Assembly (NCBI GenBank): GCA_903813345.2
Contig: CAIIXF020000010.1
Span: 13,459,181-13,523,180, forward strand
Direction of reading: 5' to 3'
DNA: 64,000 bases
Origin: Owenia fusiformis
Lineage: Eukaryota > Annelida > Polychaeta > Sabellida > Oweniidae
Shown here: positions 1 through 64,000 of the stretch, in pieces
Layout of the letters: the number at the start of each line of letters is the position of its first letter
Numbering within the stretch: the stretch's first letter is position 1
The notes under the pieces: model-generated
What the model saw: the letters and a program-made list of their open reading frames with translations, nothing else
Told to the model about the DNA's origin: nothing
The model's database searches: none
Made by a program: the position numbers and the translations under genes

Positions 1-596
1 TGATATGTCATGCACAGTGGATAAAACCAGGGGCATCTGATGCATTAGGTTTGAGCTTCAGCAATATTTTCCTAAACCTGTTAATATATTACTACTTTTT
101 GCTGAGAGACCACCGTATGTAACATTGATTATACCAGCGATACTGCAAATTTTATGTGGCCATACTATTAGGATAGCGATGATTCTCTGTGATTATTTCC
201 TCGCCTGAGTGACTATCGGAGGATAAGGAAATAGAATATTACTGTTTTGTTCATGCTTGGACATTGTGAAAGATTGTGGTTTTCTTTCTTGTCAGAAAAC
301 AGAAGGATGGGTTGAGTAACATTACAGTTGAATTTGTCTGTGTGTCTGTCTTTGTTGCCAGTAGCAATGAGGATTAGTTCAAAGAGAATTTGATCTAATG
401 AGACTCTATCAAGCAATGTAAACACAGTAATAGCAAATGAACTGTGAAGATTGGTTCAGGTGTATGCTTTCAATAAAACCAATTGCCAATATTTGTACAG
501 GGTAAACAGTTACATATTGACTAGTGCTTTCATTTAGTTCTATAGACAGAAAATTCAGTTTATAGATTCACAGACTGACAAGCCTGTTCACATGTT
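1..596. other. No gene seen (left edge)
   Basis: Short unrelated open frames only, with no splice-flanked coding block. It may be the intron upstream of the first visible MCTP exon, because the N-terminal and C2A exons of that gene are not in the window. Confidence 0.5.
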
Positions 597-1150
597 GAAC
601 ATACAGGGAACATGCACATCTGTTGCTAAGGAACATACACATCTGTTGCTAGGGAACATACACATCTGTTGCTAGGAACATACATAGTCATCTGTTGTTA
701 GGGAACATATTCTTCTGTTGTTAGGGAACATAGGCATCTGTTGCTAGGGAACATACACATCTGTTGCTAAGGAACATACACATCTGTTGCTAGGAACATA
801 GCCATCTGTTGCTAGGGAACATACACATCTGTTGTTAAGGAACATACACATCTGTTGCTAGGAACATACATAGTCATCTGTTGCTAGGGAACATATTCTT
901 CTGTTGTTAGGGAACATAGGCATCTGTTGCTAGGGAACATACACATCTGTTGCTAAGGAACATACACATCTGTTGCTAGGAACATAGCCATCTGTTGCTA
1001 GGGAACATACACATCTGTTGTTAAGGAACATACACATCTGTTGCTAGGAACATACATAGTCATCTGTTGTTAGGGAACATATTCTTCTGTTGTTAGGGAA
1101 CATACTCATCTGTTGCTAGGGAACATATTCTTCTGTTGCTAGGGGAGCAC
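597..1150. repeat. Minisatellite with 186-bp higher-order repeat
   Basis: About 23-bp units of the type GGAACATACACATCTGTTGC are repeated head to tail, with variants ending in CTAG, TTAG or CTAA. The distinctive variant TAGTCATCTGTTG recurs at 685, 871 and 1057, exactly 186 bp apart, so eight basic units form a higher-order unit present about three times. It has no coding potential. It lies upstream of the first visible MCTP exon. Confidence 0.92.
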
Positions 1151-3595
1151 ATGCTCCAGGTACATTTGTCAAAAATTGCTGTGATAATGCATGATAATAA
1201 GAGACCTCTTGACAACTCCTTTAATGTGGCTCAGGCAATTACAGAAAATGGGGAGTCTGAAGATGCACTTAAAAATAGAGTACATACCCAATCATCATCA
1301 CGACTGAAATAGATATATTATTTAAATAGGATTAAATATGAATTGAATAGATAGGTTGCCTAGTTACTGCATTGCATATCGCCACTGTCCATCCAAAGAT
1401 ATATCGTCATGAGAGATTAAAAGTTGATTATGAAAGAAACCAATCAAGATTTGTCTCAGAGACGCTCTTCTATTTATACTAATAACATCATGCCTTGGAA
1501 TAAAATACAGTTTTAGTAAGCAATGTCTAGGACAACACAGAATGCGATTTTCACATAATATTATAAAGTGATTTATGATTGATTTCAGTTGCTATAATTA
1601 ACTACATTATGAGCTTCATGAAGAAGTGGGGATCGGCAGTAGTAGTTATTGTTGGGATATTATTTCATTTGGTAGAGTAATCTACTTAGCAACATTTCTT
1701 CTGATCAATTACAGAGGAATATACACACTTCTACTTATCCAGTGTCTTCAGATTTAGCATATCACTGCTGATCGCTTATTAATTAGATTAGAGGAGAAAA
1801 TCAATGTAAACTTTTAATTTGTAGCCATAAGGACAAGGATGAATATATTTTAACACATGAAAAGAATGGAAGGTAATGATGCAACTAGAATGGATTGTTA
1901 AATCAAACCTTGAATCTGGGTTGAATAAACTTTTGGTATGTTAATCCCAGCTTGATTGGATATAGTCAGCCAGAATAAAATGCTAGAGGTAAGATAAAGA
2001 TTCTTTGTTGATTCATTACGAGCAGTTCAGCAAATTGAAAAGTTTTGTTCAGTAAAATGCAGTATAAGTAACACTGAATTTCTATGTACAGTAAACATGT
2101 ATATAGTGAATACCTACGGAGCCGCAAAAAAAGTGTTCACTGTACGTATGTAGATAGGTGTTCACTACAGAGAGGGGATTTTAAACAGAAGTCTATAATG
2201 TAAAATATGTCTTGAAGTGGTGTTCACTAAACACAGGTGTACACTAGAGAGAGGTGTTTACTAAGACAGGATTTTATGTCACCACCAACAAGTGGTGATA
2301 TATTGCTATGGTCTCTGTTTTTTTGTGACGGCAGTTGGTGTACTGTGATTTACTATGATTGAATGATTATTAGCTCACGTGGTTTAGCTTTTGCAACAAA
2401 CTTGTTCATCCATCATCCATCCAGTTAACAATGGTCTACATCTTGATTCAAATATATGCACTTCCAAATTGTTTCAATGTTAACAATATCTATTGGTAAG
2501 TTAGTTGGTTTTGATTAAGGCTAAGTCATGCCACATTTCAACTCTATCCCATCTTCCAAAGGAGAAGTATCTTCACAAAATCCCACGCAGTGCAAAATTC
2601 TCATTTTCACAATTCAGACCAAAATTGGTCAAAATATGCCAATTTTTCATGATTTTTCTCATTATTCATTGGGTGCAAATGAATTTTCAGGTGGGTGCAA
2701 GCCTATTTCCAAAATTTCAGGTGGGTGCTGTGCCCACTTCCTTTAACGCTGGGGAGATCACTGCACTGTGTAAAACAAATATATATGATGTAACCGTAGC
2801 AAATTCACTTGCTCCGTGTCATACAAAAATACACCCATAATCTTACATGCCTATTTAAGCTGAATCATTGTTTTGGGATGTCAGGCTTTCTTAATATTAT
2901 ACACTCTCTGCTCTTGAAATACATAGAGTTCAAATTCCATTACTGGCAACATAAAATATGTCTTTATTTGATAAGATTATTAGTATTCCTCTTGTGCCTG
3001 CTGTGTACATAGAGAAAACATCTCCAGTTTATTCCTCAAAGTGTTTATAAGACCCCCATGGATTAGCACTATCAGTTCATTTCAAAGAAAAAATAATTCT
3101 TGAGAGATAAAACATTGAGAGAAATTCACAGAATTATTGATTTTATAATATAGCTTCGAGTAAATATGTAATCTGTTGAGTAGAGAATATTTTTTTGCAT
3201 TCAACTCTTTCTTTGATTGCAGGGCTCAATATATCCATTTTATGTTCCTATAACGCGCTTATCTAGTGGGTACTGTGTAATAAATGCCTCCAATGGTTGT
3301 CTCATTCATATTGCATATTACAGACAAACTATGTGGTACAAAAGAGAAAGGATTCCTCCTTAAAAATAATAAAGATTCATATTATTAAACAATATATCAA
3401 GAGTAAAGTGTTAATTTAATATAATATGCACAGGTTTCATTAGCAGCAGGCAACAGGCGATTTTCACTGGTTGTTTTCCCAAAATCCCTTGTTGTTTTTA
3501 GGAACTTTTCAACTTTTCCATGTTGTATTTATGATTTCCATTAATTAAAAAACAACAATTAACAAATGAACTTTGTACATATTTCTATGTTCCAG
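1151..3595. other. Intronic or 5' flank of MCTP
   Basis: No exon is recognised. The stretch holds a fragment of the gtcacc...tttttgtg dispersed repeat near 2276-2345 and a truncated inverted-repeat element copy at 2592-2762. The rest is unassigned AT-rich sequence. Confidence 0.5.
2592..2762 (+). repeat. Truncated copy of a 203-bp inverted-repeat element
   Basis: It shares a long block (attctcattttcacaattc, then gaccaaaattggtcaaa, then caggtgggtgcaagc) with the complete copy at 43825-44027, and ends in the same right terminus CTGGGGAGATCACT. The matching left terminus is missing, so it is a 5'-truncated copy. The short open frames over it are repeat-derived. Confidence 0.8.
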
Positions 3596-6500
3596 TATTT
3601 TAAGAAGAGCATGAGACTGAGTGACCAAGCTAAAAAGATGAAGCAGCAGATATGGAGTTCCGTTGTAACGATCGTCCTTGTTGAGGGTCGGAATCTTCTC
3701 CCAATGGATGACAATGGACTCAGTGATCCTTACATCAAGTTTCGCCTCGGGAATGAAAAATACAAAAGCAAGGTACGATTTAAGGATGTTATGTAGATTT
3801 ATTAGCATTGCACAATCCTTGTTCTGTATATAGCTATATGTAATTCTTGATAATTCACAATGATTGGTTCATCACTGTAAGTATAGTAAGTATAAATGGA
3901 TTGATCATTTTGAGATGCATCTTGTGTCTGACAACATCTTATAATGTCCTGTCTTGCGATATGTATGTAGCAAATGTTTTAACAGACATGTTCAAATGCT
4001 AAGTGTGGCTGTGTATTTCATGTATACATGGACCCATCCTCAAGATCAGGCATCACTGTCCCAGCTCATGGAATAAATTAAAATACCCTTGGACCAAGGA
4101 TGAAATGTGCCTGTCCAGTCATATTTTGGACACATGATAGACCACACCCTCACTTAGAATTTGAAAATTTCTGAAGCTTTCCATCTTGAAACTGCAACAT
4201 AGACCATAGATAAACAAATCTGCCCATAATAAGGAGTATCTTGAAATAGATGCATCTTCTTCAGGAGCAAATGGAGGGCTTATATGGAATATCAAAATCA
4301 TCTAACCATATTACAAGTAACATGTTATGGTAGTATTGCATATCTTACAATTCCCGACCTATCTCGTCTGCAATAAATCATATTTGCATCATAAAGGGAA
4401 TATACACGCGACATAATCCACTGGATTATATCTGCTATTGCCAATTTTCATCCTTCATATGCTTTCTTCTGCTAAGTTGATATTATTATCTACTGACGCT
4501 GAAATGAAAGAACTTCTATAATTGTTTTGTTATATCCATCACCTCATTTATAATGACTTCCCTCTACCTATTAAGATAAGTGCATGTAATTATCGTACCC
4601 TGCGTGCAGAGTCTAGTTATAAACTACCCTCTGCTTAGTATAGACTATATTACAGTTTTAGTAGCCCCATCCCCACCTATGCCTATGATAGCCTGAGTTA
4701 TAAATCATTTCAAACCGACCATGCTGAACTTTTCTCATCGGATCATCGAGCTGGAAGGAGCTCACGCTAAATGCATGCTCATTAACTATGTGGTGACGTC
4801 AGAGGAAATTACCGTATATAGAAAGCCATCTGTATTTCAACAACCCAACTCTGAATGGCTCAATAAGTTCAGAGATTTATTGTTTACTGAGAGTGAAGAC
4901 GAAGCTCTCTTTTAAAAAGCTAAGTCGAACAAATGCAAAGGGTATAATTATCGATGCTACTTAAATGACTTGTATATTAATGTTAGTGCACCGTAAACAT
5001 TAATATATTGTTAGTGCACCACATTAATATATTGTTAGTGCAGTACACCACATTATTATGCATCAGGTTGGAGTTGATGTGATCGTGAAGCCAATGAAAA
5101 ACATATCTTTTGATGTTTTTATTTCTAAAAAATGAACGGAGAAAATTGCATGAATTCATTTCCATTTATGTATTATATTCACTATAGCACCTCAAAACAA
5201 GCTTTATTAAGTCATAATTCTTAATATATTGAAAGTTGACATCATTATACGAGACCCTATTGCGTTAATAAAGTGACTCCTATGGCTTTTACTATTACCA
5301 CGCACTAGTTACTATTACCAATGTTGAGTGTTGCTGATTATCTTGATTTATATTTTTACATATGCAAACCTCAAGTATTTCATTAATTAATACATAAAAA
5401 TATGTTTTACAATTCTCAGAAGAACCAGGAAAGAATCTATTCCTTCATAATCCTTATATAAATAAGGGTCAAAGAATCCAATTCATGTAAGAAATACTTA
5501 AAAGGCAAAATCAGATTTCATAAAGGGTGACAAAATCCAATCAATGTGCATCTTTAACTTCTAGAATACATCATGAAAGATCCATGATGTCATAGAATTT
5601 AAAGTTATTTCAGATTTAAAGTTTGTTTTCATAGAATAAAGTAGAACATTTTGAGAAAATTTGTTTGGCAAGAAATTATTCTCAAACTGAGACAATATAT
5701 TGGAAATGTTGCTCGACTAGATCTGATTATGCCTTTAATAGAAAAAGTATGAAATATGCTATTTTAAAGCAAGGTTTTTATTGTAATACACTATATTGTA
5801 TGCTGCTCACAGAAAAAGGTAATTACTTTCTAACGAGACATTCTATTTTATTCTCAAAGGCGAAAGAAGTGAATTCAGTTTGTAGATATATTATATAGAC
5901 CTTAGAATTGATGTTGTGGTGCACAGGATGTGTGATGTAGTACATAGGGATCTGCTTAATTAATGATATTCATCAAAATTATTATATTTATTACATTTGT
6001 GGGAGGGAGCAAATATTTATTTTGTGATGCCGTCAATTTCTGTTATGTCACCACCAGTGTTTGTCTCCAACTTTTTGTGGATGGTGTTTGGTGGTCAGCA
6101 TTTGGGGCTTGGCATTTGTTTCAAATTACTGGTGATGACATTTTGCCATGTTATTAATGCCTTATTAATCTCTGTTTTTTAGAGTTGAAATGTAATTGAT
6201 TTTTGATGAATATCAATGTTTTGACCCAACCCCTCATATAGTTAGATAAATAGATCAGTAGATTGTGTTTAGATTTTGCATGAAATAACAACACCTTAAG
6301 AAGGAGCATAAGCTAGATTTAGAAAATATGGTGACTTATGTGGAAAACTTAAGGCCAATGCATATGATAAATACTTATTATATTTGAAAATTTACTTATT
6401 TGGCTTGATCAGCATGAATATTTTTCTGTAGTTAAAATTATGAGTAGTATTTTTGACAGCTTCACAAACAAGAATATAACTAAAAAGTATAATTATAATA

Positions 6501-9500
6501 ATATAAAATTGTGCATTAACATTGAGCTTTACCGCTCTTGTGTCGCCATATTTAAGCTCCTTCTTATTAGGCTGAAGATTTCATATTAAGTTGTACATTT
6601 TAGTTTGGAGATGACATTTGGATCAGGAAGAATCCCTACTGGGTTTAACACAACACATGCATGGATTGGATAAGGAAAATTATTCTGAAATTAATTGAAT
6701 TTCAAAAATGCTTGCAAACTGAGGATGTAATTTCCCCCATGTGTGACTCAAGATTATTGATAGATATCCATGTATAGTGGAGAAGTTTCATCCTCTAAAT
6801 GCATGGCTATGTACCTGAGGATATGGGACTTTGTCCAGGCAAAGCCGAAGCTCATTGTCCCATTTTTGAAAAACACATACAATTATTTGCATTACATCAC
6901 CTTCTGCCTGCAATTTGAAGATGCCATAAGATATATGATAATTATGGGTAAAATCGTTTTGAGATTTCTTTCGAATCATTTTGCATATACCGGTACATGA
7001 TGTGCTCCCATTCCCTTTGTATACCCCCCCCCCCTATTTCCTCTATATTACACTATAGGAAGTGAGGAGGTTTGGGGTCTCAATACAAAGTAAATTGTAA
7101 AACTACAAACTTCTAATATGATACACTTTCTAAATGGGGTTCATTTAATTTGAAATTAGCTGTACAATATTATCCCAATCGTCATGGTGACATTTTCCAT
7201 GAGCTGAAGCTGATGGGTTCCTGAAAGATTTTCTTCTCTAATTAGAACTTATCAGAGAAAGTGTCTGAGGTTTTGATGTGAGAACTCAACCCCACAGAGG
7301 TAGTTGAATACACTGTTGTAGAAAAATGTCATTATGTAAATGTACTCCCAGTGTGAGTAATGAAAAAGCTGTCACTAATGAATTAACAATTTAGATGGAA
7401 ACCTGAATGAATATTAAGATAAATATTGTAAAATGGAGATAAGGGGAAAATATTTCAAATCTCAACACTGTGTTCTTCCATGAGTACAATATTGTATGCA
7501 ATATTAAGAAACTCTTCTCTCAATTTTCTGCACATTGAAATTATTAATTCAAATGAAAAAGGTCAATGATGTATGAAATCTGCAGGATTTCTCAGAAATT
7601 TTAAATGAAACATGACACAAAAATGACAATTCAGCAGATATTCATCGTCTGAAATGGAAAACTGGGAAGAACTTAAAAAATATAGCTGGAAAAAACAGTT
7701 GGAGGATTGAATGTGATTCCTTATTGCTGTAGTTTAAGAAACAAGAAAGACATTCATGTTTTGGAATAATTAGGAAATGACATTCTAAAATACTAAAGAA
7801 GACTTTGTATAATACAAGTTGTATCTCTTGATTTGAATAATTTAAATATTAGCGCATTATGAAGGGGTTCATTTGAGAATAAAATTAGTTGAATTAGCCA
7901 TGTTGTTTATGTTTGTAGTTCAAGACTAAGACACTCACCCCAAGATGGCTAGAGCAGTTTGATTTGCATATGTTTGATGACCAGACCAGTATGCTGGAGG
8001 TATCTTGTTGGGACCATGATGTAGCAGGCAAAGATGACTTCATGGGAAGGTACCCTTAGTTTGGTCTAGTTAGATATAGAAACTAGAAAGACAATTCATC
8101 TAGATTGAAAGTGCATTATTCCTGAAAAAAGATTGTACTGCTTTTCCCTATATTTTATGCTGCATATTTCTCTTGATTTTGGGAAGCTACGGCCACCATA
8201 CAATTTCTGTAGTTTGAAGACTGACACATTTCTTACAGTAGATGTGATTCTTTTCTTTCAGGGCAATTGTAGACTTGAGTAGTCTAGATAGAGAGGTGAC
8301 TCATACATTGGACACAGTCCTGGAGGATGGCGCGGGAATTGTCAAGATATTACTCACAATTAGTGGAACTGCGGGGGGAGAAACTATCTCAGATCTGGTC
8401 AATTATAAACCTAACCCCAGAGAGAGGGAAGAAGTTGTCTGTAAATATGTGAGTAAACAACATGATTAGTCCCCTTAATTTTTTCACCCAAGGATCAGTC
8501 ATATTGACAACAGATCTGGACAATTGGAAAGTACCTAACCCTAGAGAGGAGTCCAAATAAAACATGATTAGTCCCTTGAGGTTTTTCATGAGAGGATGGG
8601 TCATTTTGATAACAGCTCTTTTCATTATAAACTGAACCCCTTTTCAGCCAATTATTACATGGCCTATATTGTACAAACTTCCCTGGTTGTGAGGCAGGTG
8701 TAGAGGGCTTGAGAAAACTCCATCATCAAAATGGCAAAAATTGCAGAATATATAAATGAGTTATCGAATAATTTTCATTTCTATTTACAGGGTTTGCTCA
8801 AATCGTTTAAAGGACTAAAAGATATTGGATATCTCCAAGTCAAAGGTAAGACTATTTTTGTTTGATTTCTCCTAAAAGGTTTCATTTAGTGGAAGGCAAA
8901 TATAGATAAGATTAAAAAAACTATAACAAACGATGGCAATTTAAAGCGGGTATCATTGATTGATGTATATGTAATAAGTTGTAGTATGTTTTAACGAAAA
9001 AAAATTTAAAAATTAAAGTGCAATATTATTTCCACCTTGGAAGTAGTCTCGCATTTCCTTTCTGCATTTCCAGTCAAGCCTTGTGATAGATTGATTTGTA
9101 ATTTTCAGAGAAATCTCTGAACTGAATAATTTTTTTGGCATGCTGGGTAAATTTAGTCAGCCATTTTTTTCATTTTTAGGTACGATGTTCACTGTGTGCC
9201 TTGTTAGTTTGAAAATTACTATTATAATTTATTGTCATTTTCAATTGATTTGTTTTTCAGTATTTCAAGCTCAGAACCTACTGGCGGCAGACCTAGGGGG
9301 TAAAAGTGATCCATTTTGTGTATTAGAACTAGTTAACTCAAGATTACAGACACAGACTGAGTATAAGACACTCAATCCTGAATGGGGAAAAGTCTTCACT
9401 TTGTAAGTGACAGTTAGGAATATATATGTATGTGTTTGTCACTGTTTGTCCTAAAGTGGAAACTCTAATTTGTTGATAAATGCCTGAGAATTAGAAACAG

Positions 9501-12500
9501 CATTCAAACATGTACAGAATAAACTTATAAACTATATACATATATGAATCAGTAAAGCTTACAAACCAATGTAAGACTTATCAAGTGACTCCACACTTTT
9601 TCTGAGAGTTCAGATTCCGGTTATATGTTCATATTCAATTTTCAATCCTCAGTTCAAGAGGAGGCCATAGTTTATTTTAAGAAATAGGGTCAAATCCAAT
9701 GCTAAGAGGGCTTATGTGAAAAAGTCACTCCACCTTTTTTATGCTTTTCAAGCTTTATTTCATAATTATTTTCCAAATTCATGTAAAAATATCAAAATTT
9801 TAAATTGACCAAATAAATTTGTAATTCCAGTAATGTGAAAGACATCCACTCTGTGTTGGAGGTTACAGTGTATGACGAAGACAGAGACAAGAAAGCAGAG
9901 TTTCTTGGCAAGGTGGCCATCCCAATCCTAAGAGTGAAGAATGGTGAAAAGAAATGGTACACACTGAAAGACAAGAAGCTCATGACCAGAGCCAAGGGTG
10001 CAATACAGTTACAGTTGGACTTCATATACAATCATGTAAGCAACAACATTTTACACACTTATAATGTCTCAGTTGAAATACACAGCCAGTGTATGTGTGC
10101 AGTATAAGCAATTTGGCATATACTGTACATGAGATAAGCAGTATTTTCACATTTATTCTATCTAGGTGTTTATATTTAGATAGGAGTTTTCACATTTTAT
10201 CATGTGTTAAAATCGCAATTGACAATATAAATATACATAAATCAGTCAAATGTGTTATCATGTGAAATTCAGGGAATATACACGCAGGATATAAAATGGT
10301 AAGTTCATTTCAGGGGCTTTACAGAATATTTACTTCTGAGGTAGTAATGTCAGTTATATCTACAAGAGTATTATAAAAGAAATCAAACAATACATGACAT
10401 AATCTTAATGGGTATGGCCAATCAGGGTTACTTTATAAGGGCATCCAAATATATAAGGTATAAGAAGCCAACAAACATAAGGGATATGGTTAATAACTCC
10501 TCATACTAGTTGCTGAGATATCGAGTTGTATAAGCCAGCCTTTAAATTGAAATTATGGCATAAAGTGTTTGAAAAATAAAGTAATACTATGATAAGGTTG
10601 TATAAGAAATTCAGAGCTCTTTAAAGACCCCCTCCCAATTCTACTGTAAACTTGGAATTGAAAATTTTGTTATTTTAAGGTTAAAGCTGCAGTTAGGACA
10701 GTCAACCCTCGTGAGGAGAAATATATGCAACCAGAGCCAAAGTTCAAAATATCTGTAAGTGGTATTTTATAGGATGTGATCACTTTTTCATTCTGTCCCT
10801 GGTTTCATGAAATATCTTCCAAAAAATGTTGCAATATTTTATCAGAAACTTTAATTTGTGTGAATTTTTATATTCAAACATTAACCGCCTGTATGCATTG
10901 CAATAATATAATGATCCATTTGGCATTGCTGTTCTGTAGATAATGAAGCGCAATATTGATAGCCTGTATGCATGCAATAATATAATGATCCATTTGGCAT
11001 TGCTGTTCTGTAGATAATGAAGCGCAATATTGATAGCCTGTATGCATGCAATAATATAATGATCCATTTGGCATTGCTGTTCTGTAGATAATGAAGCGCA
11101 ATATTGATAGCCTGTATGCATTGCAATAATATAATAATCCATTTGGCATTGCTGTTCTGTAGATAATGAAGCGCAATATTGATAGCCTGTATGCATTGCA
11201 ATAATATAATGATCTATTTGGCATTGCTGTTCTGTAGATAATGAAGCGCAATATTGATAGCCTGTATGCATTGCAATAATATAATAATCCATTTGGCATT
11301 GCTGTTCTGTAGATAATGAAGCGCAATATTGATAGCCTGTATGCATTGCAATAATATAATGATCTATTTGGCATTGCTGTTCTGTAGATAATGAAGCGCA
11401 ATATTGATCGTGTGTCCAAGATTGTTGAGGCGGGGGTGGAGTCGGGAAAGTTTCTGGGTAGCTGTTTCAGCTGGGAATCTAAACCTAGAAGTGCCACAGC
11501 ATTTGCAGTATGTACAAAATTGAATTGTTATAAGTACACATAAGTGACCACTTTAATAAATTAATGAATTGAATATTCAATATTTTATATAGAACTCTAA
11601 ATCAACTGTTTCAGGTTAATTACCTAATATAAGTGTAAATAAATAAAATGATTGAATTGTATACATATCTAGGCTATATACAATTATGATGGCGCTTGGA
11701 TATACCATATACTGTACTTAGTACAGTGCTTCTTATGATTAAAGAACTGCAAATAGAGAAACAAAATTGGTTATAAACACATAGTAGTAAACTGAATGAT
11801 AAAAATAAATTGCATATGTTCATGTACTTTGTGCATTTGTTACCCACATTAATATTTCACAACATGATTTCTTCATTCTGTATATCCCAGGTGATGAAAA
11901 TAAAAGTCTGTTAATTCCATGTATCCCATAAGAATATTTTCAAGTTTCAGCTACCATTGCTCCAGATACATTCACTTAATATGGTCATACTGCATTGTAT
12001 ATTTATATTTATGTTGTACATGATCCTACTGTGCATTAAATTGATGTTGTAAATCATTTCGACGTTGTGTATTATATTCTAGGTATTTCTAGTCATATGT
12101 CTCACAGTGGAGCTGTATATGATTCCAATAGTGTTGCTGATACTCTTCACTAAGGGCTATATAGTCACATGTATTAAACAAGATACCCCACAGTATAAGG
12201 TATATGTAGATGGCAATGGAGAGGGGAGGGGGGCTTGTCTCATCAACCCAACTCTCTTGGCTTGGCTTTGTAGTCAGAGGGGGCATTTCTCAAACTACCA
12301 CATATTTTGCTTTGTGATGCTTAATAATGACATCAAAAACAATTAAATTTTTATTTGGTGAGCATGAGACTCTTGTAGAGTTGGGGAATGCCCCCTGGTT
12401 TTCTCAGTGAATTTTACATGGAAATGTGTGATGTCATATACAGGTCATTTGGGACAAATCAAGGTTCCACATGCTTCCTTCCAATGTTCCTTTTTATTAC

Positions 12501-15500
12501 AACTCTGCCTAAAATGTTGTTTATTTGAGCAAAATAATAACTACACTGTACCAAAAATTGAACCTCGAAATCACACATTTCTATATTTTCCCGAGAAGTG
12601 TAGGAATCGAGTTCTATGACCACCATCTTCAAACCATTTCCATCATCATGGTTACATTAGAGGTCTATAGAGGGCGGCAGTAGTTACTAAAACCTTTTGA
12701 AAAATACATGTTGGATTGACTGGCTTTTAATCTTGCATTTGGACAAGGGTTAAGCTATGCTGTTAACTCATGGCTATTTCTCATAGAGAACCATTGTAGG
12801 TTAATATCCTATGCTATAAAGCCTTTTGCTACAGTAAACCTATGAGTGGGTACTGGAATCACCTGGGATTTCCACTTGGTATTAACCCGTATATATGATT
12901 TTAGGATAAGGCTTGGAGGGTTAAGTGAATAGTTTAATGCATACTAAACTTGTACTTGTGTTTTGCTGGTCTTTCTTGGCTTTCAGATGCAGTCTGAAGA
13001 ACATTCATAATACATTAATTAGTCTCATGTATATGTGCAATAAACCTGTATAAGTGGAATATATTTGGTCCCTGAAAATAGTGTTGGGAGATGTTCCAGT
13101 AGAAGTTCATTTTATATTAAGTTAGTGGGTAAAGGGACTTTGAAAAGTGTTCGTTTACGAAGGTATTCCACTTCACAGGTTTATGCACATTATAAGGTCT
13201 ACCCCCAAAACAAACAGCACAATTTTAATTTGGGGTATTATGATCGTAGATAGTATTCATTGATTTTATTAGGGCCATTAGTCTTATTCTTTTCTGTTGC
13301 CCCTCCTGTAGCACATGATTTATTTTATTAACCCTGTGTGGCAGGTATTTCTGATATTAGTATGGAACTTTGAGCTGTTCATGCTGCCAATCACCCTCCT
13401 CATGGTCTTCCTAAAGAATCTGGTTGTAGCTAACATTGTGGGAGCATTTAATAAAGAAAACCAAGAAGATGTAAGTGCTGGCATTTAAAACCCTGCATGT
13501 GTGGTGAGAACAATGATAATTTTGATTTCAATGAAATATCATCACTATCCTTAGACTATAATTGAGATATTTTTACAAAATTGTTCAGTTACAGGAGTAA
13601 TATTGTATTGTAAAGTAAATGTTTAAATGTTACTTATTGCCAAATGCTTATAAAAGCTGATAGTGTTCCTTTTTACTAACCATAAAATTTGAAAACAATA
13701 CAGTTCACAGAGCGATATATATAAATAAACACAATTCAAAATTTAAATAATTTTTAATAAAGACTAATTTTCTCGCTCTCTTTTACTATTACTTTAAGCA
13801 CATTGGCCTACCTTAGTACATAGGCAGCTTATTCATTAGATGTTAATATGAAACTACACTGCATTAAGAGATATTTTTTGAAAAAAAAATGTGTTATGCA
13901 ACTAATATGTCTTTTACTGTTCTAGTTAAATATTCTGTGCATTTGAATGCTTAAAGTAAACATGTTATGTCAAAAGATGAAATTGAAATGTATAATCTTT
14001 TGGATCTTGTATTGTAGTACTGTTAGACTTTATTATGACATTTATTGTATTTGGATATAAACTATATTTAGGTTTACATCTTTAAAAATTATTTGTTAAA
14101 TACTCATCATATGTTTGATTTATATGAGCATAAATGGTGTCATTTTACTTGTTTTCCATTCAAGCAATGAGTATCCACAAAAACAACTTGTGTTAAAATA
14201 TACATAATTTTAATAATCCAATTACAGGAATATTATGATGAAGAACTGGATGAGGAAGATGAAGAAAAGGACAATAAGGTAATTAATTATAACAGCCCAT
14301 AATAACCCAAGATGTAGGCTGTGTTTACATGAACCAACTACTGTACCTTATTGTCTGTGATTTCTTGTGGTTCTGCTTTGAACTGCGTAAATAAAAATTC
14401 AAGTCCCTTCGTTTTCTCCAATAGGAGTATTTCTTTCTGAGGTCTGCCAACCGGTTCAAATACCTCCCAATTTCCCAGTCCAACTATATATACTCCTCCA
14501 TATTACATCTGTACACCTCTACCTCACCTCTATGTAACCCCTTATCTCATCTCTATGTACACCCCCATTTCACATCTATAACCCCCATATTACCTCTGTG
14601 TACCTATGTACACCCACATCTCACATCTATAAACCACCTCCTTACCTCTATGATACCTCTGTCCCACAAATTTTGTAATTAATGATAACACACCACAGGG
14701 TTTGGACATTTCTTTCACGTATTATTGCTCATTTGAGGATGAACTATTGTTCCAAAGGTGTCACATTTACTGTCTCAAGTACTTACTGTGCTATTAGCTA
14801 CTTCCAATCCTGCTGACTGAATTCCTTTAGCATGTTGTACCCTATTACAGAAGCCTTAGTTTGGAAGTGCAAAGACTAATATTGCAAGTTCACAGGATTT
14901 ACAGAAAAACATACATCAAACATTGATGAGTTGTTAAAGGTGCAACAATTAGTGCAGGGGGGGGGGGCATTCAACCACCATCGTACAGTGTCAAAATATA
15001 TTTAAGTTTGGATATTTCATCAAGACTAACATATATTTTTATTATCTACAAAGAAACCCCCTGGATGAACATTATTTCAGCTGATATTCTTCTTGAAACG
15101 TGGTGGATCTTAAAAATCTATAAGTGGGACTCCTCTTATAGAAGCTTTGAACTGAATTTACACTTCTTAATGCTGAAATTGATAGTTTATCCATACATTT
15201 TAAGAAAATAAAAATAGGTATGTCAAAGAAGATGTTAAGCCAAATATTGACCTGATAGCTCAGAAAAAGTAAAAATATTCTAATTTTCTCTCTACAGTCC
15301 TTGTTGCCCCTTTAATATTTAAATGCATCGGCTCTTTCTCCAATATACCAATTCCTTCTCTAACCATATAATATTCTTTATATGTTATGTTGATGCATGA
15401 ATATGAGCGTGATTGAAATCCTCTTTGAAAATATTTCATAAAGAAATCTTGTTTTATTCTAAATATCCTTATTAGGTAGTGTTATACCTTGTTGCATGGC

Positions 15501-18499
15501 AACCCATGTATTGACAACACTGTTATGTGAATATTGTATAATTCAACTTATTTTTGTTTCATGTGCATTTGTAGAAAAAGGTAATGTTTTATCTTTGTTT
15601 TGTTCTTGTTACACTTTAAAGGTATTGCTTTGATATTTAGATACTAATTCGAAATGGCATGATTTATTTTATTTTTTTTCAATTTCTAAAAAAGCATCTT
15701 AGAGTATCAGGTCTTTGATTTTTGGACCTCTAAATTTATTGTTAAAACACTCAAATAATCATTCATTCAAATAGTTTATACTGAATTGAATATTTCATGG
15801 TAAATTCATGTTAGATGATGATAAAGCAGTCCTTTAAAGGCTCTTGTCAAAGCAATACCCCTTAAAGGCTCTTGTCAAAGCAATACTTTTTAAAGGCTGT
15901 TGTTTTCAGTATACATTAGTAATATTAAATTAGTAATATTAGATTTTTACTTTCTATTCTGATTTAGAAGTGTTTTCTTATAGCTTCCTTTCTATAAATC
16001 ATGTTTTGTTTCGAATTATTTTTTTCTCAATTTTCAATTGAATATAACATGTTATGTTTTAATCATGGTGTGATTTTTTTCTTATGATTGTTTGGCTGTT
16101 TACCTGGTGTTCCCAATACACTATCTCCTACTATTTTTCTGTCATAATTTAATGCCTCTATTTCTTCTAGTACTATTTCTTTCTGCAGACCAAGCACTTT
16201 CATTTTGAATGCCATTATTTTAATAATTTTTTTATTTGATAAGACTTAGATAACTATAAGCTATTAGATAAGCTCTACTCTGTTGTTTAGGAATTGCATT
16301 GAGCAGATTTCTTATGATATTTCTTCTGGGAAAACCAATCGATGCCTACTCACGCAAGATGTGATTTATACGAGAGAATGAATGACTCCAGATATTGATA
16401 GACTTGAATAGTTATGTTATATTAGAAATGTTGCAGGGAGTTATATATTTATGGAAATTGTATGACCTTTGATTTTACTATTATACCCACTACAAAATAC
16501 CTTGATGCTTCCCCACTAGCATGTTTAATCTCATGCTATACCTAGCAGTTATGATCAAACATAAAATCAGCGATCATATAATTATTTGCCATAAATCATA
16601 TGTTACTAGTTAGAAATAGATTTTTTATTGTCTTATCGGTGTGGTATTAGAGAAACTGGTTTTTGAATTATATACTTTAATGAAAATACAATATGTTTGA
16701 ATCCATTTGCTATTGTTACATGACAGTAAAGTATTTTAACAGCTATTCTAATAAATTAATAGTCATTGGCCTGGTAACAGTAGTTATGAATCCAGTCAAG
16801 AGGTCAATCATAAAGCGTTTTGTTATATTAGCATATGTCCAAACCTTTTGAATTATTCCAAACATTGAATGACTCCAAACATTGAATGAGACCACTTCAT
16901 GTATAGTGTCAATATTTGTCTGCTTTAGGAGGAAAAGAAGAGCTTTAAGGAAAAGTTACAGGCAGTCCAAGATGTCTGCCTTCAGGTCCAGGAACATATG
17001 GACATGATTGCTTCAATGGGAGAGAGGGTGAAAAAGTAAGCCTTGTAGATGTAATCCTCAATAGAGAGGTTATGTATATTGTATTTCAGCTTCATTTTTA
17101 TTTTATTATGTCACCACAACAAGCGGTGACATATTGATATAGTCTCCAACTTTTTTGTGGATAGTGTTCAGTGGTCGGCAGTTGACATTTGTAACAAATG
17201 GCAGGAGGTGATATTTTGCATGTTAATGCCTTGTTTTTTATTTGTATTTTTTATTACTTGTGGCTAAATAACATATCTCATGTAGAAAGCATGGCTGTTT
17301 ATGAAATAGCACCAATATGCAAGTTAATGAATAGACACATTGCCTTGCTAGTAACAAATTGTTCTATATAAAGGCTGACAAACTTTTGAATTTGTATAAT
17401 TTACCTTTGCTCAAACAGCATTCATTGTTTTCTCGAATGTTTTCATGCATTTACCCATGTGTTTATGTTTCCCATGTTTTACAGCACATTCAACTGGACA
17501 GTGCCTTGGTTGTCTACTCTAGCTGTAATAGCCCTAGGTGTGGGGGTGATAATTCTCTACTACATTCCTCTAAGATATCTCATCATGGCCTGGGGTAAGT
17601 ACAGCCATTTATTATCCAACATGTCAAACATGTATTGTATAAGGTGAGTTTAAAACAGCCAATGTCCCTGTTACAGCCGGGACTTTTTCAGAAATATACC
17701 ATGTCTTATAAATGTAATATATCAGGATTTAATAATTTACACGTAGTTGATATAGGCCTGGAATTTGATTTTATGTAATTAAACATTGAAACAAGTCCAT
17801 GTATACATGGTTGGCAATGCCCAACATTAACCCGACCATCAATTATGAAATAAAATGAAGTAAACCCATTATATATATTTCAGGTATAAACAAATTCACT
17901 AAAAAGTTACGAGCCCCCAATGCAATACCCAACAATGAGCTAGTGGACTTCCTTTCAAGAGTGCCTTCTGATAAAGAATTGGTAAGATTCATTTTTGATA
18001 ATCTCCCAACTTTTTGTGGTGATGGTTGGTGTTTGATGTTTGGCTGTTGGTGTTTGGCATTCTATGTCTGTAACAAATGGCAAGTGGTGACATTTTGCAT
18101 ATCAATGCCTTGTTAAATTCTAATTTTAAATACACAAACTTGTTCAAAATGGATATATCTCTGTTCTGTCACCTTTGTGAAATTGATTTTTTATAGTCTC
18201 TTTTTTTGTGGTGATGGTATGTGTTTGGAAGTTAGTGTTTGGCATTTAATGTCTGTAATAAATGGCAAATGATGACATTTTGCATGTCAATGCCTTGTTT
18301 AACTCTAATTTTAAATATGCAAACTTGCTTAAAATGGATGCTTTTCATACATGTCATATGGTAATAACTTTCGTTCCAATATATTCATCCATGATAATTG
18401 ATAATTAATGTAATTTTTGTGAAATCTTTCTTTTAGATCATGTTTCGGGAGTTAAGACCAGACTCAACAATTGTGACAGGGAAGAAGAAACGTCAATGA
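3596..18499 (+). CDS. MCTP: MCTP, multiple C2 and transmembrane domain protein (C-terminal part, spliced)
   Basis: Exons: 3596-3772, 7919-8049, 8262-8448, 8791-8845, 9261-9402, 9831-10035, 10680-10754, 11388-11507, then 12083-12199 or 13345-13470, 14228-14278, 16929-17035, 17485-17594, 17884-17981, 18437-18499 (TGA). All phases join in frame, giving about 548 residues. C2B carries the [13 protein letters not shown] loop and [15 protein letters not shown]2C carries [11 protein letters not shown] and [18 protein letters not shown]. Then come the reticulon-like first membrane exon, an acidic linker ([15 protein letters not shown]), a helical segment, the second membrane exon ([11 protein letters not shown]...[13 protein letters not shown]) and the conserved tail ([11 protein letters not shown]). 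The order matches animal MCTP1/MCTP2, which are ER-anchored Ca2+-sensing proteins. The N-terminus and C2A exons lie left of the window. Confidence 0.95.
4721..4915 (+). other. Unrecognised 64-residue open frame in MCTP intron
   Basis: Starts with ATG after ccgacc and ends in ESEDEALF-stop. Unlike most open frames here, its composition looks coding: mixed charged and hydrophobic residues and a plausible amphipathic segment ([17 protein letters not shown]). No flanking acceptor or donor is evident. It could be an intronic retrocopy of the 3' end of another gene, or chance. I do not recognise the family. Confidence 0.25.
4981..5056. repeat. Short tandem repeat, about 27 bp x 3
   Basis: The block TTGTTAGTGCACC followed by acattaatata recurs three times head to tail, the last copy diverged. 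Confidence 0.75.
6030..6165. repeat. Dispersed GTCACCACC...TTTTTGTGG repeat, one of about six copies
   Basis: Related copies share the order atgtcaccac, gtctccaactttttgtgg, gtgtttggtggtcagc, aacaaatggcag, ggtgacattttgcatg, aatgcctt. They occur near 2276-2345, here, 17108-17232, 17998-18116, 18195-18300 and, inverted, 34425-34520. Length is about 120 bp. No coding capacity is seen; it is probably a short non-autonomous element. Confidence 0.7.
10885..11408 (+). repeat. 75-bp tandem array duplicating an MCTP splice acceptor and exon start
   Basis: Seven copies of tctgtag start at 10933, 11007, 11081, 11156, 11231, 11306 and 11381 (spacing 74, 74, 75, 75, 75, 75). Each is followed by the first 21 nt of the real exon, encoding IMKRNID. 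Only the last copy (exon from 11388) continues into the conserved coding sequence; the others run into agcctgtatgca and an in-frame stop. The long minus-strand open frames here are by-products of the 75-bp period. Confidence 0.93.
12083..12199 (+). CDS. MCTP: MCTP alternative first-membrane-segment exon A
   Basis: A 39-codon exon, phase 0 at both ends, with acceptor ttctag and donor AAG|gtatat. It encodes [19 protein letters not shown] and continues hydrophobic, then ends in a polar IKQDTPQYK tail. It aligns with exon B (13345-13470), which starts with the same GTATTTCT. Family members normally have one such exon, so A and B look like a duplicated pair used alternatively. Exon A is less like vertebrate MCTP than B because it lacks the VWNFEL motif. 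Confidence 0.8.
13033..13190. mobile_element. Inverted-repeat element, CCTGTRTAAGTGGAA family
   Basis: The left end ATGTGCAATAAACCTGTATA, followed by agtggaata, is answered by the inverted right end TATTCCACTTCACAGGTTTA, followed by tgcacat. Length is 158 bp, inside the intron between MCTP exon A and exon B. Its termini match the element at 52171-52309. Confidence 0.75.
13345..13470 (+). CDS. MCTP: MCTP alternative first-membrane-segment exon B
   Basis: A 42-codon exon, phase 0 at both ends, with acceptor tggcag and donor GAT|gtaagt. It encodes [19 protein letters not shown] plus a hydrophobic extension and a polar tail (FNKENQED). The VWNFELxMxP motif is the one conserved in vertebrate MCTPs, so this is probably the ancestral exon. 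Including both A and B would stay in frame but add a third membrane segment. Confidence 0.85.
14485..14665. repeat. Degenerate pyrimidine-rich tandem repeat
   Basis: Repeats of the type acctctatgtacaccccca, with catctcacatctat variants of about 30-40 bp, in an MCTP intron. Confidence 0.6.
15575..15580 (+). other. MCTP: Candidate 6-nt micro-exon of MCTP (Lys-Lys)
   Basis: In the 2.65-kb intron between 14278 and 16929, the string tttgtag|AAAAAG|gtaatg has a perfect acceptor and donor around six bases. It is phase 0 and would add two lysines between DNK and EEKKS, where vertebrate MCTPs also have a lysine-rich linker. Chance occurrence is quite possible. Confidence 0.3.
15612..15895. repeat. 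Inverted repeat with duplicated right arm
   Basis: The left sequence ctttaaaggtattgctttga is answered by two consecutive inverted copies, tgtcaaagcaatac followed by cccttaaagg or tttttaaagg, near 15845 and 15880. It is intronic and small, probably an inverted-repeat element whose right end was tandemly duplicated. Confidence 0.55.
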
Positions 18500-21450
18500 C
18501 GTCACTTGCCAACGAACAATGAATCTCAAAGAATCTAGTCGTGAATCTCAGTACTATTGCCATAATACATAACTTTAGACTATGGCTCTTAGTTATCTCC
18601 GAAGCCAGGGTCCAAACGTCCAGCTTTTACATATGGATACAAGACTGAACAGTTTAATAGAGTTGATACACAAATCCAATATGAAGAAAATGCACAACAT
18701 AAGTGAGTGTTTGACATGCAACTTTATAGGAACTGTTTCATGCAGTGGAACCTAAAGCACCAGTACAAGAAGTGGAATATATATGTGCAACATATTTGCT
18801 TAAGCTCTAGGAACAAAACATTATTATAAGAGTGATTTGTGAAGAAAGATGTGGAATATAAAACACTTATCAATTAGTATTGGATGTGTATGGTGCAGCG
18901 TAACCATTGCAAGTCAAGTGCTAGATACATATTCAAGATTTGAAACTGAACCTGCTAACCCGACAATTCAGTCTTTGAAAACCTGTCAACAAAATGCTCC
19001 CAGATATATCATTGTTTGCCTGTATATATGTCCATATATGGAATGATTATTGAACAAGATACCCATATATGGTACAATTATTGAACAGGGTTCTTACAAG
19101 TTGGGGAACAAACATTCCTTTCTGTACATAACATGGACATGGTAGAGTGATATATCGAATTAAATTGGATAGAAATGTAAAGATCTCATATTGAGATATC
19201 ATTTTCTTAAGTGTCGCCTTATAATATTGATTAAACTGCTTGTATCATTGAATGATTAAGTTTGAACAGCAGTTGTTTGTGATAGTCTCAACAGCTGGTA
19301 TCAACAGCTGATCATGGGAAGTGGCAACAACAGCTGCTTATTTATGTACTAATGAATCTTAGTTTCTACAGCTGATGTGAATGTTTTACACAGTTTTTAC
19401 AATCCATGGTAAAAAGTAAACATTTCCAATAGATGATGGTAAAGAATTAGTCCCTACAGCTGATGCTTAAGAATATTCAACAGCTAGTGTAATGTACATA
19501 AACCACAGGCATTTCAGCTCTTATAAGGGATTTTGTATTTAAACACCTGAGGTGTTAGGTATCTCATTGCTATGTATTCCTTGATAAAATACAACAGCAT
19601 CAATCCTACTTTATTTTAGTGATTTATCTGCACATAAACATGATTATAATTCTTAGATTTTAACAGTATTTTATTCTAAAGTATTAGATAGATGTCATAA
19701 GTAGTCAGTAGTAAGGTAAAAATAATGTATTTGTAGAGAGAATTTTCTTCCAGAAGCATATATATACTTGCATATATACTGGTATACTTGCATTACATTA
19801 GAAACGAATGTAGATTTGATTTTATGGAAGAAAGGGTCTTTTGATAACATTTCCATTTATAGTAGTTACTTAGTCATTACATAGATATGTAACCATGTAT
19901 TATACAGTCTAGAATTTTGCGATTTAGTCATAATAGTGACTTTTTAATATGTATTACCTTAACTTTGGTGTCATAAGGTGGAAACTTTATTAACCACCAT
20001 TAGGTATCACTTTGGGCTATGCATTGAGACTCATCTGAGAGGTTCACATTTGTGAATAGAACAAAAATCCATTTTCCAAATATTTTATTTTTTCTCACAC
20101 AATGGTGCTGGCTGTCATTGACTTCGTGTATAAAAAGAACTGTACATAGTCTTCAAAACTGTGAATATTTCCATGTACATTTTGTAAATATTTAAAGATT
20201 TTACTATATATCTCTTTATAACGTTTTACCTGCTGTTGTTATTGTTAACTGTTGCCATGGTTACGATTCTGCTTTATAAGTAACACAGGTACGTGTGCCT
20301 CTTTTCGAAAAGGCGAAAAGAATCTTGAATTCCAAAGAGCTGTAATATCCAATAGTTAAATGTGACTGTGTTCCTTCGTGCAATGCTCATGTGTTTCCTG
20401 CCTTCCATCTTGCCGTTCTGAGAACAACCTGTCATTTTTGGGCGTTCAACAAGTTAATGCTGTTTTCCAAATGGGGTACAGATATATAGCACAGTTCTAA
20501 ACATGACATAAAATGGAAGGCAAGGAGAAACAAGCTAAGACTGAATGTTATTGTTAAGACTTGTGTAGTGTTATTTCGAAACATACAGTAGTGTATGTTA
20601 GGCCAATATATAATGCCTGTTATCATGAATTAATTAAGGTTTAATTTTCCAGAATTTACAAAATATTCAGAGTTTCAGTATTATTCACCCAATTATCCTT
20701 GGTTGCCTTTGAGATGTTTCTAAGTATGTGTGTTATTGTAGCCTTCAAGGCATTAATGGTACAATCAGCCAATCTCATCCCTCTGGATCAAACATATACA
20801 GATTTGGACATTGCCAGTCAAGATGCAGCAAAGTTTTATGGTAATTTGAGGCATCTGTTTTGTATTTCAAGGTCCCAATTTTATATGGTGGTGAATTGGC
20901 AGTGAGTTGTTCATGTGTGATTTTGTGTATGCTGTGCTTTTTTGGCATCATGTGCTTCTATTTCCTATTTATGGAAACCCATTTGGCATAACCATGATGC
21001 TGCTACTGCATTGCTCTTTAAACATTCCAAAATAAAATGTATTTCCAGTCCGTGAAATGTAACATATGGACATCATGTTTATTGTTTACGTATGTCCAAA
21101 ACAAATCTAATAATTTTTTTTAATTGTAATTAGCTTTGTGTTCATTCCTTTATGGAGAAATCTGACATGTATTAGTATTTAGTCCCATAATCTTATTTCA
21201 GTTGGATCAGAGCAAATCGATAATCTGTATGATGCACATTAGGCACAGGTATATAAGTGCAATGTTAAGGCCCATATCATCATATTAGGTCTATTTAAAC
21301 TATTGTCTTTATCAAAACAGGACTCTAGCATATGTCATATATTCTGATAGTAATATGTGTTCCTTTAGAAGATATATGAGACAAGATAAAAGACCCGCTC
21401 TTCATTTGTCTATGGAAGAAAGTATGGTTATGGTAAACAAATGACTTTTT
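18500..21450. other. MCTP 3' UTR and downstream intergenic sequence
   Basis: No exon seen. Five CAGCTG E-boxes cluster between 19290 and 19465, most in the context acagctg. The MCTP transcript end was not pinned down. Confidence 0.5.
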
Positions 21451-23051
21451 ATCCCATCGAACGAAGTTCGGAGGGATATAGGGAACGCCTCCGTCCGTCC
21501 GTACATCCGTCCGTCCGTCCGTCTGTCCGTCCGTCTGTCCGGGCAATAACTCAAATACCGTTGGCCCGAATTTGGTTCATATTTTGTACACATATACCCT
21601 ATGGGGGTAGAAGTTCTGCTCGAAAGCCGATTTTCAAAATGGCCGCTCATTTCATTTAAGTGCCGATTTTACAGTAATTTAGGTACAATATGTAAAACTG
21701 TAATAGCAATATGTTTTAAGTGTAAAAAAATTATAAAGGACATTAATAAAGCTACAAATGTAGATATTAAAAAAGCACATGGCAGCCATCTTGAAAAATG
21801 GTGGCCTTTACTCATTATTTTACGATTTTTGCTGTAACTCGAAAAGTAGTGGAGCGATTTTGTTCATATTTGGTATGTGAATACTATAAGCATGGCACAC
21901 TGTCCTATGACACTTTTGGTAGAAGGCGGCCATTTTGAAAAAATTTTGAAAAATGGCCGCCATTTTAACATATTTTACTATAACTCGAAAAGTAGTGGAG
22001 CGATTTTGTTCATATTTGGTATGTGAATATTATAAGCATGGCACACTGTCCTATGACACTTTTGGTAGAAGGCGGCCATTTTGAAAAATGGCCGCCATTT
22101 TAACATATTTTACTATAACTCGAAAAGTAGGGAAGCAATTTTGTTCATATTTGGTATGTGAATACTATAAGCATGGCACACTGTCCTATGACACTTTTGG
22201 TAGAAGGCGGCCATTTTGAAAAAATTTTGAAAAATGGCCGCCATTTTAACGTATTTTACAATAACTCGAAAAGTAGTGAAGCAATTTTGTTCATATTTGG
22301 TATGTGAATACTATAAGCATGTCACATTGTCTAATGACACTTTTGGTAGAAGGTGGCCATTTTGAAAAATGGCTGCCATTTTAACGTATTTTACTATAAC
22401 TCGAAAAGTAGTTCAGCGATTTTGTTCATATTTGGTATGTTTCATATTTTATATGTGAATGCTATAAGCATGGCACACTGTTTAATGACACTTTGGGTAG
22501 TAGGCGGCCATTTTGAAAAATGACCACCATTTTTACGTTTTTACTATAACTTGAAAAGTAGTTCAGCGATTTTGTTCATATTTGGTATGTTTCATATTTT
22601 ATATGTGAATACTATATAAGCATGGCACACTGTCTAATGACACTTTGGGTAGTAGGCGACAATTTTGAAAAATGACCACCATTTTTACGTTTTTACTATA
22701 ACTTGAAAAGTAGTGAAGCGATTTTGTTCATATTTGATATGTGAATACTCACGAGCCTTGCACACTGTCTCATGACACTTCGGATAGTAGGCGGCCATTT
22801 TAAAAAATGGCTGTCATTTTTACATTTTTTACTTATTTCACAAGTACATGTGTTCGATTTTTCAAAAATTTTATAGGTGGCTAATAAAAGCATATTATTT
22901 CTTCTGATGACAACTTGGCTAACCATTTTGAAAATGGTGGCCTTTCTGGTGTGTTGTTTTATGATATTTGCTATATATTTCGTTTGTAAAAATGCCAGCC
23001 ATTTCTGTTCGATGGGATTCGCTACGCTTTGGTGTTGCCGTTGTTCTGGTT
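21451..23051 (+). mobile_element. 1.6-kb repeat element with internal tandem blocks, copy 1
   Basis: Begins ATCCCATCGAACGAAGTTCG, followed by a CCGT-rich microsatellite (cctccgtccgtccgtacatc) and gggcaataactcaaatacc. The middle holds about eight blocks of about 70-140 bp, each containing taactcgaaaagtagtg, gcgattttgttcatattt, ggtatgtgaatactataag and ggcggccattttgaaaaa. The end carries GTTCGATGGGAT, the exact inverse of the first 12 bases, then about 33 further bases shared with copy 2. No transposase is seen, so it is non-autonomous. Confidence 0.88.
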
Positions 23052-24780
23052 ACTCTTGCCTTGAAGAAGTGGCCTCACAATGAGTCTGATAAGAACATTA
23101 TTGTGAGATTGCTTCTTTATTTACTTCATGTGATTAAAACTTTACATTTCAGCATAAAAACTGGAAAATTTGAATATTTTGATTACTTAATCCCAGCTGT
23201 ATTAAATTTATTTTTTTAATTCTTAATTTATTTGATGCTTAAACAATACATGTACATTTAGAGATTTTATCCATTGTATGGTTTACTTTGATGTGAAATA
23301 TTTCAATATTCTGAATGATTAATGGCTAAATACCCATTTATATTAGAATGAATTCTTTGTATTTGTTTACATTAGGACATTTTCATTGTGTATTAATAGT
23401 TATGAAGTATTCTATCACTGGTCTGAATATAGATTACCTCTGAGTGTAATAATGCATTTCAACAATATAATATTCTAATTGTACTATTTTCACCATTTTT
23501 GGGGAATGGTAATAAGCAAAAAATAAATTTAAATTGGGATGAATTCACATGATGGTTTTGTTGATGTAGATGTAATAGATACATGAAAGATATTCATATA
23601 TGCACTCAACAGTAGAGACATGTGTATGTATATTGAAATGGAAGGTGTTTTAATAAGCCATTATGTCCCTATCATTGAATATATGCCTGAGGTCTCGCAG
23701 GCTTGAGCTATTTTACGACAGACCGAAGGCATATATTCAATGATACGGACATAATTGTTGTATTACATACCTTTATTTCCATGGCTACGTTATACTAATG
23801 ACGTGACACGTCTTTATGCGAGTGAAATTTGGAAAAAATGAAACATGATATTATAAGATTGTCATGGTAAAAAGTTTGGCGGCTATATAAAAATATATAG
23901 TCGACCTTCAGCCCCATTGCCTTCAATACAAATGCTTCACTAGGTATGTGATACAGTAGATTAAAGTATACTGTATCTTCTTTCTATTTTGTACCCTTGA
24001 ATATTTAAAATAGCAACCCAACCATGAATTTACAGGAATTCTGAGATTTCAAAGATGACCTTTTATGTACATATATATTAGTTACAGTACTGGCTTCTGA
24101 TACCAAAATACCCCAACATTTAATATAACATATAACTTGAACCATCAATAGACTCTCACTTAAAACTTCATTTCTATAATATAAAGTTTGAAATAATTCA
24201 CATTTTGAAATAAAAGATGAGCATATCATTAAGCTCTGCTGGGTGTTGTCAAAAACAATTTCCAGATTTTTTCTCTTAATATAAGATTAATTATATTTTC
24301 AGCATATCTATTTAAAAATGCTTACATTCCAAGAAATTATTCTTTGGGAAATAAAGATACAATAAACAAGAATTGATTAAATAAACTTCTAAAGCTATTC
24401 ACAGTCTATATACAAGTATGTATAGCATATAAAAAAAATTCATTTTGAATTCTTTAATTTGACACAATAAACAATACAGATATATCTGCAATGATATGTA
24501 ATGTATACACATTTATAACTTCACCCATGGTGCCACTTGTTATCAATTATATATTCATATCATTCTTTAAAAAATTTAAACTTGTAAAAACATCTAGAGT
24601 TGCCCAACAATTCATATGTACAACTAAGCTGTAATACTGTATACTGTAGCTGTATACTATCAATTTAAACAACTCTGCATCACAACTTTTGTTAAACTGG
24701 TTGTTTTAGTTTAGAGCTAACCTTCTGAATGAAATATAACACCATCTAGCATGTTTAAAGTGTGCGCCAAAGTTTAAAAC
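23052..24780. other. Intergenic, with one hairpin
   Basis: Convergent intergenic space between MCTP (+) and ARB2A (-). A 94-bp imperfect hairpin lies at 23661-23754: the left arm TTATGTCCCTATCATTGAAT, continuing atatgcct, is inverted at the right end. Nothing else is recognised. Confidence 0.6.
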
Positions 24781-24842
24781 TGCGCAGGCGCACCGCTCTC
24801 GCTAAACTATATAAAGAGATTACCGGGTACACGATTCAGAGG
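24781..24842 (+). promoter_or_regulatory. Orphan promoter-like block (NRF1-like site and TATA box)
   Basis: TGCGCAGGCGCA at 24781-24792 fits the NRF1 palindrome pattern. TATATAAAG at 24808-24816 is a good TATA box. About 25-30 bp downstream is a CAG|AGgtaagcc string that would serve as a short first exon with a donor near 24843. The block is locally GC-richer than its surroundings. No coding exon is recognised downstream on the plus strand before the ARB2A antisense exons. Confidence 0.4.
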
Positions 24843-24849
24843 TAAGCCA

Positions 24850-25897
24850 GGAAGGCGAACGATCTTCGTCTCGTGATGATTTCCCATATAATAGTAACCA
24901 GGGAAGTTTCACCATTGAAATTGAAAATTACTATTAGATATACTTTGTAGATGTTATTTATGAAGCTATTTAGTGTTTGCATCAATCAAATGGCTCATTT
25001 TGAACATATAAAAAGTATTTGTGTTTTGTTTCCCAGGGAATTGTATTGTATGTAGTACACACATAAATAGTGTACATTATACAGTACTTGAATAGCCTGG
25101 TTTACATAATATTGAAGGGCATGCTGATTACATGCACACGAGTACATGAATGAAGGCCTAATATTGATATACGTAGCTTGCATACCTAAATAAAAAATAA
25201 ACTCTTCTAATCCCCTAATGTAAACACGGCGGTATACGTAGCCCGATTTATCGGGGACTTTAAGTACATTAGCCCTTAAAGGAATTAATTTGATATACAT
25301 TGAAATATGTAAAGTAGAACAACTCTTAGAAGTGCAACACCTCTGTTAGTAGAACACGTTTCAAGAGACCAACTGACTTAATGTTAAATGAACCTCTATA
25401 AGTGGAACACCTCCCAAATGGAACACTTGGTTCCAGACTTTTATTTAGACGTGTTGTACTAAAGCACTATATAGTATGCACTTAATGGTAAAGCTACACT
25501 ATAAAAATTGTATGGTCAAGATTAGCTGTTAATTTGAATTCAGCGTGACACTAACCAGTAAATCATAGCTTCATTATATGGCCACAGTTTTGGCAACTTT
25601 GTAATTTCCTACTCCATGATTATAAAATTTAACATGTGTTTGGCTTTTGCAATTATACTCATGTAATTGTTTTTTTTAATATGAATATAACGATCTCATT
25701 TGTTACTACATCTCCCATCAATTTTATCATATTTGGAGTTTATATTAATTCTTTTCATAATTATACAATATAATTATTTCCATGATATCGCTTTACATTC
25801 AATCAATGTAAAAATGTTACTTCTTATGAAAATCCTATTTCCACGAGAATTGTCAGATCCTAAAATGGCAAATTCATTTCAAAGAGAAACATCACTG
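24850..25897. other. Intergenic / ARB2A 3' flank
   Basis: A block near 25310-25440 has repeated agtagaacac and aagtggaacacctc strings, related to the inverted-repeat family at 52171-52309. No gene seen. Confidence 0.5.
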
Positions 25898-28800
25898 TTA
25901 CAGTTCTTCCTTATTAGATGTCTCATCCTTCGAAGTCGCACCCTGATTGTCATTGGATATCTTTACATCGTCATCTGTAGATAAATCCACAAGTAATTCC
26001 TCAGTTTTCTTGGGGGGTGTATTTGTATTGGTGGGTGTAATGGGTTTGGCGTGTGAAAGGGCATTGTATTTTTCTTCTAAATACCTCATGACTGATTTGA
26101 AGGCTGACCAGGATGTGAACTCATGTTTCTCATGACCTGCAAATAAATATTACATATAAATTATTTTGTAAATTGTTAAATTATTTCTAAACATTTGAGG
26201 GGCTTTCACGAGTTAAAGGTTTTTATCACATCTGATCATATATAATATTGATGTATTCAGTCAATTTTGTTCATGTATTTGTTTTAACAGGGCCAGAAAT
26301 GCTAGAACCAGCCTAGGCTCTCTCATTTGTAATACATTTTTGGAAATTGAAATGAAAATCCATAAATATAAAAACCTAATGAATATTTCAAAAATAATGC
26401 GTTGCACCCCAGACAGGGTCTAAAATGAGCAATAGAATGATGGGAAAGGATAGCCAGGGATATACTACGATTCTCAAGCAGCTGTCAAATTTATCATCTG
26501 ATTTATTTTCTCAATACACGTTACCTGCTGAGACTCTTGGACAGTCATTTCTGGTGTGGAATTCTCGTATTTCTTTATCTACCTCATCTGAACTTGTCAC
26601 CCAGTTGCGGGCATTCTAAAGGAATAAACAGAACATGTACATTAGTTTATACGTATATTTATCAAAACATTGTACATTTAATTGTACATTTTGGCCAGTT
26701 GAAACGGCAGTAAAGAATAGAGGGTGTAAAATGGAAGCAATCTCTTCAAAAACATGCTAATGATTCCAAATTTTATTGTCCAAAAAGAGAATTATCTGAG
26801 AAAAGCTGAAGAAGTTACTAAAAATCTGGAAAAAATCAGATCTATTGGATTTTTAAAAAAAGTTGGGAAAACATTGCTAATACATGTAGTTATGAGAAAA
26901 ATAGCATTAAACATTTGTTTAAGTTAAAGTTACTTTTAACTGATCTCTAGTGTTTGTTACACCTATGTCTTATGATGAGACAATGACCCTACTACTTTTT
27001 CACTAATAGATTACAAAATACCTTTTTGTAGAAAGCTACTACACTAGATGGGACTTGTTGGTGTTCTAAGCTATGTACAGAGTCAGTAAGTGCAACTGCA
27101 AATACTCTCTTCTTAAACTCTTCCTCTCTGTGGACGGCCTGAAATGACACAACATCTTGGTAGTATAGCGGGGTCAGATGTCCAGATATAACCCCTTTTT
27201 TGTTCGGCTTTTTCAGGAAAGCAACAAACTTGGCACATTTGTAGAAACATGATTGGAGTGGAAAATGATTTCAGGGCAAGTGGTTAGGGGTGGAACACGA
27301 ACACGATGCGCATGTGTGAATTGCCACTTTTCCACGAGCTGATACATAAGATGTCGTGTTATTCGATCAATTCATTAAATACAATTTACATGTATATAAA
27401 TATAAATAATATTTCGAATCACCTGGCATTACAATGCCCATCTAAATATGAGTTAAGTGACAATTTAACTAAAACTTATCATGTTCAACTTACCAGTTCA
27501 GCTGTCACCAAGCCTCCGTAGCTATGGGCAACAATTGCTATGTGCTTAGCTTTTGCTTTTGATATAATGTTGTCCCACACGTAAACTGTGTGCCTTTCAG
27601 GTCCAGCGCTACCCTGAATGTTAAAAGTGTTTTTATAAATACAATATAATTTTGACAAAATCATCTGACAGTGGCAACTGGTATAAGCTCAAATTATGTA
27701 TTGAAATCAAGTACTCAAATCACAAAACAACAAAATTATATTTATTGGATCTCAAATGTTAATGTAACATTTGATTATTTGATCTCAAGTAAACTTATAA
27801 CAAAGGTTTTTTAATAAATTTACATGTGGCAATAAAATACTCAAAACTGTGAACTAGAGGTGTCAAGTATTAACCGGTTAACCGGTTAAACGCCGATAAT
27901 GCCTTGACCGGTCTGAGTTTTTATGGGCGGTTAGTTGACCGTGTATAATTCTGTTATTTCCCGCACTTATTTTGCATGCTAATCCGTTTGGTTTTATGGT
28001 GTCAGTTTCACGTAAGCTACTCATACATGTCATAAGTCCCATAACTCCTTACAAACATCCAATCAACAACTTTAATCCCTGCCACATTGCTTTCCCGCGC
28101 TTACTTTGCATTTTAATCTGTTTGTTTTTCAAGCGTCAGTTTCATGTGAGCTACTCATACATGTGATAGGTCCGATAATTCCTTACAAACATCCAATCAG
28201 CAACTTTAATCCCTGCCACATTGCTTTCCCGCGCTTACTTACATAGAATAGCGTAAAGCTTGACGAACGTAAAAAATAAACGCCGATATATCATTTTTCC
28301 AATTTTTTCAACTTTCAAGATCGAAGATGAAGATTTCATTTGAAATTATCAGTTCAAATTTCCCGCCGGTTAACCGACTTTAACCGGTAAAAAACCCCAG
28401 TTAACTGGTTAATGCTCAAGCGGTTAATTGACACCACTACTGTGAACAAATTAAACAGTTTTCTACAAGCTTGAGCAATTTGCTTTACCCGAATATCAAC
28501 TCTTTCGCCATCTCTGATAACGCTATTCTGGTTTGTGTTCAGTACCAGAACCCCATAGCCTTTTTCTTTGGCAGCTTTGATATATGGAAGTTGGGTTCCT
28601 TTCTCTAATGAGTGATTTATAATCAAACTGAAAATACAATAAATACAACTTGCATGATTTCAGGGGTCTGGCATATATCATTGAAGCTGTCATCTTTTTC
28701 TGAAACTATTACAAAGTTTATTCAACCCCATAATGTGTTTATTAGACCAGTTTTTCAAATCAGACTTTACAAAGTACTAACTACATGAAGGGGTGGAAGT

Positions 28801-31800
28801 AAAAAATACTGAGTGTGAGAAAATGTAACTTGTTCAATAAGCTTTAATTAATGGGGGAGTGTTGATCTGAGCCTTTGTCGATATGTTTTGCATGTGAACA
28901 TGTAGATTTGTACATTAAAAATAGCAATGTAAAAAAGAAACAGTACTATGTAAACATTGGGCCGGTGGAAGATAGAATATCTTAATCATAAAACTAGATT
29001 GTGTATATAATAGTATATATTCTAGATTAGCTCATAAATTATGTTAATGTTCAGGTTTAAGAATAAAGTCTGCTTCAGAAGAGAAATATGCAAAATACAT
29101 AATATTCATCATCATACCTCCTGGCCCATTGTCCCGCCCTGACAACACCAGATCCATGTATAAGAACCAACAGCTTGTCGGGATTGGTGGAGGCATCTTC
29201 ACTGGCAAATATGAAACCTTGGGGTTCATCTTCTTTGGCATCAAGCTGGAATGTAGAATTAACATCATTTATAATCACTGTAACACTGAAGGGTTGACTC
29301 AAATGTTTCACACTATGTGCTGCACCTAATCCATTTTATTGAGGTAGATCCCATCCTCCACACACAGTGCTCCGGACATCATCCACTACATTCCTTCCTT
29401 CTTCCAACTTCTTGGAAAAAAGTGGTACGAGTTCAAGATGCCTGTTTTCAGAGGATGAGTAGATTCACATCAAGTTTTTGTGAAGGCCCAATTTTCATGA
29501 TTTTAATTTTGAATAATTAATGAAGTAGGTTATAATTAATGCATTAAAAATGTGTTAATTTCATGCATGAAAAAACTTCAACCAATGAATTTGTCTTGAA
29601 TTAATGTCAACATATATGCTGACATCTAACAACACATTCATAATAAAAATGTAACCTTATGTGTCGTATGGCTTAAACTTAGATGTGTGAAATCATACTC
29701 ACTGGGATGTTTATTTTCTTGAGTTTGGCATCAGATTCCAATAAGCCATAGACATGTTCTGTGATAACCTACAAAAAATGTTTTGGGATAATAAAGAATA
29801 CAAAGCACATATTTTTTAAAATAAGTACAGTGAAAACGGTGTACATTGTACAAAAATGTGTTCACGGCATTGAGGGTAATCTATACAAATTGAGTCTGTG
29901 GAGAGGAACGTGTCCATTAGAGACAGGTGTTCACTGAGACATATTTAACTGTACATGTATGGTAAAAATAATGTATAGTACATTTTGAGCACACCCACTT
30001 TGTAGTCTACTGTGGAAATGGAAAACTGAGAGGCATGATATATATTTCCTATTGTTATACATTAATGTGTTATGACATACAGCTCATAGCCTCATATGTT
30101 TCAAACATGACTATAGATTCATAATAATGTGACTCTGGTCACATTGTCTTTTTGTTCTACTGGGATTAAGAATGCTATTGACATTAAGTGAACACAAACA
30201 GCCATCTGTAATTGATAAAGGTGTCATCTTTAGTTATTCTGAACATACTTGAGCTAACTCATCTCAAGCAGCTGATGTTTTATGAACATTAGTATTTCAG
30301 TATACCCCTACTACAAGGAACAACATTTAACAAATCATTGATTCTTTGCATTACAAGTTTCTTAACTCATGATTCCTCAAACTCAGGGTGAGGAGGGGTA
30401 GCCAAACTTCACATGTGACCAGATTCCATGTCTTATCTACATATTCCATCTGTTCATTCATAAAGCATTGTATTCAGACAGCTTTATCTTAAAAACACCC
30501 TTTCTTCACCTATCATGTAAATAAAACTGATTTTGTGCAGTATTTTATGAGTGACATATGAGATTGTACGAATGAGGACACAAAAATGGGTGTGGTCAAA
30601 TTTAGTAAGTGACATACAAGCCCGTAGCCAGGATTTGCCAGGGGGGGTTCAGTTTTCAAAGATTTCCAGGGGGGTTCACATTTGACAATTTTGGTCCACA
30701 AATGGACCCTGCGAACACCCCCCCCCCCCGCCTGGCTACGGGCATGACATATGAGATCGCGCCATTAGTTCATAGGAAATAGGTGTGATCTAAATTAAAT
30801 GTGGAATTACCTCTCCTAAAGCCTCGTATCTCTTCTGGTTATATGTATGTTTATTCTTTACTTTAAACTTGAATGGTTCTCCACTTTCCTTGTCACGAAG
30901 TTCTCCATCTAAATAGATAAACATATAATTGTTATATTGTTTGTATTTCAGTATAAATACTTGATTTAGATTGGTCAGAAAGTGGTTGATAGTATTGACT
31001 ATTGACTGTTAAATTATTATGTCTAAAAGATTTTTTTAAGGGATTCTTTCTTCTTAAAATTACATTACGAATAAGATGAAAAATGGCAGAATATGATGAA
31101 AAAGCACCCCTTAAATATTGATCAAATATTGAATATTTAAAGTGCAGAAATGTCCAAAGTAGGAGGGAAAGTATCCTTGGGGGGTTTTAAAGATACCCAT
31201 TATGGGTGACCCAAATTAGCTGAAAGCAATGGATCGCATGAGTTTTCCCTATGGGAAAATAACATGGGAAATATTGTTTTCCGCTATATCTAAAAGGAAT
31301 CACTTATTCCTTTAAAGGGCTTAATTGTGTGTCAAAACATAACATATTGAAAATCGGGAAAACATTTCAGAAAAAACATGTGGGTGGGTTGTTTGCATCT
31401 TCCCTGTCTCAAAGTCGAAATTGTTTTATCATCTCTAGGAGTGCTTTTCCTGGCGGTTATGCATTGGTCTTACATGTGCACCTGTTTAAATCCTCAGAAA
31501 ATAGCCAAAATCCAACATATGACTGTCCGAAATCTGTTGCAATACTTTCCCTCCTCCTTTATTAGAATAAAAAGGAGAAGTCCACAAAAGTATTGCCAAA
31601 TAAACTAAAAAAGCAAAGCATTATCATAATATTTTGACACTGAAAAGAGCTTGAGAATCTATACTGAAAGGGACCTTAAGATTGTTACTTATCAATAATT
31701 TGGAAATCTCTACTCAGACAATTCACAAGGAGTGATCTTACTTTTAAATTATTTATTTAATTTGTTCTTCTAAGAAAATGAGAAGTACCTCCATTAAATG

Positions 31801-34800
31801 CTAGCCTAAAATGGCTTCTTATTTCTTTAACTTCCTCACTTCAGAGAAATGAATATGAACTTTTGACCATTCTATCCAATCAAAGGGCAGCATTTCATCA
31901 TATCTTTATAACATCTTCCTAATTCCATCCTGACTTCCAATAAACATCATTTGAAACAAATACTGACTTCTGGCCATTTAATCAAATCATAGCATCGTAT
32001 ACATATCATTATATCCTGATTTCATAAGATTCCATATCACTTAATTACAGACTTTTGACCATAAGATAGCCAATCAGAGTTCAGAAGAAGACGCTATTGC
32101 ACTATGATATGCTATATATAAGGAACAATTCATTCAGATATATTATAATAAAAGCAGTTGAAGTCATTATATGAAACTGTTTTAAAAAGGATTGGAACTT
32201 ACAACGACAGGAAAATAATCACTATGAATAAGTTACTTTGTGTTACTTTTGTTCTTCTTGCAGTCATAAACATCTCTAAGGTAATTAATAAAAAGTATTA
32301 CGACTTATGACATTACTTTTTATGTATTTTGCTCAGATTTAAAATCTGTTTATTATTTACACATTTTGTATTAAAGCAAACATTAAGTTTCACTATCATA
32401 AAATATGACATTTTAATTTGTTTTGAAATAATATAATATATAACATAAATATAATATATAAGTTATTCAAGGATTTGAGTAAAAATTACAGAAAAATATT
32501 GTGCCCAAAAAATCTGTACTTCATGAGGCACGCTACTTTTCAAGGGCACACTATTTTCTTTATTTTTGCATAAACTTTTTCGTATATCTGGACAAATGTG
32601 CAGACAGAGGGCTTCAATTTATCCATGTTCATTTTTTGGAATAATAAAGCATCCTAATTAACAATTCATGAGAATGACAAAAAGGTTTCAGATAGTACAT
32701 TTGATTTCAGTGCATCAACATTTCTGACAAAGGAGAACGTGCATTAAGGCAGAAGAGATCTATACTAGATTATGGTAAATGGTGTGGCCCAAGAAATACT
32801 CCAATAGGCAAACCTGGCTGCTCATGTAGTACAGGCAAACAGACATGCAGGTGAGATAAGATTACAAATAAAAATGTAAAAAAAAGTGAAGGGGGTTCTG
32901 CCACCTGTCTGATAGTGTAATTGTAAGAGGAAAGGACTTAAAATTGTCAGTAAGGTATATGAAAGTGTTTTCTCATTTCTAAAATATCAGGAATTGTGAA
33001 AAAGACAAGAAAATCCTTTTATGTCTTTGTAAATAAACCATACAGAGAAGTTCACCCAATGTAATAGCATTGTACAAATAGAACTACAGATTTTTAATCT
33101 ATACATGTATATATAAAATCAAATTGAACTACATGTATTGTCCTTACTTAAATCAAATTATTATCATTCACACTGATAACAAAATACTTTTATAAAACAT
33201 TTTGTTTAATTTTCAGACAAAAATATCCACCAAAAGATGGCCTTGATGCTGCCTGTATAAACCACGATATTTGCTCGCATTGTTCAGACATAGCCGGGAA
33301 GAGCATTTTACGTTATTGTGACTGTGAACGTGGAATTTACAATGAAGCTAGACAAGCTAAATGTGGGACATTCCATTGTTATCTTTACAGAGCTGCAGTT
33401 TTAAAAATATTTAAGCATATACCTTGTATTTGTGGAAGTCGAGTGGTTGATGATTTCAATGATTGCTAGACTGATGATGATTGGATTTAGTCAAATGCCT
33501 GTATATTATATGTATAATTTATTTGCCTATTTAATAAATTCAACTTTTTTTGTTATATGACTTGTTACAAAGATTGTGTGGTAAGATGATTGAATATAAT
33601 CAACACTATAAGTTATTGAATGATTTGAAGTGCAATACAGAATATATTCTGCTTGAGAAATTCCGTATTGGAACAAGACAAAGTCGAGTGCCAATACGAC
33701 ATATTGAGAGCAGAATATATCCTGTATTGCACTTCAAATCATTCTCTACCCTTTTTATTGTGTGATCCTTTGTATTGCTACTGAGAATGTCCCCTCTGAT
33801 CCGTACCAATATTTTCTGTATTGAGACGGAGATGATCAATGGGGACAGTCTCAGTAGCAATACAGATTGGTACAGCACAAGAACTGACCAATCAGAAGGC
33901 TTCATTTTACAGATCACACGATAAATGAAAAACTGGAATGTAAAAGATCTTGCTTGGGTCCTGATTCATTATAGACCACAATTAAGGTCAACTTTGAAAG
34001 ATTATGTTGACTTCTGGCATCAGATATCGGCTTGAAAACTGAACAATGGCAATACTAGTCTACGGTTCTCAAGGCCATGGTTCATTAAACAGCAGAGATG
34101 TATGTGTGAAAATACGTATTACTACATAGCTTTTTAATTGGCAAGGTCACTGCCATATCGAAAAACATTAAAACATAAAATAAATAGCACATGTACATAA
34201 TGGCGGTCATTTTTCAAAATTATAAAAAAGCATTGTCTCACAGTTCAATATGTTAGCAAATACAGATATGTGTCACACTTACATTATTAACATGAAAGAT
34301 ATCAACAAAATCACTCTATAATGTTTCAAGTAACTTTTTCTAGAGCCAAAATTATCCACTTTTATTTGGAGATATTGCCTGAATTTGTCTGAAATTACTT
34401 CCAGATAAACAATGCATTAACACGCAAAATATCACCACCTGCCATTTGTTACAGGACATTGAACACCAACTGCCATCCACAAAAAAGACTGAAACTCTGC
34501 TCAACTCTGCATCATTACATCCTACAAACTCCCATTTGTTAAGGGATTTGAGCACTGGAGTTAACTTAACTGGGGTCAATGTATTTTTACTTCACTCATA
34601 TTTACTATAAAATTACCCAAACGTGACTTGGATCATGTACAAATTTTGTTTTTTAAGTATTTTCTTTCAAAAGTACTTATCAATGTCAAAATAAATGCTT
34701 GTATTCTTAGAAAAAAATAGACAAACAAGTGTTTATCGTTTACTTCACTCAGAAAGTCTTCCTAAATTCCATAACTTCAACTTCTCTAATTTTCAACAAA

Positions 34801-37800
34801 ATATTGACATTTGACCAGTCTATACTAAAGTACAAAATAAGAACTCTATAAATAGGGCACAGTTGAGAGAATACCTCATTTAAAGAAAACGATTTTTAAA
34901 AGATCAAGAAATCTAAATCATCAAGAAATTAATCATCATGGAGAAAATACTCTTCATTGCTGTCATAGCATGTGCAGTCATAAGCTTCTCCAAGGTAATA
35001 AAAAACTTTTTTAATTAAAAATTAATTATTGGTAGATTTTGTATTTAGGGTTTTCGTAAAACACCGACCGCCGACCACCGACCACCGACCACCGACCAGT
35101 CACTCTCCACAGTTGGGTACATGTGGTCGGTGGTCGGCTGACGGTCTTTTACATAAAGATGAAAAAATGCAAAATTAGAAGTAAAACTAAAACTGGGAAT
35201 CCAATGACTATAGTACCTTTACTAGGTCGTGATTTAAAAACGTATAATTATCATTTCAAATCACGATGAAAACGTTACATCGTCTTGGTGTGTAATGTCA
35301 TATTTTTAAGTGATGTTTCGTTAGAAGACCAATTTCATCCTGGTTAGTCACTTTGGAAAAAAACGCACGTAACATTGCATTAAGTTCATTCTTCATTCAT
35401 ATGAAACGCAATAACAAAAACACACAAACATCGTCGATGTTGACGTCGTAACGTTATGTTTGATTTCTCAGTTGTTAAACGTCAACTGGTAAAAACTACA
35501 TTTGATATGACAAAAAAAAGCTTTCTAATGGTGTACTGAAATGGTAAGTCACTTTTAATCCCGATAAGAGAACGCATGTAACATTATATCGTGTTCAGTA
35601 TTCAGTAGGCTATGACGATAACAAATCATTTTTGTTTCGAAATTGTTAAATTTCAGTAAAAAATTAGGATAGATTCCCGTAGAAACGATAGGTTGGTTAA
35701 TGATAGGTTAGGACCTAAGCCAGGGCAATTAATCGAGAGGAGACGGTCATGACCAATTTGTTTGCTTGCCATTCGTTGCAAGGCACAAAATCGGTAAAAA
35801 ACGTTGCCTAGTCCAACGATTGACATTCAAAATCAAATTATTAATATTCTAAGGCTATAAATATGTTCGGTCTTTTACATGATATGGTCGGTCTTTTACA
35901 CATTTTCTTCAAACCCTGTTTTGAGGCTACCAGTGGAAAACACCGACCAGTCGGTGGTCGGTAGGGTCGGTCTTTTCCAAAAACCCTTGTATTTAGGTAA
36001 TAACAATGCAAGAAGTGTTTCAGACAGTTCATTTGTTTGATTTCAGGCTGATGACATCTCAAAGAAGGTAGAACATGCGCTAAGGCAGAAGAGATCTTTA
36101 GTAGACTATGGCAGGTGGTGTGGTCCTGCAAATACCCCTATAGGCAACCGTGGATGTTCATGTAGTACAGGCAAACAGACATGCAGGTGAGACAAGGCAC
36201 AATACATGAACATAAAGGATGTTAAGGGGATTGAATATTACAGTACTTTCTAGGAGGGGAGGGGACTCATATTTTCCAACAGTGATAAAAAATAATCATC
36301 GGCTTTCTTGAGTAAATTAAAATTTAATTAAAATTCTAAATGTTTTTTGAATAACTTTCAGGCGGAGATATCCACCAAAAGATGGCTTAGATGCTGCCTG
36401 TGTAAATCATGACTTTTGCGCACACTGTTCAGACATTGCTGGAAAGAGTATTTTGCGTTACTGCCATTGTGAAGAGAGAATCTACAGTGAAGCTAGGCGA
36501 GCAACTTGCCGCACAGTGCAGTGTAGACTTTATAAAGCATCGGTTCAAACTTTATTTGGGAACATACCTTGCATGTGTGGAAGACGGGTAGTTAGTAATT
36601 TCAGAAGATGTTAAAACTGTGAAAATATGTGGAATAGACCAACTGAATTCTACATTCTATTAATGGATATGACATCACTGGTACAATTTAACAGCAAACA
36701 TATGTGATTACCTCACTTTATTTTGAAGACTTCTTTGAATATAGTTAGGAACAGTTTGACATTACAGTCTAGACAATATTCTCTTACTTCTTTAGTTCAG
36801 AAATAGATGAAATGATTTATTAACAGCTCTATAAAAACCAGACACATAGAAGTAGAAAACCGCATTGCTTAACAGTAGAGGGATCAAACACTGAAACTTG
36901 GGATTTCAACAATTAAAATAATTTTTCTTTATTATTATAAAGCATCGAAAAATTGAAATAACTGAAATAATATGAAGTTCACATAAATCAAGAAGTACAA
37001 CAGTTGAAACTAATATTCAAAATACAAGAAGTGAATGTACTTGCTATGAAGTTGTATTCTGTTGTTTATTTCTTTAATAGTTTACCATTGGAAAGGTTTC
37101 CCCAGAGTTTTTTCTTCAACAGGGTTTATTAAACCATTTTGGCAGGGTGCAAACAGATTTTTAACAAGATGATATGTAATTTTGAGATTTTCAGGAGGCT
37201 GGTTATCCAGTTTCTTTGATGCAGAGAAGATCACTGCATTATATTTCACTGCTAGAGAAATTATTAACTCCAAATGTACATATATGTGCCTATACAATAT
37301 ATATCCTAATCATATGTTGCAATATCTCACCTTCGTTAAATTCATAACCAAACCCAGCTATTGTATCTGGAAATATGAAGTCGGTTTCTTCATCTGAACC
37401 ATCTGAAAAAAATGTTTTCATTCATTAAGCATATTATGATCTACAGAATTACCAGGCTTACCAAAAGTTCAATCCCCCCCCTGGCTGAAAAATCTTTCAA
37501 AAGCATGCAGTTTTTCACCATTCTGAGCACTTTTTAAGTGATTTTGGCCATTTTTGGACCAAAATTGTCACAAGTGAACCCCCCTTGATTTTTTCAAAAA
37601 GTGAACGCCCCTTGGGAAATCCTTGCTACAGGCCTGATTTTGATCATAATGCAAATTGTACATTAATACTGTACATGTACATGTGCAATTTAAGTTTGCT
37701 ACTGTACATGTAACATTCAAATACAAACTGACAACATATATCTGTAACATACTGAGTCTTACTACAATCCCGATTATCATAACACCAAAGAGTAAATTTG

Positions 37801-37842
37801 TTCCTTACCCGAGTGCATCTTTCGTATTCTTTGTCCAATAAA
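25898..37842 (-). CDS. ARB2A: ARB2A (FAM172A) homolog, spliced, 5' end not identified
   Basis: Exons in transcript order: 37809-37842, 37331-37402, 30811-30908, 29703-29768, 29118-29245, 28489-28627, 27494-27613, 27022-27138, 26525-26615, 25898-26136 (TAA). Phases join throughout; 367 residues are visible against about 416 in human. Diagnostic segments are [32 protein letters not shown]...[42 protein letters not shown] (the Arb2 alpha/beta-hydrolase nucleophile motif AHSYGG), [11 protein letters not shown] and NDCPRVSAG...EFTSW. Arb2-domain proteins act in Argonaute-linked chromatin silencing in yeast, and the vertebrate homolog is linked to co-transcriptional splicing. The charged linker that separates the VLN and YVWD blocks in vertebrates is much shorter here. 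The C-terminal tail is S/T/D/E-rich and ends in EEL as in human. Confidence 0.94.
27855..28439. mobile_element. Non-autonomous hAT-like element
   Basis: Termini are TAGAGGTGTCAA and TTGACACCACTA, inverted with one mismatch, followed inward by TTAACCGGTTAAC-type sequence on both sides. An exact 8-bp target duplication CTGTGAAC flanks it at 27847-27854 and 28440-28447. TIR style and 8-bp duplication are typical of hAT. A block of about 145 bp containing catccaatcaacaactttaa and tgctttcccgcgcttac is duplicated inside. No transposase is present. It lies about 50 bp from an ARB2A exon. Confidence 0.92.
30620..30743. mobile_element. 124-bp inverted-repeat element (GCCCGTAGCCAGG)
   Basis: GCCCGTAGCCAGG and CCTGGCTACGGGC are perfect 13-bp inverted termini around a G-run/C-run interior (ggggggttca ... 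aaccccccc-like). Related diverged sequences occur at 37460-37636 (ctggctg ... gctacaggc) and perhaps 42527-42735. No clear target duplication is seen. Confidence 0.8.
32113..32122 (+). promoter_or_regulatory. TATA box of PLA2-like gene 1
   Basis: TATATATAAG lies about 100 bp upstream of the start codon at 32224, which leaves a short 5' UTR of about 70-80 nt. The paralog has a TATA box in the equivalent place. Confidence 0.6.
32224..33469 (+). CDS. Secreted phospholipase A2-like protein 1
   Basis: Exons 32224-32280, 32711-32850, 33217-33469 (TAG); 149 residues. Residues 1-19 are a signal peptide ([19 protein letters not shown]). Residues 32-35 (RQKR) are a furin-type site releasing a mature domain from Ser36. 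YGKWCGP (40-46) resembles the PLA2 calcium loop. [13 protein letters not shown] has His82-Asp83 in the place of the catalytic pair. CDCER sits where PLA2s usually have CxCDR, so the supporting Asp is Glu here. The mature part has 14 cysteines. Secreted PLA2s hydrolyse the sn-2 ester of phospholipids, but activity is unproved given the changed residues. An AATAAA lies near 33532. It is nested antisense in an ARB2A intron. Confidence 0.75.
33618..33744. mobile_element. 127-bp inverted-repeat element
   Basis: GAATGATTTGAAGTGCAATA, continuing cagaatatat, is inverted at the right end (atatcctg, then TATTGCACTTCAAATCATTC). The centre contains a second small inverted pair (cgtattgg / ccaatacg). The open frames on both strands here come from the element. 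Confidence 0.85.
33754..33925. mobile_element. 172-bp inverted-repeat element
   Basis: TTTATTGTGTGATC and GATCACACGATAAA form the termini. Inside, TGTATTGCTACTGAGA...TGTCCCC is answered by GGGGACAGTCTCAGTAGCAA, then taca. A related ggggactgtctcag string occurs near 53258. Confidence 0.85.
34847..34855 (+). promoter_or_regulatory. TATA box of PLA2-like gene 2
   Basis: TATAAATAG about 90 bp upstream of the start codon at 34938, with a short leader between. Confidence 0.7.
34938..36614 (+). CDS. Secreted phospholipase A2-like protein 2
   Basis: Exons 34938-34994, 36047-36186, 36362-36614 (TAA); 149 residues, with exon lengths (57/140/253) and phases identical to gene 1. Signal peptide 1-19, RQKR at 32-35, YGRWCGP at 40-46, and His82-Asp83 in [12 protein letters not shown]. 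The 14 mature cysteines are conserved. The later motif reads CHCEER, again Glu where PLA2s have Asp. It is richer in arginine than gene 1, especially near residues 66-68 and at the C-terminus. It is a clear tandem duplicate. The first intron has been enlarged by a 939-bp Mutator-like element. Function is inferred from motifs only. Confidence 0.75.
35048..35986. mobile_element. Non-autonomous Mutator-like element
   Basis: Inverted termini GGGTTTTCGTAAAACACCG, continuing acc, at the left and the inverse of GGGTTTTTGGAAAAGACCG, continuing acc, at the right. The ends carry short ccgaccaccgacc direct repeats. A 9-bp duplication TTGTATTTA flanks it at 35039-35047 and 35987-35995, the size expected for the Mutator superfamily. 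No transposase frame is visible. Confidence 0.88.
37100..37250. repeat. Old diverged copy of the GGGGAGATCACT element
   Basis: Contains tttccccagag at the left, ggtgcaaacag and ttttcaggaggctgg inside, and gagaagatcactgcat at the right, resembling the complete element at 43825-44027. Confidence 0.45.
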
Positions 37843-38817
37843 CTGAAAAGGAGACAAAATTCCATTTAATATTCCTCTGATACACATTTTTGGTTTTGTA
37901 GTAATCACTGGTTAATTTCAGCAGAAATGTAGTGGTGTAACTTTACATCAGAGTTAGAAATTGATTCACAATCTTATGGTTGTTAGCTTGTATATGGCTG
38001 AACTTTGCACTTGTTTATTCAATTATTGCTGGTAAAAGGAAACTGAACTGAAATAAATAGAACACTCAGACAAGGAAGTGAAACTAAAAATAACAACATT
38101 TGAACTTTTTTGACCTTCTATTCAGAGATTTAAAACGTATTCTAAGGTGAACAAAAAATGTATTTCCTGCAAAGTGTAAATTACAGAACAGTGCATGCCA
38201 CGATAGTGTATGACTCATCTCTAGAACTGGGAAACCCAAAAAGGTGTGCAGATGTTGGTCTGCTTGACAACCCAAAGCTGGGTATAAAATACAATGTCAC
38301 CAGATATTATTGGTGAAGATGCATGTTGAAAGAGAGTGAGAGGTTGACAAAATGCAGGTATAAATATATGAAAATCACTCCCAGTTTCAGTTTCAATATG
38401 TTGTTTGCCCTTGAAGTTTCACTTTCATTTCCCAGATATTCATGTGAATCTTTGAGTCTAGTTTTTCACACAAAACAGACATTATTCAATCAGCTATACA
38501 TACCAAAATGAAAATGAGGTAATTATATTGCATACAGGTTCTTGATATATACCATTTGATGACAATTATGTTGGGAATAAGCGAATATTTGTTTTTTAAT
38601 TTTCATTTCTTGATGAGATCTTATTTCCGGTTCCGGTGACCTTGACCTAGACTAGAAAAATTCTAAAAAGCACGAAAGAAGAAGAAGAAGGTTGCGTCTT
38701 GCGTGATTATTGTACCATTTCTATAGCTTCTACTCGTGTGGTATGTATGTATTTAAGGCATGATAACTTAGATGTATTGTTGTGACACATTTGACTTTTG
38801 TCATTGAAAACTTGTGA

Positions 38818-39230
38818 CTTAAGGTCAGGGTGCATGATGGGAAATTTTCTGCATCCCTCAATTGAGTCACATGTTATTTTTCAAACAAGAATCACTCCTT
38901 CCCCACATTGTCTACATCTTCGAGGTTTGCACAAAGAGTGCACTTATGTGCCTAGAGAAGACTTGTGAGGAGATTTGTTTTCTAAAATTTACACAAAACG
39001 AGAAAATTCAGTGGAAAAAATTTCTGAAATTTTTCACTGAATTTTCTTGTTTTTTATACACTTTATCAAAACATTCTTCTCACAAGTCTTTTCTTGGCAC
39101 ATAAGTGCACTCTTTGTGCAAAACTGGAAGATATAAACAATGTGGGGAAGGAGTGATTCTTGTTTGAAAAATAACATGTGACTCAATTGAGGGATGTAGA
39201 AAATTTCCCATCATGCACCCTTACCTTAAG
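38818..39230. mobile_element. 413-bp foldback element
   Basis: Two arms of about 190 bp are near-perfect inverse copies. The left begins CTTAAGGTCAGGGTGCATGA and the right ends TCATGCACCCTTACCTTAAG. Shared inner strings include tcaattgagtcacatgtta and gcacttatgtgc. The centre near 39024 is itself palindromic (gaaaattcagtg / cactgaattttc). Transcribed RNA would fold into a hairpin of about 200 bp. It lies upstream of the first identified ARB2A exon. Confidence 0.93.
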
Positions 39231-40764
39231 GCTTGTCACTGAATTTTTTTCTAAAAAAATTCACTTTCAGTTTCATTCTTACAGTGGGGGACATAAAGAA
39301 TGAGACCCTATCTGTTGCAAGACAAACAATTTAGACAGAGACCTAAAATAAAAAAATATAATAAACATAATAAACATTCGCTTTATTAACAATAATAAAT
39401 TAGTCATAAATTAACATAAAGGCTACGGTCGCGCCAGACTTCCACGATAACACTTCCACGGTCACGACAGGCGTTGCATACAGCATTGTCACGGTTATAC
39501 CAGGCTGTCACGGTTATACCAGGCTTACGAGATAATGCTACCACGGTCATGGCAGAATCCTTGCGGAACTTAAAAACACTGAATAACATGGTGATGTTTG
39601 TGGCAGGCGTAAGTCTTGCAATAGATAGCATGTGTAAAGAATTGCTATAGCTATGAAAATTACATGCTGTCGCACATGTAATAAATTCTTACCTCAGTGT
39701 ATTCGGTGCTCTATTTTCTCCGTATTAGTAAGTCCAAAATATAGTGGAATTTGTGTCCATAATGACGAATAAGAACTAAAAAGTAGTGGATATTCACATG
39801 TTAATGCTGACTCTTCAAATGTTGAGGTGATTTTGGAGCCAGATTACGCTGCAAGGGAGGATAGGCTCCCAGAATGCAACATGACAAACCTGTCACCTGA
39901 AACCTGTCACAAGTAAATAAGGTTAACTGATGTTGCATTGTGGGAGTCAATCCTCCTTGGATCACAAACATGGCGATTCATAAAAACATTCGTTCGATTT
40001 GGTAAGATTTATCCATCATTTGCAGGTATGAAGCTTTGGATTCATTCATTGTGCTACTTAAAGACGTGAACAGGAATTATTTTTCTACCACTTGGGAGAG
40101 TTTGAGACACAAAACTTAGAATTTAGCTCATTGTGACAACTTTTGATGGTTGAGGTTTAGTTTTGTCCCCCACTTTAGCTTACAATTGTGTCTGTTGCAC
40201 TGCTGCTAAGCAGTTGAGCCTGAAAAATAAGAAATCTAAAGACTATTGTGCAATAAAATAAAGAAAATATTCATATTGCTCATGAATAACATGAAATTAC
40301 CCTTTGCTCTCAATTCACAAGCAATCCAAGATATATAAATGTCTGCCAAATTGAGTTGATAGCCCAATTGTATCACCTAAGATATAAAATAAATTTGCGT
40401 TTTTTTTTTAAAAATTTCTCCATAAAATCGAAAAGTGTCAGTTTCTCATTGTTGGCTATCCCTCATCTCAGTTTTGATCTTCATCAATCTCTTAAGAATT
40501 TTGAACTAACAGCTCCGAATTAGAAAGACAGTATCACCAATTTTCTTGGTTCCAGCTGGTTTTGTAACCTCTGTCAATTGCTTTAATCATTGAATTCGAT
40601 TTCATTTTTATTAGGTCACCTTGTAGGGGAACCATTGTATAACCTCATAGTACATCTCCATGAACCAATTAAGGCACCATCTTACATTGCCATTTATCAG
40701 GTTTAAACCATTTCATTTCATCATTAATATTTACTGTACTATTTATTCTCTTTCCAGATGAAGT
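39231..40764. other. Divergent 5' region between ARB2A and the microprotein cluster
   Basis: No coding exon is confirmed. A small direct repeat (tgtcacggttataccaggc, twice) lies at 39487-39525. A possible 5' leader exon for the downstream plus-strand genes ends at 40001 (ttcgatttg|gtaaga). ARB2A's first exon may also lie here on the minus strand, which would give a shared promoter; that is inference. Confidence 0.4.
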
Positions 40765-40938
40765 ATGACAATTCACAGAACTCGTAGAGGTGGTATCACC
40801 AGGTTGCAGATGCTTGTAGTCGGCATCATTGGAGTTATAGGTGGCGCTTATATCTGGATGCCTCTCTTTCAAAAATATCATGGACTTGACAAGATTCAAA
40901 AACCTGTAGAAGCAAAGAGCACTGCAAGCTCTGAATAA
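40765..40938 (+). CDS. PIGBOS1: PIGBOS1-like one-membrane-segment microprotein
   Basis: 57 residues, with acceptor ctttccag ending at 40757 just before. After a basic start (HRTRRGGITR) comes a hydrophobic segment LQMLVVGIIGVIGGAYIW, then MPLFQKYHGLDKIQKP and a polar tail. Human PIGBOS1, an outer mitochondrial membrane microprotein that contacts the ER protein CLCC1, has the same layout: RL, hydrophobic stretch ending GGVYI, then QPVFEQY. The match is short, so homology is likely but not certain. The first ATG of the exon (40758) opens only a nine-residue frame, so leaky scanning or a different 5' exon must be assumed. Confidence 0.6.
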   Translation: MTIHRTRRGGITRLQMLVVGIIGVIGGAYIWMPLFQKYHGLDKIQKPVEAKSTASSE

Positions 40939-41172
40939 ATAGAACAGAGGAATACAGAGGAATACTATAGATAGTAGTTCTTGTTTTATTAAAAGTCAAG
41001 ACATACGTGTATGTACTTTTTGATTACAGCAGATCATACATACAAACATCACTTCACAAGTGTTCAATTTAAATAGACAATTACCTCAGAATTCTGCAAG
41101 TGACAGTTTCACCTTTGGAATTACATGTATTACAATTAAACTGTTAGCAGTTCACTTAAATTTACAGGCAAA

Positions 41173-41358
41173 ATGCAGGCAAAAATGCTAAAAATCGTTG
41201 GATTTGCCGGTGTTACAATTGGCATAGTTGCACTGACTTTCTCTGCCAAACCTCTAATCAAAAGACGTAAGATGGAAAAGAACAAAAGTGAAGCAATGGC
41301 ACTGCTGGAGTGGCGCAAACAGCAGGCAAATAGAGAACCATCTCTTGAGAATAAATAG
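41173..41358 (+). CDS. Micro-ORF with one predicted membrane segment
   Basis: 61 residues: MQAKMLKIVGFAGVTIGIVA starts with a short basic end and a membrane-like segment to about residue 24, followed by a strongly basic, helical tail (KPLIKRRKMEKNKSEAMALL, then EWRKQQ). A splice acceptor (atttacag) ends at 41167, five bases before the ATG. The form suggests a small mitochondrial or ER tail-exposed protein. I do not recognise the family. It sits 235 bp after the PIGBOS1-like frame, so the two could be alternative last exons of one locus or co-transcribed frames. Confidence 0.45.
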   Translation: MQAKMLKIVGFAGVTIGIVALTFSAKPLIKRRKMEKNKSEAMALLEWRKQQANREPSLENK

Positions 41359-41452
41359 ACATGAATAATTGTGCCAATGGCACTGCTGGAATGGCGCAAA
41401 CAGCAGGCAAATAGAGAACAATCTCTTGAGAATAAATAGACGTGAAACATTG
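41294..41452 (+). repeat. Tandem duplication of the micro-ORF 3' end
   Basis: About 82 bp, from caatggcactgctggagtgg through the aataaatagac stop region to attgtgc, is present twice in a row (from about 41294 and 41376) with few substitutions. The second copy lies after the stop codon and is untranslated in the present frame. Confidence 0.85.
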
Positions 41453-41593
41453 TGCTATTTGGTTTAGCATATTGGTTAATGAAATATTTAGAAATTTTTT
41501 GATTTGATCATTGAGCCAGAGATAACCTATTAATCAGTGAGCTATGTTCTTCTGGATAATTTTTTGAAAGTTCGAAGTAAAACAGATGACATA

Positions 41594-42421
41594 ATGGCGC
41601 AAGTAAAGTTTGTTGAGTTTGCTCCTAATGTGCCATCATACAACTACATGTTTATGCTTGAAGCCATGACTTATAAAGCAAAACTAGAAATTATTGACAA
41701 TGCATCGATAAAACCATCAGATGTGAAAGTTCAAGTTTGGACAAACTGTTATGATATGTCTTGCGCCACTGGATCTTGGCACAGTGTGGATCTTAACCTT
41801 TTGAAGAACCAAGACAATGATCAGTATTTCACATATGGAAAATCTATTGTCATAACCAATGCGAGTGACTTTTCATTTACATTTCGGATGAAATATGATG
41901 GTGTTGAAGATTGGATTTGGTCCCATAATTATGGGGAGAATGGGTATGCTCATGTGGAGCCACCTAGAGATGGTGATAAATGGACCTTGGGTGTAGATTA
42001 TAATCACATCTGTGACAGTGTACATTTGGGTAACTTTATAGCTGCTACTAATGCTGCAGAATGTGGATTCACCCATGTGTTAAATGTTGCTGACAACCTG
42101 GATATGGTCTACCAAAGTAAATCTGTTAATTATCTAAAGGTGCCTTTGAAAGATGGCGCTGGAAATCCAATCAGTGACAAGGACCTCCACAGGGCTATAT
42201 CCTGGTTGATGAAACATAACAGTGAGGGTAATACACTACTTGTTAACTGTAGGGCGGGAATAGGGAGGGCAGGGTCTGTGGTGGTAGGATACGTCTATGC
42301 CACCACCCCAGGGTTCACATATGATCAAGCTTACCAGTTTGTATTCTCTAAACGTTTTGTCTATCCCCATGCTGGACTAGAAGAAAGTTTAAAAAGAATC
42401 TTCCCAAGAAAAAAGGTTTGA
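41594..42421 (+). CDS. Dual-specificity phosphatase with N-terminal beta-sandwich-like region
   Basis: A single-exon frame of 275 residues from ATAATGG. Open sequence extends 57 bp upstream but without another ATG. Residues 1-122 are rich in beta-type segments and aromatic residues (VKVQVWTNCYDM, TFRMKYDGVEDWIWS, NYGENGYAHVEPP), reminiscent of carbohydrate-binding sandwich modules such as CBM20/21/48; this is a resemblance only. Residues 130-275 are a DSP domain: HVLNVADN, VPLKDGAGNPISD (general acid probably Asp187), LLVNCRAGIGRAGSV (Cys219, Arg225; CX5R intact). The order recalls laforin (CBM20 plus DSP), a glycogen phosphatase, though the N-terminal part is not recognisably CBM20. The lack of introns among intron-rich genes could mean a retrocopy origin. 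Predicted active. Confidence 0.83.
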   Translation: MAQVKFVEFAPNVPSYNYMFMLEAMTYKAKLEIIDNASIKPSDVKVQVWTNCYDMSCATGSWHSVDLNLLKNQDNDQYFTYGKSIVITNASDFSFTFRMKYDGVEDWIWSHNYGENGYAHVEPPRDGDKWTLGVDYNHICDSVHLGNFIAATNAAECGFTHVLNVADNLDMVYQSKSVNYLKVPLKDGAGNPISDKDLHRAISWLMKHNSEGNTLLVNCRAGIGRAGSVVVGYVYATTPGFTYDQAYQFVFSKRFVYPHAGLEESLKRIFPRKKV

Positions 42422-44900
42422 CTGAAAGTGTTAATACATTTTAATTGTATTCAGGCATTGTATATACTGTACTACCGTTTTTTTTGCAAGTTATGATTTA
42501 GCAAATTTTGAGAGAAATATTAGGAGCATAGGGGTGTAGCCTGCTTTCAGTCAGGGGGTGCGATCGTGGCATAAGCATTTGTTATGAATATTACAAAAAT
42601 TGATGCAACTCCCTTCAAAACTGAGAAGAAGCTTCAAATAAAAAGCATTTTGAAAGATTTCTTCTTGTATTTTTATTGGTTATGGGGGGGGGTGCGATCT
42701 CACCTATCGCACCACCCCCTGGCAATGCCTATGGAGCATTGGAGTACATAGAGTACAGTATTCGAATTGTGCATCAAATCTGTTTATGAATGTACATCAT
42801 GTTAATACCACAGTTTCTTGTCCCATCCCATGGGTATTTATTTGAAATTAATGAAAAAACATAAAAGCCCATGGGCACTCTTTCCCAATACTTCTAAATG
42901 AATATTGTCCATTGGGAAATCATTCAAGGAAAGGATTCTCATGCAATGGGATTGCCTTTACTTGTATGTTAAACAGAACCTTTGTACAAGACAATGGCTT
43001 TCCAGGAGTGTCAATAGATGGCGAAAAATACAGTGGGTTTAATAGCATACTTTAACATGTAAAAATTGCTCAAAAAATGTCCCAAGATAAATTTTATTGA
43101 AAATATCCAAAACCCTTTGATTTTGAATCTTAACACATGTTTGTAAATGATAATGAAGGAAAATATGATATTTATTTGATATGTGTAGTGAATTTGAAGT
43201 TTTAAAACAGCAATATTTACACATAAACCAATGGGCAAGATGTGAAGAACAACCGAGTAGTTAACTGCCATCTATATGAGTCCTGGCTCCCATTGCCCTT
43301 TATACATGGGCATTTATTTGGGCAATTCTCCATTGTTGGCAGCAACCATAGTGAATACAAACATTTGACAGATCTGGTAAATGAGAGAATAAGGATAAAA
43401 TTGAAATGAAGTAGGCCTACCAAATTTATAAACGCATCTAATGTCATGATGGTATTACAGTATACAGTACATATAATTCAACATTCATGATACTGCTGTA
43501 TTGTAATAATTAGGTCCCAAGATGCCAATTTTATCATGTTTTCCATAAAGGCCCATGATGGGCATTCATTTTGAGAACTTTGAAATAAATGCCCAGCAGA
43601 GGACAAAGGTTTAAGCACAAAACCTTATTACAAATAGGTTAAGAATTGTTCAAATTAAAAGAAGTAAATGGATACAGGTGTATTATAGAAATAAATATAT
43701 TTTTTGGCAATATGTAAGGGATTGTTCAATTTAAAAGAATTGTAAAATGCTTTGTTTCATTGTCAATGAAGTAATAAAGTTGTCAAGATGAAATGCATGT
43801 TTTGTTCAATAATTTGTTAGATAAAGTGATCTCCCCAGGATCTTTCTCAGGTGGGTGCCAAATTCTAATTTTCACAATTCAGACCAAAATTGGTCAAAGT
43901 ATGCCATATTTTCATGATTTTCCTCATTTTCAAGTGGGGGCAAATGGATTTTCAGGTTGGTGCAAGCTTATTTTCAATATCTCAGATGGGTGCTGCGCCC
44001 ACTTGCGTTAATGCTGGGGAGATCACTGAGATATCACTACAGTATACCTGGTTACTGGGTTATTGATTCATACATACATACATCTTTTTCCAATGTGGCA
44101 ATAACATGCAATAGATTGGACATACAGTGGTCCTAAAAATGTTGATCTTTGCAACAAGCTATATCTCAGTTATTACCCGCATTAATTATATGGGCTAATT
44201 AATATTCTCACATGTTTTAGAGGGAGGTCCTAATGTTTTTGTGAACACCATAAAAGTAACCTAGTCTTAAATCTTGTAGAAGTTAAATGACGCGAACAGA
44301 CATATCTATATCTATAATTCTGGAAGAAGGATAGTCCTGTATAATCCAGATCTTTTTTTGACATGCCTGATTAATGAATGATGTGCTCAATGTTGAAGTT
44401 GTTCACAGCTCAAAAAAACTTGAGATCAGATACAACTTTATTTTCTTATTAAAAATAAAGGAAAATGGATTAGAAATACAAAATACCCCCAGATACGCTT
44501 GATAGAGCAGTAACCAACTTCAACATTCACATTGTAACAGTAATCCAGAATCATGTAGTGAGGATGAGCTGATCATCTAGAGACATATAAATTATAAAAC
44601 ATTTTATACAGTGTATGTCTCTGGATCATCCAAACATCAGGCATGTCTGTTGATGCCATGTAACTTCTGAAAGATTCAAGAGTAGACTCACTGAGTGACC
44701 TCCTTTATGGTAGGCTAGACCTTCTTCTGAAATATTTCAGAATATTACCCCATTAATGCGTGTTATAAATTTAACTTAGAAATAGATTGTTGCCAGGGTT
44801 CACTTTTTTGCACCACTCTGTAAATAATAGGCGTAGTTACCCGGGCATTGTTTGCCCGCAGCCTACACACTAAACGAAATGCTCCCAGCTTTGGCCCTTT
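42422..44900. other. Intergenic, with two inverted-repeat elements
   Basis: 42527-42735 has inverted ends gcataggggtgtagcctgc and ggcaatgcctatggagc, with inner tcagggggtgcgat / atcgcaccaccccctg. 43825-44027 is listed separately. Nothing else recognised. Confidence 0.6.
43825..44027. mobile_element. 203-bp inverted-repeat element, complete copy
   Basis: Perfect 14-bp termini AGTGATCTCCCCAG and CTGGGGAGATCACT. The interior has repeated caggtgggtgc strings. It shares its body with 2592-2762. No clear target duplication. Confidence 0.85.
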
Positions 44901-44946
44901 AAACTTTTGACCAATCAGAAATCAGGTCACATAAAATCGCGCCAAA
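44897..44946 (+). promoter_or_regulatory. CCAAT box and E2F-like site upstream of the Cut8-like gene
   Basis: CCAAT at 44911-44915 and TCGCGCCAAA at 44937-44946 (E2F consensus core SGCGC plus AAA) lie about 180-215 bp upstream of the start codon at 45125, with a TTTAAA nearby. Such a set is common in cell-cycle promoters. Motif matches only. Confidence 0.45.
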
Positions 44947-45124
44947 TAGAGCTTTACTGAAGAAATATAATAGCCAAGTTTTTACTAAATCCATGGAGCG
45001 ATCGGTATGATATAAGTAGATCCATCTGAAGATAAAAAGGAAAAATTTCTGAAAAATAAAATCTGATTTTTCACTCGGTTCATTTCCATTCGAAATGTCC
45101 TGGCATCCGGGGAGAGTGAGTAGG

Positions 45125-48100
45125 ATGAACTCTCCGAGAAGAAGAGGAACACTGCGAGGTGCATTGATGAACATCAGTACAACGCCGAGAATGGGGAGAG
45201 GTATATCTCATTCTTTCATGTTCAAACCTGTATTTTACAAAATGTGATTCCCACATCCACAGGAAGTTTGTTGATTGAGGACCATTGCCCATTGGTCGAA
45301 GTCTCAGCTTCATGCACATTTTCAGAATCATACTGTAGGCTACATCATGGGCTATCAACTACTCTAATTGAAAGCCCATGGCTATATGCAGAAGTATGTG
45401 AGAGAAAATATCAGAAATTACGAGACTAAACGGTATAGTATCGTTGTGTTGCATCATCGCTATTTTCTCAGCAGTGAGTTTCGTTGTGACGCTCACTATG
45501 CTTACATCTGACTGCAGCAGTAATCAAATTAAATTAAATCATATCATGGGCTTTCAACTCTTATTGAAAGGCCATGATCATATTAACTTTTATTGTGTTA
45601 CCAATTGTGATCAAGTTTTTCGGAATGGCTCTAGTACATAACTTATAAAACTCCATAACGCATCCCTTGATAATTATCCCATCGAACGAAGTTCGGAGGA
45701 ATATAGGGAATGCCTCCGTCCGTCCGTACGTACGTACGTCCTTACGTCCGTCCGTCCGTCCGTCTGTCCGTCCATCCGTCCGGGCAATAACTCAAATACC
45801 GTTGGCCCGATTTTGTTCATATTTTGTACACATATACCCTATAATGCTAGAAGTTCTGCTCGAAAGCCGATTTTCAAAATGGCCGCTCATTTCAAAATGG
45901 CAGCCATTTTAGTGCCGATTTTACAGTAATTTAGGTGCAATATGTAAAACTGTAATAGCAATATGTTTTAAATGTAAAAAAATTATAAAGGACATTAATA
46001 AAGCTACAAATGTAGATATTAAAGAAGCATATGGCAGCCATCTTGAAAAATGGCGGCCTTTACTCGTTATTTTACGATTTTTGCTGTAACTCGAAAAGTA
46101 GTGGAGCGATTTTGTTCATATTTGGTATGTGAATACTATAAGCATTGGAAACTGTCTAAAGACATAAATGGCCGCCATTTTAACGTATTTTACTATAACT
46201 CGAAAAGAAGTGGAGCAATTTGTTCATATTTGGTATGTGTATACTATAAGCACGGCACACTGTCCTATGACACTTTTGGTAGAATGCGGCCATTTTGAAA
46301 AAAATTTTGAAAAATGGCCGTCATTTTAACGTATTTTACTATAACTCGAAAAGTAGTGAAGCGATTTTGTTTATATTTGGTATGTGAATACTATAAGCAT
46401 GGCACACTGTCCAATGACACTTTTGGTAGAAGGTGGCCATTTTGAAAAATGGTGGCCATTTTAACATATTTTACTATAACTCGAAAAGTAGTGGAGCGAT
46501 TTTATTTATATTTGGTATGTGAATACTAAAAGCATGGTACACTGTCTAATGACACTTTTGGTAGAAGGTGGCCATTTTGAAAAATGGCCCCATTTTAACG
46601 TATTTTACTATAACTTGAAAAGTAGTGGAGCGATTTTGTTCATATTTGGTATGTTTCATATTTTATATGTGAATACTATAAGCATGGCACACTGTCTAAT
46701 GACACTTTGGGTAGTAGGCAGCCATTTTGAAAAATGGCCACCATTTTTACGTTTTTACTATAACTTGAAATGTAGTGAATCGATTTTGTTCATATTTGAT
46801 ATGTGAATACTCATGAGCCTTGCACACTGTCTCATGACACTGCAGATAGTAGGCGGCCATTTTAAAAAATGGCTGTCATTTTTACATTTTTTACTATAAC
46901 TCGAAAAGTATAAGTGGAGCGATTTTGTTCATATTTGATATGTGAATACTTTAAGCATGGCACATTGTCTCATAAAACTTTGGGGAGTAGTCGGCCATTT
47001 TGAAAAATGGCCACCATTTTAATGTGTGTTATTTTACAAGTACATGTGTGTGATTTTTCAAAAATTTTATAGGTGGCTACTAAAAAGGATATTATTTCTT
47101 CTGATGACAACTTGGCTAGTGAGCAACCATTTTGGAAATGGTGGCCTCTCTGGTGTGTTGTTTTATGATATTTGCTATATATTTCGTTTGTAAAAATACC
47201 AGCCATTTCTGTTCGATGGGATTCGCTACGCTTTGGCGTTGCCGTTGTTCTGGTTCATCTTGTTAATTTATTTTTTGCATAACTCTTGTTGTCGACTCAT
47301 TCCTGGATAACTCATTTCTCGGGTAACTCATCTTCTTGTTAACTCTTTTATTGGCTAGCTCATCTCCTGGATCAATCATCGCATGATTAACATTGATTGG
47401 TACAGCCATGTTCATAAGATCAATAGAATGCATGTGAATTTGGAAGAACTTGTACGATTGAATGGGTTATGTAAGCAGGTATGCAGGCAGGTATGCTTTA
47501 ATGTTGGTTCCAATAGAAAACTGTTCATTCCTTTATTTTTAAACTTTTAACATGTAAAAGCAGACAAGTAGGATGGTTTGATGAGGTTTTGGAAATGCTG
47601 GTAATTCATATGATGGCCATTTTAGATTTCAAATTCAATTTTTATCACTCTTTGTGTTGTTTGTGATTTGTGCCAGGATTCAGAGTCTAATCAAATTGCT
47701 ACTTTTGTTTTCACAACCAAGTAGCCAGTTGATGATATTTTTGTATGCAAGCTTACCTACCAAGCTTACCTACCAATCATATGGAAAACATTGCTTTTTC
47801 ATTATTTTCAGACATGTATTTGCACTGGGGTGCACTCAGTTGGAGGAGGCTAATGTGATTAACATCTGTTTTCTTTCATTGAAAATAAAACTATTTAAAT
47901 AATCAAAGAAACTGAAACATATTTAATATAAATCATCATGATAACCCACCCTCAATAGGGATCTTATCACAGATTAATAAAGTAGGTCCATTCCTTAAAT
48001 TCAGCTTTAACCTAAATTGGTTTATAAGAAAATTGAACTACATTTCCTTGATCGATGGCGCTTATCCCTTTCTTAAATAATCCCAGGTGACATTTTAATA

Positions 48101-51100
48101 TGCTTGTTTGTAAATCTCCTGAGTTAATTATGAATGCTTTCAGTTATTGGGATCAGATTCACATTGTCATTATGAAAATATATTGCATTACTGGTCTTAA
48201 AATTTGTAAGAGAAGGCATTTAATGAATTTATTTTGAAAGTAAGGCAAATTTAAAGAGATCAGGTGTATTTAATATTTAAAATGACTGTTAAATATGATA
48301 TATGCAATATTCAGTTGATTGTTACTTGAAAGTTTGGTGGATGAGGGGTGGGGAAGGCTTGTGGAGGTAAGTAAGGATTGAAAGAGTAGTTTGAAACAAT
48401 TCTTCTAAGCTTGAATGGTGGATGATGTGTGTGTGAACTGTCAAGGTTTAGGAATAATGACTTTGTATATCATCACTATAATAAACAAGACTGTTGTGTG
48501 CATATTTAGGATGGACAATGATGTTGGAATATTTTTAAACATTGAACATTATTGTACATTGTGCAAACATTGAACGCAGCAAATGAGTAAATATATCAAA
48601 AATATGAGCCCTCGTTTGAGCGCAGTATTCATCGTAAGTTTTTGCAATTTAGTTGATATACGTGGGTACATTTGTTGAATCATTGGAACAGACTTTATGA
48701 TGTCTTTGTGAGTTAAATGTATACGTGTAGCATGTTTTCTGTTTAGGTCCAGATTCCTATGGTAACCAGATGTTCCTCCATGAACAATTCCTCACCCCCT
48801 CCCCAGACGAGGAAATAATCCAACGTCGCAGTTCACGACTCGGGAACAAAACACCTGCTGATGTCACACAAAGGCTCGTGTTTGATGGTATGAACACATT
48901 TTTATGAAATTAAAACTAAGTTTGTTATCATTCAGAATCAAAAACCTTGCATAGACTTGATTTTTGATGGTATTACATTGCCTTCTGAATTAGGAAACAT
49001 TCAATTTAAAGTAAGGCATGGGTTTAGTGAATAAAATACTAAGCAAATTTTACACTTATACATTGTATTTTCAAAAACATAAACCATGCAGCATTTATAT
49101 TTCTTTATTTATTTTTCAAAAATGATTTTCTTTTTTCAGACAATGAGGTAGTTACTGACACGCCTCCGAAGACACCAAAGATGTCGCCAAGGAAACGTCT
49201 CGTCCTCACCCCTACTAAATCGAACCCCAACTCACCAGCTAAGGTATTACTTACTTCCACTTATTACAGATGATATGCATTTTTAGAGTCATGTGTCATT
49301 CATTAAATAGTTTTAATTTATTTGTCAAATGGAATTCGATTTTCCAGTGCTGGGGATATAGCCAACTTAGGGTCTACCAGTGAAATATGAGTACATTTTA
49401 TTAATGAGTCTGAAAGAAAGAACACTTTGTATAATGTACATGCATTAAGATAACATGCATTCCACCACAAGCAAAAACACTGTTATCAGAGCAGAAATTA
49501 ATATTGGAATTGTTCTGTATATATAATAGTATATGTTAGTTGTTTTACACTCGTTTATTCATTCCAGTGTATAGCATGTACCCCTAAGAGACAGCGAATG
49601 ATCAGAAAGAAGCGAGGCATCCCCCTTACTACAGAACTGAGTGGACTGAGCAAAGATCAGGTTGTCTTTCTTCTAGGCACCATAGTCTCAAGTCACCCTG
49701 AATTGGAGGAGGTAATGATGCTTTTAGCATGGCCATCATAGTTTATCTCAAGCTGCTTTATAATATGTTCAACCATGGGTGATAATCGTCAGAACTGAAC
49801 CCTCATGATATCACATATGATAAGCAAGAAGCAGTTCATATATCAAGGGGATGTGTTATATATCAAATGAAAGCCTGTGTGACATTGACTGGGTTGAATC
49901 ATAAGTAGACCTAAATCATGGTGTAACATTATTTATATAAAAACAGTTTGACTGAGTGGTTCACGACTCGTATAAAAGGCTGTGTGTACCTGTATGTCTG
50001 TGTACCTGTGCACACAAAAGAACACAGGGCTCCTCCAAGGAGGGGTTTCTGGCTCTATCTTCGAGTGTAAAATACGGAATATACCAATGAGGTATTGCTC
50101 GCCAAATATGGCGGTAACCAAGATATAATAATAATTATTACATGTATCTAATATCCATACAATGAAGATATCAGAAGTTAATACTGAACAGTGCAGTGTC
50201 TCATTCACCTAAAATTCTTAAAAATTAATTTCAGTTTACCTCAACACCTCAAGTATTTTGTGTGTAGAAATGTACAAATGTACAATAAATGGAAACGTAT
50301 GTGTTGAAACAATTTTCAAACATGTTGAAGCAATTTTCTGTTTATTTTAGGAAGTACGAGATTTGCTGCCAGCTCCTGACTTGCGCCCTCTGGAGGAGAA
50401 TCTCCGCTATCTCAGGAAAAACATCTATAAAGCTATTCCAGATAGGAAGTTTGGTTCAATGTCTCGCGATTCACCTAGTTTTAAACGTGTCAAAACTCAC
50501 CTGGAAACCTTCAAAGTAAGCATGGAATTTATGCCTCATATTGTAACAGCCAAATGAAAGTACATTGCTTGCTACTTATACATTCAAATGGAATTTGACT
50601 TTTAACTTGAACATTTTCCCAATTATAGTAAAATAACCTGTAATTTTGTGGTCTAGTTTCAAATCATTGTAAATTAATATGTACTGTAGATTGGGTTAAT
50701 TTGGCGATTTTGCCATTTTTGGCATATTGGCGGCTATTTAATTTGGCGGATAAGCACTTGCGATATTCACCACGGTTGTACATTTTTGTGAGATCATCCT
50801 TTACATTTTGCCCCTCGATCGATTCTGCTACTATTCAGCGCTTTTCCTTTCTAGTTTTCCCCGAGTTTTAAATACACTGGACGAAATACCCTAGATAATT
50901 TCCGGGGATTCATTCTAAATTTTGGCGAATTTTTCAATATCGCCAAATTCGCCAAATTAAAGCGGGCGCCGAATTAACCCAATCTACAGTAATTTAATTA
51001 CAAAACCTAAGGTAATTTTAGTTTTATTACCTAGGCATATAACTTGCATGTTAAACTAAAAGAATGATTTAAACAAAAAATTCATATGATTTTTCAGAGG

Positions 51101-52130
51101 ACTTTAACAGACCAAGGAAAAGAACTACTACATGCTCAACAGTGGGAAGCGAGTATAGATTACTCCCTGCTCGCTTGGAAATATGTCTCTGAACTACCAG
51201 ACTGGGATTATGAAAGCCATAAGCAGATTAAGATCCAATGTTATAAGAACATGGCAGCTCAATGTATGTCAGCCTTGAAGAAAAGCACCCTAGAAAAGGA
51301 ATATTATCACTCAATCAAACCTAAGTAAGTCTTATAATAATATAGTGCAAGCGCTCTTTCATGGTCTGACTATATTCTTTCCATAATTGATTTAAAAGGG
51401 GTTAGACTAAAAAGTGTAAATATTATTTTTGAGTACACTTTCCATCAAAGAAAATTCCTATATCTGGCATTACCATCATTTCGTCCCTCTCAAGTGTGAC
51501 GTAAGTGGCTCTTAGAGACCTTCTTTGACATAACAAGGATGAATAGTAATGTAGTGTGTACAATTTAGTGCACTTTTGAGATGTCCCCCTTACAAATCTA
51601 GCAGCATACAATTACAAGAAATAGGGCTTGTTCAGGTATCAGTGGCTGGAATATTGCTATAATCTGACACTTGCTTATTAACTTGTGAAGAGTCCATCCA
51701 TTCTATTTGTGCTGTTTATTGATACTCATACCTGATGTTTGGCTGAACATATTTATTCTTAATGAAGCTTCAGGTCACTAAAATATCCCATGTTTTAAAA
51801 TCTGTAATAGCCAGCAAATTGTGCCATCTGTAGACTCTGATGCTAAGTGTACAATGCTATAATAATTTCAGAGACAATAATTTACATGAATTAATATGCA
51901 AAATTATCATTATTATTATTGAAAATAATGATAATTCTGCATATTAATTCAGAGGTTTTGTTTTTATTTTTTGAGATGAAACCTCTGTTTCATAATCACC
52001 ATCTTTTTTGAAAGCAATCATTTTATATTCTTTCTTTCATCTTTTCAGGATAGAATCAGCTTCTAAAATATATGCAGAAATAGGACTTTGTTTACCACAG
52101 ATTGATAAGATACTAGAAACCCTACAATGA
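45125..52130 (+). CDS. CUT8: Cut8/STS1-like nuclear proteasome tether, seven exons
   Basis: Exons 45125-45200, 48747-48887, 49140-49243, 49568-49711, 50351-50515, 51098-51324, 52049-52130 (TGA); 312 residues, phases consistent. Residues 70-125 hold many proline-directed CDK-type sites (TPPKTPK, SPRK, LTPTK, SPAK, TPKR) and basic nuclear-import sequence (KRQRMIRKKR). Residues about 130-290 form the helical core: QVVFLLGTIVSSHPELEE, VRDLLPAPDLRPLEENLRYL, then KAIP, a later helix with WEASIDYSLLAWKYVSELPD, and CYKNMAAQCMSAL. The HPELEEEV...LPAPDL pattern is that of Cut8/STS1 proteins, which anchor proteasomes at the nucleus in yeasts and Drosophila. The assignment is by motif memory; another nuclear helical family is possible. 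Confidence 0.72.
45676..47255 (+). mobile_element. 1.6-kb repeat element with internal tandem blocks, copy 2
   Basis: Same order and orientation as copy 1 (21451-23051): ATCCCATCGAACGAAGTTCG, a cgtacg/ccgt microsatellite, blocks with taactcgaaaag and gcgattttgttcatatttgg, then gttcgatgggattcgctacg and gttctggtt. The number and order of internal blocks differ from copy 1. It occupies almost half of the first intron of the Cut8-like gene. Confidence 0.88.
50684..50989. mobile_element. 306-bp mariner-type inverted-repeat element
   Basis: CTGTAGATTGGGTTAATTTG, continuing gcg, is inverted at the right end (cgccg, then AATTAACCCAATCTACAG). TA flanks both sides (50682-50683, 50990-50991), as expected for a Tc1/mariner-type target site. 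The interior is rich in ggcgaatt / cgccaaa strings. It lies in the intron before the penultimate Cut8-like exon. Confidence 0.88.
51889..51952. repeat. 64-bp hairpin in Cut8-like intron
   Basis: gaattaatatgcaaaattat, continuing cattatt, is inverted after a three-base loop region (aataatgataattctgcata, then ttaattc). One mismatch is seen per arm. Confidence 0.8.
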
Positions 52131-52170
52131 TAGCTGTAGACTGTACACAGTAACAAATTATGGCAGAAAA

Positions 52171-52309
52171 ACAGTAAAACTTGTAAAGTGGAACACTTGA
52201 AAGTCAATCCATTAACTTGTAAATGTAAAATGAGTTACTCTATTGAGAACACCTATCAAGTGTTCCACTTAAGGTAACATAAGTGTTCCACTTACACAGG
52301 TTTTACTGT
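52171..52309. mobile_element. 139-bp inverted-repeat element in the Cut8-like 3' UTR
   Basis: ACAGTAAAACTTGTAAAGTG, continuing gaacactt, is inverted at the right end (aagtgttccact, then TACACAGGTTTTACTGT). It begins 40 bp after the stop codon and so is probably transcribed. Related termini occur at 13033-13190 and, less clearly, near 2087-2280, 25310-25440 and 29825-29960. Confidence 0.85.
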
Positions 52310-54092
52310 CTTTAATATGAACTTAAACAAAGGACGAAATTTATTTAGGAGATTTAAGGGTGATACTGTACATCAAATAAAATTCAACAAGATCATGTAC
52401 ATTAAAAATGTATATAAAAATGTTCATGTTGTATGGGTCAGTTGATCCGAAGCTCTATTAGTATTAACAGTGGAACTTTATGCTATAAACACTAAACAGT
52501 GGATGATATGCAGAAGGCAAAATTGATTATCAGTTTGAATGTAAAATTACATTCCTTCTATGTTAGTTTATTTACGTGAAATATGTCATTTATTTGTTTA
52601 TCAACTTTATTTAACATTGCATTTAGAATTGTTGAAATCATATAAGAAGCAGTGAATATGTTTGTTCACATGATATTCTTTTTTTCATGTATTCTAAAGA
52701 GTTTGTTTTAGATTGTGTATTTTAACATGTCTGTAAAGGGTTTCTAACAAAAATGTGTTTTTGCGATCATTTTAGTAATATGATTTTTTCATTTTAATTG
52801 TTTTAGAAATTATATGTCAATAATTTTTAATTTTAGTTCTCCTAATTTAGATTAATGTCCGCTCTGTGATTTTTTTTCAAAGAATATAACAATATAAAAT
52901 TGATATGCAATTGACTATATAGTGCCTTAAAATTGTTAAGAATGTTATGGCGTACATTTAAATGTATTTCATGTTATTTGTATTTTTATACAGTTTATAT
53001 CTGTAAGTAATATTTCAATTAATGTATAAAAGGTACAGATATTTTGCAAGTTTTATTATTCATCAACGCATACACAAATCAGGGGAGACTTTCACACACA
53101 ATGAACAAAACTGATTTAATTATTCTTTGGATTAACTATTTACCATACATTGAATATGGCTATGTGCTTGATTATCCCATACAAGATCATAATATTATGC
53201 ATAATGTGAGAGAATTGAAATGGAATAGAAGATACCATTATGAAAACTTTTAAGATGGGGACTGTCTCAGTGATATGCTGTCCCCATGTTGCCACTACAG
53301 TTAGTGTCCATGTGTGTGAATTTTTCCCATTGCACAGCTATCTGTGAGAGGACAGTGCAATAGGGGGAACACAAATGCAAAAAATAGCTAGGTAGGGCTA
53401 TAGGGAAAATGTTACTTGAATATTGTTTTTTCATGTGCTCCTCCATTGTCCCGTATGCCAAGGTATTTTAAGAAAACTTGCAAGATATTGATATATGGCC
53501 ATTGACCAATTTGTGAATTACAGTAATTTAAATTTATTGAATAAAGAATAAATTGAAATCAAAATAATATTACGTAATATATAGTGTTTTATTTCTTTTA
53601 AAGTCAACAAATAACAATGGTAAAATAAAGACATACATTTTTTTTAAATAAATATAATTTAGCACCACCTTTGATTTATAAACAACAATTATTTCAAACA
53701 TGTTTTATAAAAAGAGATATGTAGACTACATTTTCTCATAATTAAGGCCCACTGGTAGATTGTTTTGGAATAATTTATTATTGCATTATGACAACTCATT
53801 TTCATTGTGGAGTCATGTTATGAACGATAATTTCCCACAAAATAAAAATGTCAAAATTCCAATAGATGGCCTTATACACTGGTATTTGAGAAAAATATTG
53901 TTAAGACAATACTTGAATATTTTGTCACATTGTTCTTGAGATTTTTGATTATGCAACAAACATCCACTTATTTGCCAAATTATAAATCTATGCGGTCTGT
54001 TAAATCTTATATTTCATATCCCAGTGTCCATATAATATAATATAATAAAAATGTAAAATCTAGTGAATGCAGATCCTAAAGAATGAGAGAGT
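52310..54092. other. Convergent intergenic space
   Basis: 3' UTR of the Cut8-like gene (+) and 3' flank of the dynein gene (-). AATAAA strings occur near 53540. No gene seen; the open frames here are short and lack splice context. Confidence 0.55.
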
Positions 54093-57000
54093 CTATGAGA
54101 TATCACATAGTGCAGCCACACCACGTAGTGTCCAGTGGTCTGGGCTTTGTACAGTCTTCATAATGATGAATGTAATGTAGGTGAGATCAGTACGATGAGG
54201 TTTCTTGTAAACGGGACACTGGTAATACTTGGGGTCCTTGGGAGCTGTTGAATTGATGGCGAACATGTGAACAACAGGTAGGGTAGTGAAGAGAACCTTG
54301 GGGGTTGGTTCCATCAACCGACAGTTGCGTTTGTCCCAACCTGCCCCATCAAGGAACAAGCCATGGATGTATACACCCTCCTGTAAGCAACCAGACAATA
54401 AAATGAAAAATAAGAGTCAAAGAAAACTTAATTAGGACATTCATACAAGATTAACAAGAGAAAGCACTTTTTGAGAGGAAATGACTCGCATTCAAATTAC
54501 AGATTTTAAGAATAACTTCAATGTGAAATATTTATTGGAGGAGATGAATTCCAAGTAAATTTTACATTCACCCCAAAATGTGTTTGTAAATGATTGATTC
54601 CATATAGACAAAAATTACACTTATTTTAGGACAGGCCTATTTTTGGGAAACCCTGTATTTCTTATAAATGTTTCTAAGATTACATCTTTGACTTGAGAAG
54701 CCTATACCTGTGGTGGTGTTGTAATATCCTCTTTAGATGCCTTGATGATATCATTGTGTAGTGTGACAGAGTCAAGAGCCCAACCCTTGTGTGCCCTCGT
54801 CACTTCCTGTCTCATAGCAGTTAAGAAACCTAGAAAAATACAATGCAATCGTTTTAAGATGTCACTTCTACATTTGGAAACCATTCGGATGGCACTGTAA
54901 GTGGGTATGCCATATCATAGAATCCTATTATGCCGTAAAAAATGCTGTACTATGTACTTTTAAAAATCTTAAAACAAAATTATATAAGATGGGTAAAACA
55001 TATATTCAAGAGCAAGATATTCTAATTATTACATATCATTTGACTGCTTAAATTCCAAACTGAATTTTAGAATTGAATTAACCTTTTTGGTCTGAAATGG
55101 GTAAAGATACTTAGTAGACTTTTAGGGATAAAAATATCATGTGACACAAATGCAAATAACACAGATAATTTTGAGAGAAAGTTAAATATGCCTGAAAAGG
55201 TTCTTAAATTGTGGTCAAAACATACTCATAATTAAGTCCCAGGCAGTTTGGAACCTAACATACTCGATGACAATGAACAATACGCCTGATGATATCTTGA
55301 TGTAGGCTCAATGAATATGAATAGCCTATTCTTTTTTATGGGAAGGAAAAACGCGAACTCGTCACTTTAAGCTTATTCCTCAAGTTTATTTCAAGCATCT
55401 TGGAGGACTTAATTTTTAAGTAATTATGATATTAAAACACTGACACACAATGTTCCTTCATTTTATATGAATTTGCTGAATGTAACTATTCAGAATTAAG
55501 AAATATGTCACCGCCTAGAACCAGTTCAGAGGTTAAAGGCGAAATAATTTGGAATAACAAATCAATTCGAACTAGAAAATGGCAACTCCACGGAGTAGCA
55601 AATCCCAACGAACACGAAATCATCAATCTGTACAGTCACAATGGAATATTTACCATCTACTCTTACCTTCAATAAATATTTTAAATCATTGTAGTATCAT
55701 GTAACCATACTTTCAAGATAACTCTAAGTAATGGCGAATTTCTGCTCTAGTCAGCCATTTTGAATTTTCAGAGGCACAAATCAGAAAAACAATGCCATAA
55801 TTGTGATCTACTCTGAAATTCCTTCAATTTGAGTATAATATAGCCATACTTTTAAGAGATCAGAAAACAATTGCAAAATCCAGCATTAGGCGGCCATTTT
55901 GAATTTTTTGAGGCCCGAATCAGAAAAACGTTACAATATTTGCAATCTACTCTAAATTGCCTTTCATTTAAGTATAATAAAGCTATACTTCAAAAGCATC
56001 TCAAAATTAACGCAAATTCCTGTTTTCCCGATCCCCCATTTACGGCCCCTGGGGGTCAGGGTGAAAAACCCGGGATATATGTGAAATAGATAGATGTTGT
56101 TAATATACTACCAAACTTTAAAATAATAATATTTATTATTTTGGTTTAAAATGAAGAACATAAGATTTTTGCGAAAAATTCCCGCCATTTCTAAACTGGC
56201 AGCCATCTTGAAAAAAATTTTTTGCGTAAAACTGTTCACCAATATACATCTTTACACCAAATATGAAAAAAATCTGTCAACTAGTATTCGAGTTATCTTC
56301 CGGACAGACAGACGGACTGACTGACGGACTGACAGACTGACGGACGGAGGGCTTCACTATATCCCTACAGAACTTCGTTCGTTGGGATAATTAATGATAA
56401 GGAGGTAATGCACAAACATGTCATGGAAAAGGGAGTCATTTATATTAATGACCTTAACAAGAATGGATTTTTAAAGCACAATGAGTTTAAGAGTAAATAT
56501 AACATTAATATCAACTTCCTAGAGTATTTTTCAATCATATCAGCTATACCGAAAGATTGGAAACATTTATTGAAATCAGATTTAAATTCTACCTTTGAAA
56601 CTTGGTGAAAAACCGCTGACATCTCCAGTATAACGGTAAAATCAATCCAAATCATATTAAATGGAAAAAATTATTGGAACCGTTATATAAAGACAAACAT
56701 GATCGTGAATTAAAGAGAACCTATTATTTGAAATTGCCTCATATGTGTACGAAACAGAATAAAACACAACAACTTCAATCAAAATACTTCATGGTATCTG
56801 AACAATAAATGTCTTCTTAGCACAGATAGGCATAAAAATGACTCTAAATGTAACTATTGTGCCCTTCGAGATACGCTAAAACACAAATTCTGGGAGTGCA
56901 AAAGGATTCAAATCTTTTTGAAAACAATCAAAGGGAATTTAAAACGTTTATTTAAAGTTGATTTTGATTTTAATGCCCATGACATGGTTTTTGGGAGGCA

Positions 57001-60000
57001 AGTTAATAAGAAAAATATGTTACCAAAAAAGACTTACCCTTGCGATTAAATATTATATTTATACAAAAGAGAGATGAAGTGAATCACAATTTGGATGAGA
57101 AACAATTTGAAAAAAATATGTTTTTATATGTACCAGAACTTAAAAGTATGTTGCAAATGTCTGAATGAATGGAGGTGGTGTGAAAAATAGCTGAAGTGTT
57201 TTTAATTATTGTACTCGTCATATTTGAATAGCGAAATATTGAAACATACCTTGTGGATTGAAGAATCCTGTCATCCAGAAGACCAGTGGTCTACCCTCGA
57301 ATATCCACTTAAAGAACTGATCATTTCTCTCCAACAGCTCTGTAAACCAGAACCCTATGGTGGATGACTGCCAGGATATTTTCAACCAGGCATTAGGCAC
57401 CTTAGCATCATACATGTTGTCCAGAGCATCTCTGAGATTCTCACTCATAATAATTGTACCATCAATAGCAAGTTTCAGATCAGTGCAAGTCTCTCTGACA
57501 ATGGTGATGACTTTCTGCATGCGGTCAAGCTCCTGCTTCAGGAAGATGTTCAATGGTTGCAGTTGTCCCATACGTCGGAGTCGATCTTTCACCTGATGAG
57601 GGACATAGTCTGGTGGGAGTTTCTCGAGCATGTCCCCTGCTTGTCTATAGACCACTGTTTCCCTGGTCTCGCCTCCAGAGCCTCCACTGTCCTTAGGCTG
57701 TATACTCATAATTGTCTCCAGTACCTCCTTGGCCATGTTGCTCTGGTATGTGATGTCAGCATTGGGGTGGAGTCCAAAAGCCTCAGGTGAGTCCACCAGG
57801 GGAAGTTCTTCTATAAATGCCATGACTTCTTCAATTTTCTTCACTTTAGGGATCTTGTAGCCAGTGTAGAATTGGAAGCTTTCTTGGAACATATTATCTC
57901 CAAACCAAACCTGCAGATACAGAACAAATACATGTGACATCATCGTATTAATCACACTGTATATACACCAACAGAGCCAACTTGTCAATGAAATATCCAT
58001 TTTTGAGTTTTTCGAATCAAGTTTACAATTATGGTTAATTGAAGACATACCTTTGCAAAAGTGTTGAGGAGACGTTTATCATAATCATCTGTAACTCTTC
58101 CCCCATACTGGACCTCACCAAGCATGTAGCGTACTGTATTCCATGACACACCCTTTTTGGGATCTAAGTCATCAAGATGGTTCTGGCAAAATTGCACACT
58201 AGATGACCAATCAGCAGAGTTGAACTCATACGGAATATTCCACCCAAGTGGACCAAACATACGACGCTCCTGGAGAAAGAAATGTATCTTGTGTTCTCAT
58301 GTAGCACATTCACTAAACTACACAAATGTGAATTGTAAATACTAGTTATTTCCCTGAATTTCAATTTCAGAATAATTTTGGCTCATATCATTTCTATTAC
58401 TTCAGAACGGAAAGTTTACCTGTACAACACTGTGCATGAATGAGACGGCATAGAGAATAGGTTTCCACTGGGGCATGTTGGTAATATCTAGCATATCCTG
58501 GGTAATACCTGCATATGTTCTCTTCAGACCAGCCTTGATGCCTTGTGGAGGCTCATTGGTGAACTTGATTGAGGCCTGAAACACCACATACATATAGTAT
58601 TATATATAGCATTATCAAATCGTATATGATGCCTACAAAACAGATATGAAGAGATACATCAAAACAAAAAACAACAATTGAAATACAATGTAAGAACACA
58701 ATACTTTTTCTCAGCTCTTATTCATCAGACCCTATTATATCCATCACAGGAAAGATGAAGTGAAAAAATGAGCAAAGTTTTCCATAATATTTTTTTTCTC
58801 TAGTACCGGAAAAACAGGATTAGTTTATGGTTTCCATCTGACCCATTACAAGAATGTGATACAATTTAATCAAAAATCAACAACCGCAAAACCCTCTCAT
58901 TTTTGCTGCCTGTTCTAGACAATGGGACCCTTGTGGCTCGACCCATAATGCTTAGGCATCAAATACAAATACGGTTGCACAATATGTACATTACCTGCAG
59001 TAAGCTGATGGGGAAGTGTGGGTGAACCTCAGTTGTGATCCATACTCTCATGTTCTCATTGATGTTCTCAGTGGTGGTGACTGTTTCTAGCAGTTCATCC
59101 ATGTACCCAAGCCCCAGATGACAGTTCTGTAGCAGCACCCAACCACCAGCATGTATGCAATTAGATAGCAGCTTTCTGGCATGTACCTCCTGGCCTTGAC
59201 CCATTGATATAGACCTACATTCTACAATAGGAACAGGCTTTGAATAGATGCAGTGTTCTTAGTCTTGCTTAAGACCCTGGACTCCCCCCCCCAATCAACT
59301 TCACTCACAGGTCAGGTGAAGTACATACTAACATAGTCATAGGGGATGGACACAGTCTTGGAGCAAGATTACAGTGTTCTATGAAATAAAAAGTAAAATG
59401 TGCATCTGGACCACATGATAATTGATCATATTATGATGATTGCAGTTGATTAGAAATAAATTAACACGTAAAATAAAACAAATGATATAAATTGAAGTTA
59501 TAATTCTTATCTGCTTGTATAGACAATGTTGTTACACATAAAATTGTCACCGCCATTTCTTTTTTATTCATAAGACAACAAAAGCAATTTTTCTGCCGGA
59601 AAAAGATAGCCATCTAATTTTAATGTTTTTGACCTCAACTTTCACTAATGAGGAGAGTCCAATTGCTAGTTATGATGAAAAATAACGAGCGATTTCCGTC
59701 AAAGATTTCTGTTGTACAACAAATACATATAAGTACATATATGTATCAAAACATTACTCACCACAATGCAGTTTCTTGGCTAAAGCCTCAATCTGGTTTG
59801 TTGGATCAGAGCCCATTGATAGCAGACAAATAAGTGGTTCCCGAGGATTGCTCTCTGCCCAGGTTGCCTCTAAGTTCAGGATGACAGGGTCTGCATACTT
59901 GCGTCCCATGGAGTCAGAGATGTACTTCCTGGCCTGGGCCACTGTTCTGTCAGGTAACCAGCATCTAATAGAAATAATAACAATTCAATCAGTGCTTGGA

Positions 60001-61207
60001 TGATAAAAGGCACAAAATATACCCTATATACAGGGTGTCCACAGAGTCTCTTTACACTTTACATAGATTTCGTTTTCTAATGAGCAGTACTATGTAGATT
60101 ACTCATTAAAACCATGATATTATTTTGATCATTCTGGCATCTAATGATCCAAATCATTCACAAATGCTTACTTAGATTTGAGCAATTTTGACTGTGGCTT
60201 ACTCATATCTATATTTATAATTTGATTCAGCTTCCTACTCTGATCCTATAAATAACAAAATGAACCTAAACCAGTACCATCAACAGAATTTGAAAGTAAT
60301 TTTCAGGTAGTGAATCATATGAATATTGAAGAGGCTGACACAAACTGACAAACATTAGCTTAACAAAGTACATTGTTTAACTTCACTAGTAGTAAGGTCA
60401 ATATCACATTGATCAATAGCCTCATTCAACATGGAAATCTCAATTTAAAGTGGAGGTACAGAGAATTTCAAGACAACCTTAGAAAGTTAAACAAATGAAT
60501 TGCATATTTTATGCATAAAGTAAAATACTATTCACACATAGCTAGGCAAGGTACCAATATGAACACAGCTTTTCATATAACTGCAGCGCATTATATCACT
60601 AATCACTGCATCCAAGGTCGCTTGTTAAACAGTTGTCAAGGTGACAACTTGACTCTCCAGATTGAAATTGATACTTTACCAACTTGACCCTTGCAAAAGT
60701 TGAAAATATGTTCTTTTAGTGTTTATATCTTTAAGATGATTTTGTAGAAAATATTTGCTATGTGTGAAAAGAATTGAAGCCCAAGACTCAATGCATTGTG
60801 GCTGCTTCATTCCACTCAGGCATTGTTTCCTAAACTTTGCATTCCCACTGCATGGTCATGCAAAGATTTGGAAACAACACCTTCAATGGAATGATTCAGC
60901 ACACAATGCACAGAGTACAGAGCTTAAATCCTTAATCCATATTTAGGATCATCCCAGCTGAAATACCTGATAAGTAATAGTTTTCTGAATGTATCTAGAG
61001 ATGTATGGTAGCCATCTGGGATCTGTTCCTCTTCTGGAGCATCCTTGTCAAACCAACTCTTCCATCCCTTGTCATTGCGGGACACTTGGTTAAGAATTTC
61101 CCTGAACTGAGCCAGCTTGCTCAGCTCTACCAGGTTTAGCCATGTAGAGTCCATGATCCACTTGGCTGGCTTAGGGGTCACAGCATTCAGATCCAGGGCA
61201 GCACCAC
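54093..61207 (-). CDS. DNAH5/DNAH8: Axonemal outer-arm dynein heavy chain, DNAH5/DNAH8 type (C-terminal 704 residues)
   Basis: Exons in transcript order: 60967-61207, 59762-59964, 58995-59221, 58420-58575, 58051-58269, 57250-57910, 54708-54829, 54093-54380 (TAG). Phases join. They cover the end of AAA5/AAA6 and the C-terminal dynein region: [159 protein letters not shown]-type sequence, [11 protein letters not shown] and the end [11 protein letters not shown]. This is the conserved motor of the gamma-type outer-arm chain that drives ciliary beating. The 5' part lies right of the window. The 57250-57910 exon is unusually long for the locus. Confidence 0.97.
55560..56388 (-). mobile_element. 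Diverged copy of the CGTCC repeat element (inverted), in dynein intron
   Basis: Read on the minus strand it begins ATCCCAACGAACGAAGTTCT, followed by a ccgtcagt microsatellite and gataactcgaatac, matching the left end of the elements at 21451 and 45676. The interior has about three 140-bp blocks containing ggcggccattttgaatttt and aatcagaaaaac. The right limit in element terms (near 55560) is uncertain. Confidence 0.7.
56390..57190 (+). pseudogene. Decayed 3' end of a LINE-type retrotransposon ORF
   Basis: A frame at 56408-56608 encodes [18 protein letters not shown] and [19 protein letters not shown], typical of the region after the reverse transcriptase in non-LTR elements. After frameshifts, a later stretch near 56840-56930 gives CNYCALRD...[10 protein letters not shown], the terminal CCHC-type motif. 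Several stops and shifts show it is dead. It is nested in the dynein intron between 54829 and 57250, next to the diverged CGTCC element. Confidence 0.8.
59222..59761. other. Dynein intron, nothing recognised
   Basis: AT-rich intronic sequence between two dynein exons, without a repeat or open frame that I can name. Confidence 0.5.
59965..60966. other. Dynein intron, nothing recognised
   Basis: No conserved coding block or clear repeat. Confidence 0.5.
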
Positions 61208-61545
61208 CTAAAACAAGGCACAAATAGGCAGATGTAGTTACACTTAGGGGTCAAAGGGGCTTGGGGTCAAAGCATTCAGACCAAAGGCAGTACCAACAAG
61301 GCACAAATAGGAAAATGCCACTACACTTAGCTGGCTTGGGAGTCACAGCATTCAGATCCAGGGCAGCACCACCTAAAACAAGGCACAAATAGGCAGATGT
61401 AATTACGCTTAGCTCGCTTAGGGGTCACAGCATTCAGATCCAAGGCAGCACCACCTAAAACAAGGCACAAATAGGCAGATGTAATTACGCTTAGCTCGCT
61501 TAGGGGTCACAGCATTTAGATCCAGGGCAGCACCACCTAACAAGA
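61160..61545 (-). repeat. Tandem array duplicating a dynein splice acceptor and exon start
   Basis: On the minus strand the acceptor ttgtgccttgttttag|GTGG, with the following exon start (encoding [12 protein letters not shown]), is real at 61207. It recurs upstream near 61372, 61453 and 61534, with a degenerate copy near 61296. Spacing is about 80-90 bp. Use of the 5'-most copy reads through the intron remnant to a stop after about 40 codons, so only the last acceptor supports the dynein frame. Confidence 0.9.
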
Positions 61546-62398
61546 CATTTACATGGAGTAGTGAATTCCATTGAAAATAATCATATTTTAAGGCAAACAT
61601 CCTTCACATACAAAATATGCTAAGTGGTATTCAAGGTTTCGGCAAAAAGTAATAAAAATTAGACAGTTTCATTTAGGTTGCAATTAAAAAGCTATGCTCC
61701 AACAGACATTATACTATAATCTACCATTATTTTCACTCATTTTCCCAAAATTTCGATTATGCTAAATTCCATTGACACAATGTTAAAAATCTGAAAAAAT
61801 GTTCTTCACAATCACAAATCTTATGAGTTAACCACATTGAGCATGCCGGCAAATCCATCCAGTAATTTGCTCACATCAGTGCAGTTAGAATACCTGTAGT
61901 GATGATAAATGAAGAATAAATTAAGTGACTTTTGTATATACTGTCAATTCCTACTTGAACAAAAACACTACTGCCATCTATCTATCTACTTAGAAAATAG
62001 TCTGTTAGCCAGCTTGACTTAGTCCAAAGTTTAATGATACCTAAAGCAGTGAATAGCAGATATAAGTTACAGTGATGTTAATACAAGACAAGGTCATTCT
62101 AAACAACATAATAATTTACTGTATTCACAGTAAAAAGAGAACAGGCTGTAAAATGGGGTACCCTGAAAGCAGTTTGTTGTTTTTTGCAAAATTTTAATAC
62201 TGATTATTTGTAAATAGATTGTGATTTCCTTTAATTTCTGGAATTTTAAAGAGCATATCTGATACTTTAAAACATCACCTTTTGACCAACAGCTTCAAAC
62301 ATATTATTAGCAACTCAACAGGTTCATACTGTGTATATACGTTAGGAGCCCCACAAATTAAATGCAGACATCAATTCACACTTGAACTTACTGTAGCA
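61546..62398. other. Dynein intron and 5' flank of the SnoaL-like gene
   Basis: No upstream dynein exon was found. It presumably contains the promoter of the plus-strand gene starting at 62399. No clear TATA box. Confidence 0.45.
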
Positions 62399-63548
62399 AT
62401 GAATAATAAAGAGGATATTGGTGAGTTTAACGGCTTTTTAGATTATGTCTTACTTATTAATTACAGATGGATATGAATAATTTTAATTTCAATAAAAAAT
62501 ACTGCCTCACAACCAGGTACTTTGCAGATGCCATTACTGAATGGTTGGACAACTGGGTGAGATTGATAAATGATGAGAAAGATGCTGCCAAGATAGCTGA
62601 TGGTTACACAGAGGACTGTATTATTATGGTACCAAACATGCCAAACAGATTTGGCAGGGCAGGTACCACTATAACATTTGTTTACGGAAGAAAGTATTTT
62701 TAATGTTACTTATCTTAGATTGCTAAATAGGAAAATATCATTAAAAGATAAAATATTGTGAGACGCTGATTGCCAACCTTTAAACGTTTAAATGATTTTG
62801 TTGTCAGGAAACGAGGTTACCAATATTTCTAGCAGGCTTAAAAAAGAGTCAGATTAACAAAAAATCTGACAATTTCAGTGTTTATTGGGTCAAATTATGA
62901 AAAGATTATACAATAATTATAACCTTCCCTTATAAGATACCTTAGATGAGTTTAGTATAGTAGCCATACTTCAGAGATTGCTAATTCAACATAAATGTGC
63001 ATGCTACCAAAATTTTACACTTTGATGAAAAGGAAAAAACTTTTCAAAACAAATCCTGCCATTTTTAAAATGATGGCCACCTAACCACTTAATATGAAGA
63101 AATTTTCTCACTCTAGCTGCTCGTGAAGCCATGCAAGGTATCATAGACAGTGGATTGAAATACAAACATGGCAAACGTATAATAGAAACTGATGGTAACC
63201 TAGGCACAGATCTGACTTACATCCATACTGAGACTGCTGATGGAAAAATTGTAGAAACGGGAAGGTGCTCATTCTACTTGATAGTTAATACAAAGAGTAA
63301 CTTACCCTTCTAAATCAATATGTGTCTCATTTTTTATACAACCATACTTTGTCTTACAATTTGAGCATTTTGGGAAAAATTTTATTTTGAAATTACAAGT
63401 GCATTTTGTAAAAACTGTTTTTGAATCATTTATAAAGTTTCCCTTGCAATTTTATGGGGCAATTAATTTCAGGTCACATTGTGTGTGGAAGAAGATAGAT
63501 GGTGTTTGGTACTGTCATAGGGACGCCTGGAGCCCATGCCCTCATTGA
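62399..63548 (+). CDS. SnoaL/NTF2-like small protein
   Basis: Exons 62399-62420, 62528-62662, 63117-63264, 63473-63548 (TGA); 126 residues. The first exon encodes MNNKEDI and joins the AT of the second to give DAITEWLDNWVRL. This start is preferred over a longer unspliced frame that reads through the intron, because family members begin just before the first helix. Other blocks are AAKIADGYTEDCIIMVPNMP, FGRAAAREAMQG, DLTYIHTETADGKIVETGR and the closing beta strand WKKIDGVWYCHRDAWSP. This is the cone fold of SnoaL/DUF4440 NTF2-like proteins, a group with diverse enzymatic and binding roles. The substrate cannot be told. It is likely nested antisense in a dynein intron, since dynein continues to the right. 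Confidence 0.8.
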
Positions 63549-64000
63549 TACAGTTGGAAATAGGCTACAATAAAATTACATTGGACATTGCACTGGAACC
63601 CTGCATTTGAAGGATGATAGAGAGACTCAGAAAATAGTTTAATAAGCATTTTGCATAGTGTTTCATAACTTAACATCAAGTATTCAAAACATAAGTATTT
63701 TCAAACAATTTTTTAGATAAACATAGTTTTAAAAATATTTTAAGAATTTTCCAATATTTCACTACTTTCCATGTTAATTTTTGGAGTGTACTGTGCATTT
63801 TTAGGGAAAATATGGTAACACATAACCTTACAAAAACATATTTTATGTTTTTGGGATGCACTTTTTTTAATATATCAGACTCAAAACTGTTGGCCTTGTC
63901 TATTTTATCATTTATTCAAATACCTGTCCTGTATTTGTAAACTCACCTTAACTATAAAGACTGAATAACATAAAAAGATGTGATAAAATTGTAAACCAGA
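63549..64000. other. Right edge, nothing recognised
   Basis: 3' flank of the SnoaL-like gene. No dynein exon or repeat identified. Confidence 0.5.

Follow-up and report, generated by a model that had tools for sequence, protein, structure and literature searches.

The window, by which we mean the whole 64,000-nucleotide stretch of Owenia fusiformis DNA analyzed here, carries an MCTP gene on its plus strand. We could assemble 14 of its exons from the reading frame and GT/AG borders, running from a C2 domain at 3596 to a conserved tail at 17981.

3596..3772, plus strand: MCTP exon, encodes the 5′ portion of the more upstream C2 domain of the window (translation, GT/AG borders, C2 Pfam match)
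7919..8049, plus strand: MCTP exon e2, encodes the 3′ portion of the same domain
8262..8448, plus strand: MCTP exon e3, linker between the C2 domains
8791..8845, plus strand: MCTP exon e4, start of the last C2 domain
9261..9402, plus strand: MCTP exon e5, last C2 domain
9831..10035, plus strand: MCTP exon e6, last C2 domain
10680..10754, plus strand: MCTP exon e7
11388..11507, plus strand: MCTP exon e8, ending in phase 0 directly upstream of the putative A/B choice
12083..12199, plus strand: exon A, candidate alternative first membrane segment
13345..13470, plus strand: exon B, candidate alternative first membrane segment
14228..14278, plus strand: MCTP exon e9, acidic linker that starts in phase 0 and is in frame to join to A or B
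16929..17035, plus strand: MCTP exon e10, linker
17485..17594, plus strand: MCTP exon e11, second membrane segment
17884..17981, plus strand: MCTP exon e12

The tandem C2 domains of the assembled part are matched by PF00168 over two stretches (E 2e-50), and Pfam and hydropathy place after them a PRT_C region above its cut-off with two hydrophobic segments. When the 498-Mb genome was searched with exon B, with the second membrane segment and with e8 joined to A, strong matches were confined to the MCTP locus; thus, MCTP appears to be single copy as far as these searches, in which few candidates were scored, extend. No remaining match had an E value better than 0.58, the value at which exon B as the query found exon A itself. 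The C-terminus had no relative in PDB (best E 0.45) and only sub-threshold matches in NCBIfam, and its scan against viral and prokaryote collections gave 1 and 14 pattern-matching stretches, none of which was confirmed as a relative.

Two further features lie within the gene. At 10887-11408, seven copies of a 75-bp unit (97% matches) form a tandem array in which the 3′ splice site of e8 recurs together with the first 21 exon bases; TTCTGTAGATAATGAAGCGCAATATTGAT occurs in it exactly seven times, the last occurrence being the true start of e8, preceded by six decoy acceptors. In the e9-e10 intron, a possible 6-nt microexon, AAAAAG (15575-15580), lies between tttgtag and gtaatg; it would add Lys-Lys in frame if spliced and may be a chance occurrence.

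Downstream of MCTP, on the minus strand, two frames at 28357-29335 resemble ARB2A/FAM172A, with Arb2 domain scores of 26.1 and 20.8 bits (cut-off 26.8). Human MCTP1 also adjoins FAM172A, which would make MCTP-FAM172A an ancient gene neighborhood. At 32705-36611 on the plus strand are two tandem cysteine-rich genes that we take to be similar to secreted phospholipase A2; the one frame of the pair that was scanned (33152-33466) had no Pfam match at 0.001. A long open frame at 41534-42418, on the plus strand, has a DSPc match in its C-terminal half (55.2 bits, cut-off 33.5), as in dual-specificity phosphatases. The regions 49502-51325 (plus strand) and 57221-58075 (minus strand) hold the C-terminus of a dynein heavy chain and Cut8-like proteasome-tether frames, of which one passes the cut-off and one falls below it. 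Related minisatellite-like arrays with a period of about 135-150 bp occupy 21827-22808 and 46166-47022.

The features that concern us most are the two exons between e8 and e9. A preliminary description of this DNA had presented A and B as alternative exons for the first membrane segment, and the anatomy that it gave, namely the coordinates, the shared phase of 0/0, the common start VFL, and the shared motif (ELYMIP in A and ELFMLP in B), was borne out in full. Both exons have GT/AG borders and an open frame, and their lengths are 117 nt, or 39 codons, for A and 126 nt, or 42 codons, for B. The two proteins align with 14 of 31 residues identical. Their local BLOSUM62 score is 72, and the best segment overlapping neither exon reached 33 in a comparison set of 639 open segments, each 90-150 nt long and bounded by splice sites (234 forward, A and B included, 207 from the reverse complement, and 198 from the reversed sequence). 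None of 5000 shuffles of A scored 72, the maximum being 46. A and B are homologous, and their resemblance is beyond chance.

The neighboring introns were also searched for in-frame copies of 13 exons. A strong match was found for B only, and this match was A, at 34% of B's self-score (score 72; next raw score 25). The short exons e4, e7, and e9 also exceeded a ratio of 15%, with raw scores of 15-22 that we take as noise, and e3 gave zero candidates. At the DNA level, A against B scored 20, within the range of 100 shuffles (maximum 21), so the homology is detectable in the protein only. The two copies have diverged in character: A has a hydrophobic span of about 34 residues, no Trp, and a short tail; B has a span of about 39 residues, a VWNF core that is absent from A, and an acidic tail.

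The sequences around the two exons are likewise no more alike than shuffled DNA (100 shuffles each), scoring 19 upstream (shuffled maximum 27) and 25 downstream (shuffled maximum 26). Over the 31 aligned codons, dN is 0.56 and dS 2.16 (NG86), a rough estimate given so few codons and a saturated dS. The first, second, and third codon positions are identical in 16/31, 22/31, and 11/31 codons, values that were reached by 11, 8, and 593 of 5000 codon shuffles. The dissimilarity of the flanking introns and the saturation of dS point to an old tandem duplication, and a constrained protein alongside saturated synonymous sites argues that protein-level constraint acted after it.

Both copies also fit the family. 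Against Pfam PRT_C (cut-off 28.1), the spliced protein reached 46.8 bits when built with A and 41.2 when built with B; a construct that had neither exon, and was made without the C2 part, reached 36.7. The corresponding scores for Pex24p were 22.2, 19.7, and 12.6, all below the cut-off of 26.8. As the scores with A exceed those with B, A appears to be as good a family member as B. Pfam Reticulon matched the B form only, at residues 351-475 and well under its cut-off (15.2 versus 31.8 bits).

Splice sites were scored with a leave-one-out model built from the 14 exons of the MCTP gene only. For A, the acceptor is ordinary at 10.4 and the donor (AAG/GTATAT) weaker at 4.7; for B, the acceptor is weak at 4.1 and the donor strong at 10.1. 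The A donor and the B acceptor each rank third lowest of 14, and all of these sites lie inside the range of the other MCTP exons. The stretch upstream of A's acceptor is free of AG for 117 nt, the longest among the 14 exons. Long AG-free stretches before an acceptor are a feature of regulated exons, and the length of this one may be due to chance.

The two low-ranking sites, together with the absence of the VWNF core from A, would suit a reading in which A (or B) is a decaying relic, unspliced or spliced at noise level. Against it, A is open, retains ELYMIP and an acceptor of 10.4, and outscores B both with PRT_C and, below the cut-off, with Pex24p; the codon positions of the A/B pair also show constraint. 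We consider decay improbable.

Still less can be said for A as an alternative terminal exon, in which readthrough of its donor would yield a one-segment MCTP ending at 12343. The frame is indeed open to that point, and an ATTAAA hexamer lies at 12342, but four more AATAAA hexamers occur in 12200-14300, so such hexamers are common in the region. Moreover, A has a usable donor in the conserved phase, and the remainder of the membrane domain would be lost. This reading seems very unlikely to us.

If A and B are alternatives, nothing in the gene structure itself enforces the choice. The introns of 575 nt (before A), 1145 nt (between A and B), and 757 nt (after B) leave no steric block; all three donors concerned begin with GT, with no apparent clash of splice types. 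Thus, neither a frame shift, nor a short intron, nor a U2/U12 clash serves as built-in exclusion, and because 117 and 126 nt both divide by three, the frame permits joining or skipping both exons. Built-in exclusion is not required for such pairs: in PMC5740500, 484 clusters are left to other mechanisms.

The same permissiveness would suit an MCTP in which A and B are both constitutive and which therefore has three hydrophobic segments, with a C-terminus that would remain cytosolic if the segments are reticulon-like hairpins and would be flipped if they are single passes. The frames (117 and 126 nt, phase 0/0) allow this, and there is neither a splice incompatibility nor a short intron in its way. 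Known family members and surveys of exon pairs speak against it. PMC5449185 depicts fly MCTP with a pair of transmembrane domains, and PMC9692390 lists two for human MCTP1 and MCTP2. Neighboring constitutive exons with such features are rare according to PMC3228551: on the X chromosome of the fly, only 90 of 16180 exons (0.56%) that are not mutually exclusive had the features of mutually exclusive pairs. PMC5740500, a human survey, judges it highly unlikely that two transmembrane exons would serve as cassettes, because the membrane side of the downstream part would switch, an argument that weakens if the segments are hairpins. On balance, joint constitutive use strikes us as an improbable arrangement.

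One element that might contribute to a choice between A and B was found in the introns on either side of A.

11884..11895, plus strand: upstream arm of a predicted 12-bp perfect helix, ATCCCAGGTGAT, in the intron before A
12858..12869, plus strand: downstream arm, ATCACCTGGGAT, in the A-B intron; base pairing of the two arms would loop out A

This helix scored -25.22, compared with -25.18 for the best of 600 shuffles. No shuffle reached its score in runs of 60 and then 600, or in a separate test of 200. Among 11 adjacent intron pairs, only the pair flanking A was stronger than all of its own shuffles; the other 10 fell within their nulls, the most extreme being reached by 8 of 60 shuffles. These figures come from a single sequence, with 11 pairs tested, perfect pairs only, and a narrow margin. 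The surroundings of the arms (76 nt upstream and 86 nt downstream, matched in place of the 12-mers themselves) each have one match in the genome, so the helix is not a repeat artifact as far as that search tells. Among the three introns around A and B, there was no competing second helix beyond chance: 197 of 200 shuffles did as well as the first intron paired with the third, and 133 of 200 as well as the second with the third. Further inverted repeats of the region are imperfect or AT-rich.

The predicted helix could loop A out and so favor B. One can envision an RNA-structure switch in which the closed helix would exclude A and the opened or bound form would allow its use. MCTP might then be toggled between two reticulon-like membrane wedges, with its calcium-sensing C2 domains unchanged, retuning ER curvature or the subdomain of the ER that the tether occupies. 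We regard both the switch and its proposed consequence as speculative and rather unlikely.

What an exchange of A for B would do depends on how these segments sit in the membrane. The hydrophobic spans, bounded by the outermost 9-residue windows whose mean hydropathy is at least 0.8 (dips in B and in the second segment included), are 34 residues for A, 39 for B, and 36 for the second segment; those of A and B each include three residues of e8. Reticulon-homology hairpins need hydrophobic stretches of about 30-35 residues. AlphaFold, run on the isolated exon peptides with no alignment, predicted one straight helix each (mean pLDDT 93.2 for B and 84.6 for A), which speaks weakly against hairpins. 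The C-terminus of human MCTP2 is described in PMC6063926 as ER shaping, probably a reticulon-homology domain, and related to Pex30.

The preliminary description had proposed that including both exons would reverse the topology of the C-terminus. That would follow if each segment is a single pass; it would not follow for hairpins. Given the hydrophobic spans of 34-39 residues and the correspondence to the reticulon-like part of MCTP2, the reversal is doubtful, although the straight helices predicted for the isolated peptides count against hairpins. If each span is a hairpin, joining A and B would add a third hairpin and leave the C-terminus on the same side.

We also considered whether the A/B choice might remove the tryptophan on which the function of the reticulon-homology domain depends (W684 in MCTP2). 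By residue count, W684 would correspond to the Trp of e8 (codon 11472-11474), and this idea was rejected for that reason. The weak Reticulon match of the B form begins at residue 351, with the e8 Trp at residue 353, and B has a Trp of its own, which A lacks.

The preliminary view of A and B as alternates for a single segment is well supported by homology, phase, length, and family scores; exclusive use is the part that we infer. In the reading that we favor, with a probability of about 0.7, the first-membrane-segment exon was duplicated in tandem long ago, and the two copies, A and B, are spliced in a mutually exclusive way. The adjacent exons have similar lengths, a shared phase, compatible splice sites, and detectable homology, the features by which mutually exclusive pairs are recognized and which PMC3228551 finds to be rare among other exons. 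Genomic sequence thus suggests that both exons are spliced and that each transcript would use one of them. Two membrane-anchored forms of MCTP would result; they would share the C2 domains, the second membrane segment, and the Trp of e8 and differ in the first hydrophobic wedge. We imagine that the intronic helix may help to skip A and that the swap might alter membrane shaping or the choice of ER subdomain.

Among the matches listed in a search of the open-access literature, no title described alternative first-membrane-segment exons in MCTP, which is weak evidence of absence. By term search, MCTP was not found in PMC3303723, PMC3228551, or PMC5740500, and neither "splic" nor "isoform" was present in the searched text of PMC5449185 and PMC6063926. 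Automatic annotations of invertebrate MCTP isoforms may already contain the A/B pair.

The choice would matter for what MCTPs do at the ER. PMC5449185 presents fly MCTP as a calcium sensor of the ER that is required for synaptic homeostasis, and according to PMC6063926 the ER sites at which lipid droplets form are marked by human MCTP2. If the favored reading is true, swapping the first membrane segment alone would be a natural experiment on the role of that segment apart from the C2 domains, and the A/B choice would be a point of splicing control over ER shape.

Several known systems resemble the one proposed here. Like human MCTP1/2, fly Mctp, and worm mctp-1, the gene encodes C2 domains ahead of a membrane C-terminus that has two segments and a PRT_C match; what may set it apart from other animal MCTPs, for which the preliminary description gave one such exon, is the presence of two copies of the first-membrane-segment exon. 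As in Pex30 and the reticulons, two long hydrophobic stretches are separated by a polar linker, but unlike reticulon-homology proteins, this MCTP has only a sub-threshold Pfam Reticulon match (15.2 versus 31.8 bits). In docking/selector exon choice, competing intronic pairings are conserved across species; here, one strong helix flanks A. Tandem exon duplications of this sort are known, and the A/B pair is a new instance, in MCTP. Like the mutually exclusive pairs defined in PMC3228551, A and B are adjacent internal exons of equal phase, encode 39 and 42 amino acids, are homologous, and have GT/AG borders; they differ in that they encode a membrane segment of an ER tether or shaping protein and are known here from the genomic sequence.
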